Position numbers and translations under genes: made by a program. Below the pieces are notes generated by a model. The model was not told where the DNA came from and did no database searches. It saw only the letters and a program-made list of their open reading frames with translations. From a virus, in the IMG/VR virus record IMGVR_UViG_3300032116_000037, positions 1 through 64,000 of that record: 64,000 bases of DNA. The stretch is one strand, 5' to 3'. Below, piece by piece: positions 1-64,000 of this stretch (position 1 is the stretch's first letter; every line of letters starts with the position of its first letter).

Positions 1-201
1 CGAGCATGCGACTTTGGAGCGGGGGGCGCAGGCCCCTTGAGGGGCCGAGCACAGCGAAGCGGGGGGTAGGCGCAGCCCCCGAGGGGGCGAGCATGCGACT
101 TTGGAGCGGGGGGCGCAGGCCCCTTGAGGGGCCGAGCACAGCGAAGCGGGGGGTAGGCGCAGCCCCCGAGGGGGCGAGCATGCGACTTTGGAGCGGGGGG
201 C
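1..201. repeat. 87-bp GC-rich tandem repeat, 2.3 copies
   Basis: Two full units (1-87 and 88-174) are identical and a third starts at 175 and matches for 27 bases before diverging. Each unit holds the hairpins GGCCCC/GGGGCC (31-46 in the first unit) and GCCCCC/GGGGGC (75-88). The array probably continues to the left of the window. Because 87 is divisible by three, the unit reads open in one frame, but the composition and hairpins point to non-coding repeat DNA. Confidence 0.9.
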
Positions 202-224
202 TGGCGCGGCGCGATAGCAAGCGG

Positions 225-294
225 CATGCCAGGGCTTTGACTGGCATGACGTTTGCAGCGCCATATAGCCAGCTCGTGCGAGGTTTTGCGAGCT
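225..294. repeat. Two hairpins of the GGCTTTG-loop family
   Basis: At 225-248 an 8-bp stem (CATGCCAG/CTGGCATG) encloses the loop GGCTTTGA. At 271-294 a 6-bp stem (AGCTCG/CGAGCT) encloses TGCGAGGTTTTG. The loops match the core of hairpins at 901, 1785, 1886, 9066 and 9173. Confidence 0.7.
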
Positions 295-322
295 CAGTTT
301 TGTTTTTTTAACGGCTAGAGAT

Positions 323-345
323 AAAAAAAGGAGCCTTTCGGCTCC
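323..345 (-). terminator. Rho-independent terminator of the 351-821 gene
   Basis: Read on the minus strand, the perfect stem GGAGCC-GAAA-GGCTCC (330-345) is followed by seven T residues (323-329). It starts 6 bp after the stop codon of the minus-strand gene. The duplicated copy near 1628-1645 has a decayed version of the same hairpin. Confidence 0.85.
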
Positions 346-350
346 ACGGA

Positions 351-821
351 CTAGTTGAAGCAGCCGAAAGTTTCGACTAACTGCACCATCCAGCCGCTTT
401 CCCCATAGGTTCCGATGCAGCTGATGGCGTCTTTGGTAAAGACCCATTTGCCGCCGAACTGGGCGTCAGTCCGAACTGCGATAAGGCAGCGGCGGACTGG
501 GATGTTGTGGACGCGGAGTTCCGCGTTTAGGAACTTGTCTTTCCGCGTGATGCGAACAGCCACTGCGGCTCCGCTAGGGGCAAGAAGGGGTTGGGAGCCT
601 GCATCAAAGGAGACCATTTGGTCAGGCTCCAGCATACAAAGCACCCTAGGAACGGCAGACGTCCACTCCTCGGCGTTTTCTTGGTCTGCAGGACCCTGAC
701 TGACGCGGAAGTCAGACTCTTTTAGGACAGTCCGGCCCGTAATCAGGGCGTCGGAGGGGATGAAGCACCCTGTTTCTTGGCGTTCCGCAGCTTCCGTAAC
801 TCTACCATTTTTCCGTTTCAT
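351..821 (-). CDS. Hypothetical protein, intact copy of an inverted duplicated gene (156 aa)
   Basis: The product is not recognised. The start at 821 is chosen because an AGGAGAGAG ribosome binding site lies just upstream. A longer reading to 971 would begin in the AT-rich spacer. The protein is soluble, with no membrane segment, and has a central stretch VRITRKDKFLNAELRVHNIP followed by a GGKWVF/ESGWMVQL C-terminal part that could be beta-rich. It is much richer in GC than the genes further right and is followed by its own terminator. A diverged, broken copy lies in opposite orientation at 1143-1621, so this gene belongs to an inverted duplication and was probably brought in by transfer. Confidence 0.7.
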   Translation of the reverse strand: MKRKNGRVTEAAERQETGCFIPSDALITGRTVLKESDFRVSQGPADQENAEEWTSAVPRVLCMLEPDQMVSFDAGSQPLLAPSGAAVAVRITRKDKFLNAELRVHNIPVRRCLIAVRTDAQFGGKWVFTKDAISCIGTYGESGWMVQLVETFGCFN

Positions 822-1142
822 AAGCTCTCTCCTAGCAAGTGGGTCGAGAAGTTCGACCCTTCGCGGAAAAGGCGGACGATAGAGTATGAACAATAAAAAA
901 ATGCGTGCGAGGCTTTGCGAGCACTCATCTAGACCGTTACAAGTGTAAGTGGAGAGCGGAAAAAAATGCAAAATTTAAAAAAATTTGAGCTTTGACAAAT
1001 TTTTTTAGTTATCTAATCGCCACTGTGTAGTTAAATCGCAGCCTAATTTTGTATTTTTTTAGCTTGCGGCCGCTCGTAACGGGTAAGCCGCCTAGCGAGG
1101 GTCGAACTTCTCGACACACTTGCGACCAAAGGAGAGAGCGTA
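822..1142. promoter_or_regulatory. Spacer between the inverted gene copies
   Basis: No gene is seen here. The stretch holds a GC-rich leader conserved on both sides (GGGTCGAACTTCTCGAC near 842-858 on the minus side and 1099-1115 on the plus side), one constant-loop hairpin at 901-928, and an AT-rich centre (960-1020) with a TTGACA at 992-997. A TCTAAT follows at 1012, but the 14-bp spacing is short for a sigma70 promoter. The symmetry suggests divergent promoters for the two copies. Confidence 0.45.
901..928. repeat. Constant-loop hairpin
   Basis: The stem ATGCGTGC/GCACTCAT has one mismatch and encloses the 12-base loop GAGGCTTTGCGA, identical to the loops at 1785, 1886, 9066 and 9173 although the stems differ. 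Confidence 0.75.
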
Positions 1143-1621
1143 ATGAAACGAGAAAAATGGCAGAGTTACGGAAGCTTGTATTGCGGAACGACAAGAAACG
1201 GGGTGATTCAGACCCGGAGACCAATGCGTTACGGGACGGACTGTCTTAAAAGAGGATGGCTTTCGCGTCACAAAAGGGTCTGGCAGAGCAAGAAAGCGTC
1301 GAGGAGTGGGCGTTTGCCGTTTCTAGGGTGTTTTGTATGTTGGAGCCCGACCAAATGGTATCATTTGATACAGGGGCCCGACGCCTTATTGTCACTAGTG
1401 GAGACGTAGTGGTTGTTCGCGTCACGTGGAAAGGCGAGTTTTTAAACGCGGGACTACGTGTCCACAATATTCCAGTCTGCCGCTGTCTTATCGCTGTTCG
1501 GAGTGGCTCCTAGTTTGGCGGCGAATTGGTCTTTGCCGAAGACGTTATCAGTTGTATCGGAACCGCCGGGGAAAGCGGCTGGATGGTACAGTTAGTCGAA
1601 ACTTTCGGCTGCTTCAACTAG
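1143..1621 (+). pseudogene. Decayed inverted copy of the 351-821 gene
   Basis: The DNA aligns along its length with the minus-strand gene at 351-821, including the ribosome-binding region (GGAGAGAG) and the first codons ATGAAACG. A one-base insertion after codon 2 to 3 puts the start out of frame. The middle is readable from about 1260 to 1510 (for example MLEPDQMVSFD and RVHNIPVCRCLIAVR, nearly identical to the intact copy). An in-frame TAG at 1511-1513 replaces a glutamine codon. The rest (GESGWMVQLVETFGCFN) then reads to a TAG at 1619. The downstream terminator hairpin is also degraded. The gene is most likely dead. Confidence 0.85.
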
Positions 1622-1706
1622 TCCGTTGAGACGAAAGGATCCTTATTTTAGCTCTGGCCGCTTCTTCGCTGGCGTGGTGCGGTAGCACCATATAGCCAGC
1701 GTGTGC

Positions 1707-1721
1707 GAGCTTTGCGAGCTC
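1707..1721. repeat. Short hairpin of the same repeat family
   Basis: GAGCT/AGCTC encloses TTGCG. The preceding bases (ACCATATAGCCAGC, 1687-1700) are almost the same as those before the 271-294 hairpin (GCCATATAGCCAGC), so a longer unit is shared between 259-294 and 1686-1721. Confidence 0.6.
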
Positions 1722-1759
1722 CATTTTAATGTCACGGTTAAAGTTCGCATCTAAATGCT

Positions 1760-1906
1760 TCAGCGGCCGCAAATAGAACGGTGCGAGGCTTTGCGAGCAC
1801 TCGTTCAGGCCGCAGCGGCCGTAAGCGGCCAGCGACGACCCCCTGGAGGGGGTCTAGCATCGGGGGTGTTGCGTGCCTGTAGTCCGAGGCTTTGCGAGGA
1901 TTACAG
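1760..1906. repeat. 147-bp composite GC-rich repeat, copy 1
   Basis: This copy contains, in order, a hairpin GAACG-GTGC/GCAC-T-CGTTC with loop GAGGCTTTGCGA (1776-1806), the hairpin GACCCCC/GGGGGTC (1837-1854), and the hairpin CTGTAGTCC/GGATTACAG (one G-T pair) with the same GAGGCTTTGCGA loop (1877-1906). The same order and length are found in direct orientation at 9041-9187. No plausible gene is seen between 1622 and 2021. Confidence 0.85.
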
Positions 1907-2021
1907 AACAGCACGCCGCTTGGCAAGGACGCACGCTGCAGGAACGTCAGAGAAGCGGTGAAAGACGTCCCGCAGCGTTCCTTTTGCTGCTAAAGTGCGG
2001 CCAGGGTCTCGGTTGAGACAG

Positions 2022-2048
2022 AAAAAAAGGAGAATGTTTCCACTCTCC
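2022..2048 (-). terminator. Terminator at the end of the minus-strand block
   Basis: On the minus strand GGAGA/TCTCC (2029-2048) is followed by seven T residues (2022-2028). It lies 12 bp beyond the last gene of the minus-strand operon. Confidence 0.75.
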
Positions 2049-2059
2049 CTTTATTTTAT

Positions 2060-2218
2060 TTAATAATCTTCTGGATGAGGAACTTCTGGTCCCGTATACG
2101 CTGGATTCTTAACCCATACATCATATGGTGTTAATATCCATGGTTGTTCTTTTCTTTCTTCAGCTACATTAGCTGCGAATTCTCGCATAGCATCTTGTTC
2201 TGTAGCCATTTCATCCAT
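2060..2218 (-). CDS. Small hypothetical protein (52 aa)
   Basis: Not recognised. The start at 2218 has a strong AGGAGAGAAA site immediately upstream. The N-terminal half (MDEMATEQDAMREFAANVAE) looks helical and acidic; the C-terminal half is rich in proline and aromatic residues (PWILTPYDVWVKNPAY). It is the last gene of the minus-strand block, 13 bp from the next gene, and is followed by a terminator. Confidence 0.65.
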   Translation of the reverse strand: MDEMATEQDAMREFAANVAEERKEQPWILTPYDVWVKNPAYTGPEVPHPEDY

Positions 2219-2231
2219 TTTCTCTCTCCTG

Positions 2232-2459
2232 TTAATATGTTTCCTTAATGAAATCAATGATTTTATCCACACTGTAATCCCAGAAGTATCCAGTCCTTCC
2301 TTCTGGGGGATTCAGTTCTTGAATTTCAAAATACTCCGCAGTTCGGTGCATCTTGAATTTGATTCCTTTATACTCAATATTGGCAATGTGCATATCACCA
2401 TGTTCATCTGGTAATACATCTTCTACTGCCGCAATCCAAATGTTGTCGTTTTGAAACAT
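2232..2459 (-). CDS. Small hypothetical protein (75 aa)
   Basis: Not recognised. An AGGAGAGAA site precedes the ATG at 2459. The sequence suggests a small mixed alpha/beta protein with a charged N-terminal half (DVLPDEHGDMHIANIEYKG) and a C-terminal helix (SVDKIIDFIKETY). No cysteine pairs or membrane segments. It is co-oriented and closely spaced with its neighbours. Confidence 0.7.
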   Translation of the reverse strand: MFQNDNIWIAAVEDVLPDEHGDMHIANIEYKGIKFKMHRTAEYFEIQELNPPEGRTGYFWDYSVDKIIDFIKETY

Positions 2460-2468
2460 TTCTCTCTC

Positions 2469-2666
2469 CTATTGATAAATCTCTCTGAACTGCCTTACAA
2501 ACCACGGCTCTTTAATAAGAGCAAAGATACCAGCAATATTATAATGAAATGTCACAAGATCACCAGTTGTTTTGTGGTACATCTCTACTGGCGACTCTCC
2601 ATTAAGCATAATGACTACTTCATGCCCATGCAACCAAAAACTGCAGAAGAATGTAAAATTCTCCAT
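2469..2666 (-). CDS. Small hypothetical protein (65 aa)
   Basis: Not recognised. A GAAGAGAGAAAAAG site precedes the ATG. The protein is hydrophobic and aromatic at its N-terminus (MENFTFFCSFWLHGHEVVIM) and ends in a basic helix (EPWFVRQFREIYQ). It lies 9 bp upstream of the 2459 start and belongs to the same operon. Confidence 0.65.
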   Translation of the reverse strand: MENFTFFCSFWLHGHEVVIMLNGESPVEMYHKTTGDLVTFHYNIAGIFALIKEPWFVRQFREIYQ

Positions 2667-2688
2667 CTTTTTCTCTCTTCTATTTTAT

Positions 2689-2862
2689 TTACCAAAACCA
2701 CCCATCAAATAACCAATATACAACTTGTCCTGTTGCATATCCTGCATGAGCACTAAACAACCACATAGTTAATATGTTTATTCCTTTGTCCACTGGGCAA
2801 TGTCTTGGTTTTTTCCACTCTTGTTCACTCAAATACTGAGCAAATTCAATAAACTCATCCAT
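2689..2862 (-). CDS. Small probable membrane protein (57 aa)
   Basis: The minus strand encodes MDEFIEFAQYLSEQEWKKP followed by a hydrophobic segment (about residues 29-50, GINILTMWLFSAHAGYATGQ and following) and an aromatic end FDGWFW. An AGGAG site stands 6 bases before the start at 2862. One membrane segment is likely. Function unknown. Confidence 0.6.
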   Translation of the reverse strand: MDEFIEFAQYLSEQEWKKPRHCPVDKGINILTMWLFSAHAGYATGQVVYWLFDGWFW

Positions 2863-2896
2863 GAGTTTCTCCTAGTGATAAAATTGATTCTCTGCT

Positions 2897-3103
2897 TTAC
2901 AGATGGACGCGCACCCGACCCAAAGCCGTGTGCAAATCTTCTACCTTCCTGATAAATTCGTCCGAACAACAGCCCGGATTTGCAAGGATTCGATTACATC
3001 GAGCTTCAAGTTCTTTCAACACACGGAAATCCGACGCCTTATCAATTGCCGGAGGTTGGTTAATTGTTTGATTTGGACTGGCCCAACGTTGCGTTTCATT
3101 CAT
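2897..3103 (-). CDS. Small hypothetical protein (68 aa)
   Basis: The start at 3103 (MNETQRW) is chosen because GGAG lies six bases upstream; an ATG four codons earlier (3115) contains that site within its own codons. The C-terminal two thirds (LKELEARCNRILANPGCCSDEFIRKVEDLHTALGRVR, residues 30-66) is predicted helical by eye. Function unknown. Confidence 0.6.
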   Translation of the reverse strand: MNETQRWASPNQTINQPPAIDKASDFRVLKELEARCNRILANPGCCSDEFIRKVEDLHTALGRVRVHL

Positions 3104-3230
3104 GTCAAACTCCATTCATGCTAATTAAAACCAAACACAATGTACAAAAACCGGTACTCCCAGCAGAGGAGAGATAACTGCTTAGTTTCCCGGTACAACT
3201 TAGAGGGAGAGAATCTCTTAGTTGTTAAAA

Positions 3231-3306
3231 GGTGGGTGACGGGAGTCGAACCCGCATGGATTTGATTCACAGTCAAATTTCTGAAAACCACTACAGAACA
3301 CCCAAC
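3231..3306 (-). tRNA. tRNA-His (GTG)
   Basis: The minus strand folds into a cloverleaf. The acceptor is TTGGGTG with CACCCAC, with one T-C mismatch at 1:72 but a G at -1 opposite C73, the identity mark of tRNA-His. The anticodon stem is TTTGA/TCAAA with loop CTGTGAA (anticodon GTG) and the T arm is GCGGG-TTCGACT-CCCGT. CCA is not encoded. Confidence 0.9.
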
Positions 3307-3423
3307 ATAAAAAACAGCCTTGAGTAACCACACTCTTACTGTACGGCCTTTAATTTCACTTACAAGTAACCAGCCTTCATTCTCAAGTTGAAGCATCTTG
3401 GCATTTTTTCTCTCCTTTATGAA
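3307..3423 (-). other. tRNA-tRNA spacer with a doubtful short reading frame
   Basis: A good AGGAGAGAAA site precedes ATG 3404, but that frame stops after 14 codons. A second ATG at 3396 opens a frame starting MLQLENEGWLLVSEIKGRTV that is protein-like for about 30 residues and then runs straight through the tRNA-His gene. This may be a gene truncated when the tRNA arrived, or a one- or two-base frameshift of a real small gene. Confidence 0.3.
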
Positions 3424-3507
3424 TGGTTTCAGTGGGACTTGAACCCACACGGGATAATTCCCATAGGATTTTAAATCCTAGGTGTCTGCCGATTCCACCA
3501 TGAAACC
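3424..3507 (-). tRNA. tRNA-Leu (TAA)
   Basis: Type II cloverleaf on the minus strand. The acceptor is GGTTTCA/TGAAACC, the D region GGTGGAATCGGCAGAC is typical of tRNA-Leu, the anticodon stem is TAGGA/TCCTA with loop TTTAAAA (anticodon TAA), there is a long variable arm, and the T arm is GTGGG-TTCAAGT-CCCAC. The discriminator is A73. Confidence 0.92.
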
Positions 3508-3514
3508 AAAAAAA

Positions 3515-3699
3515 CAGTTCTACTGGGATGGGCTTCAACCATCAATAGCTTAATAGGTTGTACAATTATTAGGTACATATCCCACCGGCCTTTTAGCTCC
3601 GGATTATTTTTTAGCTATTAGTCTTTCTGATTTAAAAACCAAGTAGACTAGATATACACTCTACTGTGTCTGCCATTTCCGCCATAAAACCAAAAAACA
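3515..3699 (-). ncRNA. Structured RNA or degenerate tRNA-Leu/Tyr-like element
   Basis: On the minus strand the 5' end (GGTTTTATGGCGGAAATGGC, then AGACAC) strongly resembles the 5' half of the adjacent tRNA-Leu. Its GGTTTTA can pair with TAGAACT near 3519-3525, an acceptor-like helix with two G-T pairs. Between them, about 170 bases hold other helices: AGTAGA/TCTACT, TAGCT/AGCTA, TGGGAT/ATCCCA, and a T-arm-like GATGG-TTGAAGC-CCATC. A normal anticodon arm is not visible. It could be a decayed tRNA with an insertion or a distinct structured RNA. Confidence 0.4.
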
Positions 3700-3935
3700 C
3701 GCGGGTTGGTTTTACACCAACTACTCTACTATAGAGCGGTATGGGCTATTAGTATCCATTCAGGTTTGGTTCTGGCTTATTGCTAAACACCCTAACTGCG
3801 ATACGCTGCACCCGCTTCCCTAGAAGGACCTAGTCCCTTGCACGCGTGGTATATTTTACTGTTCATTACGCGAAATTTATTCTATTCTCCTTTGTCAAAG
3901 TTAAACACTGCAAATTAAGTGCAGCATGGGGCTAA
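3700..3935 (-). ncRNA. Hairpin-rich non-coding stretch
   Basis: No gene is seen. On the minus strand CACGCG near 3840-3846 can pair with CGCGTG near 3698-3703, enclosing hairpins such as CTCTA-TAG-TAGAG and GTTGGT-GTAA-AACCAAC. This suggests one folded RNA of about 145 nt, processed together with the neighbouring tRNAs. The identity is unknown. Confidence 0.35.
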
Positions 3936-4008
3936 TGAGACTGGCGAGATTCGAACTCACGACCAGTAAATTAAAAGTTTACTGCTCTACCAACTGAGCT
4001 ACAGTCTC
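3936..4008 (-). tRNA. tRNA-Lys (TTT)
   Basis: Complete 73-nt cloverleaf on the minus strand. The acceptor is GAGACTG/CAGTCTC with A73, the D arm is AGCTCAGTTGGTAGAGC, the anticodon stem is AGTAA/TTACT with loop ACTTTTAAT centred on TTT, and the T arm is GTGAG-TTCGAAT-CTCGC. CCA is not encoded. Confidence 0.95.
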
Positions 4009-4275
4009 CTTTTAAATAGCCGGGAGCACCAATCGGTAACTCTCAGCTTTAAAGCAGTTTTTCACCAGCTACTAAGAGCTATGAATTACCACTGCTTTGA
4101 ATGATTTAAATCAGCAGGCGGGTCCCTGAAACCACTTTAAAACCTGCTGTTTGGGAAGCTCACTGCGTTCGCCTAGAGATAAATTGACTCATTGCTGGGC
4201 CATATCTCAGGCGGGAACACTTTTAAATACGACCGCATGAACCCTGCGACTTCTGGCAGCGGCTCATGTATCCTA
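4009..4275. ncRNA. Three consecutive long hairpins beside the tRNA-Lys gene
   Basis: No gene is seen. Perfect inverted repeats are AAAGCAGT/ACTGCTTT (about 4052-4101), CAGCAGG/CCTGCTG (about 4112-4151) and GAGATA/TATCTC (about 4176-4209). Their regular succession next to tRNAs suggests transcribed, folded RNA rather than protein-coding DNA. The strand is unclear, though the neighbours are all on the minus strand. Confidence 0.4.
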
Positions 4276-4782
4276 TTATATAACAAGGTTAGATTCAAGT
4301 GTGATTACCTCCGTGGGAATATTATGCTGTTGGCAGTACTTGAATGCTTGTGCTGTTCCCCTGCTTGTGGGATTGAATACCCATACCTTATTAACGGAGT
4401 CCATCATCCACTCATTCCGTACAAAATTTGAATGTCGTCCGTTACTGTAGATACTGTCGCAGATGTATTGCGTGTCAGTCGATTGATTCACCAATTCTTG
4501 GAACTCTATCATCCGATTTCGTCCAGTTTGTGAAGTCTGACCCCAGTAATACTCGCCATACCCTGCATTTGGGATGGCTGCACACCAGTCAGTTCTGGTT
4601 AGAATGGCTGCTTTTGCCAATGCTTCATCAAATCCCTCTGCCATCCCGCTGATGACGTAATCCACACGGTCCGAAATGATTTTTCGTGTAAGCAGTTCAA
4701 TCATTTCCGCCATGATGGCTGGTTTGGTTACTAACGACCGACTTCCTGCTCCCGCAATCATATTGTTGTAAACGCAGTTCAT
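4276..4782 (-). CDS. SLOG-superfamily (DprA/YspA-like) Rossmann protein (168 aa)
   Basis: The protein begins with a glycine-rich nucleotide-binding loop (AGAGSRSL, residues 10-17). It continues with the conserved SLOG strand-turn-helix VISGMAEGFDEALAKAA (about 43-59), RNEWMMDSVNKVWVF (about 122-136) and GTAQAFKYCQQHNIP (about 142-156). This arrangement matches YspA/cpYpsA-like SLOG proteins, which bind nucleotides or nucleotide-derived ligands and often act in nucleotide sensing or conflict systems. The AGGAGAG site before ATG 4782 supports the start. It is the first gene upstream of the structured RNA and tRNA cluster. The ligand is not predictable from sequence. Confidence 0.75.
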   Translation of the reverse strand: MNCVYNNMIAGAGSRSLVTKPAIMAEMIELLTRKIISDRVDYVISGMAEGFDEALAKAAILTRTDWCAAIPNAGYGEYYWGQTSQTGRNRMIEFQELVNQSTDTQYICDSIYSNGRHSNFVRNEWMMDSVNKVWVFNPTSRGTAQAFKYCQQHNIPTEVITLESNLVI

Positions 4783-4820
4783 GTCACTCTCCTATTGTTG
4801 TGATAAGCCCACAAGACACA

Positions 4821-4994
4821 TCAAGCATTTTGAATATCTTCTTGAATATCTTGTAACCGTTCTGCCCAATCAATGGCTTCTTGAAGATTCGCAAACTCGT
4901 CAAAAATCTCATCATCAGTCATGGTCTCAATGATCCAATGGCCACCTTCATCATAATTTGCCATTGCCCAATCTTTAATTTCTTGTACTTTCAT
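4821..4994 (-). CDS. Small acidic hypothetical protein (57 aa)
   Basis: The ATG at 4994 follows GGAGAGAAAAG. The protein is acidic, with a C-terminal helix LQEAIDWAERLQDIQEDIQN. An earlier in-frame start would extend into the SD region and is rejected. Function unknown; operon partner of its neighbours. Confidence 0.65.
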   Translation of the reverse strand: MKVQEIKDWAMANYDEGGHWIIETMTDDEIFDEFANLQEAIDWAERLQDIQEDIQNA

Positions 4995-5017
4995 CTTTTC
5001 TCTCCTTGTATTGTTTA

Positions 5018-5248
5018 TCACCAACCAACCCACCACTTATTATTAGATTCTTGCACTCCAAACCCTCTCTTTTTTAATTCTTCAATAGTTTGTGTATATG
5101 TTGATAAATCAATATAGATTCCTCTCATACCTTCTTCAGCAGCTTCTTTGATTTTTTGAATTACTTCTTGGAGTTCTTCATGTACAATTTTTAATTTTAC
5201 TTCATACGCAGTTTTTCTTGCTTGATTTACATCATATTCGATTGTCAT
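5018..5248 (-). CDS. Small hypothetical protein with helical core (76 aa)
   Basis: The start ATG 5248 (MTIEYDVNQ) is preceded by AGGAG. Residues 10-45 form a long amphipathic helix (KIVHEELQEVIQKIKEAAEEG), followed by a beta-alpha-beta-like end (IYIDLS, TIEELKKRGFGVQ, KWWVGW). The end resembles small nucleic-acid- or protein-binding folds, but no family is recognised. Confidence 0.65.
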   Translation of the reverse strand: MTIEYDVNQARKTAYEVKLKIVHEELQEVIQKIKEAAEEGMRGIYIDLSTYTQTIEELKKRGFGVQESNNKWWVGW

Positions 5249-5274
5249 ATCCAACTCCTGCTAATTAAATCCAG

Positions 5275-5348
5275 TAGGGCCGCCCAGACTCGAACTGGGA
5301 ACCTAAAAATTATGAGTTTTTTGCTCTAACCGATTGAGCTACGGCCCC
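5275..5348 (-). tRNA. tRNA with CAT anticodon (Met, or possibly Ile2)
   Basis: 74-nt cloverleaf on the minus strand: acceptor GGGGCCG/CGGCCCT (one G-T), D arm AGCTCAATCGGTTAGAGC, anticodon stem AAAAA/TTTTT with loop CTCATAA, T arm CCCAG-TTCGAGT-CTGGG, A73. It lacks the fMet 1:72 mismatch, so it should be elongator Met or lysidine-modified Ile2. The window has a second CAT tRNA at 21675 and a TilS gene. Confidence 0.9.
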
Positions 5349-5362
5349 ATTATTAATATACC

Positions 5363-5530
5363 CTAAGTCATCTTATTTCTGTCTAACAATTCCTGAATTT
5401 CCTGAGTTCTTTTCTTATTGGCCACTATCCAGACTGTTTTACCCCTGATAAATATTTTTCTCTCTTTTACGGGGTTTTTGAGCTTTTCGAAAAAATTTTG
5501 GACTTTTTTGACAATTTTGAGATTTTTCAT
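5363..5530 (-). CDS. Small basic hypothetical protein (55 aa)
   Basis: Starts at ATG 5530 (MKNLKIVKKVQNFFEKLKNP). The sequence is strongly lysine/arginine rich, with a central RGKTVWIVANKK strand, and may bind nucleic acid. No clear ribosome binding site is visible. A longer reading from a GTG at 5629 would cross the GAACG repeats. Moderate doubt that it is expressed. Confidence 0.4.
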   Translation of the reverse strand: MKNLKIVKKVQNFFEKLKNPVKERKIFIRGKTVWIVANKKRTQEIQELLDRNKMT

Positions 5531-5563
5531 GCTTAAAAAGTGGTGTAAGTCACTACAATATAT

Positions 5564-5725
5564 CGTTAACGTTCTTAGGACGAACGCTAACGCTGCTTTC
5601 AAGTCTTTATCGGTCCGCTTGAGAAACACCGAATTGAGACGGTTGTTAAAACAACACTTACATTTATCACCTGTAAGTATTCTACGTCTTTAAAGAACGT
5701 TATCAGTCTTTAGCGAACGTTAACG
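5564..5725. repeat. Cluster of four GAACGYTAACG motifs
   Basis: CGTTAACGTTC (5564-5574) and GAACGCTAACG (5582-5592) form a near-perfect inverted repeat with a 7-bp spacer. GAACGTTATCA (5695-5705) and GAACGTTAACG (5715-5725) follow, the last overlapping the stop of the next minus-strand gene. The arrangement looks like paired protein-binding sites (operator or initiator iterons). Confidence 0.6.
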
Positions 5726-6016
5726 GTGCCCGCCCCGAATCTGTGCTGCTGTATCGTCAAAAACACGCCAAGCGTTAGCTAATGCTGTACCTACTCTCGC
5801 ATCGTCGTAATAGATGCCAGTTTGCTCCACTTCCTCGATAAAATGTCGAAATTCAGTAAGCAGCCTTTCAATTTTACAATTAACTTCCTCCCGCTCCGCC
5901 TTCCGTCCGGCAGTGTAGGCCGCTTGCCAAAACTGCCACGCAAAAATGTCGTCGCAAGATACCCTATACTCCTTAGCCCGCTTCTCAAACTTCGCTCGCA
6001 TCTTGTCGTCGCTCAT
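5720..6016 (-). CDS. Conserved-looking phage hypothetical protein (98 aa)
   Basis: The protein is highly charged and helical. The central motif IFAWQFWQAAYTAGRKAERE (about residues 24-43) is of a kind seen in many small phage proteins of unknown function (WQAAYxAGR-AERE). The rest is helix (CKIERLLTEFRHFIEEVEQ). The start ATG 6016 overlaps the stop of the upstream gene (ATGA), showing translational coupling. GC content is higher than in the plus-strand region. Confidence 0.75.
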   Translation of the reverse strand: MSDDKMRAKFEKRAKEYRVSCDDIFAWQFWQAAYTAGRKAEREEVNCKIERLLTEFRHFIEEVEQTGIYYDDARVGTALANAWRVFDDTAAQIRGGHR

Positions 6017-6153
6017 TCGCCCCCATCCTTATCACTTGAAATATCTTTCCGTGCCAAATACTTTGCGATTGCCGTTCCAAGCTGAAACGCACAAACTGTC
6101 GATACACCAATGGCTAATCCTGTTATAAACGCATGGATTACTGACTGATACAT
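6013..6153 (-). CDS. Small membrane protein (46 aa)
   Basis: The minus strand encodes MYQSVIHAFITGLAIGVSTV followed by CAFQLGTAIAKYLARKDIS and a short charged tail. A single hydrophobic helix (residues 6-32) is followed by a basic and polar tail. The gene overlaps the next by 4 bp and follows AGGATGAGG-like SD bases. Holin-like size, but the function is unknown. Confidence 0.6.
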   Translation of the reverse strand: MYQSVIHAFITGLAIGVSTVCAFQLGTAIAKYLARKDISSDKDGGE

Positions 6154-6177
6154 TCCTCATCCTTTCCGCAGCGTGCG

Positions 6178-6300
6178 TCAGGCCACTCGCTTCATTGTTT
6201 TATTGCACTTGTGGCACTTTGGCTTTACACCGTTCCACGCCCGCTCTGTGCGTTTGCACTTCGGGCACTTGTAGGTAGCTCCATTCATCTGCTTCGGCAC
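6178..6300 (-). CDS. Zinc-ribbon mini-protein (40 aa)
   Basis: The protein has two CxxC knuckles, YKCPKCKRTE and PKCHKCNKTM, 18 residues apart, typical of a zinc ribbon. The GTG start at 6300 is supported by GGAGG five bases upstream. The next in-frame ATG is four codons later. It probably binds nucleic acid or a protein partner. Confidence 0.65.
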   Translation of the reverse strand: MPKQMNGATYKCPKCKRTERAWNGVKPKCHKCNKTMKRVA

Positions 6301-6456
6301 ATTAACCTCCCGAGCTAGAGAACAACGCGGCCCGCTTCGCCGCGTTCGCCTAGCCCAAATTTGACTTATACTGCACCGAAATGAAAAAGATGACCCAGAA
6401 CACGCATTTTCAAAAATAACGCATTCTGGGTCAAATTTGACGGCTTTATGAGCACT
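6301..6456. promoter_or_regulatory. Intergenic region with two inverted repeats
   Basis: CGCGGC/GCCGCG at 6326-6344 and a perfect 10-bp inverted repeat TGACCCAGAA/TTCTGGGTCA at 6391-6433 with a 23-bp loop. On the minus strand the second could be an operator or weak terminator between the 6457-6678 gene and the zinc-ribbon gene. No T-run is seen. Confidence 0.5.
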
Positions 6457-6678
6457 TTAGGCTCGCTTAGCCAAATCCCTGACAGGAAACCATTCATTAT
6501 GACCAGTGACCCAAAGACAAACTTTGGATTCTTTAGTCTCTCGGTTGGTTAATACCCGAGGTTCCGTCATGATTTTTCCGTTGGTGCCAGTGCTCTTTAC
6601 GAACACTTTTCGGCCAATTGGAAGATTTTCACTGACCCATTCCAAATCTTTAGTGATTTTTTCTGAGTTTGTGCTCAT
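6457..6678 (-). CDS. Hypothetical protein, SH3-like composition (73 aa)
   Basis: ATG 6678 follows AAGGAAAAG. After a helical start (SEKITKDLEWVSENL) the rest is a string of short strands (KVFVKSTGT, KIMTEPRVLT, KVCLWVTGHNEWFPVRDLAK) resembling a small beta-barrel with a conserved W-F-PVRDL end. Function unknown. Confidence 0.65.
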   Translation of the reverse strand: MSTNSEKITKDLEWVSENLPIGRKVFVKSTGTNGKIMTEPRVLTNRETKESKVCLWVTGHNEWFPVRDLAKRA

Positions 6679-6983
6679 TCGTATCTTTTCCTTTGAATAA
6701 CATTGTGGATTTGTTGCATTTGGCAAAACCTCTCAAGAATATGATAATCCCACCTTTCTTGAAAATGCTTCAAATACAGATTATTTACTCTGTTAAGTTC
6801 TTTGAAAGCTTTTTTGGGATTATTTTCCTTTTTGAATACTTCATCAGTTTGATGGAAATATTCTTTTCGCAGTTCAATAATATCCATATAGTCTTCTACA
6901 TGAATATTGAACTTACGGAGCTTTGCCCCTCGTGTTTTTAGTACTACTGCGAGGATTCCCATGGCTCTCCCTTTTTTAGACAT
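6675..6983 (-). CDS. Helical hypothetical protein (102 aa)
   Basis: The start is taken at ATG 6983 (MSKKGRAMG); a GTG ten codons upstream is the alternative. The protein is lysine rich and helical, with a likely coiled-coil stretch ELRKEYFHQTDEVFKKENNP and ERWDYHILERFCQMQQIHNV. It overlaps the next gene's start by 4 bp. Function unknown. Confidence 0.6.
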   Translation of the reverse strand: MSKKGRAMGILAVVLKTRGAKLRKFNIHVEDYMDIIELRKEYFHQTDEVFKKENNPKKAFKELNRVNNLYLKHFQERWDYHILERFCQMQQIHNVIQRKRYE

Positions 6984-7129
6984 TTTGGGGTAACTTGATT
7001 CATCCAATTCCACAAGTCAGCAGGTTTGCCCTGCTTAACTAACTTACTAGCTCCTTCAACAATCTTCCCATTCTTATCACGCGGATAAAGAACAAGGGTC
7101 GGCTTGGGGCTAGTTTCAGCTTTGGACAT
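6944..7129 (-). CDS. Small hypothetical protein (61 aa)
   Basis: ATG 7129 follows GGAAGAATGT. The protein starts MSKAETSPKPTLVLYPRDKN and ends GEPWESSQ. The central GKPADLWNWMNQVTPKCLKK is helical. It overlaps the flanking genes on both sides, as expected in a compact phage operon. Function unknown. Confidence 0.6.
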   Translation of the reverse strand: MSKAETSPKPTLVLYPRDKNGKIVEGASKLVKQGKPADLWNWMNQVTPKCLKKGEPWESSQ

Positions 7130-7646
7130 ACATTCTTCCTTTTTCTGAATCAAACACTTTTTCAAATGAGACACGAGACCCGTTTTTAATTACGAACCAA
7201 TTGCGAGGAAAGCGGCCCTCTGTGGCATTTACATACACTTCCCACATTTCATCTTGGCTCCATCCAGCATGCCCCGTGCCAATCGGAGCAATTAAAAAAT
7301 TGAGGAAGGGCTTCCTTTTTGTATACGAATACAGCTCTTTAAGCTGTGCCTCTATTTCTTCAAGTGGCACGCTGCGGGGTTGGACTGCTGTAGTACACGT
7401 GAGGATACCCCACCCAATTCCATCTGTTCCAGCCATTAGCCCGCTGGATATTCGAAGGACAGCAAACAACCCTCTAACGCGATTGCCACTGTTCCATTGA
7501 TTTTGAAATTTTTTATTATTTTCCCATCCTGATGCTCTGCCCATATAAGCCCATCCGGCACTACCAGCCCCATGAAAACCATTTTCATTTGTTTGAAAAA
7601 CGAAAATATCTCTATGTCCAATAGCACCCAATGCGGGCAGTTCCAT
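7116..7646 (-). CDS. A1S_2505-like phage protein (176 aa)
   Basis: Sequence signatures match the phage A1S_2505-type family: IFVFQTNENGFHGAGSAGWA (residues 13-32, the N-G-x-HGAG loop), WGILTCTTAVQPRSVPLEEI (about 79-98) and FLNFLIAPIGTGHAGWSQDE (about 113-132). The HGAGSA and IGTGHAGW loops resemble the ligand-binding loops of macro/NADAR-type folds, so a nucleotide or ADP-ribose-like ligand is conceivable, but this is inference. The start at 7646 (MELPALGAIG) is chosen where the conserved region begins. An upstream in-frame ATG at 7718 would add a hydrophobic stretch. Confidence 0.7.
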   Translation of the reverse strand: MELPALGAIGHRDIFVFQTNENGFHGAGSAGWAYMGRASGWENNKKFQNQWNSGNRVRGLFAVLRISSGLMAGTDGIGWGILTCTTAVQPRSVPLEEIEAQLKELYSYTKRKPFLNFLIAPIGTGHAGWSQDEMWEVYVNATEGRFPRNWFVIKNGSRVSFEKVFDSEKGRMYVQS

Positions 7647-7738
7647 TTTATTCACTTCATTTGTTAGAGTAAAACAATGTAAGAAAAAAAAGGGTACTAA
7701 GCGTATATATGTGTTCACCGCCGTTCCCCTCTGATAAA

Positions 7739-7825
7739 CTATAGTTTGTATCCAGTAGTTTCTTCAATATGAATGAGAATCATTTTGAAGATTGTAAAGA
7801 ATACAATGAGTGGTAGGATAAACAC
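7739..7825 (-). CDS. Possible 28-aa single-span membrane peptide
   Basis: A GTG start directly follows the stop of the upstream gene. The peptide is hydrophobic (FILPLIVFFTIFKMILI) with a short polar tail. No clear ribosome binding site. It could be real through coupling or chance in an AT-rich gap. The rest of 7647-7827 shows no gene. Confidence 0.3.
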   Translation of the reverse strand: MFILPLIVFFTIFKMILIHIEETTGYKL

Positions 7826-7827
7826 TA

Positions 7828-8484
7828 CTACTCGTCGCTGTCACCATCATCTTCGAGCGAGGCGAACAACTGTCCGAGAGTGTCCAGTCCCAATCCCGGT
7901 ACCGACTCATCACCCTTCGAGTAAAGGATGTCGTCTAACCCATCAGCCTTCGCACGTCCCGGAGTCCAGTAGGTACCATCTTCGGAAGCACCAACAAAGC
8001 TGAGAATCGATTGCGACTCAGATTGAATCGCTTGCAGCTTTGGAATCTGAATCTTCATGGACTGGACCGTGTTCCGCCACATTTCTGACAGCGAAACCTT
8101 TTGTGCCTCAGCCGACGCGTGCAACTTGTTCATGAGAACTTCGTCGCCAATCTTGTCCTGCAACTCTTGGACAGTCCCAATCGCGGTGAGAGCCTCGAAC
8201 TTCTCCAACTTTGCACTTGACAGTTGGTTGCGACGAATGGCTCGTGGGATAATACCCTCTGCCTTCGGGTTCGCTTCGTTCTTGGTAAAAATCTTGCGAT
8301 AGAGTGCTTCAGCTACCGCCTGCCGGTCGTCATCCTTCAGTTCACGGTCGACAAACGTTGACTTGAGATAGTCAATCGCGTCCTTCTTGGACATGTCACC
8401 ACGCTTCATCGCAGTGTACGATTCGAGAAGCTGCTCGTTAGAAACCTTGTTCACGTGAATGCTGTTTTTGCCTTTACGGGCCAT
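7828..8484 (-). CDS. Hypothetical protein with acidic C-terminus (218 aa)
   Basis: The start is placed at ATG 8484 (MARKGKNSIHV). The N-terminal basic part is followed by mostly helical sequence (EQLLESYTAMKRGDMSKKDA; TVQELQDKIGDEVLMNKLHA) and a strongly acidic tail ending EDDGDSDE. GC content and codon use are higher than its AT-rich neighbours, like the protein at 24214. No family is recognised; the layout (basic head, helical body, acidic tail) would suit a nucleoprotein or scaffold. Confidence 0.75.
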   Translation of the reverse strand: MARKGKNSIHVNKVSNEQLLESYTAMKRGDMSKKDAIDYLKSTFVDRELKDDDRQAVAEALYRKIFTKNEANPKAEGIIPRAIRRNQLSSAKLEKFEALTAIGTVQELQDKIGDEVLMNKLHASAEAQKVSLSEMWRNTVQSMKIQIPKLQAIQSESQSILSFVGASEDGTYWTPGRAKADGLDDILYSKGDESVPGLGLDTLGQLFASLEDDGDSDE

Positions 8485-8566
8485 GTGTGTAACCTTTGTA
8501 ACAGATGTGAAAAACCAAAACAAAACTCAAAAATCAAAATCAACCATCGACCAATTTCTTACACTT

Positions 8567-8803
8567 TCAATTCTCCTTTTGACGAAGATACAACTTGCCA
8601 CCACCTTTCACACGAAGATAGTGCAAATTTGTTAACTTACAGTCGCACAAATCCACCATCATCTGATGGTCTTCAACACTTTCAGGAAACTCCAATTTTA
8701 CTGTCACTGGTGGATTATACAATCTCAAAGAAAGCTCATTATCTTGAATGTTCGTTTTCAACACTCCAATCTTACACGCCACTTCCAATATTGTTGCTGT
8801 CAT
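8567..8803 (-). CDS. Small hypothetical protein (78 aa)
   Basis: ATG 8803 (MTATILEVACKIGV) follows AAGGAAAAAG. It has a beta-rich middle (LSLRLYNPPVTVKLEFPES) and a C-terminal strand-rich end (LHYLRVKGGGKLYLR). Overlaps the upstream gene by 32 bp. Function unknown. Confidence 0.6.
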   Translation of the reverse strand: MTATILEVACKIGVLKTNIQDNELSLRLYNPPVTVKLEFPESVEDHQMMVDLCDCKLTNLHYLRVKGGGKLYLRQKEN

Positions 8804-8960
8804 TTTCTTTTTCCTTAAAACACTGACAACCAATAAATTTATTTTTCTTTAATATTTCTTTTATTGTATTATCAGCTTCTTTAATTGTTTTTGCGACACA
8901 CTCAAAAACTAATTTTTTATTTTCCCACCCGCCAGCATTATCATAATATTTAAATTTCAT
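8772..8960 (-). CDS. Small hypothetical protein (62 aa)
   Basis: Starts MKFKYYDNAGGWENKK after AAAGGAAAA. A beta strand KLVFECVAKT is followed by a lysine-rich helix (EADNTIKEILKKN). It is the first gene of the minus-strand block, next to the divergent regulatory region. The strand-strand-helix pattern is loosely like the array proteins on the other side of that region. Confidence 0.6.
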   Translation of the reverse strand: MKFKYYDNAGGWENKKLVFECVAKTIKEADNTIKEILKKNKFIGCQCFKEKENDSNNIGSGV

Positions 8961-9392
8961 TTTTTTTCCTTTTTATTAAATCGCCCGACGATACACTACT
9001 TTTCATTTTTTTATTTTTATTTTTTTATTTTTTTATTTTTTCAGCGACCGCCAGAGGAACGGTGCGAGGCTTTGCGAGCACTCGTTCAGCCGGCAGCGGT
9101 CGCAATGGCCGGCCTAGCGACGACCCCCTGGATAGGGGGTCTAGCATTGGGGGTCGAGTCGAGACCGCAGACGAGGCTTTGCGAGTCAAGGTCGAGACTT
9201 GCTTTTCCGCGTCGCATATTGATAAAAATAATCTCAAAATAATACAGAAAATATATTAGAGGAAAAATTCCCGCCGTAAAGGCTGTTCAAGGGCTGTTAA
9301 AATTCCCTTAAGTCCGGCACGCTGTTTGCTCTATAGTGGCCCGGCAAGTGCCGCATTTCCATTTTATAAATAAAAATAATAAATAAAATAAT
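8961..9392. promoter_or_regulatory. Divergent intergenic region
   Basis: Minus-strand genes end their upstream side here and the plus-strand series starts at 9393. From 9000 to 9040 there is an almost pure T/A tract, then the 147-bp GC-rich repeat, then an AT-rich promoter-like stretch with CTATAGT (9332-9338) and TATAAAT (9365-9371) ahead of the first plus-strand ATG. The GC hairpin region between 9240 and 9360 (GCCGGCAC and GCCCGGCAAGTGCCGC) is also palindromic. Confidence 0.55.
9041..9187. repeat. 147-bp composite GC-rich repeat, copy 2
   Basis: The order of elements is the same as at 1760-1906: CAGCGACCGC, hairpin GAACG-GTGC/GCAC-T-CGTTC with loop GAGGCTTTGCGA (9057-9087), hairpin GACCCCC/GGGGGTC with loop TGGATA (9122-9141), the bases TCTAGCATTGGGGGT, then GAGGCTTTGCGA again (9173-9184), here with only a 3-bp stem GAC/GTC. 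The copies lie in direct orientation 7.28 kb apart. Confidence 0.85.
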
Positions 9393-10079
9393 ATGCAAAA
9401 TAATAATTTTATTGTAGATAAAGTTCATGGTGAATTGTATAATAATATTTTATACTTTACCTTGGAAAAACGCGAAAGTTTAGAATATTTGTGGAATTTT
9501 CGTATCGAAAAGTCAAAGTTTAACAATAATTTTGATAAATTTGCTAAGTTTTGCCGCGAAGTTACTAAAAAGACGGCCACGGAACTTAATAAGTACGTGG
9601 AAAATAAGGAAAAACTGCTCCCTATATTAGAATATAGTGGAAATAGCCCGCAAAAGTTAGAAATTCAGGCCAAACTTAATAAAATTATGCAAAATTTTGC
9701 TGAAATGGGCTTATTCCCATTAAAGCGTGTAGTTAAGTATAATCATATCCCGCTCAAGAAAAATATTACTGGATATGCTATCTTAGCTACTTCTACTTAT
9801 AGTAATCAGTCTCATAATATTAATGCTGAGTATGAGCATCCGCGTGTTGCTATTGTAGAAGAAGAAAATAAAGAAGATAAAAAAGTTAGCTGGGAAATGG
9901 CCCCTCCCAAAAGAAAAGCCCCACGTAAGCGGCAATATACTAAAAGACGTGGGCCTTCTACTAATAATAAATATTTCACTATTGATACCCGCAGCTTAAT
10001 TAAAGAAGATGAAGCTATGGGTATTGCTTATAATGCAGAAAAGAATAATAGTATTAGTAAGTTGCTAGAGGATTTATAA
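9393..10079 (+). CDS. Basic hypothetical protein, distantly like the 24214 protein (228 aa)
   Basis: This is the first gene of the plus-strand series. Residues 60-80 (TKKTATELNKYVENKEKLL) and 104-125 (KIMQNFAEMGLFPLKRVVKY) resemble TKLTTDLNLYIQNRENIQ and RVMVRYQKMGFNYATRTAIY of the protein at 24214, suggesting a shared helical domain. A very basic linker (PPKRKAPRKRQYTKRRG, about 171-187) could bind DNA or RNA. The C-terminus SKLLEDL also recurs in spirit in the 24214 protein (SLEDLL). Function unknown. Its stop overlaps the start of the first array gene (TAATG). Confidence 0.75.
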   Translation: MQNNNFIVDKVHGELYNNILYFTLEKRESLEYLWNFRIEKSKFNNNFDKFAKFCREVTKKTATELNKYVENKEKLLPILEYSGNSPQKLEIQAKLNKIMQNFAEMGLFPLKRVVKYNHIPLKKNITGYAILATSTYSNQSHNINAEYEHPRVAIVEEENKEDKKVSWEMAPPKRKAPRKRQYTKRRGPSTNNKYFTIDTRSLIKEDEAMGIAYNAEKNNSISKLLEDL

Positions 10080-10240
10080 TGGAATATAAAATTTCAGCCA
10101 GATTCTCAGATGCTAAAATGTTTATAATATTAACGTGCAGCTCAGATAAATTAGTAGATGTAATTAGATTGAAAAGAAATCTTATATGTCGTTGGCTTAT
10201 GAATAGTTTAATTATCAGAAAATATGAGAATTTTAATTAA
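10079..10240 (+). CDS. Array small protein 1 (53 aa)
   Basis: First member of the tandem array of tiny genes. ATG overlaps the upstream stop (TAATG). Reads MEYKISARFSDAKMFIILT, then a helix DKLVDVIRLKRN: the strand, strand, turn, helix, strand order seen through the array. No Shine-Dalgarno motif. Function unknown. Confidence 0.6.
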   Translation: MEYKISARFSDAKMFIILTCSSDKLVDVIRLKRNLICRWLMNSLIIRKYENFN

Positions 10241-10385
10241 ATACCGCAATTCCCGCATTTATTTATTTTTTAAAGATGAAAAAATGCGCAATATGGCATA
10301 TACAAAACGTGGCATGATAAATTATCCCCACCAAAGATTTTTCCTATTTACTCGCGGTGAATATGAGAGTATATGCACAAAATAA
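10224..10385 (+). CDS. Array small protein 2 (53 aa)
   Basis: Starts 17 bp inside the previous gene in another frame. MRILIKYRNSRIYLFFKDEK gives two strands and an acidic turn; the end is QRFFLFTRGEYESICTK. Function unknown. Confidence 0.55.
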   Translation: MRILIKYRNSRIYLFFKDEKMRNMAYTKRGMINYPHQRFFLFTRGEYESICTK

Positions 10386-10522
10386 ATGTTAATTTTGACT
10401 CATGGGCGAATAGTTTTTGTCTGAAAACAGAAGATAAAATTATAATGGGTATGATAGTATTTAAAAGAATCATAATAATGCATCCACATATATCTAGTAT
10501 TTATCTTTTAAAAACAATTTAA
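10373..10522 (+). CDS. Array small protein 3 (49 aa)
   Basis: Overlaps the previous gene by 13 bp. Starts MHKINVNFDSWANSFCLKTE, continues with a hydrophobic basic strand (MIVFKRIIIMHPHI). Function unknown. Confidence 0.55.
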   Translation: MHKINVNFDSWANSFCLKTEDKIIMGMIVFKRIIIMHPHISSIYLLKTI

Positions 10523-10523
10523 A

Positions 10524-10676
10524 ATGGATAAAATTCAAGTATATTATTCAGTAAGCCTAAAATGGTTTATATTGAAATATAGTTGCAAAAAAACCGCAGA
10601 TGCTTTAAAAGATAGAATATATCTAATACATATAGATACTCCAGTCTTATCAATGCGCCGCATACTTAAAGACTAA
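10524..10676 (+). CDS. Array small protein 4 (50 aa)
   Basis: One base after the previous stop. MDKIQVYYSVSLKWFILKYS, then helix KKTADALKDRIYLIH. A typical array member: two strands then an ALKDRI helix. Function unknown. Confidence 0.55.
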   Translation: MDKIQVYYSVSLKWFILKYSCKKTADALKDRIYLIHIDTPVLSMRRILKD

Positions 10677-10679
10677 ATT

Positions 10680-10829
10680 ATGATTACAATAGTTCAAGAC
10701 GAATCTACTCTAACGGCAATAAGCAAATATAAATATATATCTTTAATCATGGGGATGAAGTTATTAATATTATCTAATACTGATAAGCTTATTGTTAAGG
10801 GCGGCGCTATTTTAGTTGAAATTGAATAA
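10680..10829 (+). CDS. Array small protein 5 (49 aa)
   Basis: Three bases after the previous stop. MITIVQDESTLTAISKYKYI, then ISLIMGMKLLILSNTDKLIV. Function unknown. Confidence 0.55.
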   Translation: MITIVQDESTLTAISKYKYISLIMGMKLLILSNTDKLIVKGGAILVEIE

Positions 10830-10831
10830 AT

Positions 10832-10981
10832 ATGTCAAATAAAATCATTGTTAGATACACCAGCAACCTTGATTTAATATCAATAATTTTCCCAGAAGAT
10901 AAGATTTTTATGGTCGAAATATTACTAGAAAAACGGGCCGCAATTTCTCCTTTAGAAATAGCATTTTTAATTCAGACTTAA
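10832..10981 (+). CDS. Array small protein 6 (49 aa)
   Basis: Starts two bases after the previous stop. Contains FPEDKIFMVEILLEKRAAIS; the FPEDK turn recurs as FPTDENKISV at 15846 and YPEDKNKIGV at 16058. Function unknown. Confidence 0.55.
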   Translation: MSNKIIVRYTSNLDLISIIFPEDKIFMVEILLEKRAAISPLEIAFLIQT

Positions 10982-10982
10982 A

Positions 10983-11148
10983 ATAAATAGTCAAACTCAA
11001 ACCACACTTTACGCCCGCCGAATTAAAGTATGGCGTATGTATAAATATATACCTAGAAACAGTAGATTGGCATACTCTTGCAAGAAAAATTGCCACTATT
11101 GTAACATTTGATTATTATACTAGAATAATAACATGGCCAAGCCCATAA
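10983..11148 (+). pseudogene. Frameshifted array member (group D)
   Basis: Residues SQTQTTLYARRIKVWRMYKY in one frame and IYLETVDWHTLARKIATIVT in the next line up with SQTQNSLIASSIRVLCYGKY and LYLESLDWLKIDNKIEYIRK of the intact gene at 13101. A one-base change between the halves breaks the frame and there is no ATG at the expected start, so this copy appears dead. Confidence 0.6.
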
Positions 11149-11276
11149 GAGTAAAATACTATCAATATACTTATCATTCTGATAGATATTTATATTTATC
11201 AATAAAAGATAAAGATATGTGGTTAAAAATAAGGGCTAAAATAATTTGTATAAAGAATATCAGGTTTATAATATAA
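11133..11276 (+). CDS. Array small protein 7, group D (47 aa)
   Basis: MAKPIRVKYYQYTYHSDRYL, then YLSIKDKDMWLKIRAKIICI. The IRV-strand, RYLYL strand and WLKI-xx-KI helix match the 13101 protein (IRVLCYGKYLYLES and WLKIDNKIEYI), so the two are paralogues. Starts inside the preceding pseudogene. Function unknown. Confidence 0.6.
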   Translation: MAKPIRVKYYQYTYHSDRYLYLSIKDKDMWLKIRAKIICIKNIRFII

Positions 11277-11315
11277 GTAAAAGGGACGCGGCCCGTAGAT
11301 TTTTGACTGAATAAG

Positions 11316-11480
11316 ATGATTAATACTATATATATAGATATAAACCCTCCAGGTATAGATTTACATATAAACAGTGAATCATTATTAAATACTATAACTC
11401 ATAAAATACGTTGTCTTGGATATATGGAAACTCCTCTTTATGTAAGATATCATGATAAACACTGTATATATAGACAATAA
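11316..11480 (+). CDS. Array small protein 8, group C (54 aa)
   Basis: MINTIYIDINPPGIDLHINS followed by LLNTITHKIRCLGYMETP. Its direct neighbour at 11452 begins MINTVYIDNKGTGIDIACTD, a clear tandem duplicate. A 40-bp AT/GC-mixed spacer precedes it. Function unknown. Confidence 0.65.
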   Translation: MINTIYIDINPPGIDLHINSESLLNTITHKIRCLGYMETPLYVRYHDKHCIYRQ

Positions 11481-11670
11481 AGGTACAGGGATAGATATAG
11501 CCTGTACTGATAATACACTGGAGTTTGCAAACAATATAAGGAAGAAATACCGTTTAATCCGAAATGGCCCGGTTATATCATTTAAAAATACACTCTATAT
11601 TTTTTATTTTACTGAAGAAATGATGGAAAAAGCGCGGGAAAATGGCACTATTTATGAAAAACACGCGTAA
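11452..11670 (+). CDS. Array small protein 9, group C (72 aa)
   Basis: Tandem paralogue of the 11316 gene; starts 29 bp inside it in another frame. After MINTVYIDNKGTGIDIACTD come the helix LEFANNIRKKYRLI and a C-terminal extension EEMMEKARENGTIYEKHA. Function unknown. Confidence 0.65.
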   Translation: MINTVYIDNKGTGIDIACTDNTLEFANNIRKKYRLIRNGPVISFKNTLYIFYFTEEMMEKARENGTIYEKHA

Positions 11671-11873
11671 ATGAAGGGGATTTCGCGTTGATGAAGTTGG
11701 GCCCATAAATGATTATTATATACTTATCCCTATCCCCTCCCCCTCCCATAGGTTATTCTCCCCTTTATATATTCTATATATTGTATGGTATAATAGAGTA
11801 TTATTCCCCTAGTAATATAATGATATATTCCCTGTGTTTTTGGGGGTAAAATGGGGAAATAGGTATTAGCTTT
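11671..11873 (+). promoter_or_regulatory. Array-internal spacer with promoter-like bases
   Basis: The largest gap inside the array. It holds pyrimidine tracts (CCCCTATCCCCTCCCCCTCCC near 11737 is one of them in part), TATAAT at 11790-11795 within an inverted repeat (ATAAT-AGAGT-ATTAT), and GTTTTTGGGGG. It could be an internal promoter for the following genes. No gene is seen. Confidence 0.4.
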
Positions 11874-12044
11874 ATGCAATATTTTAAAGTCGTTTTTCTC
11901 TATGGTATGGGCTATATTTTATACTGCCCGCACGACCAATATGCTATAAATTTACAGACAAAAAATTATTACGTATTTCCTAATCTATATTTAATTATAT
12001 CAAAAGAGATATATAATAACACGATGAACAAAAGAATTATTTAA
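11874..12044 (+). CDS. Array small protein 10 (56 aa)
   Basis: MQYFKVVFLYGMGYILYCPH, then DQYAINLQTKNYYVFPNLYL. Strand-rich, ending in a helix. First gene after the internal spacer. Function unknown. Confidence 0.55.
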   Translation: MQYFKVVFLYGMGYILYCPHDQYAINLQTKNYYVFPNLYLIISKEIYNNTMNKRII

Positions 12045-12065
12045 CCAATTACCTATAATTCATTT

Positions 12066-12239
12066 ATGAAAATTAAAGTAAAAATAATCTACTTACTAAA
12101 TCTTCGTTTTTGGACGCTTGATATCTACGGGCCGAGAAATTTTATAAAAAAAATGGAAGTAAAAAGGGGTTTGATGACTTCTTTTAATAAAACTTGTAGT
12201 ATGTTAAATATTAATTTATTTTATTATAGAGATCAATGA
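12066..12239 (+). CDS. Array small protein 11, group A (57 aa)
   Basis: Group A is marked by a K-I-x-V first strand, a second strand ending in a GP turn, then a helix. Here MKIKVKIIYLL, FWTLDIYGPRNFIKKMEVKR. Compare 13730 (IHYIGPRDSIRQI), 14061 (LFIDGPKNFIKMI) and 15130 (LFLDGPRELMNIL). Function unknown. Confidence 0.65.
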   Translation: MKIKVKIIYLLNLRFWTLDIYGPRNFIKKMEVKRGLMTSFNKTCSMLNINLFYYRDQ

Positions 12240-12397
12240 AAATAAAAGTTGAATTTGACTTACATGCAAATTGTTTTTGGCTCTCACCAAATAATAAATA
12301 TGTATTGTCTATTATTATAGCTAAAAGATATTTGATATGCAGCTGGAATACTCATGGGATTTTCCTTATGAATAAAAATTATGAATGCCAGATATAA
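12236..12397 (+). CDS. Array small protein 12 (53 aa)
   Basis: ATGA overlap with the previous gene. MKIKVEFDLHANCFWLSPNN keeps the KIKV start; then YVLSIIIAKRYLICSW. Function unknown. Confidence 0.6.
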   Translation: MKIKVEFDLHANCFWLSPNNKYVLSIIIAKRYLICSWNTHGIFLMNKNYECQI

Positions 12398-12530
12398 TAG
12401 AAAAATAAAAGCTTTTATAATAACTTTTAATAAAAAGACCGGGGCGTATGCGAAAAACCTCTATCAGAAAAGGTTATTTCTTTATAAAACAGGAGCTGGT
12501 TTGAAAATATACGCAGAATATAAAAAATAA
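12381..12530 (+). CDS. Array small protein 13 (49 aa)
   Basis: Overlaps the previous gene by 17 bp. Basic: MNARYNRKIKAFIITFNKKT, then AYAKNLYQKRLFLYKTGAGL. Function unknown. Confidence 0.55.
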   Translation: MNARYNRKIKAFIITFNKKTGAYAKNLYQKRLFLYKTGAGLKIYAEYKK

Positions 12531-12533
12531 ATT

Positions 12534-12698
12534 ATGAGAACAAGTAAAATATATGTAAGTTGGGATTATAATGTAAAATGTTATAGATTCGATGACCGTG
12601 ATGGAGTATATATGTGGTTAATAGGGATGGTCAGGATTAAAAGAACATTCATTACCAAACACCATATCGGCCGCCACTCTTATCTTCATTTTCGCTAA
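12534..12698 (+). CDS. Array small protein 14 (54 aa)
   Basis: MRTSKIYVSWDYNVKCYRFD, then MWLIGMVRIKRTF and a histidine-rich end KHHIGRHSYLHFR. Its stop overlaps the next ATG (TAATG). Function unknown. Confidence 0.55.
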   Translation: MRTSKIYVSWDYNVKCYRFDDRDGVYMWLIGMVRIKRTFITKHHIGRHSYLHFR

Positions 12699-12853
12699 TG
12701 AATACAATACGGTTTAAATATTATAAAGCGCTCCGCTTATTCTTTTTTTACTTTCAAAACAAAAAACATGCAGAAAGTTTTAAAATAAAAAGTTATTTAA
12801 TTGGTCGTTTTAAGATACACTCTCAATATGAAAATGATTTGGAATCTATATAA
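12698..12853 (+). CDS. Array small protein 15 (51 aa)
   Basis: MNTIRFKYYKALRLFFFYFQ followed by helix KKHAESFKIKSYLIGRFKI. Start overlaps the upstream stop. Function unknown. Confidence 0.55.
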   Translation: MNTIRFKYYKALRLFFFYFQNKKHAESFKIKSYLIGRFKIHSQYENDLESI

Positions 12854-12960
12854 TATTGACGCATCCTTCTGCGATTATGGTTGATTTTATTAGAAAGAAA
12901 AAGAATATGATAAACTGGTTTGTACGCTTGGGCGTATCGCAGAAACACAAACAAACATAA
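12828..12960 (+). pseudogene. Probable frameshifted array member
   Basis: ATG 12828 opens MKMIWNLYNIDASFCDYG and stops; the adjacent frame continues MVDFIRKKKNMINWFVRLGV to a stop at 12958. Joined by one base shift the pieces would give a 44-residue array-type protein (strand, strand, basic helix, strand). Confidence 0.4.
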
Positions 12961-12961
12961 T

Positions 12962-13114
12962 ATGTTTTCAATAATTAATAATAAGTCAAGTTTAATCCTT
13001 ATAACAATAGATAATTTAAAATATTATTATATAGTTTTAAATAAACTGACTGCAATGGTGGATAATTCTATTGTTCTAGAATATAGAAGCCCTAAGATAT
13101 ATGGCCGCAAGTAG
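12962..13114 (+). CDS. Array small protein 16 (50 aa)
   Basis: ATG 12962 is preferred to a TTG 14 codons earlier, because it starts right after the preceding stop and gives the usual length. MFSIINNKSSLILITIDNLK, then helix YYIVLNKLTAMVD and strand SIVLEYRS. A clear example of the strand-strand-helix-strand pattern. Confidence 0.6.
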   Translation: MFSIINNKSSLILITIDNLKYYYIVLNKLTAMVDNSIVLEYRSPKIYGRK

Positions 13115-13271
13115 TCAAACTCAAAACTCACTTATCGCTTCCAGTATTAGAGTGTTGTGTTATGGCAAGTATTTATATTTAGAATCATTAGATTGGCTTA
13201 AAATTGATAATAAAATTGAATATATCAGGAAAAACAGAGGCGTAAGTAAAATAATGGCGTGGCCAAAATGA
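13101..13271 (+). CDS. Array small protein 17, group D (56 aa)
   Basis: MAASSQTQNSLIASSIRVLC, then YGKYLYLESLDWLKIDNKIE. Intact paralogue of the pseudogene at 10983 and relative of 11133. The N-terminal SQTQ extension is missing from other members. Overlaps its neighbours by 14 bp and 4 bp. Confidence 0.65.
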   Translation: MAASSQTQNSLIASSIRVLCYGKYLYLESLDWLKIDNKIEYIRKNRGVSKIMAWPK

Positions 13272-13399
13272 TTAAAATAGACCGAGTTCATTATTATATA
13301 CGTCTTAATATAACAGATAATAGATATATGTGTGGTTTATTATTTGCCCGCCTATTTTTGATTAAATATACTAAAATTCTAACAGAATCATATGATTGA
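13268..13399 (+). CDS. Array small protein 18 (43 aa)
   Basis: Smallest intact member. ATGA overlap. MIKIDRVHYYIRLNITDNRY, then MCGLLFARLFLIKYTKIL. Start ATGATTAAA is shared with 13730, 15130 and 18102. Confidence 0.55.
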   Translation: MIKIDRVHYYIRLNITDNRYMCGLLFARLFLIKYTKILTESYD

Positions 13400-13580
13400 A
13401 CTAATAAATGTAAGAATTAGGCCGCGAAGAGGAATAGATTTATTGATATCTGTGGATTTTAAATGGTTTTATCAAAATATGAACAGTAAAATAATGTGTA
13501 TTGAATATACTAAAACTGTTAATATATATCCATATTGGCCAATGTTCTCCGCGAGGCCATGCTCTCCGCGAGTCAAATAA
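13392..13580 (+). CDS. Array small protein 19 (62 aa)
   Basis: MIELINVRIRPRRGIDLLIS, then VDFKWFYQNMNSKIMCIEYT and a GC-richer tail (FSARPCSPRVK) in which the bases GCGAGG and CTCTCCGCGAG resemble the window's GC repeat material. Function unknown. Confidence 0.55.
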   Translation: MIELINVRIRPRRGIDLLISVDFKWFYQNMNSKIMCIEYTKTVNIYPYWPMFSARPCSPRVK

Positions 13581-13592
13581 AAGATAGACAAA

Positions 13593-13733
13593 ATGTATAT
13601 AAAAACTGATGGTGGTATAGGTATAGATATATATCTTAGTGAAGGGTGGACGAAAGTTACAGAGATGTTTTGGAAAAAGAAAAAACTTATCTATAGATTT
13701 ACCTCAATATATTTTCATTCAAAAGATATATGA
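13593..13733 (+). CDS. Array small protein 20 (46 aa)
   Basis: MYIKTDGGIGIDIYLSEGWT, then KVTEMFWKKKKLIYRFTSIY. The GIGIDI strand recalls group C (PGIDLHI, TGIDIAC). Its stop overlaps the next ATG. Function unknown. Confidence 0.55.
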   Translation: MYIKTDGGIGIDIYLSEGWTKVTEMFWKKKKLIYRFTSIYFHSKDI

Positions 13734-13864
13734 TTAAAGTAAAATTAGTAGATAGGCCTTATTCATTTATGATTCACTATATAGGGCCGCGAGATTCAAT
13801 ACGTCAAATATATTATAAAATAAATAAAATCGGCTATTTTTCTAATTTATATTATAGTTGGTAG
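13730..13864 (+). CDS. Array small protein 21, group A (44 aa)
   Basis: ATGATTAAAGTAAAA start (MIKVKLVDRP), second strand FMIHYIGPRD, helix SIRQIYYKINKI, last strand NLYYSW. A compact group A member. Next gene (13874) is group B; the A-B pair is repeated at 14301/14449. Confidence 0.65.
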   Translation: MIKVKLVDRPYSFMIHYIGPRDSIRQIYYKINKIGYFSNLYYSW

Positions 13865-13873
13865 TGATATTAA

Positions 13874-14068
13874 ATGTATATTTCCTTTCCATCATCTGGT
13901 TATTATGTTCCTATAAATACTGGACATCTTAAATATATCGAACATCCAATATATTTTAATCTTATTTGGACCGATTCTGGCATGTATTATAAAAATATAA
14001 TAGCCAAAAAAATAATACTTATTGCCCCAAGCCAAGATTGTAAGTTTATGAATTATTTTTATGAATAA
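13874..14068 (+). CDS. Array small protein 22, group B (64 aa)
   Basis: Group B is marked by S/T-GYY, a HP or YP-I strand and a helix ending in D-CK-I. MYISFPSSGYYVPINTGHLK, then YIEHPIYFNLIWTDSG. Compare 14449, 14791 and 14955. Function unknown. Confidence 0.65.
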   Translation: MYISFPSSGYYVPINTGHLKYIEHPIYFNLIWTDSGMYYKNIIAKKIILIAPSQDCKFMNYFYE

Positions 14069-14228
14069 TTTTCCACAAAAGTGTGTTAAAATAACAAAAT
14101 CTATTTTACATGGTAGCTCTACAGAGGTCTTATTCATCGATGGGCCTAAGAATTTTATAAAAATGATAAAAAGAAAAGAAAATATGATATCTGATCTCCT
14201 GACCGGTCTAGAGTATCATGTCTATTAA
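14061..14228 (+). CDS. Array small protein 23, group A (55 aa)
   Basis: KCVKITKSILHGSSTEVLFI followed by DGPKNFIKMIKRKENMISDL and LTGLEYHVY. Very close in layout to 14301 (KKENIISIRLSGLNYYV) and 15130 (KKEKIISQRYSGLDYYT), the best-conserved trio of the array. Confidence 0.7.
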   Translation: MNNFPQKCVKITKSILHGSSTEVLFIDGPKNFIKMIKRKENMISDLLTGLEYHVY

Positions 14229-14300
14229 AAAAATTGAAGTAGAGAAAATGTATTTATAAATATGGATCTGTTATAAGTAAAACCACAATGATTGAAACCA
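14229..14300 (+). other. Array gap with remnants
   Basis: Three short ATG frames of 4-13 codons; MSIKKIEVEKMYL from 14218 looks like the first strand of a lost member. Confidence 0.3.
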
Positions 14301-14459
14301 ATGATTAGAATTACAAAAGAAAAGCTTTTAAGCTGGTCTAAAGAAATGTTATTTCTGGAAGCTTGTAATAAAAAAGGTGAGCAATTAGTAGAAATTATAG
14401 ATAAAAAAGAAAATATAATTTCTATAAGATTAAGTGGGTTAAATTATTATGTTAAATAA
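14301..14459 (+). CDS. Array small protein 24, group A (52 aa)
   Basis: MIRITKEKLLSWSKEMLFLE, then ACNKKGEQLVEIIDKKENII and SIRLSGLNYYVK. Shares the KKENIIS-xRLSGL-YY end with 14061 and 15130 but lacks the GP turn. Followed by a group B gene. Confidence 0.7.
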   Translation: MIRITKEKLLSWSKEMLFLEACNKKGEQLVEIIDKKENIISIRLSGLNYYVK

Positions 14460-14646
14460 AATGTTTATAAAATTTGGCTCCACATCTTATTATGTAACTC
14501 AAATAACTGGACCATATTATGTCTTAATAAGACATCCGATATGTATTTATTTTATAAAAGATGGTCAAACACACATGGCTAAACTTTTATTATTTTCAAA
14601 ATTAAGAGCGATTCTTAAAAAAGACTCTAAGATTAGAATCTATTAA
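14449..14646 (+). CDS. Array small protein 25, group B (65 aa)
   Basis: SYYVTQITGPYYVLIRHPIC, IYFIKDG, helix MAKLLLFSKLRAILKKDSKI. The SKLRAILKKDSKIRI end matches SKMREIMRSDCKIII of 14955. Overlaps the previous gene by 11 bp. Confidence 0.7.
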   Translation: MLNKMFIKFGSTSYYVTQITGPYYVLIRHPICIYFIKDGQTHMAKLLLFSKLRAILKKDSKIRIY

Positions 14647-14647
14647 T

Positions 14648-14800
14648 ATGTATTATTTTAAAATAGATTTTTGTAAAATGTGGTGCGAATGTGCACGGCC
14701 AATATTTTATATTAAAAATTATCAAAGTAGATGCAACTTAGTTGCAAAATTATCTTATATAAAAATAAATATAGATATATGTGATATAAAATGCGAGTAA
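14648..14800 (+). CDS. Array small protein 26, cysteine-rich (50 aa)
   Basis: MYYFKIDFCKMWCECARPIF, then YQSRCNLVAKLSYIKINIDI. Six cysteines (FCKMWCEC, RCN, ICDIKCE) could bind metal or be chance. The helix LVAKLSYIKI fits the array pattern. Confidence 0.55.
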   Translation: MYYFKIDFCKMWCECARPIFYIKNYQSRCNLVAKLSYIKINIDICDIKCE

Positions 14801-14958
14801 TATATTATTCACCTGGCGTATATTATTTTGGTGATAGATGGCAATATCTACAATATCCACTAGTAATTAATACTAATGATTATTACAGTTATTATTTATT
14901 TGTAAAACTGACAAAAATTGCATATTTTAAATCTAAAATCTTAATAAAAACTTTATGA
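14791..14958 (+). CDS. Array small protein 27, group B (55 aa)
   Basis: MRVIYYSPGVYYFGDRWQYL, QYPLVINTNDYYSYYLFVKL, ending YFKSKILIKTL. The GVYY and YPLVI pieces place it with 13874 and 14955. Confidence 0.6.
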   Translation: MRVIYYSPGVYYFGDRWQYLQYPLVINTNDYYSYYLFVKLTKIAYFKSKILIKTL

Positions 14959-15137
14959 AAATATCTTTTATTCATACTGGATATTATCTTGCAATATTTA
15001 ATTGGGGCTATATAAATTATCCAATACGTATTTTAATTAGAAAAACTAATTCAGTTGATATATATGCTATATCAAAAATGAGAGAGATTATGCGTTCTGA
15101 CTGTAAAATTATTATTACTTATGAAGTAGATGATTAA
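14955..15137 (+). CDS. Array small protein 28, group B (60 aa)
   Basis: MKISFIHTGYYLAIFNWGYI, NYPIRILIRKTNSVDIYAIS, KMREIMRSDCKIIITYEVDD. ATGA overlap upstream and an 8-bp overlap with the group A gene that follows (B-A order). Confidence 0.65.
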   Translation: MKISFIHTGYYLAIFNWGYINYPIRILIRKTNSVDIYAISKMREIMRSDCKIIITYEVDD

Positions 15138-15294
15138 AGTAACAAGAAGACTAGTATATGGGTTTTCAAGCAATAGAGAAACTTTATTTCTTGATGGTCC
15201 CCGTGAGTTAATGAACATCTTACTAAAAAAAGAAAAGATAATATCTCAGCGCTATAGTGGATTGGATTATTATACTTATTATGGTAGTAAATAA
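15130..15294 (+). CDS. Array small protein 29, group A (54 aa)
   Basis: MIKVTRRLVYGFSSNRETLF, then LDGPRELMNILLKKEKIISQ and RYSGLDYYTYYGSK. The archetype of group A: two strands, DGPR turn, helix, YSGLDYY strand. Confidence 0.7.
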   Translation: MIKVTRRLVYGFSSNRETLFLDGPRELMNILLKKEKIISQRYSGLDYYTYYGSK

Positions 15295-15315
15295 TATAAA
15301 CATATAGTGGCTAAA

Positions 15316-15456
15316 ATGAAAATATTAATCAAAAATGAATATTATATAATACTTCTTTATTTTAAAAATGATGTTAATAGAAATCAGTGTAATATATGTT
15401 CAGTAAAATTTACAAACATATGTAATTTATGGCCTCCTAAAGTGTTTGCCTGTTAA
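15316..15456 (+). CDS. Array small protein 30 (46 aa)
   Basis: MKILIKNEYYIILLYFKNDV, then NRNQCNICSVKFTNICNLWP. Four cysteines in the second half (QCNIC, NICN, FAC). Function unknown. Confidence 0.5.
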   Translation: MKILIKNEYYIILLYFKNDVNRNQCNICSVKFTNICNLWPPKVFAC

Positions 15457-15623
15457 TGATGTATAAAATCACAGTGGATAATATACAGACTAAAAAAGTC
15501 TTAATATATTCAAGCAGCCAAAAAATAGCTTTTGATGTTTGCAAGGTTAAATTGAATTATATCTGGCCTTGGGCAAAGCGTTTATATTTAATTAGAGATT
15601 TGAAGTGTAATGAGTTGATTTAG
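15456..15623 (+). CDS. Array small protein 31 (55 aa)
   Basis: MMYKITVDNIQTKKVLIYSS, helix QKIAFDVCKVKLNYI, strand RLYLIRDLKC. The standard array pattern. Start overlaps the upstream stop by one base. Confidence 0.6.
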   Translation: MMYKITVDNIQTKKVLIYSSSQKIAFDVCKVKLNYIWPWAKRLYLIRDLKCNELI

Positions 15624-15654
15624 TAAAACCCAAATCTCACTTATCAGAACCACA

Positions 15655-15840
15655 ATGATACAATGTATAAGGATTAACACCAACCATTATAATTTTTTAT
15701 ATGGGAGAATGTGCGGTGTTTATTGTTATGATTATCAAATATACTATTTATTTAGAGATAAAATGCTAACTATTATACCTCATAAAGTCCATTATCATTA
15801 TGATGTTTATGATAGATTTTATCTTTTTTTAGTGAATTAA
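15655..15840 (+). CDS. Array small protein 32 (61 aa)
   Basis: MIQCIRINTNHYNFLYGRMC, then YYLFRDKMLTIIPHKVHYHY. Preceded by ACCCAAATCTCACTTATCAG, which resembles the SQTQ region DNA of 13101. Tyrosine- and histidine-rich. Function unknown. Confidence 0.5.
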   Translation: MIQCIRINTNHYNFLYGRMCGVYCYDYQIYYLFRDKMLTIIPHKVHYHYDVYDRFYLFLVN

Positions 15841-15845
15841 GTTCT

Positions 15846-16058
15846 ATGTATATCAAAAATTCTTTATTTAAGATACATGGTAAAAGTCTTGTGGTTAAAA
15901 GACTATTTCCTACTGATGAAAATAAAATATCAGTTTTTATAGAATCTACCGCTTTCTTATTTGGGAATAGTAGAATTGTCGAAGCTGAAATGTTTAATAC
16001 TAAACTTCAATTAATGACTTGGTTAGGTATTGATTTATTTATAGCCGAGGATAAGTAA
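15846..16058 (+). CDS. Array small protein 33, group F (70 aa)
   Basis: MYIKNSLFKIHGKSLVVKRL, FPTDENKISVFIESTAFLFG, then a helical end. Tandem paralogue of 16058, with which it shares the MY-V/I-K start, the [FY]P-x-D-x-NKI-x-V motif and length 70. Confidence 0.65.
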   Translation: MYIKNSLFKIHGKSLVVKRLFPTDENKISVFIESTAFLFGNSRIVEAEMFNTKLQLMTWLGIDLFIAEDK

Positions 16059-16270
16059 TGTATGTTGTTAAGTTGTCTACTAAGACTAATAAATTTCTAG
16101 AACATATTTATCCAGAAGATAAAAATAAAATAGGTGTGTCTACTAATCATTTGAATAAGGTATCTATATATTTTGGCGAGAATGTATTAAAAATAGGTGA
16201 GTCATTAATTGCAAAAGACGCATTTATACTAAATTATCCATTTAGAATCTTCATCTATCTAAATAGATAG
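16058..16270 (+). CDS. Array small protein 34, group F (70 aa)
   Basis: MYVVKLSTKTNKFLEHIYPE, DKNKIGVSTNHLNKVSIYFG, ESLIAKDAFILNYPFRIFIY. Start overlaps the upstream stop (TAATG). Paralogue of the preceding gene. Confidence 0.65.
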   Translation: MYVVKLSTKTNKFLEHIYPEDKNKIGVSTNHLNKVSIYFGENVLKIGESLIAKDAFILNYPFRIFIYLNR

Positions 16271-16276
16271 TATTTT

Positions 16277-16450
16277 ATGTTTAAAGAAAAACAAATATCT
16301 ATAAAGATAGATGGCAAAGATATAATTTTAAATATAACTCTATATTCTTATAGAGAATATTCCAGTTCGCCCGCCAATATTATACGCACAAAAATTATAG
16401 CGGTCCACCCATCAACTAAAATCTTTAGTTTTCTAATCTATTCTAATTGA
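16277..16450 (+). CDS. Array small protein 35 (57 aa)
   Basis: MFKEKQISIKIDGKDIILNI, then YSYREYSSSPANIIRTKIIA and a strand FSFLIYSN. Function unknown. Confidence 0.55.
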   Translation: MFKEKQISIKIDGKDIILNITLYSYREYSSSPANIIRTKIIAVHPSTKIFSFLIYSN

Positions 16451-16455
16451 AATGT

Positions 16456-16659
16456 ATGAATTTAATCAAAGATAAAATTACTGTCAGATTAATAAAACCT
16501 AATATGAGTAGTTGGACTGTTGGTTTATTTACTGACAATAGACAAACTCTTATAAAAAAAGTTCTTATGATTGTAGATTATGATGGCTATCAAGCACATA
16601 GTATTTTAGTTGAAACAAAAAAATGGCTTAATAATTATGAGAACTGGTCTAAATTATAG
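16456..16659 (+). CDS. Array small protein 36, group E (67 aa)
   Basis: ATG 16456 preferred over a TTG three codons earlier. KDKITVRLIKPNMSSWTVGL, FTDNRQTLIKKVLMIVDYDG, SILVETKKWLNNYENWSKL. Aligns with 17034 along its length (GLFTDN-x-LIKK / GIFSKN-x-LLDK, ILVETKKW / ILIESKNW). Confidence 0.65.
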   Translation: MNLIKDKITVRLIKPNMSSWTVGLFTDNRQTLIKKVLMIVDYDGYQAHSILVETKKWLNNYENWSKL

Positions 16660-16834
16660 TAATAATTTAAAGCTTACCGTTATAATTCGATATTATGAAA
16701 CACCAAAATTAACGTACATATGGATACATTCTAATACTTATTTTACAAATGACGCGTTAATACAAAAATTATACTACCTTGGAAGAGCAATGAGAAGGTT
16801 AAATTGTGCGCTGAAGCTGAAGGAGCTGAATTAA
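16637..16834 (+). CDS. Array small protein 37 (65 aa)
   Basis: ATG 16637 preferred over an upstream TTG. LKLTVIIRYYETPKLTYIWI, SNTYFTNDALIQKLYYLGRA, basic end MRRLNCALKLKELN. Overlaps neighbours by 23 bp and 1 bp. Confidence 0.55.
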   Translation: MRTGLNYSNNLKLTVIIRYYETPKLTYIWIHSNTYFTNDALIQKLYYLGRAMRRLNCALKLKELN

Positions 16835-17028
16835 TGATTGAAGTATTTTTCGATTACGGAATGATATGTTTCACTTATAAATCAGGTATTGGTTTACCTT
16901 TTTTGTGGCCAAAATTGCTAAAAATAGATATGAAATTTTTTAACCCTCATAGTAGAATTTTATTACGTAATGATCTTCAAGTTAGTTATAAGAATATTCA
17001 ACGATTTGGTCTATCAAATTTTAGGTGA
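16834..17028 (+). CDS. Array small protein 38 (64 aa)
   Basis: ATG 16834 overlaps the previous stop (TAATG); a TTG further up is rejected. MIEVFFDYGMICFTYKSGIG, then FLWPKLLKIDMKFFNPHSRI. Function unknown. Confidence 0.55.
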   Translation: MIEVFFDYGMICFTYKSGIGLPFLWPKLLKIDMKFFNPHSRILLRNDLQVSYKNIQRFGLSNFR

Positions 17029-17033
17029 AATAA

Positions 17034-17234
17034 ATGGATAAAATATTTGTTGAAATAAGGGAGATACCATATCTCAGGAATCTTCCTTCATCTATAGGCA
17101 TCTTTTCTAAAAATCATGAACCTTTATTAGATAAACTTATAAACGTTATTGGTATAGACGCATATCATAAGTGTAATATCTTAATCGAATCTAAAAACTG
17201 GTTCGAATATCAAAGACAATCATATGAAAATTAG
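17034..17234 (+). CDS. Array small protein 39, group E (66 aa)
   Basis: MDKIFVEIREIPYLRNLPSS, IGIFSKNHEPLLDKLINVIG, NILIESKNWFEYQRQSYEN. Paralogue of 16456. Two unrelated-looking members lie between the pair, so duplication involved a block or was followed by insertions. Confidence 0.65.
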   Translation: MDKIFVEIREIPYLRNLPSSIGIFSKNHEPLLDKLINVIGIDAYHKCNILIESKNWFEYQRQSYEN

Positions 17235-17436
17235 AGTGCAATCTACTCCATGCAGAATTAAGTTCTTATCACGTAAAAGAGGTAGATCTTTTCAAAAATG
17301 TAAAGTAGCATTTGTATTTTATTTTCCTCTTTTAGATAAGCCTTTTTTTAAAAGCGTTTTTAAACACTTTCCTAAAAAATTGCGTATACTCGATACTTCT
17401 CGACTTGATATAACTGAAACTTATAAATATTTATAA
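17224..17436 (+). CDS. Array small protein 40 (70 aa)
   Basis: MKIRVQSTPCRIKFLSRKRG, KVAFVFYFPLLDKPFFKSVF, end LRILDTSRLDITETYKYL. Very basic first half. Overlaps the previous gene by 11 bp. Confidence 0.55.
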   Translation: MKIRVQSTPCRIKFLSRKRGRSFQKCKVAFVFYFPLLDKPFFKSVFKHFPKKLRILDTSRLDITETYKYL

Positions 17437-17438
17437 TA

Positions 17439-17576
17439 ATGATAAAAGTTGTGTTTATGCCAAAATACAGGATTTTTGATTTAATTTGCAGTGACCAAGC
17501 ACTTTTTAATATGTGCGTGAATAAAGCAGGCTTAATACATTTTGATCTTGAGCGTCTCTTCTTTGTATATATCTAA
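17439..17576 (+). CDS. Array small protein 41 (45 aa)
   Basis: MIKVVFMPKYRIFDLICSDQ, ALFNMCVNKAGLIHFDLERL, FFVYI. Complete strand-strand-helix-strand in 45 residues. Its stop shares a base with the next ATG. Confidence 0.55.
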   Translation: MIKVVFMPKYRIFDLICSDQALFNMCVNKAGLIHFDLERLFFVYI

Positions 17577-17725
17577 TGAATATAAAAATAACATTTAACA
17601 AAATAGATAAAGCATTAAATATATTAGTCAAAAGAAACCATAAATTATATAAATCTCTTATTAATAAGAAGCGCACCATCTTTAAAAAAGGGTTATGTAT
17701 TCTTATTCATTATAAAGAAATTTAA
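17576..17725 (+). CDS. Array small protein 42 (49 aa)
   Basis: MNIKITFNKIDKALNILVKR, then KLYKSLINKKRTIFKKGLCI. Strongly basic. Function unknown. Confidence 0.55.
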   Translation: MNIKITFNKIDKALNILVKRNHKLYKSLINKKRTIFKKGLCILIHYKEI

Positions 17726-17746
17726 TTTTGAGACTTAAAAATTAAT

Positions 17747-17905
17747 ATGTTTAAAATTACAGCATATTGCTTTGAAAACGAATATTTTATATGTATTATA
17801 TCTTCACAACCTTGTCCTTTATTAGAAAAGTTAATATTAATTAATCAATACATAGGTAATATTTATATCTATGATGGAACGTGGCTAGAAGAATGTCACA
17901 TATAA
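17747..17905 (+). CDS. Array small protein 43 (52 aa)
   Basis: MFKITAYCFENEYFICIISS, QPCPLLEKLILINQYIGNIY, IYDGTWLEECHI. Good fit to the pattern, with helix LLEKLILINQYI. Confidence 0.6.
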   Translation: MFKITAYCFENEYFICIISSQPCPLLEKLILINQYIGNIYIYDGTWLEECHI

Positions 17906-17919
17906 TTCTGGGTAAAATA

Positions 17920-18105
17920 ATGACCTCAAAGTGGTATATCTTATTTAAAACAAAAGTCGAAATCAATTTTTTTATCCATATTTACATAGCTAGGAAAAAA
18001 CATTTTCTAGCTTTAGAGAAAAAACTGAATATAATTAATGTAGGCAGAGATGATATTTATCACTGTGTCTATGGAAAATTCTGGCTTGTAGATACACGAC
18101 AATGA
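17920..18105 (+). CDS. Array small protein 44 (61 aa)
   Basis: ATG 17920 preferred over an upstream GTG/ATG that would overlap the previous gene. MTSKWYILFKTKVEINFFIH, ARKKHFLALEKKLNIINVGR, DDIYHCVYGKFWLVDTRQ. Fits the pattern with a long helix. Confidence 0.6.
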   Translation: MTSKWYILFKTKVEINFFIHIYIARKKHFLALEKKLNIINVGRDDIYHCVYGKFWLVDTRQ

Positions 18106-18263
18106 TTAAAGTAATACCTTCTACTGATCTTGATTATACTATAATACTTATAGATGAAGAATTTCTATCATATTATTTAGTATTAGAGAAAATGAATAAA
18201 ATAAGTTATCTTTATCCTGGTGTTTGTATAATGACTGAATCTCTATATTTAGATAGCCTTTAG
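18102..18263 (+). CDS. Array small protein 45 (53 aa)
   Basis: ATGATTAAAGTAATA start (MIKVIPSTDLDYTIILIDEE), helix YYLVLEKMNKISY, then VCIMTESLYLDSL. Same gene start sequence as 13730 and 15130. Confidence 0.6.
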   Translation: MIKVIPSTDLDYTIILIDEEFLSYYLVLEKMNKISYLYPGVCIMTESLYLDSL

Positions 18264-18337
18264 TCTTGCTCAAAGTGAGTAGTCTAAACCATGACTCCGT
18301 ATTTTAATATGGACAAATATAATAATACGGTATTCAA
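18264..18337 (+). other. Array gap
   Basis: Only a 16-codon frame (MTPYFNMDKYNNTVFK) is open; possible remnant. Confidence 0.3.
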
Positions 18338-18499
18338 ATGATAATCCATACATGTAGTATCCTCGACAATCGTATTTTTAATAGAAAATATCTAATTTTC
18401 TGTAAAGATAGAAAATTTTATGAAGCTTTATCTGGAAAATGTTATCTTATTATTAAAAAATATTCGTTCAAAAATTTCGCAATAATTTTACAATCTTAA
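18338..18499 (+). CDS. Array small protein 46 (53 aa)
   Basis: MIIHTCSILDNRIFNRKYLI, FCKDRKFYEALSGKCYLIIK, KYSFKNFAIILQS. Followed by 60 bp that read CYIGDKIRIIDLYYR to a stop, perhaps the end of a lost member. Confidence 0.55.
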   Translation: MIIHTCSILDNRIFNRKYLIFCKDRKFYEALSGKCYLIIKKYSFKNFAIILQS

Positions 18500-18561
18500 A
18501 AAAATAAAGATTGCTATATTGGTGATAAAATTAGAATCATTGATTTATATTATAGATAATA

Positions 18562-18729
18562 ATGTATATTACATATAGACAAGAATATCTTAGAAGACGT
18601 ATAGAAATATATGTTAGTGTAGATTTTATTACAAAAAAAAGTTTTCATATAAATGAATATAATATGTTATGGGAAAAATATCACACTATTCTACAATCGC
18701 CGGACAATGCGACATTAATCATAAGATGA
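18562..18729 (+). CDS. Array small protein 47 (55 aa)
   Basis: MYITYRQEYLRRRIEIYVSV, DFITKKSFHINEYNMLWEKY, HTILQSPDNATLIIR. ATGA overlap with the next gene. Confidence 0.55.
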   Translation: MYITYRQEYLRRRIEIYVSVDFITKKSFHINEYNMLWEKYHTILQSPDNATLIIR

Positions 18730-18956
18730 AAGTATATTTATATTCTTTTAATGAAATATTTAAGCATCCTACTGGTTTTTTTATTTATACTGGCTCATAT
18801 TTTAAAATATGCGTAGCAAAAATACAAACTATAGATAAGAAATCAATAGTTTTACAATCCGCAAATAAAGATAATCATATATGCTGTAAGTGTTGCGGGG
18901 TTATGTACTGGAGTCTTTTCTGCGATGCGAAAGATTTTAATTCAACAAAGTATTAA
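18726..18956 (+). CDS. Array small protein 48 with CxxC-like cysteines (76 aa)
   Basis: ATG 18726 (MKVYLYSFNEIF) is chosen because of the ATGA overlap; an ATG at 18669 would sit within the previous gene. GFFIYTGSYFKICVAKIQTI, then HICCKCCGVMYWSLFCDAKD, which contains ICCKCC and could bind zinc. Confidence 0.55.
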   Translation: MKVYLYSFNEIFKHPTGFFIYTGSYFKICVAKIQTIDKKSIVLQSANKDNHICCKCCGVMYWSLFCDAKDFNSTKY

Positions 18957-19128
18957 TGAGACTGGATTTTGTTTAGTTACTAATGATAATATTATATATC
19001 AAAAACTTAATTTAATTAAAAAAACTACAGGTATTGAAATCGATAAATATTATTGTAATAAACCATTGAAATGCGTTGGAAATAATAAATATAGCACTCC
19101 AATTTTGGTATATATTTATGATTTTTAG
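18925..19128 (+). CDS. Array small protein 49 (67 aa)
   Basis: MRKILIQQSINETGFCLVTN, DNIIYQKLNLIKKTTGIEID, ending STPILVYIYDF. Overlaps the previous gene by 32 bp. Clear helix IIYQKLNLIKKT. Confidence 0.6.
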   Translation: MRKILIQQSINETGFCLVTNDNIIYQKLNLIKKTTGIEIDKYYCNKPLKCVGNNKYSTPILVYIYDF

Positions 19129-19369
19129 ACCAACTTTTAAAGTCAGAAATAGAAGATATTCATTTTATATTGTAAAATTTGATGCAGATAAATTAATAGA
19201 TATTTTCAACTGCGACGGTGATTTATTTTACAGATTAAATCTGATAAATATCAATAAACGCTATTTTGTGACTGGCAAGTATTATTTTTTAGGTAGAATA
19301 TGTTTTCACAATTATTGTAAAAAAGCAATATATTGGTGCGGATTTAATGAATATAAATTTAGAAAATAA
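19118..19369 (+). CDS. Array small protein 50 (83 aa)
   Basis: Largest member. ATG 19118 preferred over a TTG inside the previous gene. RRYSFYIVKFDADKLIDIFN, RLNLININKRYFVTGKYYFL, then a cysteine/tyrosine-rich tail. Function unknown. Confidence 0.6.
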   Translation: MIFRPTFKVRNRRYSFYIVKFDADKLIDIFNCDGDLFYRLNLININKRYFVTGKYYFLGRICFHNYCKKAIYWCGFNEYKFRK

Positions 19370-19691
19370 ATTAATTAAAAAAATAGAATGTATACATCCA
19401 AAATACGTTGAATTTTTTAAGACGGTGAATACACTGGCTAAATCTTACCGTAAATTAATTATCGGTGAGACGTACTTAGTATTTTTTATGTTTTTAGTAA
19501 TTATATTTCTAATATGTGTAATGATTTCTATTATAGATAATCCAGAACAACCTATAGTTTCTGTTTTTATGGCAATATGTAGTATGGGTGCGCAGTTCGG
19601 TGTTAGTTGTGAAAAGCTTCTTGATTCTCATGATAGATACGAATTCTATAATAATCAAAGAATGCGACCTTTTAAAGATTTTTTACGATGA
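19347..19691 (+). CDS. Two-span membrane protein within the array (114 aa)
   Basis: Unlike its neighbours it has an amphipathic N-terminal helix (ENKLIKKIECIHPKYVEFFK) and two hydrophobic segments, TYLVFFMFLVIIFLICVMIS (about 42-61) and PIVSVFMAICSMGAQFGVSC (about 69-88), with a basic C-terminus. A small inner-membrane protein, possibly holin-like or a membrane anchor. Overlaps both neighbours. Confidence 0.65.
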   Translation: MNINLENKLIKKIECIHPKYVEFFKTVNTLAKSYRKLIIGETYLVFFMFLVIIFLICVMISIIDNPEQPIVSVFMAICSMGAQFGVSCEKLLDSHDRYEFYNNQRMRPFKDFLR

Positions 19692-19858
19692 TATTTAGAT
19701 ATAAAATAGAAAACAGTTTTGTTCCTGGCTGTCCATTTATAATAATTTGCGATATTAATACATATAATATTTTGCATCGTAAAGTACATCTAATAACTAA
19801 AACTATATTAAACCAATATAGTATTATTGATTATGCTAAAAAATCTGTGTGGATGTAA
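19688..19858 (+). CDS. Array small protein 51 (56 aa)
   Basis: MIFRYKIENSFVPGCPFIII, CDINTYNILHRKVHLITKTI, LNQYSIIDYAKKSVWM. Same MIFR start as 19118 (MIFRPTFKV). Overlaps both neighbours. Confidence 0.6.
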   Translation: MIFRYKIENSFVPGCPFIIICDINTYNILHRKVHLITKTILNQYSIIDYAKKSVWM

Positions 19859-20348
19859 AACTTGTGTATGCACTACTGGCGGCTATCAAGTTCATATTAC
19901 AATTGAAAATCTTAACGCAAAAGTATCAGCTTTTATTAATGAAAATGGCGGAGAGATAATTAAATTAAAAAATTATACAAATGACAGTTTTTATGAAGAA
20001 AATATAACTTCAAAGAACTATAATAAGTATGAAGATGCTTATGAAGAAATGTATAAGTGGGATGAAATTATAAAAAGCTTGGGTAGTTCTGTTACTAGAC
20101 TTAAAATTGAGTCACACCCAAAAGAAGCATCTCAGTCACTCTATTACGAATATCATTATAAAATCTCAAGACAAGAAACTGAGCAGTATAAAAAACTTGG
20201 ATGTTTTATTTCTGAAAATAGTAAAGGGACTATATTTGCTACTAAGAGAAGTAAAGAACCAGTGAATCCTATTAAGCCTGAACATAGATTAGAAAAAGTT
20301 TGTATTGATTCAAATCCTGGTTTAGATAAAAGAATGATGTCTAAATAG
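19833..20348 (+). CDS. Hypothetical protein with cysteine-rich N-terminus (171 aa)
   Basis: ATG 19833 (MLKNLCGCKTCVCTTGGYQV) gives four clustered cysteines at residues 6-14 (CGCKTCVC), a possible metal site. The rest is an alpha/beta protein (HITIENLNAKVSAFINENGG; KYEDAYEEMYKWDEIIKSLG) with a basic C-terminal tail (ATKRSKEPVNPIKPEHRLEK). No family recognised. It lies between array genes and tilS. Confidence 0.65.
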   Translation: MLKNLCGCKTCVCTTGGYQVHITIENLNAKVSAFINENGGEIIKLKNYTNDSFYEENITSKNYNKYEDAYEEMYKWDEIIKSLGSSVTRLKIESHPKEASQSLYYEYHYKISRQETEQYKKLGCFISENSKGTIFATKRSKEPVNPIKPEHRLEKVCIDSNPGLDKRMMSK

Positions 20349-20356
20349 ACTTATTT

Positions 20357-20545
20357 ATGAAAAAATCTTTTTTAATAAAAAAAGGCATAGCAAATTATTA
20401 TTATATATGTATTGAATGTTATAATACTCAATATATAACATTAAGACAAAAACTAAATAAAATTAGTCCTTGTGTATGCAGAGGGCGTTATTGTTTTGAG
20501 AATAATTTTAGTTTAAGTCTTATAGCGCTATATCAAAAATTATGA
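20357..20545 (+). CDS. Array small protein 52 (62 aa)
   Basis: MKKSFLIKKGIANYYYICIE, CYNTQYITLRQKLNKISPCV, CRGRYCFENN. Array pattern with helix ITLRQKLNKI. Its stop overlaps the tilS-like start by 4 bp. Confidence 0.6.
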   Translation: MKKSFLIKKGIANYYYICIECYNTQYITLRQKLNKISPCVCRGRYCFENNFSLSLIALYQKL

Positions 20546-21084
20546 AAATTACAAAACTTCCTAAAACATGCCATCTTGCCTTAAGTGGCGGAATTGATTC
20601 TATGTTTGGTTTGGTTTTTTTAATGAGCGGGCCGCCTAGAATTGAATCATGTATCCATATTAATCATGGAACTGAAAGAGCTAATGAATATGAAGATTTT
20701 TGCTCTAATATTTGTAATTATTATGGTATCAGACTTGATGTACATCACTATGATAAAAATAAACCAATGACTGAGGATGCTTGGCATTCTTTTAGATATG
20801 ATATTTTCTCTTCCTATCCTAAAAAAGTAATTGTTTGCCATCATAAAGATGATAATCTTGAAAACAAATTACTGTTTGGTAAGATTATGAAGCCCGAAAA
20901 TGGTAATATTGTAAGACCTTTTTTGCAAGTTACTAAAGCAGAAATTAGAAATAGAATGGCTGGTTATGCGTATATTGAAGACCCGACCAATCTTGATGAA
21001 AATTTTACTAAAAGAAATAAAGTAAGACGAATTATTCAAGAGTTAAAAGATATTGGTTGTGCATTAGATAGTTTACTACAATGA
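20542..21084 (+). CDS. tilS: Minimal tRNA(Ile)-lysidine synthetase, TilS N-type PP-loop protein (180 aa)
   Basis: The PP-loop SGGIDS (residues 15-20), HHKDDNLEN (100-108), EDPTNLDENF (146-155) and RNKVRR (158-163) are the signature motifs of TilS, in the right order and spacing. TilS adenylates C34 of tRNA-Ile(CAU) with ATP and attaches lysine, giving lysidine, so that the tRNA reads AUA and is charged with Ile instead of Met. Cellular TilS is usually 300-430 residues; here only the catalytic N-terminal domain is present. A CAT-anticodon tRNA with an Ile2-like anticodon arm lies 0.6 kb downstream. TtcA-like thiolation enzymes are the alternative but lack the DPTN-RN motif and carry other cysteines. 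Confidence 0.85.
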   Translation: MKITKLPKTCHLALSGGIDSMFGLVFLMSGPPRIESCIHINHGTERANEYEDFCSNICNYYGIRLDVHHYDKNKPMTEDAWHSFRYDIFSSYPKKVIVCHHKDDNLENKLLFGKIMKPENGNIVRPFLQVTKAEIRNRMAGYAYIEDPTNLDENFTKRNKVRRIIQELKDIGCALDSLLQ

Positions 21085-21263
21085 TAACAGTTCTTCCACA
21101 AAAAAATTCAAGTTTTTGTATGTTATTACAAATTAATTTTACACAATCTGAAGAAATAACAGATGAAGATAGATTAAAAATATTTTTGAAAAAAAGTATT
21201 AATGAGAAAATTGCCAATATAGAAACAATAAACTGGCCTTTACCAATAGTTGTACAATCATAG
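21081..21263 (+). CDS. Array small protein 53 (60 aa)
   Basis: MITVLPQKNSSFCMLLQINF, TQSEEITDEDRLKIFLKKSI, NWPLPIVVQS. ATGA overlap with tilS. Array pattern with helix DRLKIFLKKSI. Confidence 0.6.
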   Translation: MITVLPQKNSSFCMLLQINFTQSEEITDEDRLKIFLKKSINEKIANIETINWPLPIVVQS

Positions 21264-21274
21264 ATGGAGATTAA

Positions 21275-21469
21275 ATGTATACTGCACAAATTCTTTTGTT
21301 AATTTTGTTTATTTGTCGCTCGTTTTTAACTATTGTTAATACTGCAAAAAATAACAGGAAATCAAATCTTTCAATGGGAGAGGATTTATTCGCATCAGTG
21401 ATTGCTATAGGTGTTATTTATGCTTTATTGTATTATGCTGGTTCATTTAGTTTGATTTTTAAAAATTAA
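21275..21469 (+). CDS. Small two-span membrane protein (64 aa)
   Basis: MYTAQILLLILFICRSFLTI (1-20) and LFASVIAIGVIYALLYYAGS (about 38-57) are hydrophobic, separated by a polar loop NTAKNNRKSNLSMGED. GGAG stands seven bases upstream of the ATG, unlike array genes. Function unknown. Confidence 0.6.
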   Translation: MYTAQILLLILFICRSFLTIVNTAKNNRKSNLSMGEDLFASVIAIGVIYALLYYAGSFSLIFKN

Positions 21470-21610
21470 ATGATTGAGATTAGATTACCATACATAAGCG
21501 CTCGCAATATTGATTTATATTGTAAAGACTCAAGTGTATTTAATATTATATTTGATAAAATTGATCTAATTAATAAATATTATGTGACCTCAAAAATTCA
21601 AGTTTATTGA
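21470..21610 (+). CDS. Array small protein 54, last member (46 aa)
   Basis: MIEIRLPYISARNIDLYCKD, SSVFNIIFDKIDLINKYYVT, KIQVY. Full strand-strand-helix-strand pattern. Followed by a 64-bp spacer and tRNA genes. Confidence 0.6.
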   Translation: MIEIRLPYISARNIDLYCKDSSVFNIIFDKIDLINKYYVTSKIQVY

Positions 21611-21674
21611 TAAATATGATATGCTCGGTCATACAAGAATAATAGATCATTTAATGTGTAATTATTAATTACCT

Positions 21675-21748
21675 CCGCCATTAGCTCAATCGGTTAGAGC
21701 AGGAAACTCATAATTTCAAGGTTCCAAGTTCGAGTCTTGGATGGCGGA
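21675..21748 (+). tRNA. tRNA with CAT anticodon, probably tRNA-Ile2 (lysidine target)
   Basis: Cloverleaf with acceptor CCGCCAT/ATGGCGG, D arm AGCTCAATCGGTTAGAGC, anticodon stem GGAAA/TTTCA-type with loop CTCATAA, T arm CCAAG-TTCGAGT-CTTGG and A73. The stretch AGCAGG-xx-ACTCATAAT-xx matches the anticodon arm of bacterial tRNA-Ile(CAU) more closely than tRNA-Met. With tilS 591 bp upstream, Ile2 identity is the favoured reading. Confidence 0.85.
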
Positions 21749-21754
21749 CTATTT

Positions 21755-21826
21755 GCTCCCATAGCTCAAGGGATAGAGCAATGGATTTCTAATCCATCGA
21801 TATAGGTTCGAATCCTATTGGGAGTA
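21755..21826 (+). tRNA. tRNA-Arg (TCT)
   Basis: 72-nt cloverleaf: acceptor GCTCCCA/TGGGAGT, D arm AGCTCAAGGGATAGAGC, anticodon stem ATGGA/TCCAT with loop TTTCTAA (TCT), T arm ATAGG-TTCGAAT-CCTAT, A73. It reads AGA/AGG, frequent in this AT-rich coding sequence. Lies 6 bp after the preceding tRNA. Confidence 0.93.
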
Positions 21827-21850
21827 TTTTTCTTTTTTTAGGAGATATTT

Positions 21851-22060
21851 ATGAAAAAATCTTATCAAGAGTATTTAAAAGCATTAAACAAATCAATTCC
21901 ATATGAACATCTGAGGGCTGGTCAACATGCAATGAACTTATTATATTCTCACAACTTAGAATTGTACGAAAAGATATTGGGTTCTAATATAGACCCATTT
22001 TATCTTAATAATAGACTTGGTTCTTTTTTCTCTCATTTAGAGGAGCATTGGGATGATTAG
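21851..22060 (+). CDS. Small helical hypothetical protein (69 aa)
   Basis: MKKSYQEYLKALNKSIPYEH, then an amphipathic helical sequence ending SFFSHLEEHWDD. TAGGAGATATTT gives a strong ribosome binding site, marking the return of normal SD-led genes after the array. Function unknown. Confidence 0.7.
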   Translation: MKKSYQEYLKALNKSIPYEHLRAGQHAMNLLYSHNLELYEKILGSNIDPFYLNNRLGSFFSHLEEHWDD

Positions 22061-22256
22061 ATTAGTAACTTTTAATCCTGGAAAACCTAGGACTACTAAT
22101 GCAGATTTATCTGTTAGTAAAGGTGTTCCGTTTAAATGGATTTATGTAGATGAAAATACTGGTAAAACTTATAGCAGAAAAGAAGTTAAAAGAATTGCCA
22201 AAAAGACGAAAATGAAAATTGCCGGACTGTATAACCCTTCTAGTTTTCTTAATTAA
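22053..22256 (+). CDS. Small basic hypothetical protein (67 aa)
   Basis: MIRLVTFNPGKPRTTNADLS, then FKWIYVDENTGKTYSRKEVK and RIAKKTKMKI. Beta-rich start and a basic helix; possible nucleic-acid binding. Overlaps the previous gene by 8 bp. Confidence 0.65.
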   Translation: MIRLVTFNPGKPRTTNADLSVSKGVPFKWIYVDENTGKTYSRKEVKRIAKKTKMKIAGLYNPSSFLN

Positions 22257-22279
22257 TTATTTTTTGAGGTTTTGTTACT

Positions 22280-22600
22280 ATGAGCACTAATTTGGTAAAA
22301 GAAGTTCCTTACATGTATCTGACTAAGACCAGTGACCACGCAGCAATTAAGATGCTCGTTAAGAGTATTGACCAAGAAAAGGTTGCTGTTGATAAGGAAT
22401 TGGTTGAAATGCCAGAAGGTCTTAATGTTAATTATCTACTGTTTGTTTATCTCGGTAAATATGGAGAAAACTTTAGTGGAGTATTGACTTATAATCAAGA
22501 AATTGATGAGGCTAACGCTCCAAAGGCGGCTCATATGCTTGATTTTTCTAATTTTATTAAGGTATGTAAATACGAGCATGAGACGCAAACCGACTACTAA
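22280..22600 (+). CDS. Hypothetical protein (106 aa)
   Basis: MSTNLVKEVPYMYLTKTSDH, with acidic and hydrophobic stretches VAVDKELVEMPEGLNVNYLL and a YLGKYGENFSGVLTY segment. GAGG lies 11 bases before the ATG. More G and C at third codon positions than its neighbours, suggesting higher expression. Function unknown. Confidence 0.7.
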   Translation: MSTNLVKEVPYMYLTKTSDHAAIKMLVKSIDQEKVAVDKELVEMPEGLNVNYLLFVYLGKYGENFSGVLTYNQEIDEANAPKAAHMLDFSNFIKVCKYEHETQTDY

Positions 22601-22817
22601 TCAGAATAATTATTATTGTGTAGATATTAAGAAATTAGATAGTTCAGCAGTTGCAATGCTTCATAAAATGACAGGAATTCGTAGATATGAAGAAAGTAAT
22701 CCTATGGGATTCTTCGTAGTAAGAATTGTTGGTATTAAACAATATGTGTACAGCACTAATTTTAGTGTTGGAGAAGAAGTAGATATAAGTAAATTTTTGG
22801 AGATCATCAAACAATGA
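22578..22817 (+). CDS. Small hypothetical protein (79 aa)
   Basis: ATG 22578 (MRRKPTTNQNNYYCVDIKKL) is preferred; starts upstream lie within the previous gene. Mixed alpha/beta: AVAMLHKMTGIRRYEE helix, FFVVRIVGIKQYVY strands. Function unknown. Confidence 0.6.
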   Translation: MRRKPTTNQNNYYCVDIKKLDSSAVAMLHKMTGIRRYEESNPMGFFVVRIVGIKQYVYSTNFSVGEEVDISKFLEIIKQ

Positions 22818-23473
22818 TATTTGTTGGGGATACTCATGGGAAATACTATGAGTATTATGATATAGTTAAAAATGAAAAGGCAAGTCTTCAACTAGGAGAT
22901 TTTGGCTTTCAAAATAGTTGGAATAAATTAATGTATTCCGATTTGAATCATGAGATGCATAAAGTTGGACAAGGCAACCACGACCCTCATGAATTTTTGA
23001 CTAAAGATATGCCTTATTGGACTGGAAGATTTGGAAAACTTTCTATAGATAAAAATGATATGTACTGGATTGGTGGAGCTTTATCCATAGATTTGGTATA
23101 TAGAGTCGGTGATTGGCTTTCTAGAGAAAGAAATCCAATGTATAAAACTTGGTGGTCAAATGAGCAGCTTGATTTATTTGAAATGGAGGCTTGCAAAAAG
23201 GAATTTTTACAAGAAAAGCCGCGAATAGTAGTTTCTCATACTTGTCCATCAACAATAATTCCACTTTTTAATAATAATAAAAGTGGTAATATTATGGACC
23301 ATTACGGCTGGGGTCATGGATATAATGATATGACTAGTCAATTTTTACAAATATTGCTAGAACAATATCAACCAGAGCTTTGGTTGTTTGGGCATTTCCA
23401 TAATAATTTTGAGTCTACTATAAATGGGACAAAATTTATTTGCCTTGGAGAACTCCAAACGTATAAAATATGA
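22814..23473 (+). CDS. Calcineurin-like metallophosphoesterase (219 aa)
   Basis: The metal-binding motifs appear in order: GDTHG (residues 5-9), GDF (32-34), GNHDPH (about 54-59), SHTCPS (about 143-148) and GHFHNNF (about 194-200). These are the D-x-H, GD, GNHD/E, H and GHxH blocks of the superfamily, which holds two metal ions and cleaves phosphoesters (serine/threonine phosphatases, nucleotide or RNA phosphoesterases). The substrate is not evident. ATGA overlap with the previous gene and overlap with the next. A different metallophosphoesterase lies at 48118. Confidence 0.85.
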   Translation: MIFVGDTHGKYYEYYDIVKNEKASLQLGDFGFQNSWNKLMYSDLNHEMHKVGQGNHDPHEFLTKDMPYWTGRFGKLSIDKNDMYWIGGALSIDLVYRVGDWLSRERNPMYKTWWSNEQLDLFEMEACKKEFLQEKPRIVVSHTCPSTIIPLFNNNKSGNIMDHYGWGHGYNDMTSQFLQILLEQYQPELWLFGHFHNNFESTINGTKFICLGELQTYKI

Positions 23474-23694
23474 TAATCTATGGAAAACAAGTTAGAGAAG
23501 TTCTAACAAAATTAAAAACCCCCAAATTTTTATGGGAGGATTGTTTTAGTGAAGGTTTGCTTTATGCGGTGATCGCTGCAAAAAAGTATGATAAAACTAA
23601 AGGCAGTCTTAATAATTGGATTAAAATATGCGTATTTCATAATATGAAAAGGTATTTAAATAATGAAAAGACTGCAAGGGGAATTGAAATCTGA
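23470..23694 (+). CDS. Sigma-factor region-2-like small protein (74 aa)
   Basis: Residues 22-64 read WEDCFSEGLLYAVIAAKKYD and KTKGSLNNWIKICVFHNMK. The pattern (E/D-x-SEG-LL-A---K-YD-x-TKG-L--WI------M-RYL) is that of sigma70 region 2, where -10 DNA and the polymerase clamp bind. It is also the part kept in T4-type late sigma proteins (gp55). No region 4 is present. It could be a phage late sigma factor piece or a polymerase-binding adaptor. A second, similarly built protein lies at 52719. Confidence 0.55.
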   Translation: MIIYGKQVREVLTKLKTPKFLWEDCFSEGLLYAVIAAKKYDKTKGSLNNWIKICVFHNMKRYLNNEKTARGIEI

Positions 23695-23899
23695 ATTTAT
23701 TTCTTCTTTCAGGAAGATGCTTGATAAGTATCCTTCTTTAAAAGAAATATATGAGGAGCGCTTGGAATTATCAGCACAAAGGGAAAAAATGTATGATAAT
23801 TTAAGTGAGAGCGATTATAAAAATCCTGAAATAATGGAAAGTTTTTTTAATGATGTCTCTGTTATTGTTCTTCTGGCTGTTTTAGAAGGTACTATATGA
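23663..23899 (+). CDS. Small helical protein (78 aa)
   Basis: MKRLQGELKSEFISSFRKML, a helical acidic body (LKEIYEERLELSAQREKMYD) and a hydrophobic end (DVSVIVLLAVLEGTI). It overlaps the sigma-like gene by 32 bp, so the two may act together. Function unknown. Confidence 0.6.
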   Translation: MKRLQGELKSEFISSFRKMLDKYPSLKEIYEERLELSAQREKMYDNLSESDYKNPEIMESFFNDVSVIVLLAVLEGTI

Positions 23900-24081
23900 A
23901 AGTGCAAAATCCAGTTGTTGGTATTGGTAGTGTTGTTGATGGCAATCGTGTAACAAGCATTGATGGCCGTTGGCAAAATATCAATTTAGTAAATGAGTCT
24001 GGTGTTGTAAGTGTTATGAGTTTTCAGGAAGTTGAAAAATTTTATGAGCAACAAAGAAAGCAAGAACAACCAACAACATAA
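23896..24081 (+). CDS. Small beta-rich hypothetical protein (61 aa)
   Basis: MKVQNPVVGIGSVVDGNRVT, RWQNINLVNESGVVSVMSFQ, then an acidic/glutamine-rich tail. The strand pattern resembles a small SH3-like barrel. ATGA overlap upstream. Confidence 0.6.
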   Translation: MKVQNPVVGIGSVVDGNRVTSIDGRWQNINLVNESGVVSVMSFQEVEKFYEQQRKQEQPTT

Positions 24082-24199
24082 GGACAAAAAGAAAAAAGAA
24101 GCTGACGAACGTTCTTCAGCATCTAAAAGAAAGTTCAAGCGTGAAGTTCAAGAAGAGGAAACTCTACAAGAACTTAAAGATTTTTTAAAAGGTTTTTAG
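24044..24199 (+). CDS. Highly charged small protein (51 aa)
   Basis: MSNKESKNNQQHKDKKKKEA followed by KRKFKREVQEEE and LQELKDFLKGF. Very lysine-rich and disordered-looking, ending in a short hydrophobic helix. Overlaps the previous gene by 38 bp. The C-terminus (ELKDFL) resembles the LEDLL end of the next gene. Confidence 0.5.
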   Translation: MSNKESKNNQQHKDKKKKEADERSSASKRKFKREVQEEETLQELKDFLKGF

Positions 24200-24213
24200 T
24201 ATAGAGGTGTTTT

Positions 24214-24609
24214 ATGAATCGTCATAAGTTTAGTGGTTTTAAGTCAGAACGGCGTGAAGAAATGTTGGTAGAAGCTCTTGAGCACGATATGTCTAGCCAA
24301 GATTTGTTTGATAAGTATCAGACAGAATTGACAACTTATGGTGTTACTACTTATCAAGAGTTGCATAGTGCTCTGTATCCTAAGTGTACTAAGCTTACTA
24401 CTGATTTGAATCTTTACATTCAGAATCGTGAGAACATTCAAAAGATGTCATCCGAAAAGCGTGCTAAGGTCGAGCGTGTTATGGTTCGTTACCAAAAGAT
24501 GGGTTTTAATTACGCTACACGCACAGCGATTTATGAGAATCTTCGTAAGTCGTCTGGTACTGCCAAGGAATCTCTAGAAGATTTGTTGGCTGATTTTACT
24601 GTTGAATAG
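24214..24609 (+). CDS. Hypothetical protein related to the 9393 protein (131 aa)
   Basis: TKLTTDLNLYIQNRENIQKM and RVMVRYQKMGFNYATRTAIY (residues 60-110) resemble two segments of the 228-aa protein at 9393. AGAGGTGTT before the ATG is a good ribosome binding site. Codon usage is more GC-rich than its neighbours, a sign of strong expression. The sequence is helical throughout and ends in an acidic SLEDLLADF. It may be a small DNA-binding or structural protein. Confidence 0.7.
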   Translation: MNRHKFSGFKSERREEMLVEALEHDMSSQDLFDKYQTELTTYGVTTYQELHSALYPKCTKLTTDLNLYIQNRENIQKMSSEKRAKVERVMVRYQKMGFNYATRTAIYENLRKSSGTAKESLEDLLADFTVE

Positions 24610-24632
24610 TTGGCACACTATTAACAGTTCCA

Positions 24633-24696
24633 TTTGCTATAGTTTAATCGGTAAAACATATTACAGTATATGCGGGTTCGAATCCTGTTAGCAAAT
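24633..24696 (+). tRNA. tRNA-like gene with shortened anticodon arm (64 nt)
   Basis: The acceptor TTTGCTA/TAGCAAA pairs perfectly. The D arm (GTTT-AATCGGTA-AAAC) and T arm (GCGGG-TTCGAAT-CCTGT) are normal. Only 14 bases (ATATTACAGTATAT) are left for the anticodon arm plus variable loop, about 9 fewer than usual. They form a small palindrome with no clear anticodon. Either a decayed tRNA or a tRNA-like RNA with another job. Confidence 0.6.
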
Positions 24697-24737
24697 TTAT
24701 TTTTCAATATGGAGATTTTTATTTCTAAATTATTATT

Positions 24738-24938
24738 ATGAATTACAAGCAAATGGTTTTAATATTGACTGCGTGCGGATGGACAAAAATTTCAAAACCT
24801 TATAGAATAGGATCTTCTGATTATAGAAAAAAAGATAAGACGTGCTATCTTGGATGGCATCTAGATTATTATAATCTGATAGAATATCGTTATACTTTAG
24901 AAAATGCAAAAAAAGCAATCCAAAAAATAATGGTTTAA
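24738..24938 (+). CDS. Small hypothetical protein (66 aa)
   Basis: MNYKQMVLILTACGWTKISK, then IGSSDYRKKDKTCYLGWHLD and helix LENAKKAIQKIMV. It resembles short single-domain nucleic-acid-binding proteins by composition only. Function unknown. Confidence 0.6.
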   Translation: MNYKQMVLILTACGWTKISKPYRIGSSDYRKKDKTCYLGWHLDYYNLIEYRYTLENAKKAIQKIMV

Positions 24939-24940
24939 AC

Positions 24941-25036
24941 ATGACTTTACAAGATATATTCATATATAGTTCAATTCAACAAAGGATAATTAATGATAGT
25001 ATTGTATGCATATACTGGTTTGCAAATTCCATATGA
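24941..25036 (+). CDS. Leader-like mini-ORF upstream of prs (31 aa)
   Basis: MTLQDIFIYSSIQQRIINDS runs into the prs start. Its sequence contains the prs ribosome binding site (AAAGGATAATTA). A second mini-ORF starting MTLQDVFYIS stands in the same place before the AAA+ gene at 31031, so the first five residues are conserved. It may be a translational-coupling leader. Confidence 0.45.
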   Translation: MTLQDIFIYSSIQQRIINDSIVCIYWFANSI

Positions 25037-25859
25037 AATCTTAAACTTTCCAGACGGTGAAACTTTTGTAAAGTTGGCCGTATCAAAAGATGATAAGATA
25101 TCTATACTATGGAAGTATGAGAACGACGGCGAATTATTTACTCTCGGTTTGTTAGCTGATGTTATCAAAAATAACAAAGCTTCATTAGAGAAAATCATAA
25201 TTCCTTATTTTCCTCATGCTAGACAAGATAGGGCGACCGCACCTAATCAACCGTTCTCTCTGAAAGTTTTCATGGAGATTCTAAAGAGTATTATTGGTAA
25301 AGATTCTACGCAAATATATACTCTTGATATTCATTCCAATACGCCATTCGATTTAATAAATCATGGTAGTCTAACAAATATAAGTTCATCAATACTAACC
25401 ACTAATTTTAGTTTTAGTAATATAGATTGTTTAATTTGTCCAGATAAAGGGGCAAGGAGTAGAGTAGAGGAATGGGCGTTAATGTTAAATTTGCCAATTT
25501 TATATTGCGAAAAAACCCGCGACCCGTCAACTGGCAAATTGAGTAATCCTACTGTAGTTAATAAAAGTAATCTTAAAGAAGATTGGAAATACTTATTAGT
25601 TGATGATATTGGTACAGGATTTGGAACTCATATAGGATTAGCAAAAAGTATCAAAAGTTTAACAAACGTTTCTATTGAAATTGTTGTTTCTCATGCTGGA
25701 TTCTCTAATGGAATAGAGCCAGTATTAGAGGTCTTTGACAAAATTTATACAACAGATAGTTTAATTAAGGGATATAATAAAATAAAAGATTCAGAAAGTT
25801 TCAATAGCCGTATATTTGTAATGCCAGTAGAAAAAGTTTTTAATTTGCCTACCGTATAA
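24993..25859 (+). CDS. prs: Ribose-phosphate pyrophosphokinase (PRPP synthetase, 288 aa)
   Basis: The enzyme makes PRPP from ribose 5-phosphate and ATP. Motifs: PDGETFVK (20-27, ribose-phosphate side), PYFPHARQDR (71-80, ATP and metal site), DIHS (112-115) and the PRPP loop LLVDDIGTG (201-209). It is slightly shorter than bacterial Prs (about 315). It sits directly before nadV, whose enzyme uses PRPP, so the two form an NAD-precursor pathway; PRPP also feeds nucleotide synthesis. ATG 24993 has AAAGGA seven bases upstream. Confidence 0.93.
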   Translation: MIVLYAYTGLQIPYEILNFPDGETFVKLAVSKDDKISILWKYENDGELFTLGLLADVIKNNKASLEKIIIPYFPHARQDRATAPNQPFSLKVFMEILKSIIGKDSTQIYTLDIHSNTPFDLINHGSLTNISSSILTTNFSFSNIDCLICPDKGARSRVEEWALMLNLPILYCEKTRDPSTGKLSNPTVVNKSNLKEDWKYLLVDDIGTGFGTHIGLAKSIKSLTNVSIEIVVSHAGFSNGIEPVLEVFDKIYTTDSLIKGYNKIKDSESFNSRIFVMPVEKVFNLPTV

Positions 25860-25871
25860 AGGAAAATATAA

Positions 25872-27335
25872 ATGAAAGTTTTACCAATTCTATTGTCTGA
25901 TAGTTATAAACAATTTCATTGGATGATGTACCCAAAAGGGATTACTAAACTTTATAGTAATATGACCCCAAGGAATTTTAAGCACTTAAAAACTGATAAG
26001 GCTGTTTTTTTTGGATTACAGTATTATGTCAAAGAATATCTAATGAAGCAGTGGAATGAAAACTTTTTTAATCAACCAAAAGAAAAGGTATTACAAGAGT
26101 TTAAGCGATTCCATAAATATTTTAGCAACTATGATATGTCAACAGAACATATTGAAAAGTTGCATGATTTAGGTTATCTACCAATTTCCATTAAAGCTCT
26201 ACCAGAAGGCAGTCTTGTTAAAGAAAAGATTCCTTTCTTTACTATAACAAATACCCATCCTGATTTTGCCTGGTTAGTTAATTTCCTTGAAACTCAAATG
26301 AGTACTAGTATTTGGGATTGCTGTGTAGTTGCTACAATAGCATATGAATATAAAAAGATATTAAATAAATGGGCAGACCTTACTTGTGATGATAGAAGTT
26401 TTGTACAATGGCAGGGTCATGATTTTTCTCAAAGAGGAAGAAGTAGCCAAGAAAGTACATTAAATCAGGCTGGGCATCTTTTAAGTTTTACTGGCACTGA
26501 TACTATTCCTAGCGTATTAATGCTAGAAGAATATTATAATGCCAACATGGAAAATGAATTAATTGCCAGTAGCGTGCCAGCAACTGAACATTCAGTTATG
26601 ACAAGTTATGGTAAAGAAAATGAAATCAATGCATTCGAAAGAATTTTAGAACAATTCCCTACTGGGATAGTTTCTGTCGTAAGTGATAGTTTTGATTTGT
26701 GGGCAGTGTGTACTGACTTTTGCGTTAAGCTTAAAGATAAGATATTGAATAGAGATGGAAAGTTAGTTATCCGCCCTGATAGTGGAGATCCTGTTGATAT
26801 TGTTTGTGGTTTAAATACTACAGATAAAGCACATCAATTAGATCATCCTTCATCTAAAGGCGTTGTTGAACTTCTTTGGAATGTTTTCGGTGGAAAAATT
26901 AATAGCAAGGGTTATAAAGAATTAGACCCCCATATTGGTGTTATCTATGGTGATAGTATCAGCAGAGAAAGAGCAGAAGAAATTTGCAAGCGATTAGAAC
27001 AAAAAGGTTTTGCAAGTAACAATATAGTTTTTGGTATAGGAAGCTATACTTATAACTATAATACTAGAGATAGTCTTGGGATAGCTGTTAAGAGCACTTA
27101 TTGTGAAGTAGACGGAATCCCTAGAGAAATCTTTAAGGACCCTGTCACCGATGATGGAATCAAAAAGAGCGCAAAGGGTTTGCTTAAAGTTAATAAAGAC
27201 AATGGAGAATATTCTTTACAAGATATGGTTTCTCCAGAAGATGAAAAAGGAGGATTCTTAGATACAGTATTCCTGGATGGAAAATTGTTAATAGACCATC
27301 GTCTAGGAGATATTAGGTCAAGGTTACAATCATAA
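25872..27335 (+). CDS. nadV: Nicotinamide phosphoribosyltransferase (487 aa)
   Basis: NAMPT/NadV family enzyme joining nicotinamide and PRPP to nicotinamide mononucleotide. Diagnostic stretches: FGLQYYVKEYL (46-56), GRSSQESTLNQAGHLLSFTG (about 196-215) leading to TDT, SVPATEHSVMTSYG (about 238-251), VVSDSFDLW, and VIRPDSGDPVDIV (about 300-312), the PRPP-binding region. Full length for the family (about 460-490). It lies 12 bp after prs. Phage NadV with Prs restores NAD pools, including after host defences consume NAD; the NMN adenylyltransferase that would finish NAD is not in this window. Confidence 0.95.
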   Translation: MKVLPILLSDSYKQFHWMMYPKGITKLYSNMTPRNFKHLKTDKAVFFGLQYYVKEYLMKQWNENFFNQPKEKVLQEFKRFHKYFSNYDMSTEHIEKLHDLGYLPISIKALPEGSLVKEKIPFFTITNTHPDFAWLVNFLETQMSTSIWDCCVVATIAYEYKKILNKWADLTCDDRSFVQWQGHDFSQRGRSSQESTLNQAGHLLSFTGTDTIPSVLMLEEYYNANMENELIASSVPATEHSVMTSYGKENEINAFERILEQFPTGIVSVVSDSFDLWAVCTDFCVKLKDKILNRDGKLVIRPDSGDPVDIVCGLNTTDKAHQLDHPSSKGVVELLWNVFGGKINSKGYKELDPHIGVIYGDSISRERAEEICKRLEQKGFASNNIVFGIGSYTYNYNTRDSLGIAVKSTYCEVDGIPREIFKDPVTDDGIKKSAKGLLKVNKDNGEYSLQDMVSPEDEKGGFLDTVFLDGKLLIDHRLGDIRSRLQS

Positions 27336-27338
27336 GAG

Positions 27339-27554
27339 ATGAATAATATGATTCAATGTGCTATTTGTAAAGCTGAAATACCGCTAGAGCGTCTTGAGTG
27401 TGGTTTTAAGACTTGCATAAATTGTTCAAATACGAAAAAAGTTGTAGGATTTATGTCGTACGGGCATAAAACTGCTGCTGAAGTTGTAATTATTCCATCT
27501 ACAGATACTGAGTCTGTAAGACGAGCGAATAATGCATTTAATAGAAAGCGTTAA
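27339..27554 (+). CDS. Zinc-ribbon small protein (71 aa)
   Basis: IQCAICKAEIPLERLECGF and KTCINCSNTKKV supply four cysteines (CxxC and CxxC, 21 residues apart). The following GFMSYGHKTAAEVVII is typical of phage zinc-finger proteins of the DksA/TraR-like size class. Probably regulatory. Four bases after nadV, so co-transcribed. Confidence 0.7.
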   Translation: MNNMIQCAICKAEIPLERLECGFKTCINCSNTKKVVGFMSYGHKTAAEVVIIPSTDTESVRRANNAFNRKR

Positions 27555-27565
27555 CGGAGGTTACT

Positions 27566-27862
27566 ATGTCTTACAAGCAAGCATTACAAAATGTTAGTGC
27601 TGAAATTTTTGGCATTAGATTTTATCCAGTGATTCTATCATATGATGATGAATACGTTGCGTATAAAATCTCTTGGCACGCCCGAAATAGAGAAGGTATT
27701 TTAACTCCTCAAGTAAGTGAAGAGTTATTTTATGATGGCGAGCCACAATATGTAGTAGATAATTTTTTCAAAGAGCTTGAAAGAGTTCTATTGGAAGAAT
27801 TAGATATTTCTTATAATCAGTATAGTATCAATGAAGACCAAGAAATTAATTACACACTGTGA
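27566..27862 (+). CDS. Hypothetical protein (98 aa)
   Basis: A very good ribosome binding site (GGAGGTTACT) precedes ATG. Strand-rich first half (FGIRFYPVILSYDDEYVAYK) and helical acidic second half (VVDNFFKELERVLLEELDIS). Function unknown. Confidence 0.65.
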   Translation: MSYKQALQNVSAEIFGIRFYPVILSYDDEYVAYKISWHARNREGILTPQVSEELFYDGEPQYVVDNFFKELERVLLEELDISYNQYSINEDQEINYTL

Positions 27863-28238
27863 AAATATAGCCTCTGTTAATATTAATAAACATCCTTTAT
27901 TTTATGATAGTGGAAGAAAATTGCATTTTTCTTTTATCATAGCTGATGGAGGTATTATTGAATGGGGTTGTAATATGTCTCACGTACCACCAATCCATAT
28001 GGGATATTCTCAAAGGATTGGGGGGAATGAGCCAAAACTACATAGTGAACTTGTGGCTTATAATAAATCGAAAGGTTTACTTAAAAATAATTTTGATATA
28101 ATTAATGTCAGATTTAATAGAGCGGGCCAGCTTAGAATAAGCATGCCCTGTTCTGTATGTTATTCAATCTTAAAAGGATTGGGTTGTAAAGTTTTTTTCT
28201 TCTCAAATGAAGATGGTACTTATGGAAAAATTAGATAA
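27831..28238 (+). CDS. Cytidine-deaminase-fold protein (135 aa)
   Basis: KLHSELVAYNK (about 69-79) and MPCSVCYSILKGLGC (about 105-119) are the H-[AS]-E and P-C-x-x-C zinc and catalytic motifs of the cytidine/deoxycytidylate/tRNA deaminase superfamily. The Glu acts as proton shuttle and His plus two Cys hold zinc. The length fits single-domain phage deaminases. The substrate (CMP, dCMP, cytidine or a nucleic acid) cannot be told. Overlaps its neighbours. Confidence 0.8.
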   Translation: MKTKKLITHCENIASVNINKHPLFYDSGRKLHFSFIIADGGIIEWGCNMSHVPPIHMGYSQRIGGNEPKLHSELVAYNKSKGLLKNNFDIINVRFNRAGQLRISMPCSVCYSILKGLGCKVFFFSNEDGTYGKIR

Positions 28239-29370
28239 ATTTATTAGAAGATTGTGTTTTGAAGAAAGTTTCTTCTCAGCACTTTCAATTCACATTGATA
28301 AGCGATTTATCAAAGATGATAAAATTACAGCTTATGTGGCAGTAAAGAAAGACTCTGATATAGAGTTAGTAATTAACGAAAATTTTTGGGATACCTTAAC
28401 TGAAGACCAAAAATATGGTATTATCAAACATGAGTTGTATCACATCTCTTTTTTCCATTTATTTAAAATGATGGAAAATAAGGCCCTGGATAATATAGCT
28501 AAGGATATTGTTGTTAATCAATATATTCCAGCTAATATGCTTCCTCCCGGTGCGGCTACTATAGAGCAATTTGCTCATCTTAATTTACTACCTCTACAAG
28601 ATTTCATGACTTATTATAATATTCTGATGCAAAATCAGGATGATAAGAAAGTTAAGCAATATACTGATGCTTATAATGAAATGGGGGGCGGTGATTTAAG
28701 AGAGTGCCAAGATGGTGATGAAGGTGAGCAGTCTGATGCTAAAAAGTATGGAGAAGCTCAACTAAAGAATAACATGAAGAAAATCTTCAATGATGTTCTT
28801 AAACGCAATCGTGGAAAAATTCCTGCCGGTCTTGAATCTATAATGGATTATGTTAATACTGCTGTTGTAGATGAATTGAATTGGAAAGAAAAGTTAAAGT
28901 ATTTTGCTTCTGCTGCACGCAGAGTGAAAATTCATTTAACACGAAATAAGCTAAATAAACGTCTAGGAATGGATTATCCTGGTACAAATATTAAGCGTAA
29001 AACAAAAGTGTTAGTTGCCATAGATACGTCTGGCTCAGTAGCTGACGAAGAATTAATGAAATTTATGGAACAAGTATACTTAATGAGCAAAACAGACTGC
29101 GAAATAACAATCGTAGAATGTGATGCTAAAATGTATGAGCCTTGGTTATTTAATAAAAAACGTAAAATTAAGTTTAAAGGACGAGGTGGAACTTCTTTTG
29201 ACCCTGTATTAGAATATTTTAACAAAGAACCTTATAATGGCCTAATCTATTTCACAGATGGTTATTGTAGCACTAGCATTTCTACAAATAAGAAAATTTT
29301 GTGGGTTGTGACTAGTGGTGGAACAATGGAATTTCAAGCTCCCGGCAATAAAGTACAGATTAAGAATTAA
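28207..29370 (+). CDS. Metallopeptidase-like (DUF2201-type) plus VWA domain protein, copy 1 (387 aa)
   Basis: The N-terminal part contains KHELYHISFFH (about 74-84), the HExxH zinc motif of the DUF2201-type putative metallopeptidase domain. The C-terminal part is a VWA-like domain with the metal site AIDTSGSVADEE (about 271-282) and IYFTDG. A charged linker (ECQDGDEGEQSDAKKYGEAQ) separates them. Such proteins work with MoxR-type AAA+ ATPases, one of which follows 25 bp later. A second copy lies at 35108. ATG 28207 overlaps the previous gene; ATG 28222 is possible. Confidence 0.85.
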   Translation: MKMVLMEKLDKFIRRLCFEESFFSALSIHIDKRFIKDDKITAYVAVKKDSDIELVINENFWDTLTEDQKYGIIKHELYHISFFHLFKMMENKALDNIAKDIVVNQYIPANMLPPGAATIEQFAHLNLLPLQDFMTYYNILMQNQDDKKVKQYTDAYNEMGGGDLRECQDGDEGEQSDAKKYGEAQLKNNMKKIFNDVLKRNRGKIPAGLESIMDYVNTAVVDELNWKEKLKYFASAARRVKIHLTRNKLNKRLGMDYPGTNIKRKTKVLVAIDTSGSVADEELMKFMEQVYLMSKTDCEITIVECDAKMYEPWLFNKKRKIKFKGRGGTSFDPVLEYFNKEPYNGLIYFTDGYCSTSISTNKKILWVVTSGGTMEFQAPGNKVQIKN

Positions 29371-29395
29371 GTTTTTTAAAAAAAGGATAATAATT

Positions 29396-30538
29396 ATGAG
29401 TTCTTCGAAAGATATCCAAAATACTTTGACTTACGTTTTCAATAATAATAAGGAGTTGGCAAAAAAGAATCGCCCACCAGTAGCACTAGAAATTATCGGT
29501 CCTGCTGGTATTGGTAAGACTAGCGTGATTATTGATTTTTGCAAGTATAACTCTCTTGATTATGCTAAGATTAACTTAGCTCAAATGGATGAGTTGGCAG
29601 AACTTATTGGTTGGCAAGTTCGTGAATTCAAGACTGTTGATGGTGAATGGATTAACGAAAAGCAAACTGAAAATAATAAAGTTAAGTTGACTAACGAAAC
29701 TCGTACTTCTTGGTGTCCTCCTAAATGGGTTCCTACTGATACTAAGGGTGGCGTACTAATTCTTGACGACTGGAATCGTGCTGACCCACGATTTACTCAA
29801 GCTGTTATGGAGTTGATTGACCGTGGAGAATATGTTTCTTGGAAAATGCCACAGAATTGGACTATTGTATTAACGAGTAATCCTGATAATGGTGATTACT
29901 CTGTTAATACTGTTGACCCTGCTCAACGCACTCGTTATTTGACTGTCGAAATGTCTTTCAACCACAAAGAATGGGCTACTTGGGCTGAATTTAATAATAT
30001 TGATTCGCGTTGTATCAATTTCGTATTGATGAATCCAGAAATCATTAATAATAAGAAGGTAAATCCTCGTGCAGCTACAAAGTTCTTCGATGTGATTTCT
30101 TCTATTAAAGACTTTTCTGATAATTTAGATTTCATTTCTACTATTGGTCATGGATTAGGTGAAGAATTTACTACCTGTTTCATTTTGGCAGTTCAAAACC
30201 GCCAAGATAAAATCATTGATATCTCTGATATCTTTGCACTGGATTTCCCATCTGTAAAGAATCAAATGAATGATTGTACTGGTTTTGGTAGTAAGAAGTA
30301 TAAGAGCAGTGTTGGTGCAACTATTATTACTCGTATGGTGAACTACCTTGCAAAACTTAATGTTGAAGGTAAGATTACTAAGAGTCATTATAATCGTTTG
30401 CGTGAATTTTGTGACACCGCTCTACTTCCAAAGGAAAATTATTCTTATCTTTTGAAGGAAATTGCAACCATTGATAATCCAATCACTGATGCAATTTATA
30501 AGTCTAACGACACGGTCTTTACTCAATATATTCACTAA
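29396..30538 (+). CDS. MoxR-type AAA+ ATPase, partner of copy 1 (380 aa)
   Basis: Walker A GPAGIGKT (35-42), Walker B GGVLILDDWNRA (119-130) and the sensor-like TSNPDNGDY. AAAGGATAATAATT is the ribosome binding site for ATG 29396; upstream starts in the previous gene are rejected. It resembles MoxR/CbbQ-type ATPases that remodel or load VWA partners. A paralogue at 36527 is alike throughout (CPPKWVP, IDSRCINFVL in both). GC at codon third positions is raised, so the gene may be well expressed. Confidence 0.88.
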   Translation: MSSSKDIQNTLTYVFNNNKELAKKNRPPVALEIIGPAGIGKTSVIIDFCKYNSLDYAKINLAQMDELAELIGWQVREFKTVDGEWINEKQTENNKVKLTNETRTSWCPPKWVPTDTKGGVLILDDWNRADPRFTQAVMELIDRGEYVSWKMPQNWTIVLTSNPDNGDYSVNTVDPAQRTRYLTVEMSFNHKEWATWAEFNNIDSRCINFVLMNPEIINNKKVNPRAATKFFDVISSIKDFSDNLDFISTIGHGLGEEFTTCFILAVQNRQDKIIDISDIFALDFPSVKNQMNDCTGFGSKKYKSSVGATIITRMVNYLAKLNVEGKITKSHYNRLREFCDTALLPKENYSYLLKEIATIDNPITDAIYKSNDTVFTQYIH

Positions 30539-30598
30539 TTTTTGAATTTAATTTTATTTTTTTTATTTTTTTTATTTTTTGCTACGAGGATAATATAT
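30539..30598 (+). other. T-rich spacer
   Basis: Almost pure T/A (poly-T blocks) between the AAA+ gene and the 30599 gene, ending in the ribosome-binding bases ACGAGGATAA. Confidence 0.5.
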
Positions 30599-30949
30599 AT
30601 GTCTACTTCTACTATTCATGATTTGCGGCGTGCTGGTTACAAAGTTCATGTTGACCATTACCGATATTTTATCGAAGATGTAACTTGTGATTATATCTTT
30701 ACTGATAAAATCAGGAAGCGTACTAAGACCCATAAGATTCCAGTGCTAAAGAAATATAGTATGTCAACTATTACGAAAGATCGTAAGAAAGATGTGTTCG
30801 CACGCGGAGGTGAAACTGTTGTAACTATTACAACTAATGCTGGTACTTTTAGTAGCAATGTTCATTGTTCAATTGATGATAATTATAATAAAAAGGAAGG
30901 TGCAAGTCAAGCTCTAACCAAGCTTCTCGCTGCCATAAAGTTATCATAA
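30599..30949 (+). CDS. Hypothetical protein of the MoxR/VWA module (116 aa)
   Basis: ATG 30599 (MSTSTIHDLRRAGYKVHVDH) with GAGGATAATA upstream; a TTG in the T-rich spacer is rejected. Basic middle (KIRKRTKTHKIPVLKKY), then a polar glycine/threonine-rich beta part (ARGGETVVTITTNAGTF). It lies between two AAA+ genes. Function unknown. Confidence 0.65.
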   Translation: MSTSTIHDLRRAGYKVHVDHYRYFIEDVTCDYIFTDKIRKRTKTHKIPVLKKYSMSTITKDRKKDVFARGGETVVTITTNAGTFSSNVHCSIDDNYNKKEGASQALTKLLAAIKLS

Positions 30950-30950
30950 C

Positions 30951-31034
30951 ATGACTCTACAAGACGTTTTTTATATCTCCGCCCTTATTACTTTATGCAT
31001 CAATATTTTATTCAATAAAAAGGATTATCAATGA
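30951..31034 (+). CDS. Leader-like mini-ORF upstream of an AAA+ gene (27 aa)
   Basis: MTLQDVFYISALITLCINIL then FNKKDYQ. It ends by overlapping the next ATG (ATGA) and holds that gene's ribosome site (AAAAGGATTATCA). The first residues equal those of the mini-ORF before prs at 24941. Confidence 0.5.
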   Translation: MTLQDVFYISALITLCINILFNKKDYQ

Positions 31035-31894
31035 GTATTTTTAAACCAGAGCTAAACAAAACATATTTTGTTAACAAAGATATTACCAGTCTATTTACTT
31101 ATGTTGAAAATCAGCGTAAGACTAAGACCCAAAAAGTTTTACTTAAAGGACCTCATGGTGCTGGTAAAACTGAAATGGCGATGCATTATGCTGCTGTAAA
31201 TAAGCTACCAATGCTAATTATGGATTGTGCTAATTTGCGTGAGCCAAGAGATTGGTTTGGATATAAGAAGATTGAGAAGTCTAAGATTGTTTGGCATGAA
31301 AGTCAATTTGATAAGACTTTAGGCGAAGGTAATGTTGTTGTATTATTGGATGAGATTAATCGTGTACATCCAAGTATTCTGAATACTCTACTCCCATTGC
31401 TAGATAATCGTGGATTCACGTATCTAGAAGAAAAAGGTTCTAATATTGTTGTTGGACCTGGAGTTGTATTTTTTGCTACTATGAATGAAGGGGCTGTTTA
31501 TACTGGCACTACTTCTATTGACGTTGCTTTAAAAGATAGATTTCCTCGTATTATCGAAGTAAAATATCTGGAAGCTGACAAGGAAGTAGAATTGTTAGTT
31601 AAACGCACTGGTATAGAGCAAGATGATGCCACAAGTCTAGTACATATTGCTAACCAAATTAGAGAAAAAAGCTCTGGTATTTCTTCATCTTTTTCTAATA
31701 CTATGTCTACTCGTCAACTATTAGCTGCGGCTGAAGATTTTGTTGATGGTGGAGTTGATAGTTTAACATTTACTATTACTAATTTGTTCTCACCAGAAGG
31801 TGGAACATCTAGCGAACGAGCCTCTGTATTACAATTAATACAAGGTAAGTTTGGTGGAGTGCGTTCTAAGGCTAAGTCTCGTCTAAGTAAGTGA
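31031..31894 (+). CDS. MoxR/CbbQ-type AAA+ ATPase (287 aa)
   Basis: Walker A GPHGAGKT (40-47), Walker B VVVLLDEINR (102-111) and sensor 1 FFATMNEG with a D-RF arginine finger region (ALKDRFPRI). It is closer to NorQ/CbbQ-type ATPases than to the 29396 and 36527 pair. The CobT-like VWA gene follows 4 bp later, the usual partner of this class; together they probably form an ATP-driven chaperone or metal-insertion-like machine. Confidence 0.88.
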   Translation: MSIFKPELNKTYFVNKDITSLFTYVENQRKTKTQKVLLKGPHGAGKTEMAMHYAAVNKLPMLIMDCANLREPRDWFGYKKIEKSKIVWHESQFDKTLGEGNVVVLLDEINRVHPSILNTLLPLLDNRGFTYLEEKGSNIVVGPGVVFFATMNEGAVYTGTTSIDVALKDRFPRIIEVKYLEADKEVELLVKRTGIEQDDATSLVHIANQIREKSSGISSSFSNTMSTRQLLAAAEDFVDGGVDSLTFTITNLFSPEGGTSSERASVLQLIQGKFGGVRSKAKSRLSK

Positions 31895-31898
31895 AAAA

Positions 31899-33689
31899 AT
31901 GTCTAAGAATTATAAAAAAAAGTGGTGGTACGATAAGTACGACTTTGATGATGAATTTTATAAGAAAGAACAAAAAAAAGATGATGATTTTAGCTCATCT
32001 TCTTGGTGGAAAACATCTTATAAGAATCCAACCAAAAGTTGGATGTCTAAATTAGGTGGCTACACTTATTCTTTTGGAGAATCTTCTGATGAGAAGTATC
32101 ATAAAGTATTAAAACAATTACAAACATCAATTAATATTATTAATAATAATGATATTGTTGTAAAATGGAGTGATAATACTAACAAAAATAAACATGATGA
32201 TAATATTGTTTATTTGTCGCCTAATAATTTATTAAAAGGTGGAGAAATAGATGATAATGAAATTGATGTTCTTACTGGAGAAGTTTATTTATCTAGAATG
32301 ATTAAAGAGCAATCTAATAAAGACTATGATGCAAAAAAAACTGTGTCTGAGTCAGCTTTATGGAAAGCTCTTGAGATAAATATCGCTAAAACTAATCTTG
32401 AAAAAGATTGGCCTGGTTTTATTCCTAATGTTTTGAAAAATTTAGATAATAAAAACTGTGATAAAACAAAAGTTGAAAATGTTTTAAATGCAGAAACAGT
32501 ATCTATAGAAGCTATAACATCAGGTTTAAGCTGGAATTTAGTTAATCCTCATGATATGGTAGAAATACCAGAAAAATATAATGCTTGTTTAGATGCGGCG
32601 TCAGAAATATTAGCGGATGATAAAGTCGAGTATAATAGATTAGACGCTTGTAAACAAATTATAAAAAAGATTAAAGAAATTCTTGGTGTAGATGAAGATT
32701 TTGAAAAAGATTTACCTGCCCCAAAATTAGAAAGATTGTTTGGTGAAGAAAGAATATCTAATACTATTGGAGAAGGATTAAAAAATCAATCTGCTGAATC
32801 TAAAACGGATGATTTAGGTTCGCCAAAAGTTGAAGGAACTTTGGCTAAACAAGAATTATATGCTCATTTTACTTTAATGAAAAATAGAAGAATAGGCATA
32901 TATGAAAAACAGGCTAGAGAATTAACAAATCAAATTAATCATATCAAAAATAATTTGATGTTTATGGATAATAAAATGCACAATCATTCTTTTGGGCATT
33001 TATCTGGAGATATAGATGAAAATTCTCTTTTTAAAATTAAATTAAAAGATGAAAGATTAATGTCTAGACCAGATATTTTATCTAGAAAGCAGAATGCATT
33101 TTGCTTTTTATTAGATGAAAGTGGTTCAATGGGTTGTGATAATAGAATTAGTGAAGCGCGAAAAGTATTAATTACATTAACAGAGGCGTTAAAAGATAAA
33201 TTTAATATTTCTGTTTATGGGCATACTGCAGAAGGTAACGCTCCTGATGGACGTTTTATTCGCGGCACTATAATTAATGAATATTATTCTCCAAGAAATT
33301 CTGATTATAAAAGTATAATTGAAGCAAAAGCAAGACACCAAAATTTTGATGGTATGGCCATTAAACAATGTGGAAAAAGGCTTTTGCAAGATTATCCAGA
33401 ATCTAGAAAAATCTTATTCCATATAGCAGATGGTAAACCATATACTAACTATATGTATGGAGAAAAAGCAGAACAATATGTAAAAGAAGTATCTGATGAA
33501 TTAAAAAAGAAAGGTGTTGAAGTTTATTGTATAGGTATTTGTAACGCCTTCCATCGAACAGAAGGTGAAAAAATGTACGGAAAAGATCGTTTCGTTATAA
33601 TAAACGATGTCGCTTCATCCGTAGGTATTTTATCAAGATTTATTCAACAAATTTGCAACAAGAGTATAGCCGCTTATGTACAAAGTTAA
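31899..33689 (+). CDS. CobT/NorD-like VWA domain protein (596 aa)
   Basis: A long acidic and lysine-rich N-terminal part ends in a C-terminal VWA domain (about 395-596). The MIDAS motif is LLDESGSMG (about 402-410), followed by ISVYGHTAEG and LFHIADGKPYTN. The N-terminus is full of aromatic and charged repeats (KKWWYDKYDFDDEF, SSSWWKTSYK). CobT-type proteins couple MoxR/CbbQ ATPases to their targets. It overlaps the next gene by 14 bp. Confidence 0.83.
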   Translation: MSKNYKKKWWYDKYDFDDEFYKKEQKKDDDFSSSSWWKTSYKNPTKSWMSKLGGYTYSFGESSDEKYHKVLKQLQTSINIINNNDIVVKWSDNTNKNKHDDNIVYLSPNNLLKGGEIDDNEIDVLTGEVYLSRMIKEQSNKDYDAKKTVSESALWKALEINIAKTNLEKDWPGFIPNVLKNLDNKNCDKTKVENVLNAETVSIEAITSGLSWNLVNPHDMVEIPEKYNACLDAASEILADDKVEYNRLDACKQIIKKIKEILGVDEDFEKDLPAPKLERLFGEERISNTIGEGLKNQSAESKTDDLGSPKVEGTLAKQELYAHFTLMKNRRIGIYEKQARELTNQINHIKNNLMFMDNKMHNHSFGHLSGDIDENSLFKIKLKDERLMSRPDILSRKQNAFCFLLDESGSMGCDNRISEARKVLITLTEALKDKFNISVYGHTAEGNAPDGRFIRGTIINEYYSPRNSDYKSIIEAKARHQNFDGMAIKQCGKRLLQDYPESRKILFHIADGKPYTNYMYGEKAEQYVKEVSDELKKKGVEVYCIGICNAFHRTEGEKMYGKDRFVIINDVASSVGILSRFIQQICNKSIAAYVQS

Positions 33690-33951
33690 AATATTAAATC
33701 CTTTAAAATTTAAAAAGATAATTAATAAAGCGATTTTAATATCTAAAACTTTAGACGAAGTAAGATTCTTTTATAAGAATGAATTTTATTTAAGCGTCTT
33801 ACCAGATGGTTATATTCTAGATGTAAAAGATAAAACTTTTTCGATATCTAAAAATTTAGATTATTATATTGCTTACAATGGTTCTAAAGAAGATTTTCAA
33901 CATTTCATTAACATAGTGAGAAAAGAATATGCACCCAGAAAATTGGCCTAA
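33676..33951 (+). CDS. Hypothetical protein of the MoxR/VWA module (91 aa)
   Basis: MYKVKILNPLKFKKIINKAI, strands VRFFYKNEFYLSVLPDGYIL, and a DFQHFINIVRKEY helix. The start overlaps the VWA gene and the end overlaps the following gene, so it is likely co-translated with the module. Function unknown. Confidence 0.65.
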   Translation: MYKVKILNPLKFKKIINKAILISKTLDEVRFFYKNEFYLSVLPDGYILDVKDKTFSISKNLDYYIAYNGSKEDFQHFINIVRKEYAPRKLA

Positions 33952-34312
33952 CTCGATTAAGGAAAGCGAATATTTTTGCATTTCTGATTTAAGTTCTGAA
34001 GTTTCAACTCCAGTAGACCAAGCGCATGTAATGGATTTATTCAAGTATGTTGGATATCCATTTAAGTTTGAAGGATTTTATGCTGGTAGTATGATTTTGG
34101 CCTCTGATAAGAAAGGTCCTCTTCCAATTAAGCTAAAGTATATTGAACGAGTGACAAAAATTTCTAATGAAGAAGTTGAAAAATTCTTTAACTGCATGAA
34201 TTCTGCTCAGGATGATACTGTTGATAAGTTGAAAGGCTTATTTTCAAAGATGGTTAATCCTCAAGAACCTCCAAAAGAAGAAGGAAGCGAAGATGATACT
34301 ATACAAGGATAG
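33929..34312 (+). CDS. Hypothetical protein of the MoxR/VWA module (127 aa)
   Basis: MHPENWPNSIKESEYFCISD, ending in an acidic and proline-rich tail (VNPQEPPKEEGSEDDTIQ). The middle (VSTPVDQAHVMDLFKYVGYP) looks structured. No family recognised. Confidence 0.65.
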   Translation: MHPENWPNSIKESEYFCISDLSSEVSTPVDQAHVMDLFKYVGYPFKFEGFYAGSMILASDKKGPLPIKLKYIERVTKISNEEVEKFFNCMNSAQDDTVDKLKGLFSKMVNPQEPPKEEGSEDDTIQG

Positions 34313-35108
34313 ATTGTTCTTTACAATTCCTCCAAAAGAATCTGAAATTGGTTTGACTTCTAATCATTTCTATTTTGTGAAAGGTACTGTTGGATGCCGC
34401 GAAACCCATAAGCATTTATATAGCAAATATATGATTAAAGAAGTAGAAAATATTATAAATGCAGATATGATTGTTATGGAGTGGCCATCATTTAAGTCTC
34501 ATCATATAGATGTTAAAACAGATGATTTTAAAATGATTGAAAAATTCTATGCTATAGAACATAGCAAATTATATTTTCATGAAGTAGAAAAAATTTGGAA
34601 AGAATTTTTTGATAAACCAAAAATAAGTATAAATACTTTTTTATCTTATTTTTTATCTGACAGAGAAGAATTGACTAAAGATACTTTTTTAGATTTGTAT
34701 AATAAATGTTTACGCTGTTCTACTCCTGAATCACTAAATGTTTTATTATCTAAAATTGTAAATATAGATATTAAATATAAACATTTAATAGGCTGTCTTA
34801 ATTTTGCTATTGATAGTTCTTCTTGTGGAAGATATGGGGCGTCAGGTAATACTTTCTTTAGAAAGAGCGCTCACTCAAATATAAGGAGACTTTCTCCATG
34901 GCATTTGTTTAACGCCTATCATAATGAAGAATTCGCTCAAGAAGAAAACAATATCATTGAACAAATTTTAAATAATGATAAAGATTTCTTTCTAGAGGAA
35001 CTAGAGCTTAAAAAGAGATATCCGCATTTAGAATTGAGTATTTCTAAAAAGAAAAAAATGGAAGTGGAACAACCAATAGCCGCTTCTACTTCATGGGGTG
35101 ATTTTTAA
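34293..35108 (+). CDS. Module accessory protein 1 (271 aa)
   Basis: No known domain. It is helical in the middle (TFLSYFLSDREELTKDTFLD) and ends with basic and acidic segments and the short motif STSWGDF. The protein at 37698 has a similar size, a similar helical segment after a first half rich in aromatic residues, and a comparable end (TETNKWDL). They appear to be diverged accessory proteins, one for each metallopeptidase-VWA copy. Overlaps the next gene by one base. Confidence 0.6.
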   Translation: MILYKDRLFFTIPPKESEIGLTSNHFYFVKGTVGCRETHKHLYSKYMIKEVENIINADMIVMEWPSFKSHHIDVKTDDFKMIEKFYAIEHSKLYFHEVEKIWKEFFDKPKISINTFLSYFLSDREELTKDTFLDLYNKCLRCSTPESLNVLLSKIVNIDIKYKHLIGCLNFAIDSSSCGRYGASGNTFFRKSAHSNIRRLSPWHLFNAYHNEEFAQEENNIIEQILNNDKDFFLEELELKKRYPHLELSISKKKKMEVEQPIAASTSWGDF

Positions 35109-36295
35109 TGAGTTATAATGTCTATGATGCCATCAAAGATTTGATGTTATTAGACCCATTTTATGGCAATCTATCCATTCAGTTAGATAAATATATGACT
35201 GAATCTGTAGATACTGCCTGCGTGTCCTTGAAAAAGGATAAGATGAATATTGATTTATTAGTAAGCCCAAAATATTGGGATAAACTTAGTAATAATTTAC
35301 GTCTTGGTCTAATTAAGCATGAAATGCTTCATGTGGCATTCTTTCATCTATTTCTTGTACCTGGATATGAAGATAAAAAATTATTCAATATTGCTGCTGA
35401 TTTGTGCGTGAACCAATATATTGACGCAAATCAAGTAGGTGATAACTGGATTACTTTTAAGTCTTTTCCAGACATATCTTTTAAACCAAAAGAAAGCACA
35501 GATTATTATTATAATGTTTTAGAACAAAATAAAAATAATCCAACTGTAAAATCTTTATTAGACCATTTAAATGCTGGAAAACCAGCAGTATGTTCTCATA
35601 AAGGTTGGGAAGGTATTCAAGATGTACCAGAAGAAATGAGAGAATTGGCCAAAAAACAACTTGAGTATCAGATGAAAGATATTTTTGATAATATCTTAAA
35701 TAAAAATAGAGGTTTATTACCCGGTCATTTGGCTGGTTTGATAGACAGTTTTGGAAAAATTCAGCCTCCTATATTAGATTGGAAGCAAGCTATACGTAGA
35801 TTTGCTACTGGTTCTAATAAAATTAAGTTTAAGTTAAACAAAAACAAACTTAATAAAAGATATGAAGGTTGTGATTTTCCTGGCTCTATTATTAAAAGAA
35901 AGCGAAAATTACTTGTTGCAATAGATACTTCTGGTTCAGTTTCAGGAGAAGAATTAAAGCAATTCTTAACACAAATACATCATATTTGGCGAACTGATAC
36001 TGAAATCGATATTATCCAATGCGATGCTAAAATCCAGAATATTGCTAAGTATACTGGTAAAACAGTAGATTTTAAAATATTTGGAAGAGGTGGTACTGCT
36101 TTTGACCCTCCAGTGCAATATTTAAATGAAAATAACTACAATGGTTTAATTTATTTTACTGATGGAGCAGGTAGCTGCAGTGTCAAAACATTAAAACCAA
36201 TTCTATGGGTTATATCTGGAAGAAATCCATCTCATTATGGAGTATCTCAGTATATAGACCAATTACCCGGAAAGAAAGTGTTTATAGAGAAATAA
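35108..36295 (+). CDS. Metallopeptidase-like plus VWA domain protein, copy 2 (395 aa)
   Basis: Paralogue of the 28207 protein: KHEMLHVAFFH (about 70-80, HExxH), a linker, then the VWA-like domain with AIDTSGSVSGEE (about 271-282) and IYFTDGAG. The two copies share whole blocks (FGRGGTAFDP / KGRGGTSFDP, NGLIYFTDG). Its AAA+ partner copy follows at 36527. Duplication of the pair suggests different substrates or hetero-complexes. Confidence 0.85.
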   Translation: MSYNVYDAIKDLMLLDPFYGNLSIQLDKYMTESVDTACVSLKKDKMNIDLLVSPKYWDKLSNNLRLGLIKHEMLHVAFFHLFLVPGYEDKKLFNIAADLCVNQYIDANQVGDNWITFKSFPDISFKPKESTDYYYNVLEQNKNNPTVKSLLDHLNAGKPAVCSHKGWEGIQDVPEEMRELAKKQLEYQMKDIFDNILNKNRGLLPGHLAGLIDSFGKIQPPILDWKQAIRRFATGSNKIKFKLNKNKLNKRYEGCDFPGSIIKRKRKLLVAIDTSGSVSGEELKQFLTQIHHIWRTDTEIDIIQCDAKIQNIAKYTGKTVDFKIFGRGGTAFDPPVQYLNENNYNGLIYFTDGAGSCSVKTLKPILWVISGRNPSHYGVSQYIDQLPGKKVFIEK

Positions 36296-36296
36296 T

Positions 36297-36521
36297 ATGG
36301 ATTTTAGAAAACATGTTGACGAACAGTTAGAGAAAAACAGACATAAAAAGAAAATAACCTCTGTTCATGAAGGTTATGGTCTTTTGATAGAAGAAGTAGA
36401 TGAGTTTTTTGATGAAGTAAAAAAGAAAACATCTGTAAGATTTAGAGAAGATGTTGTAAAAGAACTCGCTCAAATAGCAGCAATGTGTGAACGTATCTAT
36501 AATGATTTGTATAAAGGGTAA
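36297..36521 (+). CDS. MazG-like nucleotide pyrophosphohydrolase domain protein (74 aa)
   Basis: HEGYGLLIEEVDEFFDEVKK (about 24-43) followed by VVKELAQIAAMCERIYNDL (about 53-71). The EExxE pair with a downstream E-L-A-x-I-A-A-M helix is the arrangement of short phage MazG/dUTPase-like all-alpha NTP pyrophosphohydrolases. Only four helices fit in 74 residues, so it would work as a dimer or tetramer. One base after the previous gene. Confidence 0.65.
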   Translation: MDFRKHVDEQLEKNRHKKKITSVHEGYGLLIEEVDEFFDEVKKKTSVRFREDVVKELAQIAAMCERIYNDLYKG

Positions 36522-36526
36522 TAAAT

Positions 36527-37693
36527 ATGCATAAAGTATCTGTCTCTTATAAGCCGTCTGAAGTCCGGAGCTTGCTCCAACATATTGTTAATAATAATCA
36601 ATACTTGGTTGAAAATGATTTACAACCATTAGCTATTGAAATTGTTGGTGAGCCTGGAATTGGTAAGACAACTCTAGTAATAGATGAGGCAAAAAGATTA
36701 GGTTTAGATTATTATAAACTATCTATGTCTCAAACAGATGAATTATCTGATTTAGTTGGTTTTCCTATTCGTGAGTTTAAAACAAATACTGGAGAATGGA
36801 TTAGTGAAAAACAGCTAAATTCTTCTCACGAATTAAGTGGTGAAGCTCGCACAGCATGGTGTCCACCTAAGTGGGTTCCAAATGATGAAAATAGTAAAGG
36901 AGTATTGATTCTAGACGATTGGACTCGTGCTGATTCTAGATTTGCTCAAGCCACAATGGAATTAATTGAGAAATCAGAATATATGAGCTGGAAATTGCCA
37001 AAGGGCTGGAGTATTGTATTAACAAGCAATCCAGATAATGGTGATTATGCTGTTAATAGCCTAGATACTGCGCAAAAAACACGCTATCTCTCTATCAATA
37101 TGAAATATGATAAGGATGATTGGGCGGAGTGGGCGGAAGCAAATAGTATTGACTCTCGTTGTATTAACTTTGTGCTTCTTAATCCTGAAGTTCTAGATGT
37201 AAATAAGAATTTGAACGCAAGAATTGTAACTAAATTTTTCAATTCAATTTCATCTATTAGTTCTTTTAAGGGAAATCTTAGACTTATTAGAACTCTTGGA
37301 GAAGCCTCTGTTGGTTCAGATTTTGTTGAAAGATTCTTAGTCTTTATTAATAATGAGCAAGATAGAATTCCATCTCCTCATGAAATACTAACTCATGATA
37401 ATGAAGAATATATTATTGGTAAAATTAAGCAGGTATCAGGAGATAGAGAAGACACTTCTTATAAAGCTGCGGTTGCCGGGACTATTGCTGCAAGATTAGT
37501 TAATTATATTAAATATTCAGTTACTGAACCTAAAAAGTTCAAGAAAAAGGCTTTTACTGAACGTATTAAGAATATAATGTTAGCTAAATTATTCCATGAT
37601 GATACTAATTATTATCTAACAGCATCATTTTCTGTAATTCCTCAATTTGAAGCGTTCTTGCAAGATCCTCATATTAAGCAATTTATTAGGTAA
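36527..37693 (+). CDS. MoxR-type AAA+ ATPase, partner of copy 2 (388 aa)
   Basis: Walker A GEPGIGKTT (about 42-50), Walker B KGVLILDDWTRA (about 126-137), TSNPDNGDYAVN. Clear paralogue of the 29396 ATPase (shared AWCPPKWVP, IDSRCINFVLLNPEVL). Together with 35108 it repeats the gene order of the first copy. Confidence 0.88.
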   Translation: MHKVSVSYKPSEVRSLLQHIVNNNQYLVENDLQPLAIEIVGEPGIGKTTLVIDEAKRLGLDYYKLSMSQTDELSDLVGFPIREFKTNTGEWISEKQLNSSHELSGEARTAWCPPKWVPNDENSKGVLILDDWTRADSRFAQATMELIEKSEYMSWKLPKGWSIVLTSNPDNGDYAVNSLDTAQKTRYLSINMKYDKDDWAEWAEANSIDSRCINFVLLNPEVLDVNKNLNARIVTKFFNSISSISSFKGNLRLIRTLGEASVGSDFVERFLVFINNEQDRIPSPHEILTHDNEEYIIGKIKQVSGDREDTSYKAAVAGTIAARLVNYIKYSVTEPKKFKKKAFTERIKNIMLAKLFHDDTNYYLTASFSVIPQFEAFLQDPHIKQFIR

Positions 37694-37697
37694 TAAA

Positions 37698-38504
37698 ATG
37701 GACTATAAAAATCATTTTATAATTATACCAAATGAAAAAGCAAGATTAGCCCTCAGATGGTATGGAAGTAGTTCACAAACAGAGTCATCACGCTATGGTA
37801 CGCCTTTGATAGAACAAGAATTAAATGACGCTTTAACAGAAGTATCCAAGAGAAAAATTGATATTACAAATAAAACAATTTTTTTCTTAAATGGTATTGA
37901 AATAAAGCAAGAATTATATAAAAAAAATTATAATCTTAAAACTACTAAAGACCCCGAAAAAGCTGATTATATTGTCTTTGGTCAAAGACATATTCATAAA
38001 AATTATTGGGGATATGGATATTACCATATAAATAAAAATATTATTGATATATGTAAAAAATATCATGATAAGTTTTTAGATTATAGAAACATTATGGCTG
38101 CGGCAACTAAACAACAAACTTTAACTCATGAAAATGCGTTAAAACTTTTTAGAATGTCGTGTGCTGAAGATGATGTAAATGCTAAATTATTAAAAACATT
38201 AGTAATTGATATAGATTATAATGAATATCCTCTTCTTATGTCAATTTTATTAAGGAAAATAAGAACTAGAACGAGTGATGGAATATTTTTAAATTATTAC
38301 AATCAATTTAGAGCAAGTAGTGCCTATATAAATTTAGGTAATGTATATTCTAACCATATTGATTTAAAATGGATAATTGATAATGTTGGTGCAAAAGATT
38401 TAGAATTGGTTATTGGCTTATTTAATGAGCAAATACCAGACTTTCAATTAGTCAGAAAGAATCCAGCACCGGCTTTGACTGAAACTAATAAATGGGATTT
38501 ATGA
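37698..38504 (+). CDS. Module accessory protein 2 (268 aa)
   Basis: Start MDYKNHFIIIPNEKARLALR at 37698; an upstream start lies within the AAA+ gene. First half mixed alpha/beta with DPEKADYIVFGQRHIHKNYW, second half helical. Ends in TETNKWDL. Likely counterpart of the 34293 protein. Function unknown. Confidence 0.6.
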   Translation: MDYKNHFIIIPNEKARLALRWYGSSSQTESSRYGTPLIEQELNDALTEVSKRKIDITNKTIFFLNGIEIKQELYKKNYNLKTTKDPEKADYIVFGQRHIHKNYWGYGYYHINKNIIDICKKYHDKFLDYRNIMAAATKQQTLTHENALKLFRMSCAEDDVNAKLLKTLVIDIDYNEYPLLMSILLRKIRTRTSDGIFLNYYNQFRASSAYINLGNVYSNHIDLKWIIDNVGAKDLELVIGLFNEQIPDFQLVRKNPAPALTETNKWDL

Positions 38505-38863
38505 TATATATAGTAAATCATTCTATTAAAAAAGGCACTGAAATTATTTTAAAAAATAAATTACATTATTCTAAGAAAATTTCAGGTATATATGAAGATT
38601 TAACTAAAAATAAAGTAGACTCTAGGTATATTTATATTGCTTATGATGGAGATATACCTATCGGTTGTGCTTTATCTAGTACTAATGCGACAGCAATGGT
38701 TTTCATATCGCCTAAATATAGGCGTAAAGGTTTAGGTACTTTATTAATTACAAAATTATGCGAAGAAAACAAAAAAAATTATTTTCTTTCTGTAGACAAA
38801 ACCAGTTCAAAAAGTAAAAAACATTTTTGGGATTATGTTAAAAATAAGATATATAAATGTTGA
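38501..38863 (+). CDS. GNAT-family N-acetyltransferase (120 aa)
   Basis: IPIGCALSSTNATAMVFISP (strands 3-4) leads into KYRRKGLGTLLITKLCEEN (about 72-90), the R/Q-x-x-G-x-G/A acetyl-CoA pyrophosphate-binding loop of GNAT enzymes. It is shorter than usual (about 140-160) but keeps the core. ATGA overlap with the previous gene. The acceptor substrate is unknown. Confidence 0.75.
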   Translation: MIYIVNHSIKKGTEIILKNKLHYSKKISGIYEDLTKNKVDSRYIYIAYDGDIPIGCALSSTNATAMVFISPKYRRKGLGTLLITKLCEENKKNYFLSVDKTSSKSKKHFWDYVKNKIYKC

Positions 38864-39107
38864 ATGTGATAAATGTGGCGAAGTTATTTTACCTTATAAT
38901 AAAATTATAGAATGTCGATGTGGACAAAAAATTAAATATACTTATAAAGTAGAAAAAAGCCCAATGGATTTAGCATTTTCAACACTAATATCTTTAGGTT
39001 ATTCTAACAATGAAATTAGAAATGCGATACATAACTCATACTTTTTGACACCTCAAGATATGATTGAGCATGTAAAAAAATATGTTAATAGGACAAAACA
39101 AGGTTAA
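38835..39107 (+). CDS. Zinc-ribbon protein with RuvA domain-III-like tail (90 aa)
   Basis: VECDKCGEVILPYNKI and ECRCGQKIKY provide two CxxC/CxC knuckles (about residues 11-31). The tail SPMDLAFSTLISLGYSNNEI (about 43-62) followed by RNAI has the spacing of RuvA domain III and UBA-like three-helix folds (A-x-x-x-L-x-x-LGY-x-x-x-E). RuvA domain III is the part that binds RuvB. The next gene is RuvB-like and overlaps it, so a role as its DNA-targeting adaptor is inferred. Confidence 0.55.
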   Translation: MLKIRYINVECDKCGEVILPYNKIIECRCGQKIKYTYKVEKSPMDLAFSTLISLGYSNNEIRNAIHNSYFLTPQDMIEHVKKYVNRTKQG

Positions 39108-39942
39108 AAAACAAATAGAGTTAATAACTCAAAATGAATTTAAACCGACTTTAATATGCGGGCCGAGCGGTTATGGTAAAACCACGTTCGCCAGCTATAT
39201 TTCAGAATCATTAAATCAAGATATTACGGTGATAAATTGCGCAACAAAAACAAACAAGCAGGATATTATCAAAGATATCCTTAGAGTGTCAAAATATTCT
39301 TGTGTATTATTAGATGAGATTCATTCATTACCTAATTCTTACCAGGAAATAGTTTATTCTTTTTTGGATAAGCAGCAAATAAATTTTAATAAATTAAAAT
39401 TGGACGTTTCAACTATTAATTTTATAGGAGCGACAACCGATGAAGGCTCTTTACTAGAGCCTCTCTTAAATAGATTTGTTTATAAACTTAGATTAGATAA
39501 TTATACTGATGATGATTTAGGTCATATTATTTATAATTATTTACAGCAAGCATATAATAAAGACGATTGTTTTGCTTTAGGTAAAACAGCTAGAGGTTGC
39601 CCACGTGTTGCAATAGCCAGAGCTAATGCTTTTAAAATCAGTAAAAGTTTAAGTAATTTTTTTGAATATTGGGATGTTTCTCCAGAAGGTTTTGAAAAGC
39701 CAGATTATCAATATTTAGAATTATTGCGAGACAATTATCCAAAACCAGTCTCTCTTAAAACAATAGAACAAAAATTAAAAATGTCTTCTGATTCTGTAGT
39801 TAATAATATTGAATCTTTTTTGATTCATAAAGACTTAATTATAAAATCTTCTAAGGGTAGAGAGCTGACTAGAAAAGGGTTGGATTTTATGAATATTGAT
39901 AATATTGATAAATTTCTACAAAACGATTTAAGCTGGTTATAA
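39082..39942 (+). CDS. RuvB-like Holliday-junction branch-migration ATPase (286 aa)
   Basis: IGQNKVKKQIEL (3-14) matches the RuvB start. Walker A GPSGYGKT (27-34), Walker B VLLDEIH (75-81), sensor 1 FIGATTDEGSLLEPLLNRF (114-132) and ARGCPRVAIARAN (about 169-181) all follow RuvB. The C-terminal winged helix (NYPKPVSLKTIEQKLKMSSD to LIIKSSKGRELTRKGLDF) is present. Bacterial RuvB is about 330-350 residues. It would drive branch migration during phage recombination or replication restart, or clamp-loader-like remodelling. A strong terminator follows. Confidence 0.75.
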   Translation: MLIGQNKVKKQIELITQNEFKPTLICGPSGYGKTTFASYISESLNQDITVINCATKTNKQDIIKDILRVSKYSCVLLDEIHSLPNSYQEIVYSFLDKQQINFNKLKLDVSTINFIGATTDEGSLLEPLLNRFVYKLRLDNYTDDDLGHIIYNYLQQAYNKDDCFALGKTARGCPRVAIARANAFKISKSLSNFFEYWDVSPEGFEKPDYQYLELLRDNYPKPVSLKTIEQKLKMSSDSVVNNIESFLIHKDLIIKSSKGRELTRKGLDFMNIDNIDKFLQNDLSWL

Positions 39943-39965
39943 AATAACGCGCCTGCTTCGCAAAA

Positions 39966-40017
39966 ACGGCCCGTCTGCGCATTTCTTTTGAGATTGCGTG
40001 GTCCGGGCCGTTTTTTT
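39966..40017 (+). terminator. Rho-independent terminator
   Basis: ACGGCCCG (39966-39973) pairs with CGGGCCGT (40004-40011) and is followed by seven T residues. The long loop (30 nt) contains TGCGCA. It ends the transcript that includes the MoxR/VWA module and the RuvB-like gene. Confidence 0.85.
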
Positions 40018-40051
40018 ATGTAAACGCATTATAAACGAAATTTGGAGTTTT

Positions 40052-40363
40052 ATGAATATTTTTATTCTTAAAGAAGATTTTTTCTTGTTAACTAAAATCT
40101 TTCTTACATTCCCTAAATCTTACATAATTTTTAACAGTTCTTATCTATATCCTTCAGATCATGCATTATTATCGTTACTAAATAAAATATATAGTAGATA
40201 TTCCAAGATATATTTTAAAGAATATGTTAAACAACAAGAATATTCTTTACACGCCTTTGAATTAAAATTACTTAAAAGTATTAGTGAAGCTCGTCATGCT
40301 TGGGTGTCAAGCCAAATTCTCCCTTCTCAATCTAAACTTTTCTTTAAATTGGTGGTCGAATGA
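40052..40363 (+). CDS. Hypothetical protein (103 aa)
   Basis: ATG 40052 with GGAG seven bases upstream. MNIFILKEDFFLLTKIFLTF, aromatic and leucine-rich; ends LPSQSKLFFKLVVE. Not recognised. First gene after the terminator. Confidence 0.65.
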   Translation: MNIFILKEDFFLLTKIFLTFPKSYIIFNSSYLYPSDHALLSLLNKIYSRYSKIYFKEYVKQQEYSLHAFELKLLKSISEARHAWVSSQILPSQSKLFFKLVVE

Positions 40364-40689
40364 AAACAAAAATGAAAAAGAAACAAATAATAGTTGATCA
40401 TATGTTTATTCAAGAATTATGTCATTTTAATTCTATTAGAGAAGCATTAACTTATTACGCGCAAATATATATAAGTGGGTATGATAAATTAGATTATGAT
40501 GATTTTAACGATTTGATTGCTTGTAAAACGCGAGAAGAAACTGATGAAGAGTTTAATAAACGTATAAAGAATGAAAAAGAAAAAAGAGCAAAACGCAATG
40601 CACAAATTAAAAGAGAAAAAGAGCAACAAAAAGAAAAAAGACGCGAGCAATATGAAAAATTAAAAAAGGAATTTGAAGATGAAGCCTGA
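40360..40689 (+). CDS. Charged coiled-coil protein, REETD paralogue 1 (109 aa)
   Basis: After a folded N-terminal half comes CKTREETDEEFNKRIKNEKE and a long lysine/glutamate helix ending KLKKEFEDEA. The next gene carries the same layout (CKYREETDAEYEERMQSEEK and KLKKKFENEG), so the two arose by tandem duplication. Likely a coiled-coil adaptor. ATGA overlap. Confidence 0.7.
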   Translation: MKTKMKKKQIIVDHMFIQELCHFNSIREALTYYAQIYISGYDKLDYDDFNDLIACKTREETDEEFNKRIKNEKEKRAKRNAQIKREKEQQKEKRREQYEKLKKEFEDEA

Positions 40690-40969
40690 AAAAATAATAA
40701 AAATGTTTGAAGAAAAATATCTAGATTTAGAAGGAGATATTAAAGATGCGTTGATAACACTATCTAAATTATTAGGTGAAGGTTTTACTAAAATAGATAC
40801 TGAATACGATGATGATACTAAAAAATTCTATGCGTGTAAATACAGAGAAGAAACTGATGCGGAATATGAAGAAAGAATGCAATCAGAAGAAAAACAAAGA
40901 CAAAGAACTTTATATTATGAAAAACAGATGTATGAAAAATTGAAGAAAAAATTTGAAAATGAGGGATGA
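40679..40969 (+). CDS. Charged coiled-coil protein, REETD paralogue 2 (96 aa)
   Basis: ATG 40679 (MKPEKIIKMFEEKYLDLEGD) is preferred over a TTG two codons earlier. Paralogue of 40360: DALITLSKLLGEGFTKIDTE then CKYREETD and a charged helix. Function unknown. Confidence 0.7.
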   Translation: MKPEKIIKMFEEKYLDLEGDIKDALITLSKLLGEGFTKIDTEYDDDTKKFYACKYREETDAEYEERMQSEEKQRQRTLYYEKQMYEKLKKKFENEG

Positions 40970-41187
40970 AAATGTCAAGAGTTGACGATCAGTTTAATTC
41001 TGGAGTTTTATGTACAATTTGTATAGTTTTATTTTTTCTTATTGAAATAATGATAGTTTATACTACTCATTGTATTACTCATTATCAAATTTGGAATGAG
41101 GCTGTGCATTATGGCCACGCTATAAAAATTAAAACAAATGAAGGTGATTCTTTTATTTGGAAAAAAGCTGAAGAGGTAAAAGAATGA
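40966..41187 (+). CDS. Single-span membrane protein (73 aa)
   Basis: GVLCTICIVLFFLIEIMIVY (about 13-32) is a clear membrane segment, followed by a soluble, mixed-charge C-terminal part. ATGA overlap with both neighbours. Function unknown. Confidence 0.65.
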   Translation: MKMSRVDDQFNSGVLCTICIVLFFLIEIMIVYTTHCITHYQIWNEAVHYGHAIKIKTNEGDSFIWKKAEEVKE

Positions 41188-41417
41188 TAAAATGTTATGA
41201 TGTAACTATTAAAATACTCCATAAAAAACATTTACCATCTATATTAAAAAAAAATAATATTGAAAATTTATTAGTTCCGTTTTTTGAACCTGATAAAGAT
41301 ATAAATGAAATAATAAAACGTATGGTTCAGTATGCTCCTGAGAGTGAAAATATATGTTATTGTTTTTATGAAAATAATGAATGGGGTTTTGTTTGTTTTA
41401 AGGATGATGAGGTTTAA
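41184..41417 (+). CDS. Hypothetical protein (77 aa)
   Basis: MIKCYDVTIKILHKKHLPSI then IENLLVPFFEPDKDINEIIK and NICYCFYENNEWGFVCFKDD. Mixed alpha/beta. ATGA overlap. Function unknown. Confidence 0.65.
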   Translation: MIKCYDVTIKILHKKHLPSILKKNNIENLLVPFFEPDKDINEIIKRMVQYAPESENICYCFYENNEWGFVCFKDDEV

Positions 41418-41419
41418 AA

Positions 41420-41803
41420 ATGTTTACTGTTGATGAAGCTAGAGAGTTCCTATTAAAGGCTCATATTTGTTTTGGTGTTGATGAAGATGGTATTTATGAT
41501 GAAGCAGAAAACGACCCAAAGTGGAATCAAACAATTAATTTAAATGACGCTATGCATTGGGCTATGTCAGATATGCAATATATAGAAGATGAAGAATTAC
41601 CTAGAGTTGCACGATTGTTTTGGTTATATGGTTGGGCCGGTATTTTATATTGGGTTTGTAAAGAAAAGCGTAAAAATGAAATGCCAACATTTGAAGACGC
41701 AAAAAGACAAATTCAATTTGTTGAAAACGAAGAAAATATAATGAAAGAATGTCCAGAGTCTTCTAAGAGAGCTTACTTAAAGAGACAGTATACTATAGGA
41801 TAA
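41420..41803 (+). CDS. Acidic hypothetical protein (127 aa)
   Basis: MFTVDEAREFLLKAHICFGV, VDEDGIYDEAENDPKWNQTI, ARLFWLYGWAGILYWVCKEK and a charged C-terminal helix. The hydrophobic LYGWAGILYWV is likely a buried helix. Two bases after the previous gene. Function unknown. Confidence 0.7.
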   Translation: MFTVDEAREFLLKAHICFGVDEDGIYDEAENDPKWNQTINLNDAMHWAMSDMQYIEDEELPRVARLFWLYGWAGILYWVCKEKRKNEMPTFEDAKRQIQFVENEENIMKECPESSKRAYLKRQYTIG

Positions 41804-41811
41804 ATTTAATT

Positions 41812-42108
41812 ATGATAAAAATTACTAAAAAAGGTGATAGCAATATTACTCATATCAAAATGGTTGATATGTTAAATTATCCAAATGAAGTATTTCAAGA
41901 ATATTCTAAAGGGAAGCCTCAAGAATGGTATTTTATTAATCCTGGAATTAACGAAAAAAATCTTATTGTTATTTGGTATGATGATGAAGATAAGGAATAC
42001 AAGTTATCGACTGAAGATAAAAAAGGATTAAAAGAATATAATTCTTTTGTTACTGCGGTAAAAGTCACTGACAATATTGATATTTCAATTAATATTGAGA
42101 AAAAATAA
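41812..42108 (+). CDS. Hypothetical protein (98 aa)
   Basis: MIKITKKGDSNITHIKMVDM, QEWYFINPGINEKNLIVIWY, DDEDKEYKLSTEDKKGLKEY. Beta-rich and charged. Function unknown. Confidence 0.65.
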   Translation: MIKITKKGDSNITHIKMVDMLNYPNEVFQEYSKGKPQEWYFINPGINEKNLIVIWYDDEDKEYKLSTEDKKGLKEYNSFVTAVKVTDNIDISINIEKK

Positions 42109-42365
42109 TGGAAAATATAGAATTTACTTTTAAAGTGTATGATGAACCTTTTTTTAAATTATCCGCAAGAAAAAATTTTCCAAATAGATGGGGCGTAAGT
42201 ATTATATTAGGTAAATATACTTATGGAGGTTGCCAATTATTATGGGAATTAGCAGTTCTTTATGATGATGAGATAAATTATACATCTATGTTGACTTCTG
42301 ATGTAATAGGATATTTGACTATGACTGAAGTACAAGAACTTACAAAACAAGTAGCTAGTTGGTAG
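42108..42365 (+). CDS. Hypothetical protein (85 aa)
   Basis: MENIEFTFKVYDEPFFKLSA, GVSIILGKYTYGGCQLLWEL, then a C-terminal helix MTEVQELTKQVASW. Start overlaps the upstream stop. Function unknown. Confidence 0.65.
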   Translation: MENIEFTFKVYDEPFFKLSARKNFPNRWGVSIILGKYTYGGCQLLWELAVLYDDEINYTSMLTSDVIGYLTMTEVQELTKQVASW

Positions 42366-42373
42366 AATATAAA

Positions 42374-42793
42374 ATGTATAAATTTAGAATTTGGGATAAA
42401 ACTAATAAAGTTTTTGTGTATATGGATTTTCACCGTATTAAAGCGCAAAACGTCAACAGATATACAGATGGTAAAATTCGCTTACAATTAGAGTTTAAAT
42501 ATACAAATCAATTTGCTCCAGAAGTTAAAAATTTACATCAACAAGAAGATAATTATGTGATTCAAATTTATACTGGGAAAAAAGATAAGCATGGTAAAGA
42601 AATCTATGAAGGAGATATAATTGAATGCTATCATTGGTTTGATGGATTAGAATCAAAAGCAACAGAAAAATCTAAAATACCAGTCACATGTTCTATTAGT
42701 AGTTCTTTAGACCCAGAATATTCCACTTGTTATGATGGTGTCGACCATTTTGAAGATATAGAAATTATTGGGCACATTTTTGAAGAAAAATAA
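42374..42793 (+). CDS. YopX-family protein (139 aa)
   Basis: Starts with YKFRIWDKTNKVFVYMDFHR and contains IQIYTGKKDKHGKEIYEGDI (about 79-98), then EIIGHIFE at the end: the hallmarks of the YopX family (KFRxWD, YTGxKDKxGKxIYEGDI, GNI/H-E). The family is common in phages, folds as a small beta-barrel and is of unknown function. ATG 42374 is used rather than an earlier TTG. Confidence 0.88.
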   Translation: MYKFRIWDKTNKVFVYMDFHRIKAQNVNRYTDGKIRLQLEFKYTNQFAPEVKNLHQQEDNYVIQIYTGKKDKHGKEIYEGDIIECYHWFDGLESKATEKSKIPVTCSISSSLDPEYSTCYDGVDHFEDIEIIGHIFEEK

Positions 42794-42795
42794 AT

Positions 42796-43125
42796 ATGTT
42801 TATTACATTTATACAAAATAATCCTGGCGGAAAATTTATTGGACCTACAACTGTAGTTATTGAGGGAAATTCTTATGCTGATATATTAGATAGCGCAGAA
42901 GATTATGGAATTTATTTTGATGGAGTAGAAGAAGGCACTGATTGTAAATGTTGTGGTGATAGATGGAATTGTCCAAGCGAATCAAAAATGAATAAAAATA
43001 TAATGTTTTATGGTAAAGAAATTGATATGTTAAAAAGCTACATAATTTTTGGAAAAAATTTATTTTTAAATTCTGAAGGTAATCGTGATTTTATAATAAT
43101 CCCAAAAAATAAAAATGAAAAGTAA
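42796..43125 (+). CDS. Hypothetical protein with CxCCGDRW motif (109 aa)
   Basis: MFITFIQNNPGGKFIGPTTV, YADILDSAEDYGIYFDGVEE, then CKCCGDRWNCPSESK, four cysteines in 10 residues that may hold a metal. The C-terminal half is mixed. Similar DCxCCGxRW motifs occur in small phage proteins of unknown function. Confidence 0.65.
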   Translation: MFITFIQNNPGGKFIGPTTVVIEGNSYADILDSAEDYGIYFDGVEEGTDCKCCGDRWNCPSESKMNKNIMFYGKEIDMLKSYIIFGKNLFLNSEGNRDFIIIPKNKNEK

Positions 43126-43321
43126 AATTTATTGCCCGCGCTCTGGTTGTGGCAAAGCAAATGGGGCCGCTCCGCCATGTCCAGTGAAGTGTAAAAATTG
43201 TGGATATGGTACTTATGAAAAACCTTATGTATTAACTAATGTTGACAAAATTTGTATAAAATGTAAATATTGCTTATCGTGTGGAAGAATTAGTAAAAAA
43301 GAGTATTATAATAATGTATGA
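43115..43321 (+). CDS. Double zinc-knuckle protein (68 aa)
   Basis: CPRSGCGKANG, CPVKCKNCGYG and CIKCKYCLSCGR give ten cysteines, enough for two zinc ribbons. Probably nucleic-acid or protein binding. Overlaps the previous gene by 11 bp. Confidence 0.65.
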   Translation: MKSKIYCPRSGCGKANGAAPPCPVKCKNCGYGTYEKPYVLTNVDKICIKCKYCLSCGRISKKEYYNNV

Positions 43322-43685
43322 GAATTATAGTGGTCCAGGCAAAAGTGAAAAAATATTTATAATATCTATTATCATATTATCATTTTTATTCAATTTTTTA
43401 TTAATGTGTAATATCATTTCCATTCTAAATAGGAATGAGAATTTTGGTGGTATACCGATATTATTATTTATATATATAATAATGGGGGTATTTCTGGGTA
43501 ATTTAATACCTATATATAATGTGGTATCTAAAGATTATATAGAAGAGATGTGTTTTTTTAAGTTGCGTATAATTAAGCCCACCCACAACACTCATATTCC
43601 TTTAACCATAGGAATGAGTTATTCTCATACTAACATTATCGTTCATTTAAAACCCTTACCAAGTTATTTTCTGCAAAATTCTTAA
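43314..43685 (+). CDS. Two-span membrane protein (123 aa)
   Basis: ATG 43314 (MYENYSGPGKSEK) overlaps the previous gene. Hydrophobic segments FIISIIILSFLFNFLLMCNI (about 15-34) and ILLFIYIIMGVFLGNLIPIY (about 48-67) are followed by a basic, histidine-rich C-terminal part. Topology suggests a small envelope protein. Function unknown. Confidence 0.6.
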   Translation: MYENYSGPGKSEKIFIISIIILSFLFNFLLMCNIISILNRNENFGGIPILLFIYIIMGVFLGNLIPIYNVVSKDYIEEMCFFKLRIIKPTHNTHIPLTIGMSYSHTNIIVHLKPLPSYFLQNS

Positions 43686-43861
43686 ATTTCTTATTTTCTT
43701 TGTTAAATTAGAGCAGTTCTCTTTATAATATCTATGTCGCCCCGTCGAGCGTTATAGTATATATACTACATTTCCCTGGCGGACTGTAAGTATTATAAAG
43801 ACAAGTGCTCCATATTTTCAAAAAATATTGTCTATTTTAAAAAAATAAAGGAAAAAATAAA
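43686..43861 (+). promoter_or_regulatory. Promoter-like intergenic region before the RNA ligase gene
   Basis: It contains TTATAATAT (43723-43731) and the palindrome AGTATATATACT (43756-43767) followed by ACATTT, similar to motifs before the genes at 45163 (GGTGTATACT) and 53894 (GGTGTATATACT). AAAGGAAAAAAT is the ribosome binding site of the next gene. No gene is seen. Confidence 0.5.
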
Positions 43862-45103
43862 ATGCTGAATATTGTTAATAATGACGCGAACTATTGCGGG
43901 ACGATAGTTAAAGTTAAAGAGTTGAATGATATTCCAAATATGGACAACTGTTTGTCTATGCCTATATTTGGATATAACGCTATAGTTAGTAAGACAACTA
44001 AGATAGGAGACTATGGAATAGTATTTGGTCCAGAGACTCAACTATCAGAAGCATTTTGCCATTTTAATAATTTATTTTCTAATGCAGAAGAAAATACAGA
44101 TAAAAATATAAAAGGCTATCTTGGTGCTAATAGACGGGTCCGCTCTATAAAATTACGCGGAAATTTTTCTACTTGTTTATTTATGCCGATATCTGCTTTA
44201 GCATACTTAGGAGTATCTTTAGAAGATATAAAAGAAGGTGACTCGTTCACTTCTATAAACGGTGTTGAAATATGCAAGAAGTATTTTATACAAGAAAAAA
44301 CTCAACACGGGGCTCATAATAAAAAGTTTAAGGAAAGAATAGACGATAGATTATTTCCAAAACATATCAAGACTCTACATTTAATGAAAGAGTTAGATAA
44401 GTTTGATGCTGAAGATGATATAGTTGTTACATGTAAGCTACACGGCACTTCTGGCCGCTTCACTCATCAATTAATTGATAGAAAACTTTCTTTGATGGAA
44501 AGATTCTTATCTATGTTTGTGAATATAAATAAGAAACAATATGAATTATTTTGTGGTACGCGTAATACAATAAAATATGATAGTAAATTTGACCAAAACT
44601 TTTATGGCCATGATGTATGGCAAGAAACTTTAAATAAAATTAAAGATAAAATTCCTAAGAACTATGTTATATATGGAGAAATAATTGGTTGGGCTGGTGA
44701 AAAAGAGATACAGAAAAATTATACATACTGTTTACCAAAAAATCATAATGAGTTCTATGTATATAGAATATCAATAGTTAATGAAGATGGTATTCAATCT
44801 GATTTATCTTGGGACCAGCTTAAGACTTTTTGCGCAGAGAAAAATTTAAAAGTTGTTCCAGAAGTTTGGAGAGGTAAGTTTAAAAACTTTGACCACTCTA
44901 TTTATGAAAATAAAAACTTTTATGAAGAACTTGGTTTTAAACAATGTTTAAGATTAGATTCTAATTCTCCTTGCGATGAGGGTGTAGTAGTTAGAAAAGA
45001 TGGAGTAATACCATTCTTAACTAAGTTTAAATCACCCAAGTTTTTAATTATGGAAACCAAATTATTAGACGAGAATGTAGTGTCTATGGAGGATGAAAGC
45101 TAA
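43862..45103 (+). CDS. RNA ligase, Rnl5/DRB0094-like (413 aa)
   Basis: The nucleotidyltransferase motifs are in order: motif I CKLHGTSGR (lysine near residue 192), motif III FCGTRNT, IIIa IYGEIIGWAG, motif IV EGVVVR and motif V LTKFKSPKFL. An N-terminal domain of about 150 residues (ANRRVRSIKLRGNFSTCLFM) corresponds to the OB-like module found in DRB0094-type RNA ligases, which seal 3'-OH/5'-phosphate ends in duplex contexts. Likely role: repair of tRNAs cut by host anticodon nucleases, or RNA processing. It has its own promoter-like region. Confidence 0.85.
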   Translation: MLNIVNNDANYCGTIVKVKELNDIPNMDNCLSMPIFGYNAIVSKTTKIGDYGIVFGPETQLSEAFCHFNNLFSNAEENTDKNIKGYLGANRRVRSIKLRGNFSTCLFMPISALAYLGVSLEDIKEGDSFTSINGVEICKKYFIQEKTQHGAHNKKFKERIDDRLFPKHIKTLHLMKELDKFDAEDDIVVTCKLHGTSGRFTHQLIDRKLSLMERFLSMFVNINKKQYELFCGTRNTIKYDSKFDQNFYGHDVWQETLNKIKDKIPKNYVIYGEIIGWAGEKEIQKNYTYCLPKNHNEFYVYRISIVNEDGIQSDLSWDQLKTFCAEKNLKVVPEVWRGKFKNFDHSIYENKNFYEELGFKQCLRLDSNSPCDEGVVVRKDGVIPFLTKFKSPKFLIMETKLLDENVVSMEDES

Positions 45104-45162
45104 TATTTGCGGTGTATACTATTTTAGTTATTTTTTTAACATAGTTTTTATTTTATGCTAAA
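45104..45162 (+). promoter_or_regulatory. Promoter-like motif before the 45163 gene
   Basis: GCGGTGTATACTATTTTAG (45109-45127) matches TGGTGTATATACTCTTTATA at 53817; the spacing to the start codon is 43 bp. TAAAAT adjoins the start. Confidence 0.45.
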
Positions 45163-45372
45163 ATGATTAAAATACCTCAATATGTTATTGAGGATAAGTA
45201 TACGTCAGAATTGATAGCTATTTATAATGAAACTCATTCTTTTTGTTTTGGCGAAATAATAGTATCAAAAGATTCAAAACGTATAGGATTAACTTATGTA
45301 GCCTACAAAGCTAATATAAAAGCTATGTACGGTGAACGATATGATTTTATGAAAGGGATAAATTATGGATAA
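45163..45372 (+). CDS. Small hypothetical protein (69 aa)
   Basis: MIKIPQYVIEDKYTSELIAI, beta-rich FGEIIVSKDSKRIGLTYVAY, helical end MKGINYG. Superficially like array proteins (IKI start) but follows a promoter motif. Function unknown. Confidence 0.6.
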   Translation: MIKIPQYVIEDKYTSELIAIYNETHSFCFGEIIVSKDSKRIGLTYVAYKANIKAMYGERYDFMKGINYG

Positions 45373-45577
45373 TTGCTGCAATGGTCAAATTCAAAATTTT
45401 GACGAAAATAATAAGTGTTGTAAAGGTAAAGGGACGCAACTCGACGTTCAACAAACCTATTACGACTTAGGTTTTAATTCTGGCAGACAGACTATTAAGA
45501 ATGAGATTAAGAAAATAATTGATTCTGGTATGACTGATACTGCTATTGTTCATTGGCTAAAGGGCTTAATATCTTGA
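45365..45577 (+). CDS. Small cysteine-rich hypothetical protein (70 aa)
   Basis: MDNCCNGQIQNFDENNKCCK, then helical YYDLGFNSGRQTIKNEIKKI. Four cysteines near the N-terminus. Overlaps neighbours by 8 bp and 1 bp. Confidence 0.65.
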   Translation: MDNCCNGQIQNFDENNKCCKGKGTQLDVQQTYYDLGFNSGRQTIKNEIKKIIDSGMTDTAIVHWLKGLIS

Positions 45578-45969
45578 TGATGAAAAGCTGTAAGTGTGGG
45601 CATCAAGTTAGGATTGCTAGAAAAAAGTGTCCTAAATGTGCTTACAAGTTTAAACAGGATGATAAATTCTACTCTAAAGAAGAAATTATAGTAAAAAAAT
45701 ACTGTAGCAAAATAGGCGCAAAACAAGGAGACGTAATTACGCACTGCCCTAGTGTTGATTTATCTGAGATACCAGAATTTCAACCTGAAGAAGGCTGGGT
45801 TAATGAAATCATTGAGATGTTCTTAGAAAGAAAAAGAATATTAATGCCTGAAGCAATAGTATATATAGCCGCAAGGAAATATGGATATAAGAGCGATACT
45901 TTTATGAAGATAATAGAAGAGGCTTCTGAAGTATTCGATGAATTTGAGATATTGGATAGTAGATTATGA
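45577..45969 (+). CDS. Zinc-ribbon hypothetical protein (130 aa)
   Basis: ATG 45577 overlaps the previous stop (TGATGATG, so 45580 is also possible). SCKCGHQVRIARKKCPKCAY is a zinc ribbon; the rest is helical with an acidic end (EVFDEFEILDSRL). Function unknown. Confidence 0.65.
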   Translation: MMKSCKCGHQVRIARKKCPKCAYKFKQDDKFYSKEEIIVKKYCSKIGAKQGDVITHCPSVDLSEIPEFQPEEGWVNEIIEMFLERKRILMPEAIVYIAARKYGYKSDTFMKIIEEASEVFDEFEILDSRL

Positions 45970-46028
45970 AGTGTAAATTTAAAAAAGGGATGCTGTAATT
46001 TTAGATTAGCTACAGAGGAAGAGTTATA

Positions 46029-46412
46029 ATGCCAAAGATTAAATTAATTAGAATCCATGATAGTTCTTATTATGAAGACATAAATATAAGTCAATCAGAT
46101 CTTTCTGATTGGGAAGAAGTTTCTCAAGAAGATTTAGATTATTTATTGTCATGGGAATCTATGTCAGTTTTTGTTAAAGATAGAATTAAAATAGTAGTAT
46201 TAGAAGATGTCACATCAAAAGAAAATATTCGTGGATATATAAAAAATATTAAAAATTTTATCAAAGAACAGCAAATAAAACAAGAAGAAAAAGCTAAAAA
46301 ATATAAAGCTGCCGAAGCTAAAAGAAAAGCAGAGGCCGAAAAAAAGAAACTAGAAAAAGCCAAGAAATTACTTGAAAAAAGTGGTTTAAAAATTATTCAA
46401 GATAAGGTATAG
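46029..46412 (+). CDS. Hypothetical protein with coiled-coil tail (127 aa)
   Basis: MPKIKLIRIHDSSYYEDINI and a folded first half, then from about residue 75 a long lysine/alanine/glutamate helix (EEKAKKYKAAEAKRKAEAEK). GAGGAAGAG before the ATG is a good ribosome site. May be a scaffold-type protein. Confidence 0.65.
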   Translation: MPKIKLIRIHDSSYYEDINISQSDLSDWEEVSQEDLDYLLSWESMSVFVKDRIKIVVLEDVTSKENIRGYIKNIKNFIKEQQIKQEEKAKKYKAAEAKRKAEAEKKKLEKAKKLLEKSGLKIIQDKV

Positions 46413-46414
46413 TA

Positions 46415-47254
46415 ATGAGTGATAATTTACAAAACGAAATAGTTGATAATCTAAAAAAGATAGCTGGTATTACTGAGTATAATGAAGAATGGGATGAGTT
46501 TATCTCAGAAGCAGAAGTTGAAGAGATATATGATGAAAACGATGTAATAATTGCTGAAGAAAAAGGTAAAAAGAAAGTAAAACTTAATAAACCTTTTAGA
46601 ACACCTGACGGGCCAAAAAAATTTAGTGTTTATGTTAAAAACGACAAAGGAAATGTTGTTAAGGTAAATTTTGGTGACCCTAATATGGAAATTAAAAGAG
46701 ATGACCCAGAACGTAGGAAAAGTTTTAGAGCAAGGCATAATTGCGATAACCCCGGTCCAAAATATAAAGCAAGATATTGGTCTTGTAAAATGTGGGAAAG
46801 TAATAAGAGTGTAACAGATTATACAAGTGGTGAAGATTCTTATATGACAAGAGAAGAAATTTTATCAGAAGCTGAAAAAAAGAAACCTGGCTTATGGGAT
46901 AATATTCGCAAGAAGAAAGAAAAGATGGGTAAAAGATATCGTCCAGCCCGTCCCGGTTCTCCAGATAGACCAGACCCAAAACAATGGGATAAGCTCACAA
47001 AAAGTGAAGATGTTGAAGAAAATGAAAATGAAACAGTAGAACAAGAATTTCAAGAATATAAAGATGATTTTCTCGGCATGATTATCGGTTCTTTAGAAAG
47101 TATTAAGGCTCACACTGAACAAATTCTAATGAATATTGAAAATCCTCAAGTAAGAGAAAATCTTACAGAACCATTTCTACAGCAGGCTGCTGTATTAGCT
47201 GAAGATTATATTTTGACAATACATAATTACGTGATGTTTAATAAAGAAAGTTAA
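46415..47254 (+). CDS. Phage protein with KVNFGDPNM/RARHNCD domain (279 aa)
   Basis: The core KKFSVYVKNDKGNVVKVNFG, then DPNMEIKRDDPERRKSFRAR, HNCDNPGP and YWSCKMW (about 68-128) is a compact cysteine-containing domain that recurs in proteins near phage capsid and portal genes. Flanks are acidic (WDEFISEAEVEEIYDENDVI) and the C-terminus is helical. Function unknown; association with head morphogenesis is inference from family context. Confidence 0.65.
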   Translation: MSDNLQNEIVDNLKKIAGITEYNEEWDEFISEAEVEEIYDENDVIIAEEKGKKKVKLNKPFRTPDGPKKFSVYVKNDKGNVVKVNFGDPNMEIKRDDPERRKSFRARHNCDNPGPKYKARYWSCKMWESNKSVTDYTSGEDSYMTREEILSEAEKKKPGLWDNIRKKKEKMGKRYRPARPGSPDRPDPKQWDKLTKSEDVEENENETVEQEFQEYKDDFLGMIIGSLESIKAHTEQILMNIENPQVRENLTEPFLQQAAVLAEDYILTIHNYVMFNKES

Positions 47255-47256
47255 AA

Positions 47257-47766
47257 ATGACAGAGCAAGAAAAATATCAAGCAGTAAAAGAATTTGGCGA
47301 TGATATTATTCATGATACAGAATTTTTTCAAACATATTATAATCCAAAAGCGGAGGAAGTACTTTTTGTACTACCAAATTCTTCTAAAGGAATTGGCGAG
47401 CAGAAACTAAAAAAGCCATTATTAAATGAGAATGGCTGGATTAGGAAAATAAAATTCTTATATGAGGAATTTCCCACTAAAGATTCTGGTTTTCATCTAG
47501 TCTCTAATGGTTCTCAAGAAACAGTAATTGAAGAAGTGGTGGAAACCACAACTACTATTGCTCCAGAAATAGCGAAAAGAGACCAAATGCTAATACCTAT
47601 TCAAACTAAATTTCCATGCGGGAATTTTAGAGCAAATCCAGACGACCCCAAATCTATTATTGGTTCTAGAAAAAACGGCGCCAATTATGAAGTTGTAGTG
47701 CCACCAGATTTACGCGAGAATTTTATATATTTATTAAACCAAGTCAACACTTTGCTTAAGCTATAA
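47257..47766 (+). CDS. Hypothetical protein (169 aa)
   Basis: MTEQEKYQAVKEFGDDIIHD, a threonine-rich middle (VIEEVVETTTTIAPEIAKRD), and NAPE-like helical end FIYLLNQVNTLLKL. The VLFVLPNSSKGIGEQKLKKP region is basic. No domain recognised. Confidence 0.6.
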   Translation: MTEQEKYQAVKEFGDDIIHDTEFFQTYYNPKAEEVLFVLPNSSKGIGEQKLKKPLLNENGWIRKIKFLYEEFPTKDSGFHLVSNGSQETVIEEVVETTTTIAPEIAKRDQMLIPIQTKFPCGNFRANPDDPKSIIGSRKNGANYEVVVPPDLRENFIYLLNQVNTLLKL

Positions 47767-47767
47767 T

Positions 47768-48118
47768 ATGAATGAAGATTTTAATAAACTTTTATATGAA
47801 AAAACAAAAAGAGATTATATTTTACAATTAATAAGACAAATATCTCAACCAACTTTTAATAAGAAAAATTTATCTAAAACAGACTTGGAATATTGGGATG
47901 AAACTTGTGAGCTAATATATCGACAAAAAATTTTTCTAGAAAAAGAATTAGTTAAAGTTAATCAACAATATAAAGAATTACTTATTAAAAAAACAAATTA
48001 TATGAATCCTAGTTATATGTCAACAGTTTATTATAAACAAGACCCAAATAATCCTTATGGAATGATAAAAATAACAGACAGTTGGGGCACTAGCTGGGGA
48101 AGGAACTCTACTGAATAA
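47768..48118 (+). CDS. Hypothetical protein (116 aa)
   Basis: MNEDFNKLLYEKTKRDYILQ, helical, and a C-terminal part with PSYMSTVYYKQDPNNPYGMI. Acidic and basic clusters. Function unknown. Confidence 0.6.
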   Translation: MNEDFNKLLYEKTKRDYILQLIRQISQPTFNKKNLSKTDLEYWDETCELIYRQKIFLEKELVKVNQQYKELLIKKTNYMNPSYMSTVYYKQDPNNPYGMIKITDSWGTSWGRNSTE

Positions 48119-48726
48119 TGAAATATTTTATATCAGATTTACATTTTGGCCACCATAAGATGGTCACTTTTCCTGGAAGAACATCTTTTACATTAGAACA
48201 ATGGGAGAAGATGTATTTAGATATAATCAATAGTAAACTTACTAAAGACGATTTTTTATATTTACTAGGTGATTTTGCTTTTAAACCAGAAAAAGTTAAA
48301 CACAAAATTAAAAATAAAAATGTTGTGCTGATTCATGGTAACCACGACCCGTCTTATGAAAAATGTGTGCGTGTATTTGGTAAGTCAAATTTCTTTATAA
48401 CAAAAGATATAAAGATAAAAGATAAGAACGTTTTCTTATCTCATTATCCACACTTGGCTTGGCCAGCATCTCACCATGGTACTTTCCATTTATATGGACA
48501 TGTTCATGATCAAAGAAGCGAATATTGGCAGCAAATTCCAGAATTAAGTGAAATGCGCAGTATGGATGTATCACCAGAATCGTATTTTAGGCAATATAGT
48601 GAGTTTGGAATTTTTTCTGAAGAACAAGTATATGAGACTTTATCTAAGCTAAAAGGGCATGATAATGTCGAATGGTATAATAAAAGAAATGGAAAATATG
48701 AGAAAAAGGGTGCTAATAGCATGTGA
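48118..48726 (+). CDS. Calcineurin-like metallophosphoesterase, second type (202 aa)
   Basis: The metal motifs SDLHFGHHK (about 5-13), LLGDFAF (about 48-54), HGNHDPS (about 70-76), LSHYPHLAW (about 105-113) and LYGHVHDQR (about 123-131) mark a class related to phage and bacterial phosphoesterases of about 170-210 residues. It is distinct from the 22814 enzyme. Overlaps the next gene by 68 bp, depending on that gene's start. Confidence 0.85.
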   Translation: MKYFISDLHFGHHKMVTFPGRTSFTLEQWEKMYLDIINSKLTKDDFLYLLGDFAFKPEKVKHKIKNKNVVLIHGNHDPSYEKCVRVFGKSNFFITKDIKIKDKNVFLSHYPHLAWPASHHGTFHLYGHVHDQRSEYWQQIPELSEMRSMDVSPESYFRQYSEFGIFSEEQVYETLSKLKGHDNVEWYNKRNGKYEKKGANSM

Positions 48727-49294
48727 AGAATCTCAAACGCTTACTATAGAATTTAGACTTCTAGGTATAGAAGCTTTCTCTTGCGATATTGTACCAACTA
48801 GCGGCCCGCATAAAGAATGGCATTTACAACAAGATGTAATTCCATTACTTAAAGAAAAATGGGACGCTATTTTTGCTTTTCCTCCTTGCACTCATTTAGC
48901 ATCTTCTGGTGCTAGATGGTTTAAACAAAAACAAAAAGATGGTAGGCAAAAACAAGGTATAGATTTTTTCATGTCGATAGCAAATGCTGATTGCGACAAA
49001 ATCTTGATAGAAAATCCTGTAGGTATAATGTCTAGTATTTTTAGAAAACCAGACCAAGTCATTCATCCTTGGATGTTTGGACATAAAGAAAATAAAGCAA
49101 CGTGCTTATGGTTAAAAAATTTACCACTATTAAAACCAACAAGAAATGTGCAACATTTAATGAAAAGTTTACCTAAAAGTAAAACAGATAAGATTTGGTA
49201 TATGTCTCCTGGACCAGATAGAGCAAGACTAAGAAGTAAAACATATAGTGGAATAGCAAAAGCTATAGCTAAACAATATTATTCAATAATATAA
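48659..49294 (+). CDS. DNA cytosine-methyltransferase-like phage protein (up to 211 aa)
   Basis: KRVLIACEESQTLTIEFR (the AdoMet-binding start), PPCTHLASSGARWF (PPC catalytic loop of C5-methyltransferases), LIENPVG (ENV-like motif) and a C-terminal region with HPWMFGHKENKATCLWLKNL. About 190 residues is short for C5 methyltransferases and the target-recognition half is absent, as in a group of small phage members. The start is uncertain (ATG at 48659, 48689 or 48698). It may modify or scan DNA; activity is unproven. Confidence 0.65.
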   Translation: MIMSNGIIKEMENMRKRVLIACEESQTLTIEFRLLGIEAFSCDIVPTSGPHKEWHLQQDVIPLLKEKWDAIFAFPPCTHLASSGARWFKQKQKDGRQKQGIDFFMSIANADCDKILIENPVGIMSSIFRKPDQVIHPWMFGHKENKATCLWLKNLPLLKPTRNVQHLMKSLPKSKTDKIWYMSPGPDRARLRSKTYSGIAKAIAKQYYSII

Positions 49295-49498
49295 ATGGAA
49301 AGTAGTAAAAATATGAGAGATTTTGTAATACTTGCTATCATAGTATGGTCAATTTTACTTTCAATTGAATTAATTTTTGGTAAATTAGATTATGAAAAAA
49401 TAACATTTTGGTGTCTACTAATGTATTTTATCTTAGATAATTTAGAGATGCTTGTCGATTATTTAAAAAATCGAAAAAACTTAAATAAACAGGATTAA
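49295..49498 (+). CDS. Small membrane protein (67 aa)
   Basis: VILAIIVWSILLSIELIFGK (about 11-30) and ITFWCLLMYFILDNLEMLVD (about 35-54) are likely membrane spans or a hairpin. The end is charged (KNRKNLNKQD). Two bases before the IMPDH-like gene. Confidence 0.6.
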   Translation: MESSKNMRDFVILAIIVWSILLSIELIFGKLDYEKITFWCLLMYFILDNLEMLVDYLKNRKNLNKQD

Positions 49499-49499
49499 A

Positions 49500-50468
49500 A
49501 TGAAAGAAAGAGGATTGGATTATAAAGATATACATTTATTACCACATGAAGTATCATCTTTCTCGTCTAGAGACGATGTGTCAACAGATATAATATTTTG
49601 CGGACAAAAACTAAAATTTGGAATTCTCGCTGCCCCTATGCCAGATGTTTCAGACGGAGCTTTCTGTTATGAATTACATAAGTTTGGAGGATTCGGTTTT
49701 ATACACAGATTTCAAGAAATAGCAACGCAAGTCTGTGATTTTAGACATTGTGGTCAAAAAGCTGGTTGCGCAATAGGTATTAATGGTGATTATAAAGAAA
49801 GATATCAAGCATTATATGATAATGGATGCAGGATTTTTCTAATAGATGTCGCAAATGGCGCCAATCTTAATATAGGAAAAATAGTTAATGAATTATATTC
49901 TGCTTATAGTGATATTTATATTATTGCCGGTAATATAGCTTCTAGAGAAGGTTTAAAATTTCTTAATGATATAGGAGTTTATGCCGCTCGAGTTGGTATT
50001 GCTGGCGGCTCTGTTTGTAGTACAAAGATAGCTACTGGTATATATACTCCAATGTTTTCTGTATTAAAAGATTTATATCAATATAAACAAGATTTTAATT
50101 TTGATATAAAAATTATAGCAGATGGAGGAATTAAAATTCCCGCAGATTATTGCAAGGCAATGTGTGTAGCAGATATAGCTATGGCTGGTGGAATTTTTGC
50201 CGGTACAGATGAATCTCCAGGCAATGTAATTAAAAACGATGGAAAATTATATAAAATTTTTAGGGGCGCTGCTTCATATGGAGTACAAAAATATGATGCG
50301 GGTAAAGAACCAAAGTATGTAGAAGGTTTAGAAACTTTAGTAGAATATAAAGGCTCTTTAGAAAAAGTAGTAACATCATTTAATAATGGTTTAAAATCAT
50401 GTCTTTCTTATATGAATGCAAAAGATATAGATGAATTGAAAACTAAATATCATTATGTTACTGCGTAA
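49500..50468 (+). CDS. IMP dehydrogenase / GMP reductase family enzyme (322 aa)
   Basis: (beta/alpha)8-barrel purine enzyme: LDYKDIHLLP start, LAAPMPDVSD, IIAGNIASREGL, then the catalytic loop GIAGGSVCSTKIATG (Cys about 175) and ADGGIKIPADYCKA. Length and lack of a CBS insert fit GMP reductase (about 320-345) better than IMPDH, and the FRGAASYG flap resembles GMPR. Either GMP to IMP (NADPH) or IMP to XMP (NAD) is possible. Probably recycles purines for phage DNA synthesis. Confidence 0.75.
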   Translation: MKERGLDYKDIHLLPHEVSSFSSRDDVSTDIIFCGQKLKFGILAAPMPDVSDGAFCYELHKFGGFGFIHRFQEIATQVCDFRHCGQKAGCAIGINGDYKERYQALYDNGCRIFLIDVANGANLNIGKIVNELYSAYSDIYIIAGNIASREGLKFLNDIGVYAARVGIAGGSVCSTKIATGIYTPMFSVLKDLYQYKQDFNFDIKIIADGGIKIPADYCKAMCVADIAMAGGIFAGTDESPGNVIKNDGKLYKIFRGAASYGVQKYDAGKEPKYVEGLETLVEYKGSLEKVVTSFNNGLKSCLSYMNAKDIDELKTKYHYVTA

Positions 50469-50483
50469 CTAAGAATATAAATA

Positions 50484-50957
50484 ATGAATATATTTTACAG
50501 CGATCCATGCCCAGTAAAATGCGCAATTAATTTAGATTCAAAAAGAGTTGTCAAGATGACACTTGAAACATGTCAAATTTTAATGACTTCATTGAATTGC
50601 TATGGTGTGTCAACGCCATATAAAGCTACTCACAAAAACCATCCGTGTTGCATCTGGGCCAGAGAAACTAGAGCTAATTTTGAATGGTTATTAAAACATT
50701 TTATAGCTTTGTTATCAGAGTATCAGTATAGATATGGGAAAAAGCATAAATGTTTTGGATATGTAAATTTTCTATATTCTAATATTAATGTAATTCCTAC
50801 TGGTAATTTAACAGACCATAAAAATTGCACAAAATTTAAAGAAGTTGATGATATTATATTAGCGTATAGAATGGCGTTAAAAGATAAGTGGATAAATGAT
50901 AAAAGAAAACCAGTTTTTCACAAAAGGAACCAGCCTAGTTGGTATAATAAAATATGA
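50484..50957 (+). CDS. Conserved phage protein of unknown function (157 aa)
   Basis: The pattern MNIFYSDPCPVKCAINLDSK, ETCQILMTSLN, THKNHPCCIWARETRANFEW (about 55-74), EYQYRYGKKHKC and ILAYRMALKDKWI is that of a well-populated but uncharacterised phage family (H-P-C-x-W-x-R core). A catalytic role is possible, since the conserved His, Cys and Arg cluster, but no activity is known. Confidence 0.7.
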   Translation: MNIFYSDPCPVKCAINLDSKRVVKMTLETCQILMTSLNCYGVSTPYKATHKNHPCCIWARETRANFEWLLKHFIALLSEYQYRYGKKHKCFGYVNFLYSNINVIPTGNLTDHKNCTKFKEVDDIILAYRMALKDKWINDKRKPVFHKRNQPSWYNKI

Positions 50958-51004
50958 AGTTATGACTGTTGATTTTAACATACGCAATAAAGGAAAATAA
51001 TTAC

Positions 51005-51694
51005 ATGGAACTTCTTTCTATAGGCACTAATGCAAAAACCATTAAGAGTGATGCTTTAGGTGTATATTTGACCGCAATACAATATTTGTCTCCGCATAAA
51101 ATAAGTGGTAAGAATTTTTGTCCACAAGCTTCTAAAGGCTGCATAGCAACATGCTTAAATACAGCTGGGCGTGGAGCTTTTCATGTTGTTCAAAAATCGA
51201 GATTAAGAAAATCATTATTGTTTATTAATGATAGAAAACAATACAAAGAATTATTATTACAAGATTTAAACACTTTCAAGAAAAAGTGCGAAAAAGAAAA
51301 AGTAAAACCCGCAGTCAGATTAAATGGAACATCTGATTTACAATGGGAAGATATATTTCCTGAAATTTTTGATAATTATAAAGATTTTCAATTTTATGAT
51401 TATACAAAACAAAAAAGAAGATATCTAAATTTTTTAGAAGGAAATTTTCCATCCAATTATCATCTTACTTTTTCAAGAAGTGAAAATAACGAAACAGCTT
51501 GTTTAGATTTTTTAAATAAATATAAACACGCAAGAATCGCAGTTGTCTTTGAAAAAGTGCCAAAAAAATGGAATAATTATGCGGTAAATACTGGTGATGA
51601 GAATGATTTACGTTTTTTAGATAAGAAACCAATATGTGGTTTGATAGCTAAAGGACGTGCCAAGAAAGATACAACTGGATTCGTAGTAAGATAA
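51005..51694 (+). CDS. Gene product 88 (GP88) family protein (229 aa)
   Basis: GTNAKTIKSDALGVYLTAIQ, FCPQASKGCIATCLNTAGRG (about 37-56), VRLNGTSDLQWED, FYDYTKQKRRY, YHLTFSRSENNE and the end CGLIAKGRAKKDTTGFV match the GP88 family of phages. The conserved C-P-x-A-S-x-G-C-x-x-x-C suggests metal or cluster binding. Function unknown. ATG 51005 has AAAGGAAAATAATTAC upstream; a start 12 codons earlier has no ribosome site. Confidence 0.85.
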   Translation: MELLSIGTNAKTIKSDALGVYLTAIQYLSPHKISGKNFCPQASKGCIATCLNTAGRGAFHVVQKSRLRKSLLFINDRKQYKELLLQDLNTFKKKCEKEKVKPAVRLNGTSDLQWEDIFPEIFDNYKDFQFYDYTKQKRRYLNFLEGNFPSNYHLTFSRSENNETACLDFLNKYKHARIAVVFEKVPKKWNNYAVNTGDENDLRFLDKKPICGLIAKGRAKKDTTGFVVR

Positions 51695-51705
51695 TAAGGA
51701 TTAAT

Positions 51706-52764
51706 ATGTATAATTTAATGATGCCAATCAATACAACATCTTATGGTATTGTAGGCTATAATATAGCAAAAAATTGGGATGAAGAATTTTCTCTTTTCCC
51801 AATTTATTCTATGAAAGATATTTATGTTGAAAAAGATGGCGAAGTTGATTTTATTAAAAACGCAATAACAAACTCAGACGCGTGGGATAGTAATAAACCA
51901 GCTTTAAAACTATGGCACCAACACTCAATGGAGTTATTTCCTAAATGTTCTAAGCGAGTTGGTTTTCCTATTTTTGAATTAGATGAATTTACTAGGAAAG
52001 AAAAACACAATTTACTAAGTTTAGATAAAATTATTGTTTGTTCTAAATGGGCAAAAGATATAATTCATTCGCATGCTTTATTAGCAAATACTAATGTAGA
52101 GGTTGTGAATTTAGGCACGGATACATCTCTATTTAATGATAATTGGCAAGATGCTAGAAAAGACGGTCCTTATGTATTCCTAAATATAGGAAAACTAGAA
52201 AAAAGAAAGGGTCATGATGTTTTATGCGAAATGTTTAATCGAGCATTTAGCCCGACCGATGATGTAGCATTAGTAATTTATTGGGAAAATCATTTTCTTT
52301 CAAAAGAAGAGCATGAAAAAGTAGCATCTATGTATAAATCATCTAAAATGGGTGATAAAATACATATAATGCCTAGAGTACCAAAACAAGCTGATGTAGC
52401 TAATATTATTAAAGCTGCGCAGGCGTATATCTCTCCAGCTAGGGCAGAAGGATGGAATATGCCTCTTTATGATGCGATTGCTTGCAATAAACCAGTAATT
52501 ACTACTAACTGCACTGCACATACAGAATATTGTAATAAATCAAATTCATTTTTAGTAGATGCATCAGAAACAGAAATTGCTCATGATGGTTTATTCTTTA
52601 AGCAGTATGTTGGAAGCTGGCATAAAATAACAAATAAGCAAATTGATGAATTTGCGGAATACATGAGGCATTGTTATAAGAATGATATAACAAGAATGCA
52701 GAAAACGGAGGTCAATACGTGGAAAAATGTGGCCCAGAATCTCAAGAACTCTCTACAGAATTAG
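51706..52764 (+). CDS. GT4-type glycosyltransferase (352 aa)
   Basis: The C-terminal half has FLNIGKLEKRKGHDVLCEMF (about 160-179) and ISPARAEGWNMPLYDAIACN (about 243-262) followed by KPVI, the nucleotide-sugar-binding fold of retaining GT4 enzymes. The second Glu of the usual E-x7-E motif is Asp here. It may glycosylate phage DNA bases, host surface or virion proteins. Its last 46 bp overlap the next gene. Confidence 0.83.
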   Translation: MYNLMMPINTTSYGIVGYNIAKNWDEEFSLFPIYSMKDIYVEKDGEVDFIKNAITNSDAWDSNKPALKLWHQHSMELFPKCSKRVGFPIFELDEFTRKEKHNLLSLDKIIVCSKWAKDIIHSHALLANTNVEVVNLGTDTSLFNDNWQDARKDGPYVFLNIGKLEKRKGHDVLCEMFNRAFSPTDDVALVIYWENHFLSKEEHEKVASMYKSSKMGDKIHIMPRVPKQADVANIIKAAQAYISPARAEGWNMPLYDAIACNKPVITTNCTAHTEYCNKSNSFLVDASETEIAHDGLFFKQYVGSWHKITNKQIDEFAEYMRHCYKNDITRMQKTEVNTWKNVAQNLKNSLQN

Positions 52765-53168
52765 TAAACGAATATAAGCAAATAATTAGAAAAACATTGC
52801 ATTATTTTTATATTCCTGATTTGTATAAAGAAGATCTTGAAGTAGATTTATTATATGTTCTTTTTAAAGCAGATAAAGATTTTAATGGAGTTGGTTCAAT
52901 TCATGGTTATAGAAAAACTATGATGGGTTATTATATTAAAAACTTTTTACGGAAGCTAAAAAGAGAAAATGAAATTAAAAAAGTACAAATTCATGAGAAC
53001 ATTCAAGCAAAAGATATCAAAGATTTTGATTACCTTTCATATGAGGAAAAGCGCCTCTTATTAGATAAGTATGTCTATAAAAATCCTATGTCATCTTTTT
53101 CTAAAAATGAAAAGAAATCTTTAGAATTAGCTTTAGAAAAGGTGAAATATAATGAAAATAACAGTTGA
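52719..53168 (+). CDS. Sigma-factor-like protein (149 aa), GTG start
   Basis: The GTG at 52719 is chosen because GGAGG lies nine bases upstream, inside the glycosyltransferase gene. Residues 33-80 (DLYKEDLEVDLLYVLFKADK, GVGSIHGYRKTMMGYYIKNF) follow sigma70 region 2: an acidic helix, the D-F-x-G loop and an aromatic helix ending R-K-L-K-R. The rest is helical and charged. As in the 23470 protein no typical region 4 is seen. Likely a phage late sigma-type factor or polymerase modifier. Confidence 0.5.
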   Translation: MEKCGPESQELSTELVNEYKQIIRKTLHYFYIPDLYKEDLEVDLLYVLFKADKDFNGVGSIHGYRKTMMGYYIKNFLRKLKRENEIKKVQIHENIQAKDIKDFDYLSYEEKRLLLDKYVYKNPMSSFSKNEKKSLELALEKVKYNENNS

Positions 53169-53379
53169 AGTATTAGATGACAGTATAAATTTTGATTTTA
53201 CAGAAGGTACTGAAGCAGAATACGCAGAGGTCATGGCAGATATTTTTAGTGTAGATTTATTATATTTCTTTATTAATAATAAACAAGAGCAATATCAAAA
53301 AACTATTGATTTATTAAAAGAGATAATTAAAAATAGGAAACCAGTTGTAAATCCAAAAAATATTTTTAAAACAGATTAA
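53152..53379 (+). CDS. Small hypothetical protein (75 aa)
   Basis: MKITVEVLDDSINFDFTEGT, helix AEYAEVMADIFSVDLLYFFI, then a basic end. The beta-beta-alpha start is reminiscent of the array fold. Overlaps the previous gene by 17 bp. Function unknown. Confidence 0.65.
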   Translation: MKITVEVLDDSINFDFTEGTEAEYAEVMADIFSVDLLYFFINNKQEQYQKTIDLLKEIIKNRKPVVNPKNIFKTD

Positions 53380-53380
53380 T

Positions 53381-53812
53381 ATGACAGATAAAAAAATAAT
53401 TTGGCAGCATTTTGCCAATCCGTTTGAAACAAAAATTGAACCAAGACTCGGTTTTATTGACCCTTCAGCCATTGAAAAAGAAATGGATGAATCTGACAAT
53501 TTAGCTATGTTAGAAGAAGATGAGTTAAATAAAAAAGATTTTTTAGAAGGAATTATTACGCAACATGGAGTTATAGGGATTAATGAATCTTATAATCCTT
53601 ATGATTTTTGGGTTGGGCACTGTTCTTTTAAAATAACCGATCATATTGAGCATATTATAGAAAACTCAGAAGGCGTAGAATATTTAAAGGTTCTTTCTCC
53701 ATACCGATTTAAAATTGCTGTAGCAAGGTACTTTTCACAACATAATTTACGTGGAAAAGTGCTTAAAAACATTGAAATGAGAATTTTCCAATTTTTAGAT
53801 TGCGTATCATAA
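53381..53812 (+). CDS. Hypothetical protein (143 aa)
   Basis: MTDKKIIWQHFANPFETKIE, EEDELNKKDFLEGIITQHGV, then PYDFWVGHCSFKITDHIEHI and a basic C-terminal part (FKIAVARYFSQHNLRGKVLK). One base after the preceding gene. No family recognised. Confidence 0.65.
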   Translation: MTDKKIIWQHFANPFETKIEPRLGFIDPSAIEKEMDESDNLAMLEEDELNKKDFLEGIITQHGVIGINESYNPYDFWVGHCSFKITDHIEHIIENSEGVEYLKVLSPYRFKIAVARYFSQHNLRGKVLKNIEMRIFQFLDCVS

Positions 53813-53893
53813 CTGGTGGTGTATATACTCTTTATAAGACCGGATTAAAATATTAGGAAATAGGAAAAAGAAAATTCTTATAAGGTTGTAATA
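53813..53893 (+). promoter_or_regulatory. Promoter-like region of the 53894 gene
   Basis: GGTGTATATACTC (53818-53830) followed by TTTATAAGA, similar to the motifs at 43756 and 45111. TAAGGTTG before ATG. The gene downstream ends in terminators, so this is likely a strong promoter of its own. Confidence 0.5.
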
Positions 53894-54328
53894 ATGCGTA
53901 CTGTAGTTAATCGTTTGGCTTCAAATCCATCATATTTTAAATTATCTGATGGTACTGCTGTAAGTACTCCTACTGAAATTGTAGTTGACGGCGGTGTTTA
54001 TATGGGCGGTCCTTCTGGAGATAAACTAAGTGGTATATCTTTAGGTGGAACTTACTATGATTTAGTTGATACTGGTAATTATCCAGATGTAATGTTTAAA
54101 GGTTTGCCAGGAATACCATATTCTTCATATGGTGGCGATGCTATTCATTACTTTAATTCTGACTACGCTGATGGCGTTGGTCCTGCTATACGAGAAGGTT
54201 ATTGGAATCCAGTTGAAGGCGCTTGGACTACTTCACCAAGTGGTGATATAACCACCTTTGCTGCTGATACTACTAACTTTATTGTATTCACTTACGGTGC
54301 TCCGAATCCAGATTCAAGCACTATCTAG
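53894..54328 (+). CDS. Glycine/threonine-rich probable structural protein (144 aa)
   Basis: The composition is rich in Gly, Ser, Thr, Asp and Tyr with many short strands (VVDGGVYMGGPSGDKLSGIS, GAIRE-like GPAIREGYWNPVEGAW). No lysine-rich or helical parts. The sequence looks like a beta-sheet capsid decoration, fibre or head protein. It stands alone, flanked by a promoter-like motif and two terminators, and its codons are more balanced than its neighbours, all of which suggest high expression. The exact function is not recognisable. Confidence 0.65.
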   Translation: MRTVVNRLASNPSYFKLSDGTAVSTPTEIVVDGGVYMGGPSGDKLSGISLGGTYYDLVDTGNYPDVMFKGLPGIPYSSYGGDAIHYFNSDYADGVGPAIREGYWNPVEGAWTTSPSGDITTFAADTTNFIVFTYGAPNPDSSTI

Positions 54329-54334
54329 TTCACC

Positions 54335-54348
54335 GCCGTAAACACGGC
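54335..54348 (+). terminator. Short hairpin, first of two terminators
   Basis: GCCGT-AAAC-ACGGC followed by TTTAT directly after the stop of the glycine-rich gene. Weak T-run, so it probably assists the next hairpin. Confidence 0.5.
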
Positions 54349-54356
54349 TTTATACT

Positions 54357-54390
54357 ACCGCTCTAAAATAAAATTTAGGGCGGTTTTTTT
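54357..54390 (+). terminator. Rho-independent terminator
   Basis: ACCGCTCTAAA pairs with TTTAGGGCGGT (one G-T), loop ATAAAA, followed by seven T residues. Confidence 0.9.
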
Positions 54391-54409
54391 ATACAAAAAA
54401 GGAATAAAA

Positions 54410-54601
54410 ATGTTTGAAATAGTACTTCTAGAAAGATATAAAGACGGAAAACCAACCGGAAAGAAAATATCAAAACAGTCAGATAAAGGTATAGATTTAT
54501 GGTATTTTATGCATAAAAATATGCCTAAAAGTATACAAGAAAAAAATGGTTTAGATAAAAACGATTTTAAGAAAGATAAAAAAGAAAAGAGAGAAGAATA
54601 A
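54410..54601 (+). CDS. Small charged hypothetical protein (63 aa)
   Basis: MFEIVLLERYKDGKPTGKKI, then PKSIQEKNGLDKNDFKKDKK and EKREE. Starts the nucleotide metabolism operon; its stop TAATG overlaps nrdB. AAAGGAATAAAA gives the ribosome site. Function unknown. Confidence 0.65.
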   Translation: MFEIVLLERYKDGKPTGKKISKQSDKGIDLWYFMHKNMPKSIQEKNGLDKNDFKKDKKEKREE

Positions 54602-55581
54602 TGGGTGTTTATGATAAAAGAAAGGCTTTTAAACCTTATGAATATCCAGAAGTTTTAGAATTTAGAGAAGCTATTAAACATTCTAGATGGGATGTAGAAG
54701 AGTTTAATTTAGAAGCAGACGCTTTTGAATTCAATCATAAACTGAGTCAAAGCGAACAAGAGCTAATTAAACGCGCACTTCTCGCAATATCTCAAATAGA
54801 AATTGCGGTAAAAACTTTTTGGGCAAAACTTGGTGAACATTTACCTAAACCTGAATTTAATTCAGTTGGTATTACATTTGCTGAGAATGAAATAGTGCAT
54901 GCCGAAGCGTATTCTAAATTATTAGAAGTGTTAGGTTTTAATAATGAATTCGACCAACTTTTAACTAATCCAGTTATTGGTGGGCGCGTTGATTATTTAA
55001 CTAAATATTTAAAGAATGAAGCAGATTCAGTCAAAGAAGCATATACTCTTAATTTAACTCTCTTTTCTCTATTTATAGAAAACGTATCTCTATTTTCTCA
55101 ATTTGCAATTATTAAATCTTTTTTGCAAAATAAGAATTATTTAAAAGAAGTAGATACAATAGTTGAAGCGACCATGAAAGAAGAAACTATTCATGGTAAA
55201 TTTGGAGTCTATCTTATCAATCTTATTAAAAAAGAATATCCTAAATGGTTTAATGAAGATTTTTATGAAAAGATAGAGAAAGCCTGTAAGAAAGCTTTTA
55301 ATGCAGAAATGAAAATTATAGATTGGATGTTTGAAGCTGGAGAAGTAGACTCCGTTTCAAAAGAAGCTATAATTGAATTTATTAAACATAGATTTAATTC
55401 CTCTCTTAAAGATATCGGAGCTAAAGAAATTTTTGAGATTGACGATAAAAAGTTAAGCTCATTGTATTGGATGGTTGAAGCAATTTATGCTTATACTAGA
55501 AATGATTTCTTCTGTACTCAGAGCACAAACTACACAAAATTTAACAAATCAGTAACAATTAACGATTTATTTGATGACTAA
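54601..55581 (+). CDS. nrdB: Ribonucleotide reductase class I beta subunit (326 aa)
   Basis: Small subunit that holds the metal-radical cofactor. Metal-ligand stretches: RSRWDVEEFNLEADAFEF-type helix near 28-44, then FAENEIVHAEAYSKLL (about 97-112, E and H ligands) and ATMKEETIHGKFGVYL (about 190-205, EExxH). The C-terminus (NKSVTINDLFDD) carries the tail that docks on the alpha subunit. nrdA follows with a one-base overlap. The family length is about 320-380. Confidence 0.93.
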   Translation: MGVYDKRKAFKPYEYPEVLEFREAIKHSRWDVEEFNLEADAFEFNHKLSQSEQELIKRALLAISQIEIAVKTFWAKLGEHLPKPEFNSVGITFAENEIVHAEAYSKLLEVLGFNNEFDQLLTNPVIGGRVDYLTKYLKNEADSVKEAYTLNLTLFSLFIENVSLFSQFAIIKSFLQNKNYLKEVDTIVEATMKEETIHGKFGVYLINLIKKEYPKWFNEDFYEKIEKACKKAFNAEMKIIDWMFEAGEVDSVSKEAIIEFIKHRFNSSLKDIGAKEIFEIDDKKLSSLYWMVEAIYAYTRNDFFCTQSTNYTKFNKSVTINDLFDD

Positions 55582-57224
55582 TGGCAAAATTTGATTGGTA
55601 TAACGACACCTCTAAAGAATTTCTCGATAGAGGTTATTTAAATAATAAGACTATTTATCAAAGAATCGATGATATAGCTAATACTGTATATCACGTTTAC
55701 AATGATACCGAAGTTAGAGACAAAGTTAAAGAATATATTGAACTTGGTTATTATGTATTACCAAGCCCAGTATGGTCTAATGTAGGTACAGGTAAAGCTG
55801 CAGGCATTAGTTGCTTTAATTCATATATAGAAGATAGTGTTAAATCTATTCTACATACAGCCGCAGAGGTTGGTATGTTATGTAAAATAGGTGGTGGAAC
55901 ATCTGCGTATTTTGGTAATATCCGTCCAGCTGGTAGTAACATATCCGTTGGCGGAACTACTTATGGCAGTGTCCATTTTATGAAAATCTTTGATGTAATT
56001 AAGAATACTATAAGCCAAGGTTCAACTAGAAGAGGTGAGTTTGCAGCTTATCTAGATATATCTCATGGAGACATAGAAGAATTTTTAAGAATTAATCAAG
56101 AAGGACATCCTCTCCAAAGATTTCCTTTTGGAGTATGCGTATCTGATGAATGGCTAGAGAGCATGAAAAATGGAGATGCTCATAAGAGAAAAATATGGGC
56201 GTCTTTATTAGAAGCGCGAGGTAAGACCGGCTTCCCTTATATTATGTTTTCAGATACAGTAAATAATAATACTGTAGATGTGTATAAAGATAAAGGAATG
56301 AGAATATATTCATCTAATATGTGTTCTGAAATTTTATTACCAACTAATTCCGAAGAGACGTTTGTCTGTGATTTAATTGGTATGAATTTAACTAAATATG
56401 ATGAGTGGAAAAATACCGATGCCGTAAGAATTGCCACTTATATTGCAGATGCAGTTTTAGAAGAATTTATTGAACTTTATGAAAATGAAGACTTGATTAA
56501 AAGATCAATTAACTTTGCAAAAAGACATAGGGCGCTTGGTATAGGCGCAAGTGGATATCATTCATTACTTCAAAGTAAAATGATTGCGTTTGAGAGTATG
56601 GAGGCTAAATTTTTAAATTTAGAAATGTTTAAGCATATACAAACAAATGCGTGGAAAGCCTCGAAAGAACTCGCTGAAAGATACGGTGCGCCAGAACTCC
56701 TGCGAGATTATGGCCGACGCAATACTACTCTTACCGCTATTGCTCCAAATACTTCTTCTTCTATGATTATGGGACAACATTCTCAATCAATAGAACCTTA
56801 TACGGCAAATTATTATATTAAAAAATCTGCCAAAAAGAAGTTAAGTGTAAAAAATCCATACTTAGAAAAAGTATTAGATGCTAAAAATCATAATACTATG
56901 GATGTGTGGGAATCTATATTAATTAAGGGTGGCAGCGTACAACATTTACCATTTTTATCAGAGCAAGAGAAAAAGATTTTTAGAACTTTTGGAGAAATAT
57001 CTCAAAAAGAGATATTGATACAAGCCAGTCAAAGACAACAATATGTTGACCAAGGGCAGTCTTTAAATCTTATGATTCATCCAAATACTTCAATTAAAGA
57101 TATTAACAAGTTAATGTTGGAAGCTCATGAAATGGGGATTAAAACTTTATATTATCAATTAAGTACTAATGCGGCCCAAGAATTTATTAGAGATATATTA
57201 TCTTGTGATAATTGCGCTGGATAG
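55581..57224 (+). CDS. nrdA: Ribonucleotide reductase class I alpha subunit (547 aa)
   Basis: Catalytic subunit reducing NDPs to dNDPs. Active-site residues: C in AGISCFNSY (about 78), SSNMCSEILLP (about 245-255, N-x-C-x-E), the partner cysteine in CDLIGMNL (about 264), radical-transfer tyrosines in KTLYYQLST and the C-terminal redox pair CDNCAG. It is shorter than cellular NrdA (about 730-760) and has no N-terminal ATP-cone, so dATP inhibition through that cone is absent. Confidence 0.93.
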   Translation: MAKFDWYNDTSKEFLDRGYLNNKTIYQRIDDIANTVYHVYNDTEVRDKVKEYIELGYYVLPSPVWSNVGTGKAAGISCFNSYIEDSVKSILHTAAEVGMLCKIGGGTSAYFGNIRPAGSNISVGGTTYGSVHFMKIFDVIKNTISQGSTRRGEFAAYLDISHGDIEEFLRINQEGHPLQRFPFGVCVSDEWLESMKNGDAHKRKIWASLLEARGKTGFPYIMFSDTVNNNTVDVYKDKGMRIYSSNMCSEILLPTNSEETFVCDLIGMNLTKYDEWKNTDAVRIATYIADAVLEEFIELYENEDLIKRSINFAKRHRALGIGASGYHSLLQSKMIAFESMEAKFLNLEMFKHIQTNAWKASKELAERYGAPELLRDYGRRNTTLTAIAPNTSSSMIMGQHSQSIEPYTANYYIKKSAKKKLSVKNPYLEKVLDAKNHNTMDVWESILIKGGSVQHLPFLSEQEKKIFRTFGEISQKEILIQASQRQQYVDQGQSLNLMIHPNTSIKDINKLMLEAHEMGIKTLYYQLSTNAAQEFIRDILSCDNCAG

Positions 57225-57231
57225 GAGTTAT

Positions 57232-57447
57232 ATGCCAATACCAAAAAGAGAAAAAAGCGAAAAAGTCAAAAAATTCATAAGTAGATGTATGGATGACTCT
57301 GTAATGAAAGAAGAATATCCAGATATTAAACAAAGATTTGCAATTTGTAAATCAAACGCTCAAATAGAAAATAATCTTGCTAGTGAAATAGAAGATAATT
57401 TAGAATTAAATAATATTGAAAAGGAATATTTCAATGGACAAAGTTAA
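57232..57447 (+). CDS. Small phage protein with FISRCM motif (71 aa)
   Basis: ATG 57232 has AGGAGTTAT upstream. PIPKREKSEKVKKFISRCMD, then YPDIKQRFAICKSNAQ. This pattern (KSEK-x-FISRCM ... QR-AIC) is a short domain seen in phage proteins near head-maturation genes. Acidic end. Function unknown. Confidence 0.65.
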   Translation: MPIPKREKSEKVKKFISRCMDDSVMKEEYPDIKQRFAICKSNAQIENNLASEIEDNLELNNIEKEYFNGQS

Positions 57448-57859
57448 TGCAGAAAGAGCGTATTCTTGGGAATGTCTAGGGTGCGGCGAGCAACACTTTT
57501 TTAAAGTTGATTTTGATAGTAATATAGATAATCCTAATGCTGAAAAACATATTAGAGACTATCTTGAATTAGAAGAGTGGCAAGACATTCCAGAAAATCA
57601 TGGATTAGAAGTCGCCCGTCTACCTACTGAAGTAATATGCAATAGTTGTGGAATGGCTTTTGCTATTTATTACGATGATGCATATTATGAAGATGAAGAT
57701 GAGGATGAGGATGGATCAGATGATAACGATCAATTTATCGATGAAGATGAAGATGATATTTTGGACACCTCGTACGATATTACAAGATCATCACAGGAAG
57801 ATCTTTTATTTGAAGATGATGATGATAACGAGTTCGGAGAATATGAGGATGAGTCATGA
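57434..57859 (+). CDS. Zinc-ribbon protein with acidic tail (141 aa)
   Basis: ATG 57434. WECLGCGEQHFF and VICNSCGMAF form a zinc ribbon (C-x-x-C pair spaced by about 47). Then a long run of Asp/Glu (for example EDEDEDEDGSDD) forms an acidic tail, suggesting a DNA mimic or a basic-protein binder. Overlaps both neighbours. Confidence 0.7.
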   Translation: MDKVNAERAYSWECLGCGEQHFFKVDFDSNIDNPNAEKHIRDYLELEEWQDIPENHGLEVARLPTEVICNSCGMAFAIYYDDAYYEDEDEDEDGSDDNDQFIDEDEDDILDTSYDITRSSQEDLLFEDDDDNEFGEYEDES

Positions 57860-58434
57860 ATTTGTCAATTAAACTTGATATGGATGGCGTAATAGCCGAT
57901 TTCATTGGCGGCGTATTTAAAATCATGAAAGAAAGAAAAATGATTAAAGATACTGTCACTAAAGAAATGTGGACTGAATTTAATGCACACGGCAATTTAG
58001 GTATTACAGATTTTCAATGGCAAACATTATTTAAAGAAATATCTTACGATTCTTTCTTTTGGTCGAAATTAGATAAAGAACCTCATTTTGATGATTTAAT
58101 TAAAATAGTAAATGATTTTGATATAGATTATGAAATAGTAACAGATGCACCGTCTATATACGCTTCTCATGGCAAACAAGTATGGTTAAGGAATCATGGT
58201 ATATATAATAACATGCATACTGAAAAAAATAAATATAAACATGCTTCGCCACACGCCGTGTTAATAGATGATAAACCACTTAATTGTGATTTATTTATTA
58301 AATATGGTGGAAAAGCAATATTATATGCCCAACCATGGAATGCAACATATAAAGGATTGGCCCCAAGATTAAGTGTAGATAATAAAGAAGAATTTATAAA
58401 TATATTGCAAGGATATGAACTTGCAGCAAAATAA
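57856..58434 (+). CDS. HAD-family 5'(3')-deoxyribonucleotidase-like protein (192 aa)
   Basis: KLDMDGVIADF (about 6-16, catalytic DxD), the T/S motif IVTDAPSIYASHG (about 94-106) and the acidic motif VLIDDKPLNCDLF (about 135-147) are the three HAD motifs. Length and the DGVIADF start fit the NT5C/YorS-like nucleotidases that dephosphorylate dNMPs. Fits the operon's nucleotide theme. ATGA overlap. Confidence 0.8.
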   Translation: MNLSIKLDMDGVIADFIGGVFKIMKERKMIKDTVTKEMWTEFNAHGNLGITDFQWQTLFKEISYDSFFWSKLDKEPHFDDLIKIVNDFDIDYEIVTDAPSIYASHGKQVWLRNHGIYNNMHTEKNKYKHASPHAVLIDDKPLNCDLFIKYGGKAILYAQPWNATYKGLAPRLSVDNKEEFINILQGYELAAK

Positions 58435-58458
58435 TTTAAAATATAAACTAGTCTATAT

Positions 58459-58686
58459 ATGGTATATCTAAGTAATAATAATTGTATATTAAATAATATA
58501 AATAGTAAATTTACACTTATGTATGAAAGAACGCCCAAAAATTATATAGATGCGATTAGATTCTTTTTTATGTTAGAGCAATGTTTAGATTATGAAATGG
58601 ATTCGTTCGAAGATGAAATTCCCAAAACTATACAAAAAGACAGCGACAGGTGCGACCCAAACTTGGGAAATAGAGGTTCTAGATAA
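58459..58686 (+). CDS. Small hypothetical protein overlapping the ligase gene (75 aa)
   Basis: MVYLSNNNCILNNINSKFTL, helix NYIDAIRFFFMLEQCLDYEM, acidic end. Overlap with the ligase shrinks to 74 bp if the ligase begins at 58613. Plausible but could be chance. Function unknown. Confidence 0.5.
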   Translation: MVYLSNNNCILNNINSKFTLMYERTPKNYIDAIRFFFMLEQCLDYEMDSFEDEIPKTIQKDSDRCDPNLGNRGSR

Positions 58687-59716
58687 TAAATTTAGAACCT
58701 ACAGCGGCCAAGTAGATGGTATTATTACTATCTCTGAATGGACTTATTGCGCTGGTAAGAATATTGGTAAGAAAAATGAAACTTCTCCAGACCAACAGGC
58801 TTATAAAGAAGCAGAAGCCAAATGGACAAAAAAACAAGAAAGGGAAACTTATGTTAAAAATATTGATGACGTAGATACATTAATTTATCATAAGCCAATG
58901 TTAGCCCATATTTACAATGATTATAAAGACAGATTGAATTTTAAAGACGGAGTCTGGACTAATATTAAATATAATGGTGTCAGATGTATAGCAACTAAAA
59001 ATGGGTTGTTTTCTAGAAAAGGAAAAGAAATTAAAAGTTGTCCGCATATCAACCAAGCTTTAAAAGCAATTTTTGAAGAGCATCCAAATCTCATTTTAGA
59101 TGGCGAATTATTTAATGATGATTTAAAGCAAAATCTTGGAGAACTAATATCCTTAGTAGCGAAGAAAGAGCCTGACCCAAAAGCAAAGGATATTGTTCAG
59201 TATTGGATTTATGATATTATTGATATTTCAAAAAACTATAATGAAAGATATTCATTCATAAAAAAATCAATAAAAGAAAATAAAATTATAAAAAAGTGCC
59301 CAAGAACTCAAGTTTCCGACTATATTAGTATAGACCAACATTTGGCCGAGGCTGAAAAAAATGGCCAAGAAGGAATTATGGTCCGCACCAACGGTGTATA
59401 TCAATGCAAGAGATCAAAACATCTTCTAAAATATAAAAGTTTTTTTGATGAAGAATTCAAAATTATTGATATAGAAGAAGGTAAAGGTAACTTAGCTGGA
59501 ATGGCTGGTACTATTATCCTTCTAGCTAAGAATGGCGAACCTTTTGGTGCGTCACCCACCGGATCTCATGAGTCTTGGTCATCAATGTGGGCAAATAGGC
59601 AAAGCTTAATAGGTAAAATGGCTACTGTTAAATACAAGGAGCTAACTCCTGTAACTAAACGGGGTGGCGGAGTGCCAAGTTTTGCCAAAGTAATATCTAT
59701 AAGAGACTATGAATAA
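58592..59716 (+). CDS. ATP-dependent DNA ligase with WGR-like N-terminus (374 aa)
   Basis: Motif I IKYNGVRCIA (adenylated Lys about residue 125), motif III LDGELFNDD, motif IV EGIMVR and motif V LLKYKSFFDEEFKI show an ATP-dependent DNA ligase, with an OB-like end. The N-terminal 100 residues (KTATGATQTWEIEVLDNKFR, GKNIGKKNETSPDQQAYKEA) resemble the WGR domain seen in phage ligases. ATG 58613 (MKFPKLYKK) is an alternative start with less overlap. Seals nicks in phage DNA. Confidence 0.9.
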   Translation: MKWIRSKMKFPKLYKKTATGATQTWEIEVLDNKFRTYSGQVDGIITISEWTYCAGKNIGKKNETSPDQQAYKEAEAKWTKKQERETYVKNIDDVDTLIYHKPMLAHIYNDYKDRLNFKDGVWTNIKYNGVRCIATKNGLFSRKGKEIKSCPHINQALKAIFEEHPNLILDGELFNDDLKQNLGELISLVAKKEPDPKAKDIVQYWIYDIIDISKNYNERYSFIKKSIKENKIIKKCPRTQVSDYISIDQHLAEAEKNGQEGIMVRTNGVYQCKRSKHLLKYKSFFDEEFKIIDIEEGKGNLAGMAGTIILLAKNGEPFGASPTGSHESWSSMWANRQSLIGKMATVKYKELTPVTKRGGGVPSFAKVISIRDYE

Positions 59717-60401
59717 TAAACGACAAACGAAAAAAAGCAAGCGTGTCGATGAAGCTCAAGAAAATAAAGTTGAATTAATTAAATACATTAAACCAAAAAC
59801 AAGGGGTCAATATAATTACTATAAAGCTATAGAAAATAATAGAATTGTTCTTGTAAGTGGTCCAGCAGGTACTGGAAAAACAAGCCTATCATGTTATTAT
59901 GCAGCTAAGTCTTTAATAGCAAATAAGTATAGAAAAGTAATAATCACTAGACCAGCTATTGAAGCGTGTAATGAAAATTTTGGTTTCTTAAAAGGCGATA
60001 TTGATTCGAAAATTTATCCATATTTAATACCAATTTACGAAGAATTAGAAAAGTACGTAGATAAACAAGTAGTGCAAAGGTGGAAAGCAGATAAAACAAT
60101 TGAGATTGCTCCACTTGCTTTCATGAGAGGAAGAAATTTAGAATCTTGTTTTATCATTGCTGATGAATGTCAAAATATGAGTATGGAGCAATTTAAAATG
60201 ATTCTAACAAGAATGCACGATGATAGTAAAATAGTTCTATGCGGTGACTTTGAACAATCGGATTTAAAAAATAAAGGAAATGATTTCAGAACAGCTTGTG
60301 AAAGATTAGATGGTATGGAAAGTGCCGCCTATATTAATCTAACAGACGACGATATTGTTAGAAGCAGGTTTATATCTGAAATCTTAGACAGATTAAGATA
60401 A
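59709..60401 (+). CDS. phoH: PhoH-like ATPase (230 aa)
   Basis: Walker A GPAGTGKTSLSCYYA (about 50-64), ITRPAIEACNENFGFLKGDI (about 77-96, the RP-x-E-GFLPG region of PhoH) and Walker B IIADECQNMSMEQF (about 149-162), then ILTRMHDDSKIVLCGDFEQ. PhoH-like RNA-helicase-type ATPases are widespread in phages; the role is unclear. Overlaps the ligase gene by 8 bp. Confidence 0.9.
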   Translation: MNNKRQTKKSKRVDEAQENKVELIKYIKPKTRGQYNYYKAIENNRIVLVSGPAGTGKTSLSCYYAAKSLIANKYRKVIITRPAIEACNENFGFLKGDIDSKIYPYLIPIYEELEKYVDKQVVQRWKADKTIEIAPLAFMRGRNLESCFIIADECQNMSMEQFKMILTRMHDDSKIVLCGDFEQSDLKNKGNDFRTACERLDGMESAAYINLTDDDIVRSRFISEILDRLR

Positions 60402-60649
60402 TGCCTATATATTTATACAAGTGTGAGCAGTGTGATGATTCTTTTGATATTATCGCACCTATGAAAGACGCATCAGTCAAGCGCAAGTGCCCTAAGTGTA
60501 AAAGTTGTAAAACTTATAGAGATTATGCTGGAGAAAAACATCATAATTTCATTCCTCATACACTAGGGCACTTGGCTGATGTAAATGCATCAAAACTATC
60601 ACAAGAAGCAAAAGATTTTAAATCAGGACAGAATAGGAAAAATGATTAA
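60401..60649 (+). CDS. FmdB-type zinc-ribbon protein (82 aa)
   Basis: MPIYLYKCEQCDDSFDIIAP, CPKCKSCKTYRDY: the FmdB family start (MPxYxYxCxxC) and second CxxC. Probably regulatory or structural zinc protein. Starts on the last base of phoH. Confidence 0.75.
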   Translation: MPIYLYKCEQCDDSFDIIAPMKDASVKRKCPKCKSCKTYRDYAGEKHHNFIPHTLGHLADVNASKLSQEAKDFKSGQNRKND

Positions 60650-60944
60650 CACTTTTTATTTTACAACAGGTAAAGAAAAATTAACAGATAATGAAAAGGT
60701 GGCATTGGCTTGTAAAGAAGTTTCGCCACAAGAAATAAGATATTATCTAAGAATTTCTATAAGAGATCATACATTGTTATCTTATGATACTATGCCGGAT
60801 TTTAGAGAGAACAATATTAATTTAAATCTTATTACAAAATGGAAGAAAGTCAGCGAAAAAGCTTTTACTCATTATATTAATTATCTGTCGAATAAACATC
60901 AACAGAATTATAGATACGCGACATTAGAATTAACTGGAGGATAA
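60642..60944 (+). CDS. Hypothetical protein (100 aa)
   Basis: ATG 60642 (MINTFYFTTGKEKLTDNEKV). Helical and basic (EIRYYLRISIRDHTLLSYDT; KKVSEKAFTHYINYLSNKHQ). Overlaps the FmdB gene by 8 bp. Possibly a replication accessory by context only. Confidence 0.6.
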   Translation: MINTFYFTTGKEKLTDNEKVALACKEVSPQEIRYYLRISIRDHTLLSYDTMPDFRENNINLNLITKWKKVSEKAFTHYINYLSNKHQQNYRYATLELTGG

Positions 60945-60945
60945 T

Positions 60946-61428
60946 ATGACAGATAAATTAGCAAGTGAGATTTTACGTAATGTGTATAAAGGTGGAACTC
61001 TGGCAGACATTCTTAATAAAATTGGAGCTTCTGAGAAAGAAGTCTTATTAGTCTTGAATAAAACTAAGATTAATTTAGATGCTTTATTAGTAAAAGATGA
61101 GCCAAAAACTAATAGTAAAGTTGAAGAATGGGATGCTCAAAGTAGAAATCTAAAAATTGAAGCGGTCCAAAAGTTGATAGAAAAGGGTTATAATGAAGTA
61201 GTGGCGGCAAATTTAGTAGAAAAGGGTTATGAAAATTTCATTATAGATGAAAACACTAGCTCTGACATGATCGTTAATGCCGCCCTGCTTAAAGCTAGGA
61301 AAAATGATTTAATTAGTGTAAAACCAGGAATCGCCGTTATGAATCAGGCAGCATCTCAATTAGTAGATGCCCAGAAGAAAAATATTTCAAACAAGTCAGT
61401 TAAAGATGACGGAATCTATAAAATATGA
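60946..61428 (+). CDS. Hypothetical protein with repeated helical segments (160 aa)
   Basis: MTDKLASEILRNVYKGGTLA, QKLIEKGYNEVVAANLVEKG, VNAALLKARKNDLISVKPGI. Two short repeats of the form xIEKGYNE / VEKGYEN suggest small UBA-like or HTH helices. Function unknown. One base after the previous gene. Confidence 0.6.
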   Translation: MTDKLASEILRNVYKGGTLADILNKIGASEKEVLLVLNKTKINLDALLVKDEPKTNSKVEEWDAQSRNLKIEAVQKLIEKGYNEVVAANLVEKGYENFIIDENTSSDMIVNAALLKARKNDLISVKPGIAVMNQAASQLVDAQKKNISNKSVKDDGIYKI

Positions 61429-61786
61429 TTCTAAATATTCTCCTGGTAAAAAAGTAAGTGGCCTTAAACTAATAATAGAAATAGTATGCGAAAACAAAGC
61501 TAAAAAAGATAATAAGGAACTCCCCATTCAATTCTGGAAAATTAAAGAGTGGGAAAATTATTATAAATCGCAGCTTCGTGCTGGTTCTAAACTATGTAAA
61601 GAATTCGGTGAAAATCGAGTTCTTTCTTTTATAAGAAAAAATACAGTGTATTCACTGCATCCTAAATGGATTAAAGAAGCTATTGCAAAAATACCAGAAG
61701 AAAAAATACAAGAATCAAAATTAAAAATACCAGAAACAGCAAAAGTTAAAACTAAAAAAATAGATAAATTAAAAGGTTTAGAATAA
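61406..61786 (+). CDS. Hypothetical basic protein before uvsX (126 aa)
   Basis: ATG 61406 (MTESIKYDSKYSPGKKVSGL). Lysine-rich, with WKIKEWENYYKSQLRAGSKL and a basic tail (AKVKTKKIDKLKGLE). May be a DNA-binding accessory; position before uvsX is the only hint. Stop overlaps the uvsX start by one base. Confidence 0.6.
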   Translation: MTESIKYDSKYSPGKKVSGLKLIIEIVCENKAKKDNKELPIQFWKIKEWENYYKSQLRAGSKLCKEFGENRVLSFIRKNTVYSLHPKWIKEAIAKIPEEKIQESKLKIPETAKVKTKKIDKLKGLE

Positions 61787-62784
61787 TGGCTAAAACCAAA
61801 AATATAGAACAAGATATTTTTAAGGAATTCGGAATAGACCCGAATAAATATTTAAATGATGTTATTACGTCAGATGATTATGCTACTTTCAGCATTTCTC
61901 CTAGGATTGATGTTACTTGTGGCGGTGGTATAAAAGAGGGTAGTTTAGTATTAGTTTCAGGACAAGAGAAGCTAGGTAAAACTACATTATGTTTAGCCGC
62001 GGCTGCTTCTGCACAGAACCAAAAAGATGGTATTCATAGAAAAGTATATTACATAGATGTTGAGAATAGAATCCAACCAAGAGATTTAAAGGCTTTTGGT
62101 TTAAAAACAGATGAAGATAGTCTGTGTGTAATAGGTTCTGTATCTGGCAGATTATTGTCTGCTGAAGATGTTTTTAAAATCTGTGAGAAGCTTGTATCTA
62201 ATGTTAGAAATGCCGTAATAATTATAGATTCTATTTCTATGCTTTGCACAAAATCAGAAATGGATTATGATTACGAAAACCAGTTCAGGCAAGACGTGCA
62301 AAAATTAACAGCTATTTTTTGCAGGAAGATGGCCCAAGTATTAAGACCTAGTAAAAATACTATTTTTGGTATTTTACATATGCACGCCAATCAAAATGCT
62401 AATAGTCCATATGCTCCTAAAACTATCGAACAAGGCGGCACTAAGTTAAAATATGCGGCCAACTATCAGTTTAAATTAACTCATAAAGAAGAAGTTAAGA
62501 ACGGTGATGAACATATAGGTAATAAAGTACATTTTAAGTGCTTATATCATCCTGGAGAGGGTCCAGCGACTACAAGTTATTTTCAGCATAGATTTGGATA
62601 TGGGATAGATATTGTGAAAGAAACAATAGAATTAGCTAAAGATATTGGCGCTATTAAGAGCGCAGGAGCTTGGTTAAAATTACCAGATGGTACACAATAC
62701 CAAGGTCTGGAAAACCTAACAGAAGCTTGTCGCAATAACAAAGAAGTTTTTGATTTGATTAAAACTTCTATAGAAAATATATGA
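61786..62784 (+). CDS. uvsX: UvsX/RecA-like recombinase (332 aa)
   Basis: Walker A SGQEKLGKTT (58-67), Walker B NAVIIIDSISML (about 144-155), glutamate-ligand region VYYIDVENRIQPRDL and a long loop 2 region ending QGGTKLKYAANYQFKLTHKE. Close to T4 UvsX in size and motifs. It forms ATP-dependent filaments on single-stranded DNA for strand exchange, and pairs naturally with the ligase, RuvB-like ATPase and nuclease of this window. Confidence 0.85.
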   Translation: MAKTKNIEQDIFKEFGIDPNKYLNDVITSDDYATFSISPRIDVTCGGGIKEGSLVLVSGQEKLGKTTLCLAAAASAQNQKDGIHRKVYYIDVENRIQPRDLKAFGLKTDEDSLCVIGSVSGRLLSAEDVFKICEKLVSNVRNAVIIIDSISMLCTKSEMDYDYENQFRQDVQKLTAIFCRKMAQVLRPSKNTIFGILHMHANQNANSPYAPKTIEQGGTKLKYAANYQFKLTHKEEVKNGDEHIGNKVHFKCLYHPGEGPATTSYFQHRFGYGIDIVKETIELAKDIGAIKSAGAWLKLPDGTQYQGLENLTEACRNNKEVFDLIKTSIENI

Positions 62785-63173
62785 AATTAAATCTAATAAC
62801 GTTAGATGGACACAGCTTATCTCATAAAATTGAATCTAATATATTAACTACAAGGTCTGAGCTGCATTTAAAAGCCAGAGAATTACTTCAACAAGAATTC
62901 CCTTTTGTTTCTATATTAGAAGAAGTTTATATGCCTGTGTTAAAAAAGAAAAAACTTCCTTTTGATTTTTTTATTCCTAAAAATAATTTAATTATAGAAG
63001 TTCATGGCGAGCAACATTTTAAATACATTCCTTTTTATCATAAAACTAAATTCGACTATTTGCGAAGTAAAGTAAGAGATAATGATAAAAAAGAATGGTG
63101 CAATTTAAATAAGTTTAGGTTAGTTGAATTTTTATGGAATGAGAATATAGAAACATGGAAAATGAAGCTATAA
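62781..63173 (+). CDS. PD-(D/E)XK / VSR-like endonuclease (130 aa)
   Basis: SELHLKARELLQQEFP (about 27-42), LPFDFFIPKNNLIIEVHGEQ (about 60-79) followed by HF: the D-x9-E-x-H-G-x-Q-H core of VSR/DUF559-type nucleases. The C-terminal part is basic and ends near KLVEFLW. ATGA overlap with uvsX suggests recombination or repair work (end processing, or homing-type cleavage). Confidence 0.7.
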   Translation: MKLNLITLDGHSLSHKIESNILTTRSELHLKARELLQQEFPFVSILEEVYMPVLKKKKLPFDFFIPKNNLIIEVHGEQHFKYIPFYHKTKFDYLRSKVRDNDKKEWCNLNKFRLVEFLWNENIETWKMKL

Positions 63174-63616
63174 TAGAAAAAGTTACAAAACTACATAAAG
63201 ATGTTGTTGGTTTTGATAAAATAGATAAGTGCAAGCAAGAAGATATAGAAACATATCTACAATATAGTGGAGAAGATTTAAAAAATCTTTCAGAAAATGA
63301 ATGCGAGCTCATCTCAATCAAAATTTTACAACACTGCTTATTCATCCAACGAAAAGTTAATTGTATTAAAGCTGCATCTGATTGGATACAGTACGAACTC
63401 AAAAAAATCATATCAAGAGACATACAAAATATCAAAGGTGTTAGCTGGGAAAATGCGGAACAAATAGTTATTAATAATAATCCCACTGCATTAATGATGC
63501 AAGAAAAAATACAAAATTATAAAATAATGCTTAACACTTCATATAATATAGTTAACTTGTTAGATAATTTTTCTAAAAGAATAGATAGTATAAAATTTAG
63601 TAAAAAAGGAAGATAG
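63155..63616 (+). CDS. Helical hypothetical protein (153 aa)
   Basis: MENEAIIEKVTKLHKDVVGF, KQEDIETYLQYSGEDLKNLS, YELKKIISRDIQNIKGVSWE, helical throughout. It overlaps the nuclease gene by 19 bp. It may be a recombination accessory (by neighbourhood only). Function unknown. Confidence 0.65.
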   Translation: MENEAIIEKVTKLHKDVVGFDKIDKCKQEDIETYLQYSGEDLKNLSENECELISIKILQHCLFIQRKVNCIKAASDWIQYELKKIISRDIQNIKGVSWENAEQIVINNNPTALMMQEKIQNYKIMLNTSYNIVNLLDNFSKRIDSIKFSKKGR

Positions 63617-63617
63617 C

Positions 63618-63992
63618 ATGATTAGAATGACAGAATCTATGCTTAATAAATTAAGTAAAAAAGAATTAATACAGTTAATTCTAGATGCTCAAGAAGTAAA
63701 GGAAAAGGTTTATCCTCCTAATAAGGTTATAATTAATGAGCCTACTCAAATAATTAAACCTACACAGACTAAGCATGGTTCACAAGTATTAGCTCAAATT
63801 GATTATGATGATGTCCCTGTCGAAGTCGAGTGGAAAGAAGGCGCAAAACCTATTCCACGACGACCTTCTGATGAAACAACGTATATTTGTCGTAGATGTA
63901 CGACGAAGTTTAAAGCTAAAGCCGGACTGTTTGCTAAAGATAGAAATGAACCCATATGTAATAGGTGTATGAATGGAAGTGCTGGCGGATAG
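63618..63992 (+). CDS. Zinc-ribbon protein at the window end (124 aa)
   Basis: MIRMTESMLNKLSKKELIQL, a proline/threonine-rich linker, then YICRRCTTKFKAKAGLF and CNRCMNG (CxxC pairs, about 95-121). The zinc ribbon stands at the C-terminus, as in some transcription or DNA-processing adaptors. Function unknown. The window ends 8 bases later. Confidence 0.65.
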   Translation: MIRMTESMLNKLSKKELIQLILDAQEVKEKVYPPNKVIINEPTQIIKPTQTKHGSQVLAQIDYDDVPVEVEWKEGAKPIPRRPSDETTYICRRCTTKFKAKAGLFAKDRNEPICNRCMNGSAGG

Positions 63993-64000
63993 TAATAGTG

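Follow-up and report, generated by a model that had tools for sequence, protein, structure and literature searches.

Why should one short loop sequence recur near the start of a phage genome on stems that differ from copy to copy? The window analysed here is a stretch of 64,000 nucleotides (positions 1 to 64,000) from the 128,386-base virus record IMGVR_UViG_3300032116_000037. A preliminary description of its first 9.2 kb had proposed a family of hairpins in which a constant 12-base loop, GAGGCTTTGCGA, sits on changing stems.

The constant loop and its stems

Exact copies of GAGGCTTTGCGA number five in the whole 128,386-base record, all on the plus strand and within 9.2 kb, with loop starts at 909, 1785, 1886, 9066 and 9173; the reversed control pattern has no copy in the same 128,386 bases. 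The five sites first described are real, except that the position given as 901 precedes the loop, at 909, by 8 bases. When up to two mismatches are allowed, the window holds 8 matches, compared with a shuffle mean of 2.2, and none of 100 shuffles reaches 8. The core GGCTTTG is found on the plus strand four times at 201–2000 (0.15 expected) and twice at 9001–9250 (0.02 expected), and not at all on the minus strand of either island. The intervening positions 2001–9000 have none on the plus and one on the minus strand (0.28 expected per strand), and there is one on each strand beyond 9250 (3.06 expected per strand). Over the whole genome, GCTTTG ranks only 12th of 60 base permutations by the fraction of copies, 3 of 52, that have stems of 7 or more pairs. 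The constant-loop family is confined to non-coding stretches around the early/tRNA region. The hairpins are as follows.

900–929, plus strand: single hairpin, loop 909–920, stem GTGC/GCAC, then ATG/CAT
Loops at 1785 and 9066, plus strand: stem GGTGC/GCACT
Loop at 1886, plus strand: stem CTGTAGTCC/GGATTACAG of 9 pairs, one of them G·T
Loop at 9173, plus strand: stem GAC/GTC, to which the fold adds 4 and 5 pairs across internal loops
225–248, plus strand: related loop GGCTTTGA (233) on the stem CATGCCAG/CTGGCATG, 8 pairs, nested in element A1 (see below)
975–1008, plus strand: related loop AGCTTTGA, A/T-rich stem with 12–13 pairs, absent from the preliminary description

The contiguous stem below each of the five GAGGCTTTGCGA loops has between 3 and 9 pairs. 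For arbitrary positions in these stretches, stems of at least 3, 4 and 9 pairs enclose 12 bases with frequencies of 0.061, 0.026 and 0.001, respectively. Related loops had also been placed near 233, 277 and 1712; the first is genuine, but the other two, at 280 and 1706, have a stem of only 2 pairs, form other hairpins with T-rich tails and are not members of the family. Non-Watson–Crick pairs in the stems, read by eye, number five, all G·T on the plus strand and none A·C, two of the five lying at stem ends, where A·C would go uncounted.

The stem changes had been described as compensatory. Pairing is indeed kept while stems change, but GTGC/GCAC, which is common to three GAGGCTTTGCGA copies, is conserved; the other two copies stand on unrelated stems. 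Because this stem is identical in the three copies, and because the copies at 1785 and 9066 are homologues (33 alignment columns around the loop do not vary), it shows no covariation. The five window hairpins give 4 distinct rows of 4 pairs, in which pairing is retained in 93.8% of cells, as against 68.5% after shuffling; 6 of 500 shuffles score at least as high for covariation. Two pairs are changed on both sides, a number reached by 109 of 500 shuffles, so that the window by itself gives thin support for covariation.

Longer elements and their surroundings

Four of the five GAGGCTTTGCGA copies sit in E1 and E2, which are diverged direct copies of one element of about 170 nucleotides; what had been taken for a single hairpin family is thus in part two copies of something longer. 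The elements and their neighbours are listed here.

193–310, plus strand: A1, stem GCTGGC..GGCGC/GCGCC-ATATA-GCCAGC, then a terminator-like hairpin at 271–294 and a T-rich tail
351–821, minus strand: ORF of 156 amino acids between hairpins, followed by a terminator-like hairpin at 330–345
1143–1629, plus strand: pseudogene-like, inverted and frameshifted copy of the 351–821 gene
1663–1731, plus strand: A2, direct copy of A1 that lacks the inner arm, with a terminator-like hairpin at 1707–1721
1756–1926, plus strand: E1, about 170 nucleotides, three hairpins P1, P2 and P3
E1 P1, plus strand: outer stem GCGGCCGC/GCGGCCGT with the constant-loop hairpin at 1785
E1 P2, plus strand: GACCCCC/GGGGGTC
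E1 P3, plus strand: stem of 9 + 6 pairs with the constant loop at 1886
2060–8960, minus strand: E1–E2 interval holding leftward ORFs, one of them DprA-like (4276–4782), and four leftward tRNAs
9037–9205, plus strand: E2, second direct copy in the order P1-P2-P3, loops at 9066 and 9173, at the strand switch

The P3 stems of E1 and E2 are wholly different, and both pair. P1 has one double change from G-C to A-T and one change from G·U to G-C, read by eye from the alignment. A1 and A2 differ by one compensatory C-G to T-A change (GGCGC/GCGCC versus GGTGC/GCACC), also read by eye, automatic alignment having failed to line up the 5′ arms. The covariation rests on few events, because E and A have two copies each and no close relative of this region was found. 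Folding of E1 (1752–1930) gave z scores of −3.83 on the plus and −3.20 on the minus strand, values that none of 200 shuffles equalled on either strand. E2 gave −2.38 (4 of 200 shuffles as good) and, with its plus strand folded as DNA, −2.68 (2 of 200). Since the minus-strand and DNA folds are about equally good, folding identifies neither the strand nor the molecule. A coding explanation of E1 and E2 was rejected, as the overlying ORFs are short and overlap on both strands.

No rightward gene lies downstream of E1, and no E1 or E2 hairpin is among those called by terminator-like hairpin prediction. No promoter stands out among the promoter-like sites (18, compared with 14.6, s.d. 4.4, in shuffles), and none lies on the plus strand between 8622 and 9363 under a sigma-70-like model, whose coverage does not extend to phage-specific promoters. 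The 156-residue ORF (351–821) has no match in PHROGs or Pfam and its protein (351–824) none in phage records; an AlphaFold2 model, with a mean pLDDT of 47.6, was not used. IMG/VR yielded no relatives of the proteins at 351–824, 7116–7718, 7828–8523 and 9393–10079, in a search from which the record itself may have been excluded. DNA searches of phage records (1–9300 for near and 200–2000 for distant matches) and of plasmids (200–2000, distant) gave no match, and G001–G004, near-identical fragments of this phage, have none to window positions 1–12000. In the same 12 kb, Rfam (E up to 5) brought only the four tRNAs to the gathering threshold and left E, A and 900–929 uncovered.

The loop core in other genomes

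One phage fetched by protein homology, L011, carries GGCTTTG six times on one strand of a 1323-nucleotide divergent intergenic stretch, where 0.1 is expected, and not once on the opposite strand. Five of the six lie in hairpins of 5–11 pairs with different stems; the sixth has 3 pairs. L011 is an independent, apparently distant case of the same loop core on different stems. A covariance model of the window copies, the kind of search that had been suggested as a check, confined its matches with E below 1 here to the first 9.2 kb, but scored L011 weakly (E 0.2 and 0.97). Rfam (E up to 1) placed nothing at the gathering threshold in L123 1800–3400.

The claim that pairing accompanies the loop is based on a count of every GGCTTTG in the first 9.3 kb of the window (plus strand) and in L011 (minus strand), misses included. 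Nine of these 12 sites have a stem of at least 5 pairs, compared with 13.5% of control positions; the binomial probability is 2.2e-6, or 3.9e-6 after merging homologues, a calculation that ignores relatedness, and the L011 stems at 4407 and 4490 look related. We do not rest the claim on a second set of 12 hairpins, in which 47 of 48 cells are paired against a shuffle maximum of 39, as these were chosen for being hairpins. That set omitted window 280 and 1706, the homologous copy at 9066, L011 4615, two further L040 sites and L028; L040, L037 and L044 were retrieved by the loop sequence itself, and an alignment (A4) in which the L011 rows were cut off-centre was excluded from the counts. Of the DprA-like loci, 16 of 17 were taken, the exception being L017. 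Pairing is preserved with changed stems around a constant loop core.

The setting is also shared. In the window, the DprA-like gene runs leftward, the loops at 9066–9184 are on the rightward strand and a rightward ORF starts at 9393; in the L011 record, the DprA-like gene again runs leftward, the loops span 2098–2510 and the first listed rightward ORF (of at least 130 residues) is at 3344. In G012, for which the comparison covers loops and ORF, loops at 8314–8417 precede a rightward ORF at 8674. In all three phages, the loops are on the sense strand, 0.2–1.2 kb ahead of a rightward gene block. The syntenic relative G006 has no loop at its strand switch, its sole match with one mismatch being far off, at 1064.

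Bacterial genomes were scanned for the 12-mer with 8 flanking bases on each side, the first base not G and the last not C, a pattern that catches only part of all 12-mer sites. It occurs in 63 of 386 Cyanobacteriota genomes (86 rows) and 61 of 395 Bacteroidota genomes (82 rows), with about 42 and 110 rows, respectively, for the reversed control (hand count); the cyanobacterial genomes thus hold roughly two copies of the 12-mer for each copy of its reverse. Of their 80 distinct sites, 11 (hand count) continue into GCGATCGC, taken to be the HIP1 repeat, a possible source of part of the excess. Stems of at least 3 pairs are found at 10 of 80 distinct cyanobacterial sites, as against 4.5 after re-pairing the flanks (shuffle fraction 0.010), so a small excess exists; the values in Bacteroidota are 6 of 70 and 3.5 (shuffle fraction 0.137), and one Bacteroidota repeat, with a TCCC/GGGA stem, carries the loop. 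A general bacterial loop was rejected, most 12-mer sites in the 781 genomes of the two phyla being without a stem.

In a very large viral collection, the 16-mer GCGAGGCTTTGCGAGC is found in 26 stretches, which we judged, without a control, to be near chance. Copies spaced 76–106 bases apart occur in 16 genome contigs, by inspection mostly within longer near-identical repeats. A de novo scan for a constant 6-mer in at least three hairpins with different stems (115 sequences, 1.31 Mb) also flagged L006, L008 and A/T-rich stretches, including some in this phage's genome; because other sets were flagged too, part of such constant-loop signals arises without meaning. A text search of the literature did not find GAGGCTTTGCGA, and for TCATTGCGAG, among the matches listed, none looks related by title.

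Possible function and known systems

The loop is probably a recognition signal, because the same loop stands on different stems and recurs in an apparently distant phage. Selection on RNA or cruciform structure had been suggested; pairing kept through stem change agrees with this, but the cruciform form is weaker than the single-strand one because all loop copies face one strand. Our preferred reading, held tentatively and at somewhat less than even probability, is that these are strand-specific recognition hairpins acting as structured RNA in leader control. In a fixed apical module, GGCTTT would be displayed on a short, GC-rich cap that two G·A pairs probably close (C-GA-G ... C-GA-G), leaving the stem sequence free to vary. 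Read from the plus strand, the E2 hairpins would be part of the leader for the rightward block of genes at 9.4 kb and those at 909 and 988 upstream of the old gene copy at 1143, with A1, A2 and E1 as putative further plus-strand units. A phage or host protein, or another RNA, may recognise the loop and so alter the next act of RNA polymerase or ribosome, by antitermination or leader control. We infer RNA rather than single-stranded DNA, the G·A pairs, the recognition and the regulatory role. A wider scheme, a loop code common to distant phages, with a fixed GA-closed GGCTTTGC module on freely swapped stems, at an early-region junction and always on the strand of the outgoing block, read by a dedicated factor that switches early transcription or starts replication, seems to us rather unlikely.

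The main rival is a replication origin, which we regard as possible though doubtful: E2 would mark the origin, and its hairpins, in single-stranded DNA, would be recognised by primase, initiator or virion RNA polymerase. The record's cumulative GC-skew minimum, at 9052, falls inside E2, copies all facing one strand suit a signal read in single-stranded form, and the DNA fold of E2 is a good one. In G006, the minimum likewise coincides with the strand switch (115,203); a loop pair in G017 is near the minimum (1990 against 2253), and the pair at 8,314 in G012 is 2 kb from the minimum at 10,298 (60,000 of 60,992 bases). However, GC skew tracks the direction of genes, and a strand switch would therefore carry a minimum in any case; E1, the 909 hairpin and the A copies are away from it, the strand switch of G006 is without such a loop, and in G013, three loops have no minimum beside them (80,000 of 89,456 bases). 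Quite unlikely is a mobile or recombining repeat, in which the direct repeats E1/E2 and A1/A2 would shuffle gene modules, like the stem-loop cassettes of T4-type phages discussed below, with the hairpins as boundary markers. Small ORFs and tRNAs do occupy the 7 kb between E1 and E2, GC per kb is 0.38–0.44 at 2–9 kb and 0.24–0.35 from 10 kb on, and A1 and A2, both ending in terminator-like hairpins, lie on either side of an inverted gene pair, one copy of which has decayed. Yet promoter-like sites are at shuffle level, no E hairpin was called terminator-like, the family is not dispersed over the rest of the genome and copying alone leaves whole-stem replacement in the alignable E copies unexplained.

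Chance or composition, whereby GC-rich palindromic islands were capped by GGC-TTT-GC by accident, is already disfavoured and improbable. The mostly stemless 12-mer in two bacterial phyla, the near-chance 16-mer in the viral collection, the longer repeats behind most of the 16 contigs and the other constant-loop sets flagged would fit it; a one-strand excess argues against it, about 27-fold and about 100-fold for the two islands of the window and about 60-fold for L011, as does pairing at 9 of 12 sites versus 13.5%. An assembly chimera, with the first 9.2 kb drawn from another genome, is very improbable: GC and gene strand shift at 9.2 kb and both contig ends are in repeats, but G006 has the same plan, with its skew minimum at a strand switch beside a 41–42% GC island with tRNAs, and, as weak evidence, a tRNA-Leu gene that is a 78% match to the window's. 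A loop kept while stems are replaced is a strong sign of structure under selection, and the same core is present in two phages that so far share little else. As recognition hairpins, these would give tests a short sequence to aim at, in search of a new factor that binds RNA or single strands, or of an RNA–RNA contact, in large environmental phages, where little is known of early gene control. The shared-loop search can find such elements where DNA alignment of the region gave nothing.

Among systems already known are the promoter early stem-loops (PeSLs) found in T4-type phages, reportedly the subject of Arbiol 2010 and Comeau 2014. PeSLs, which PMC4503421 also treats, are stem-loops between early-region modules of these phages. 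To that extent, they are like the elements here, stem-loops among early-region modules of large phages whose direct copies flank gene modules; in contrast, no adjacent promoter stood out here and no E hairpin was called as a terminator. The T-run intrinsic terminator belonging to PeSLs was called in A1 (271–294) and A2 (1707–1721) and in neither E1 nor E2, and a possible further difference is that our hairpins have a constant loop on changing stems. The ornate RNAs GOLLD and ROOL are, in PMC12286853, phage-borne and often near tRNA islands. The E elements resemble them on both counts, but have about 170 nucleotides where GOLLD often has over 800, and the GOLLD and ROOL covariance models did not match them (Rfam, window 1–12000, E up to 5).

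REP, BIME and MITE-type sequences are bacterial palindromes, and some bacterial repeats, for example in a Tychonema and a Vicinamibacteraceae genome, hold the 12-mer on longer stems. Those are near-identical repeats within one genome, whereas the stems in this phage are different from one another and its copies keep to one region: the model matches with E below 1 are not dispersed but all in the first 9.2 kb. Judged as an origin by the GC-skew minimum, E2 sits there and the other copies do not, a comparison confounded with gene direction. Lambda nut/boxB and HK022 put are small early-leader hairpins with a loop read by protein or polymerase and two copies per genome. Although both E copies face the same strand, the hairpins described here may be likened to these, as small hairpins in putative early leaders with two E copies in the genome.

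A constant loop on differing stems

The 12-base loop GAGGCTTTGCGA begins at 909, 1785, 1886, 9066 and 9173, always on the + strand, and occurs nowhere else in the 128,386-base IMG/VR virus record, of which the window makes up the first half; its reversed control gave no exact match in the record. Copies with different stems had been placed at these sites in the preliminary description, and four are exact as given there, the loop put at 901 starting instead at 909. Searched with a covariance model of these five copies, the whole record gave each of them back at E 8.3e-6 or better, together with variants at 1698 (E 0.095) and 278 (E 0.23) and two matches elsewhere, both with E above 2. Four of the five copies sit in E1 and E2, direct copies of one ~170-nt element.

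Hairpins, repeats and neighbouring ORFs (window coordinates)
1756-1926, +: E1, with hairpins P1, P2 and P3 (alignment with E2, and folding)
9037-9205, +: E2, second direct copy, three hairpins P1-P3 (alignment and folding)
P1 of E1 and E2: outer GC stem enclosing a constant-loop hairpin
P2 of E1 and E2: GACCCCC/GGGGGTC stem
P3 of E1 and E2: second constant-loop hairpin
909, +: fifth constant-loop copy, isolated, outside the E elements
975-1008: hairpin with loop AGCTTTGA and A/T-rich stem, downstream of the 909 copy
193-310: A1, direct repeat of A2; variant loop, terminator-like hairpin at its end
225-248: hairpin with loop GGCTTTGA, inside A1
1663-1731: A2, direct repeat of A1; variant loop, terminator-like hairpin at its end
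351-821, -: 156-aa ORF, in the surround of A1, the 909 copy and A2
1143-1629, +: inverted, frameshifted copy of the 156-aa ORF, in the same surround

The five hairpins, four of them distinct, keep 93.8% of cells paired, compared with 68.5% after shuffling and at most 62.5% in slid versions. Pairing is thus retained despite stem change, as had been proposed, but only two pairs are changed on both sides, a count reached in 109 of 500 shuffles. In P1, E1 and E2 are set apart by one double change, G-C to A-T, and by a G.U replaced by G-C, and their P3 stems are unrelated in sequence with pairing kept in both; A1 and A2 differ by one double change (C-G to T-A). Among the related loops reported earlier, the 225-248 hairpin is real, whereas the variant loops of A1 and A2 fold otherwise. 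Ranked by the share of copies on stems of 7 or more pairs, GCTTTG comes 12th among its 60 permutations in this genome (3 of 52 copies), and all three such copies are on the + strand below 1.9 kb. We conclude that the constant-loop hairpins are a real small family, in part accounted for by two longer repeats.

E1 folds with z -3.83 on the + strand and -3.20 on the - strand, none of 200 shuffles being as good on either. E2 is less extreme on the + strand (z -2.38, 4/200 shuffles as good), with z -2.77 (1/200) on the - strand and z -2.68 (2/200) when the + strand is folded as DNA. Since both elements fold well on both strands, and E2 also as DNA, folding names neither strand nor molecule. One reading of the apical unit, from its sequence, is C-GA-G(G)-C-TTT-G-C-GA-G, with two putative sheared G.A pairs below a short cap; such pairs are stable in both RNA and DNA. 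By eye, GACCCCC of P2 (9121-9157 and 1836-1868) has two conserved GGGGGT runs as possible partners, and this alternative pairing is a possible two-state switch.

Recurrence of the loop

A protein search with the DprA-like product of window 4276-4782 (-; phrog_768, phrog_289) found 17 relatives in viral contigs. One of these 17 loci, L011, has a divergent intergenic region of 1,323 nt in which one strand carries six copies of the loop core GGCTTTG, where 0.1 would be expected, and the other strand carries none. Five of the six sit on differing stems, 5 to 11 pairs long, and two of these stems look related; at the sixth site 3 pairs form. Taking all GGCTTTG sites in the first 9.3 kb of the window (+) and in L011 (-), stems of at least 5 pairs occur at 9 of 12, compared with 13.5% of the control positions (n = 2,535) within those islands. 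Among 16 whole records of DprA-like relatives (L017 left out), only that of L011 has an AGGCTTTGYG cluster, with 4 matches; scattered matches occur in two more (2 and 1), and the remaining 13 have none. The window covariance model scores weakly against L011 (E 0.2 and 0.97). L011 is a convincing second case, elsewhere, of constant-loop hairpins. The far side of its intergenic region (3634-3975) holds a run of seven perfect hairpins, their stems 10-28 pairs long and their loops 3-4 bases.

Further viral contigs with two or three copies are less independent because they were fetched with the loop itself: L040 (three copies, one on a 10-pair stem), L037/G012 (two, as in each of its near-copies L026, L033 and L034) and L044/G017 (two). 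Another viral contig, L006, has on its reverse complement three hairpins (291, 644 and 1029) with a different constant loop, TGGGCGGT; two stems are related and the third differs.

In bacteria, the flanked 12-mer gave 86 rows in 386 Cyanobacteriota and 82 in 395 Bacteroidota genomes, against about 42 and about 110, respectively, for the reversed 12-mer counted by hand. Stems of at least 3 pairs occur at 10 of 80 distinct cyanobacterial sites (4.5 after re-pairing) and 6 of 70 in Bacteroidota (3.5 after re-pairing). With so few stems, the constant loop alone is no predictor of a hairpin. In 16 genome contigs where two copies are spaced 76-106 bases, the loop lies, on inspection, mostly in longer near-identical repeats. 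That is the pattern given as refuting in the preliminary description; it applies to those contigs, not to this phage.

Genomic setting and possible roles

In three records, loops precede rightward genes on the same strand: those at 9066-9184 in the window lie before 9393, those at 2098-2510 in L011's record upstream of a gene at 3344, and those at 8314-8417 in G012 upstream of one at 8674. In the window and L011's record, the DprA-like gene runs leftward on the opposite side of the loops. The loops at 909 and 988 are likewise upstream of the old gene copy at 1143, which differs from the 351-821 ORF at all codon positions (25, 22 and 30). This arrangement fits a role in which the hairpins would act in sense leader RNA of the rightward genes. 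E1 and A1 have no rightward gene downstream, which disfavours a pure leader role; leader or recognition RNA is our tentative reading, held at somewhat below even chances. That the hairpins belong to a replication origin is unlikely: the GC-skew minimum at 9052 falls within E2, but skew here tracks gene direction. It is more improbable still that they mark a recombining module.

At 9.2 kb, GC content, gene strand and skew all shift; between E1 and E2 are leftward ORFs and four leftward tRNAs. A 223-kb relative with conserved gene order, G006, has the same plan: genes running leftward, a strand switch (115.2 kb) that coincides with the skew minimum, and next to it a 41-42% GC island with tRNAs, so the first 9.2 kb is most likely native to this phage. 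The constant loop is absent at the G006 strand switch. An imperfect palindrome, CGTAAGTnnTT-N7-AAnnACTTACG, is present in G006 in at least 20 copies (L083 105-192, 2168-2255, 2915-3002 and others; L082 17312-19200; ~117-140 kb), frequently paired at 53-nt spacing and near TTGACA/TAGAAT-like sequences; judged by sequence, the set may be an early promoter array with operator-like sites.

At the contig end (1-201), a GC-rich 87-nt unit with two hairpins is repeated 2.3 times, its first 27 bases having no match elsewhere in the record at up to 3 mismatches. A collagen-like protein with many G-A-T-G repeats is encoded at L055 1852-4233 and at the right end of the contig, where the assembly breaks off within such repeats. 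Locus L054 (16782-18407, -) has a glycosyltransferase-like ORF whose first 362 aa are ~75% identical to Synechococcus phage ACG-2014f.

Comparison with known systems

No Rfam family fits the hairpins, and the exact loop string is in none of the papers searched. GOLLD and ROOL RNAs gave no match to the window elements; as described in PMC12286853, they have in common with them a tRNA neighbourhood and conserved-loop hairpins. The promoter early stem-loops (PeSLs; PMC4503421) of T4-type phages have a terminator feature that a terminator-like scan found absent from the E1 and E2 hairpins. They also have a promoter feature, for which a scan gave 18 promoter-like sites against 14.6 (sd 4.4) in shuffles, none of them on the + strand from 8622 to 9363. 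In location, PeSLs are similar to these hairpins.
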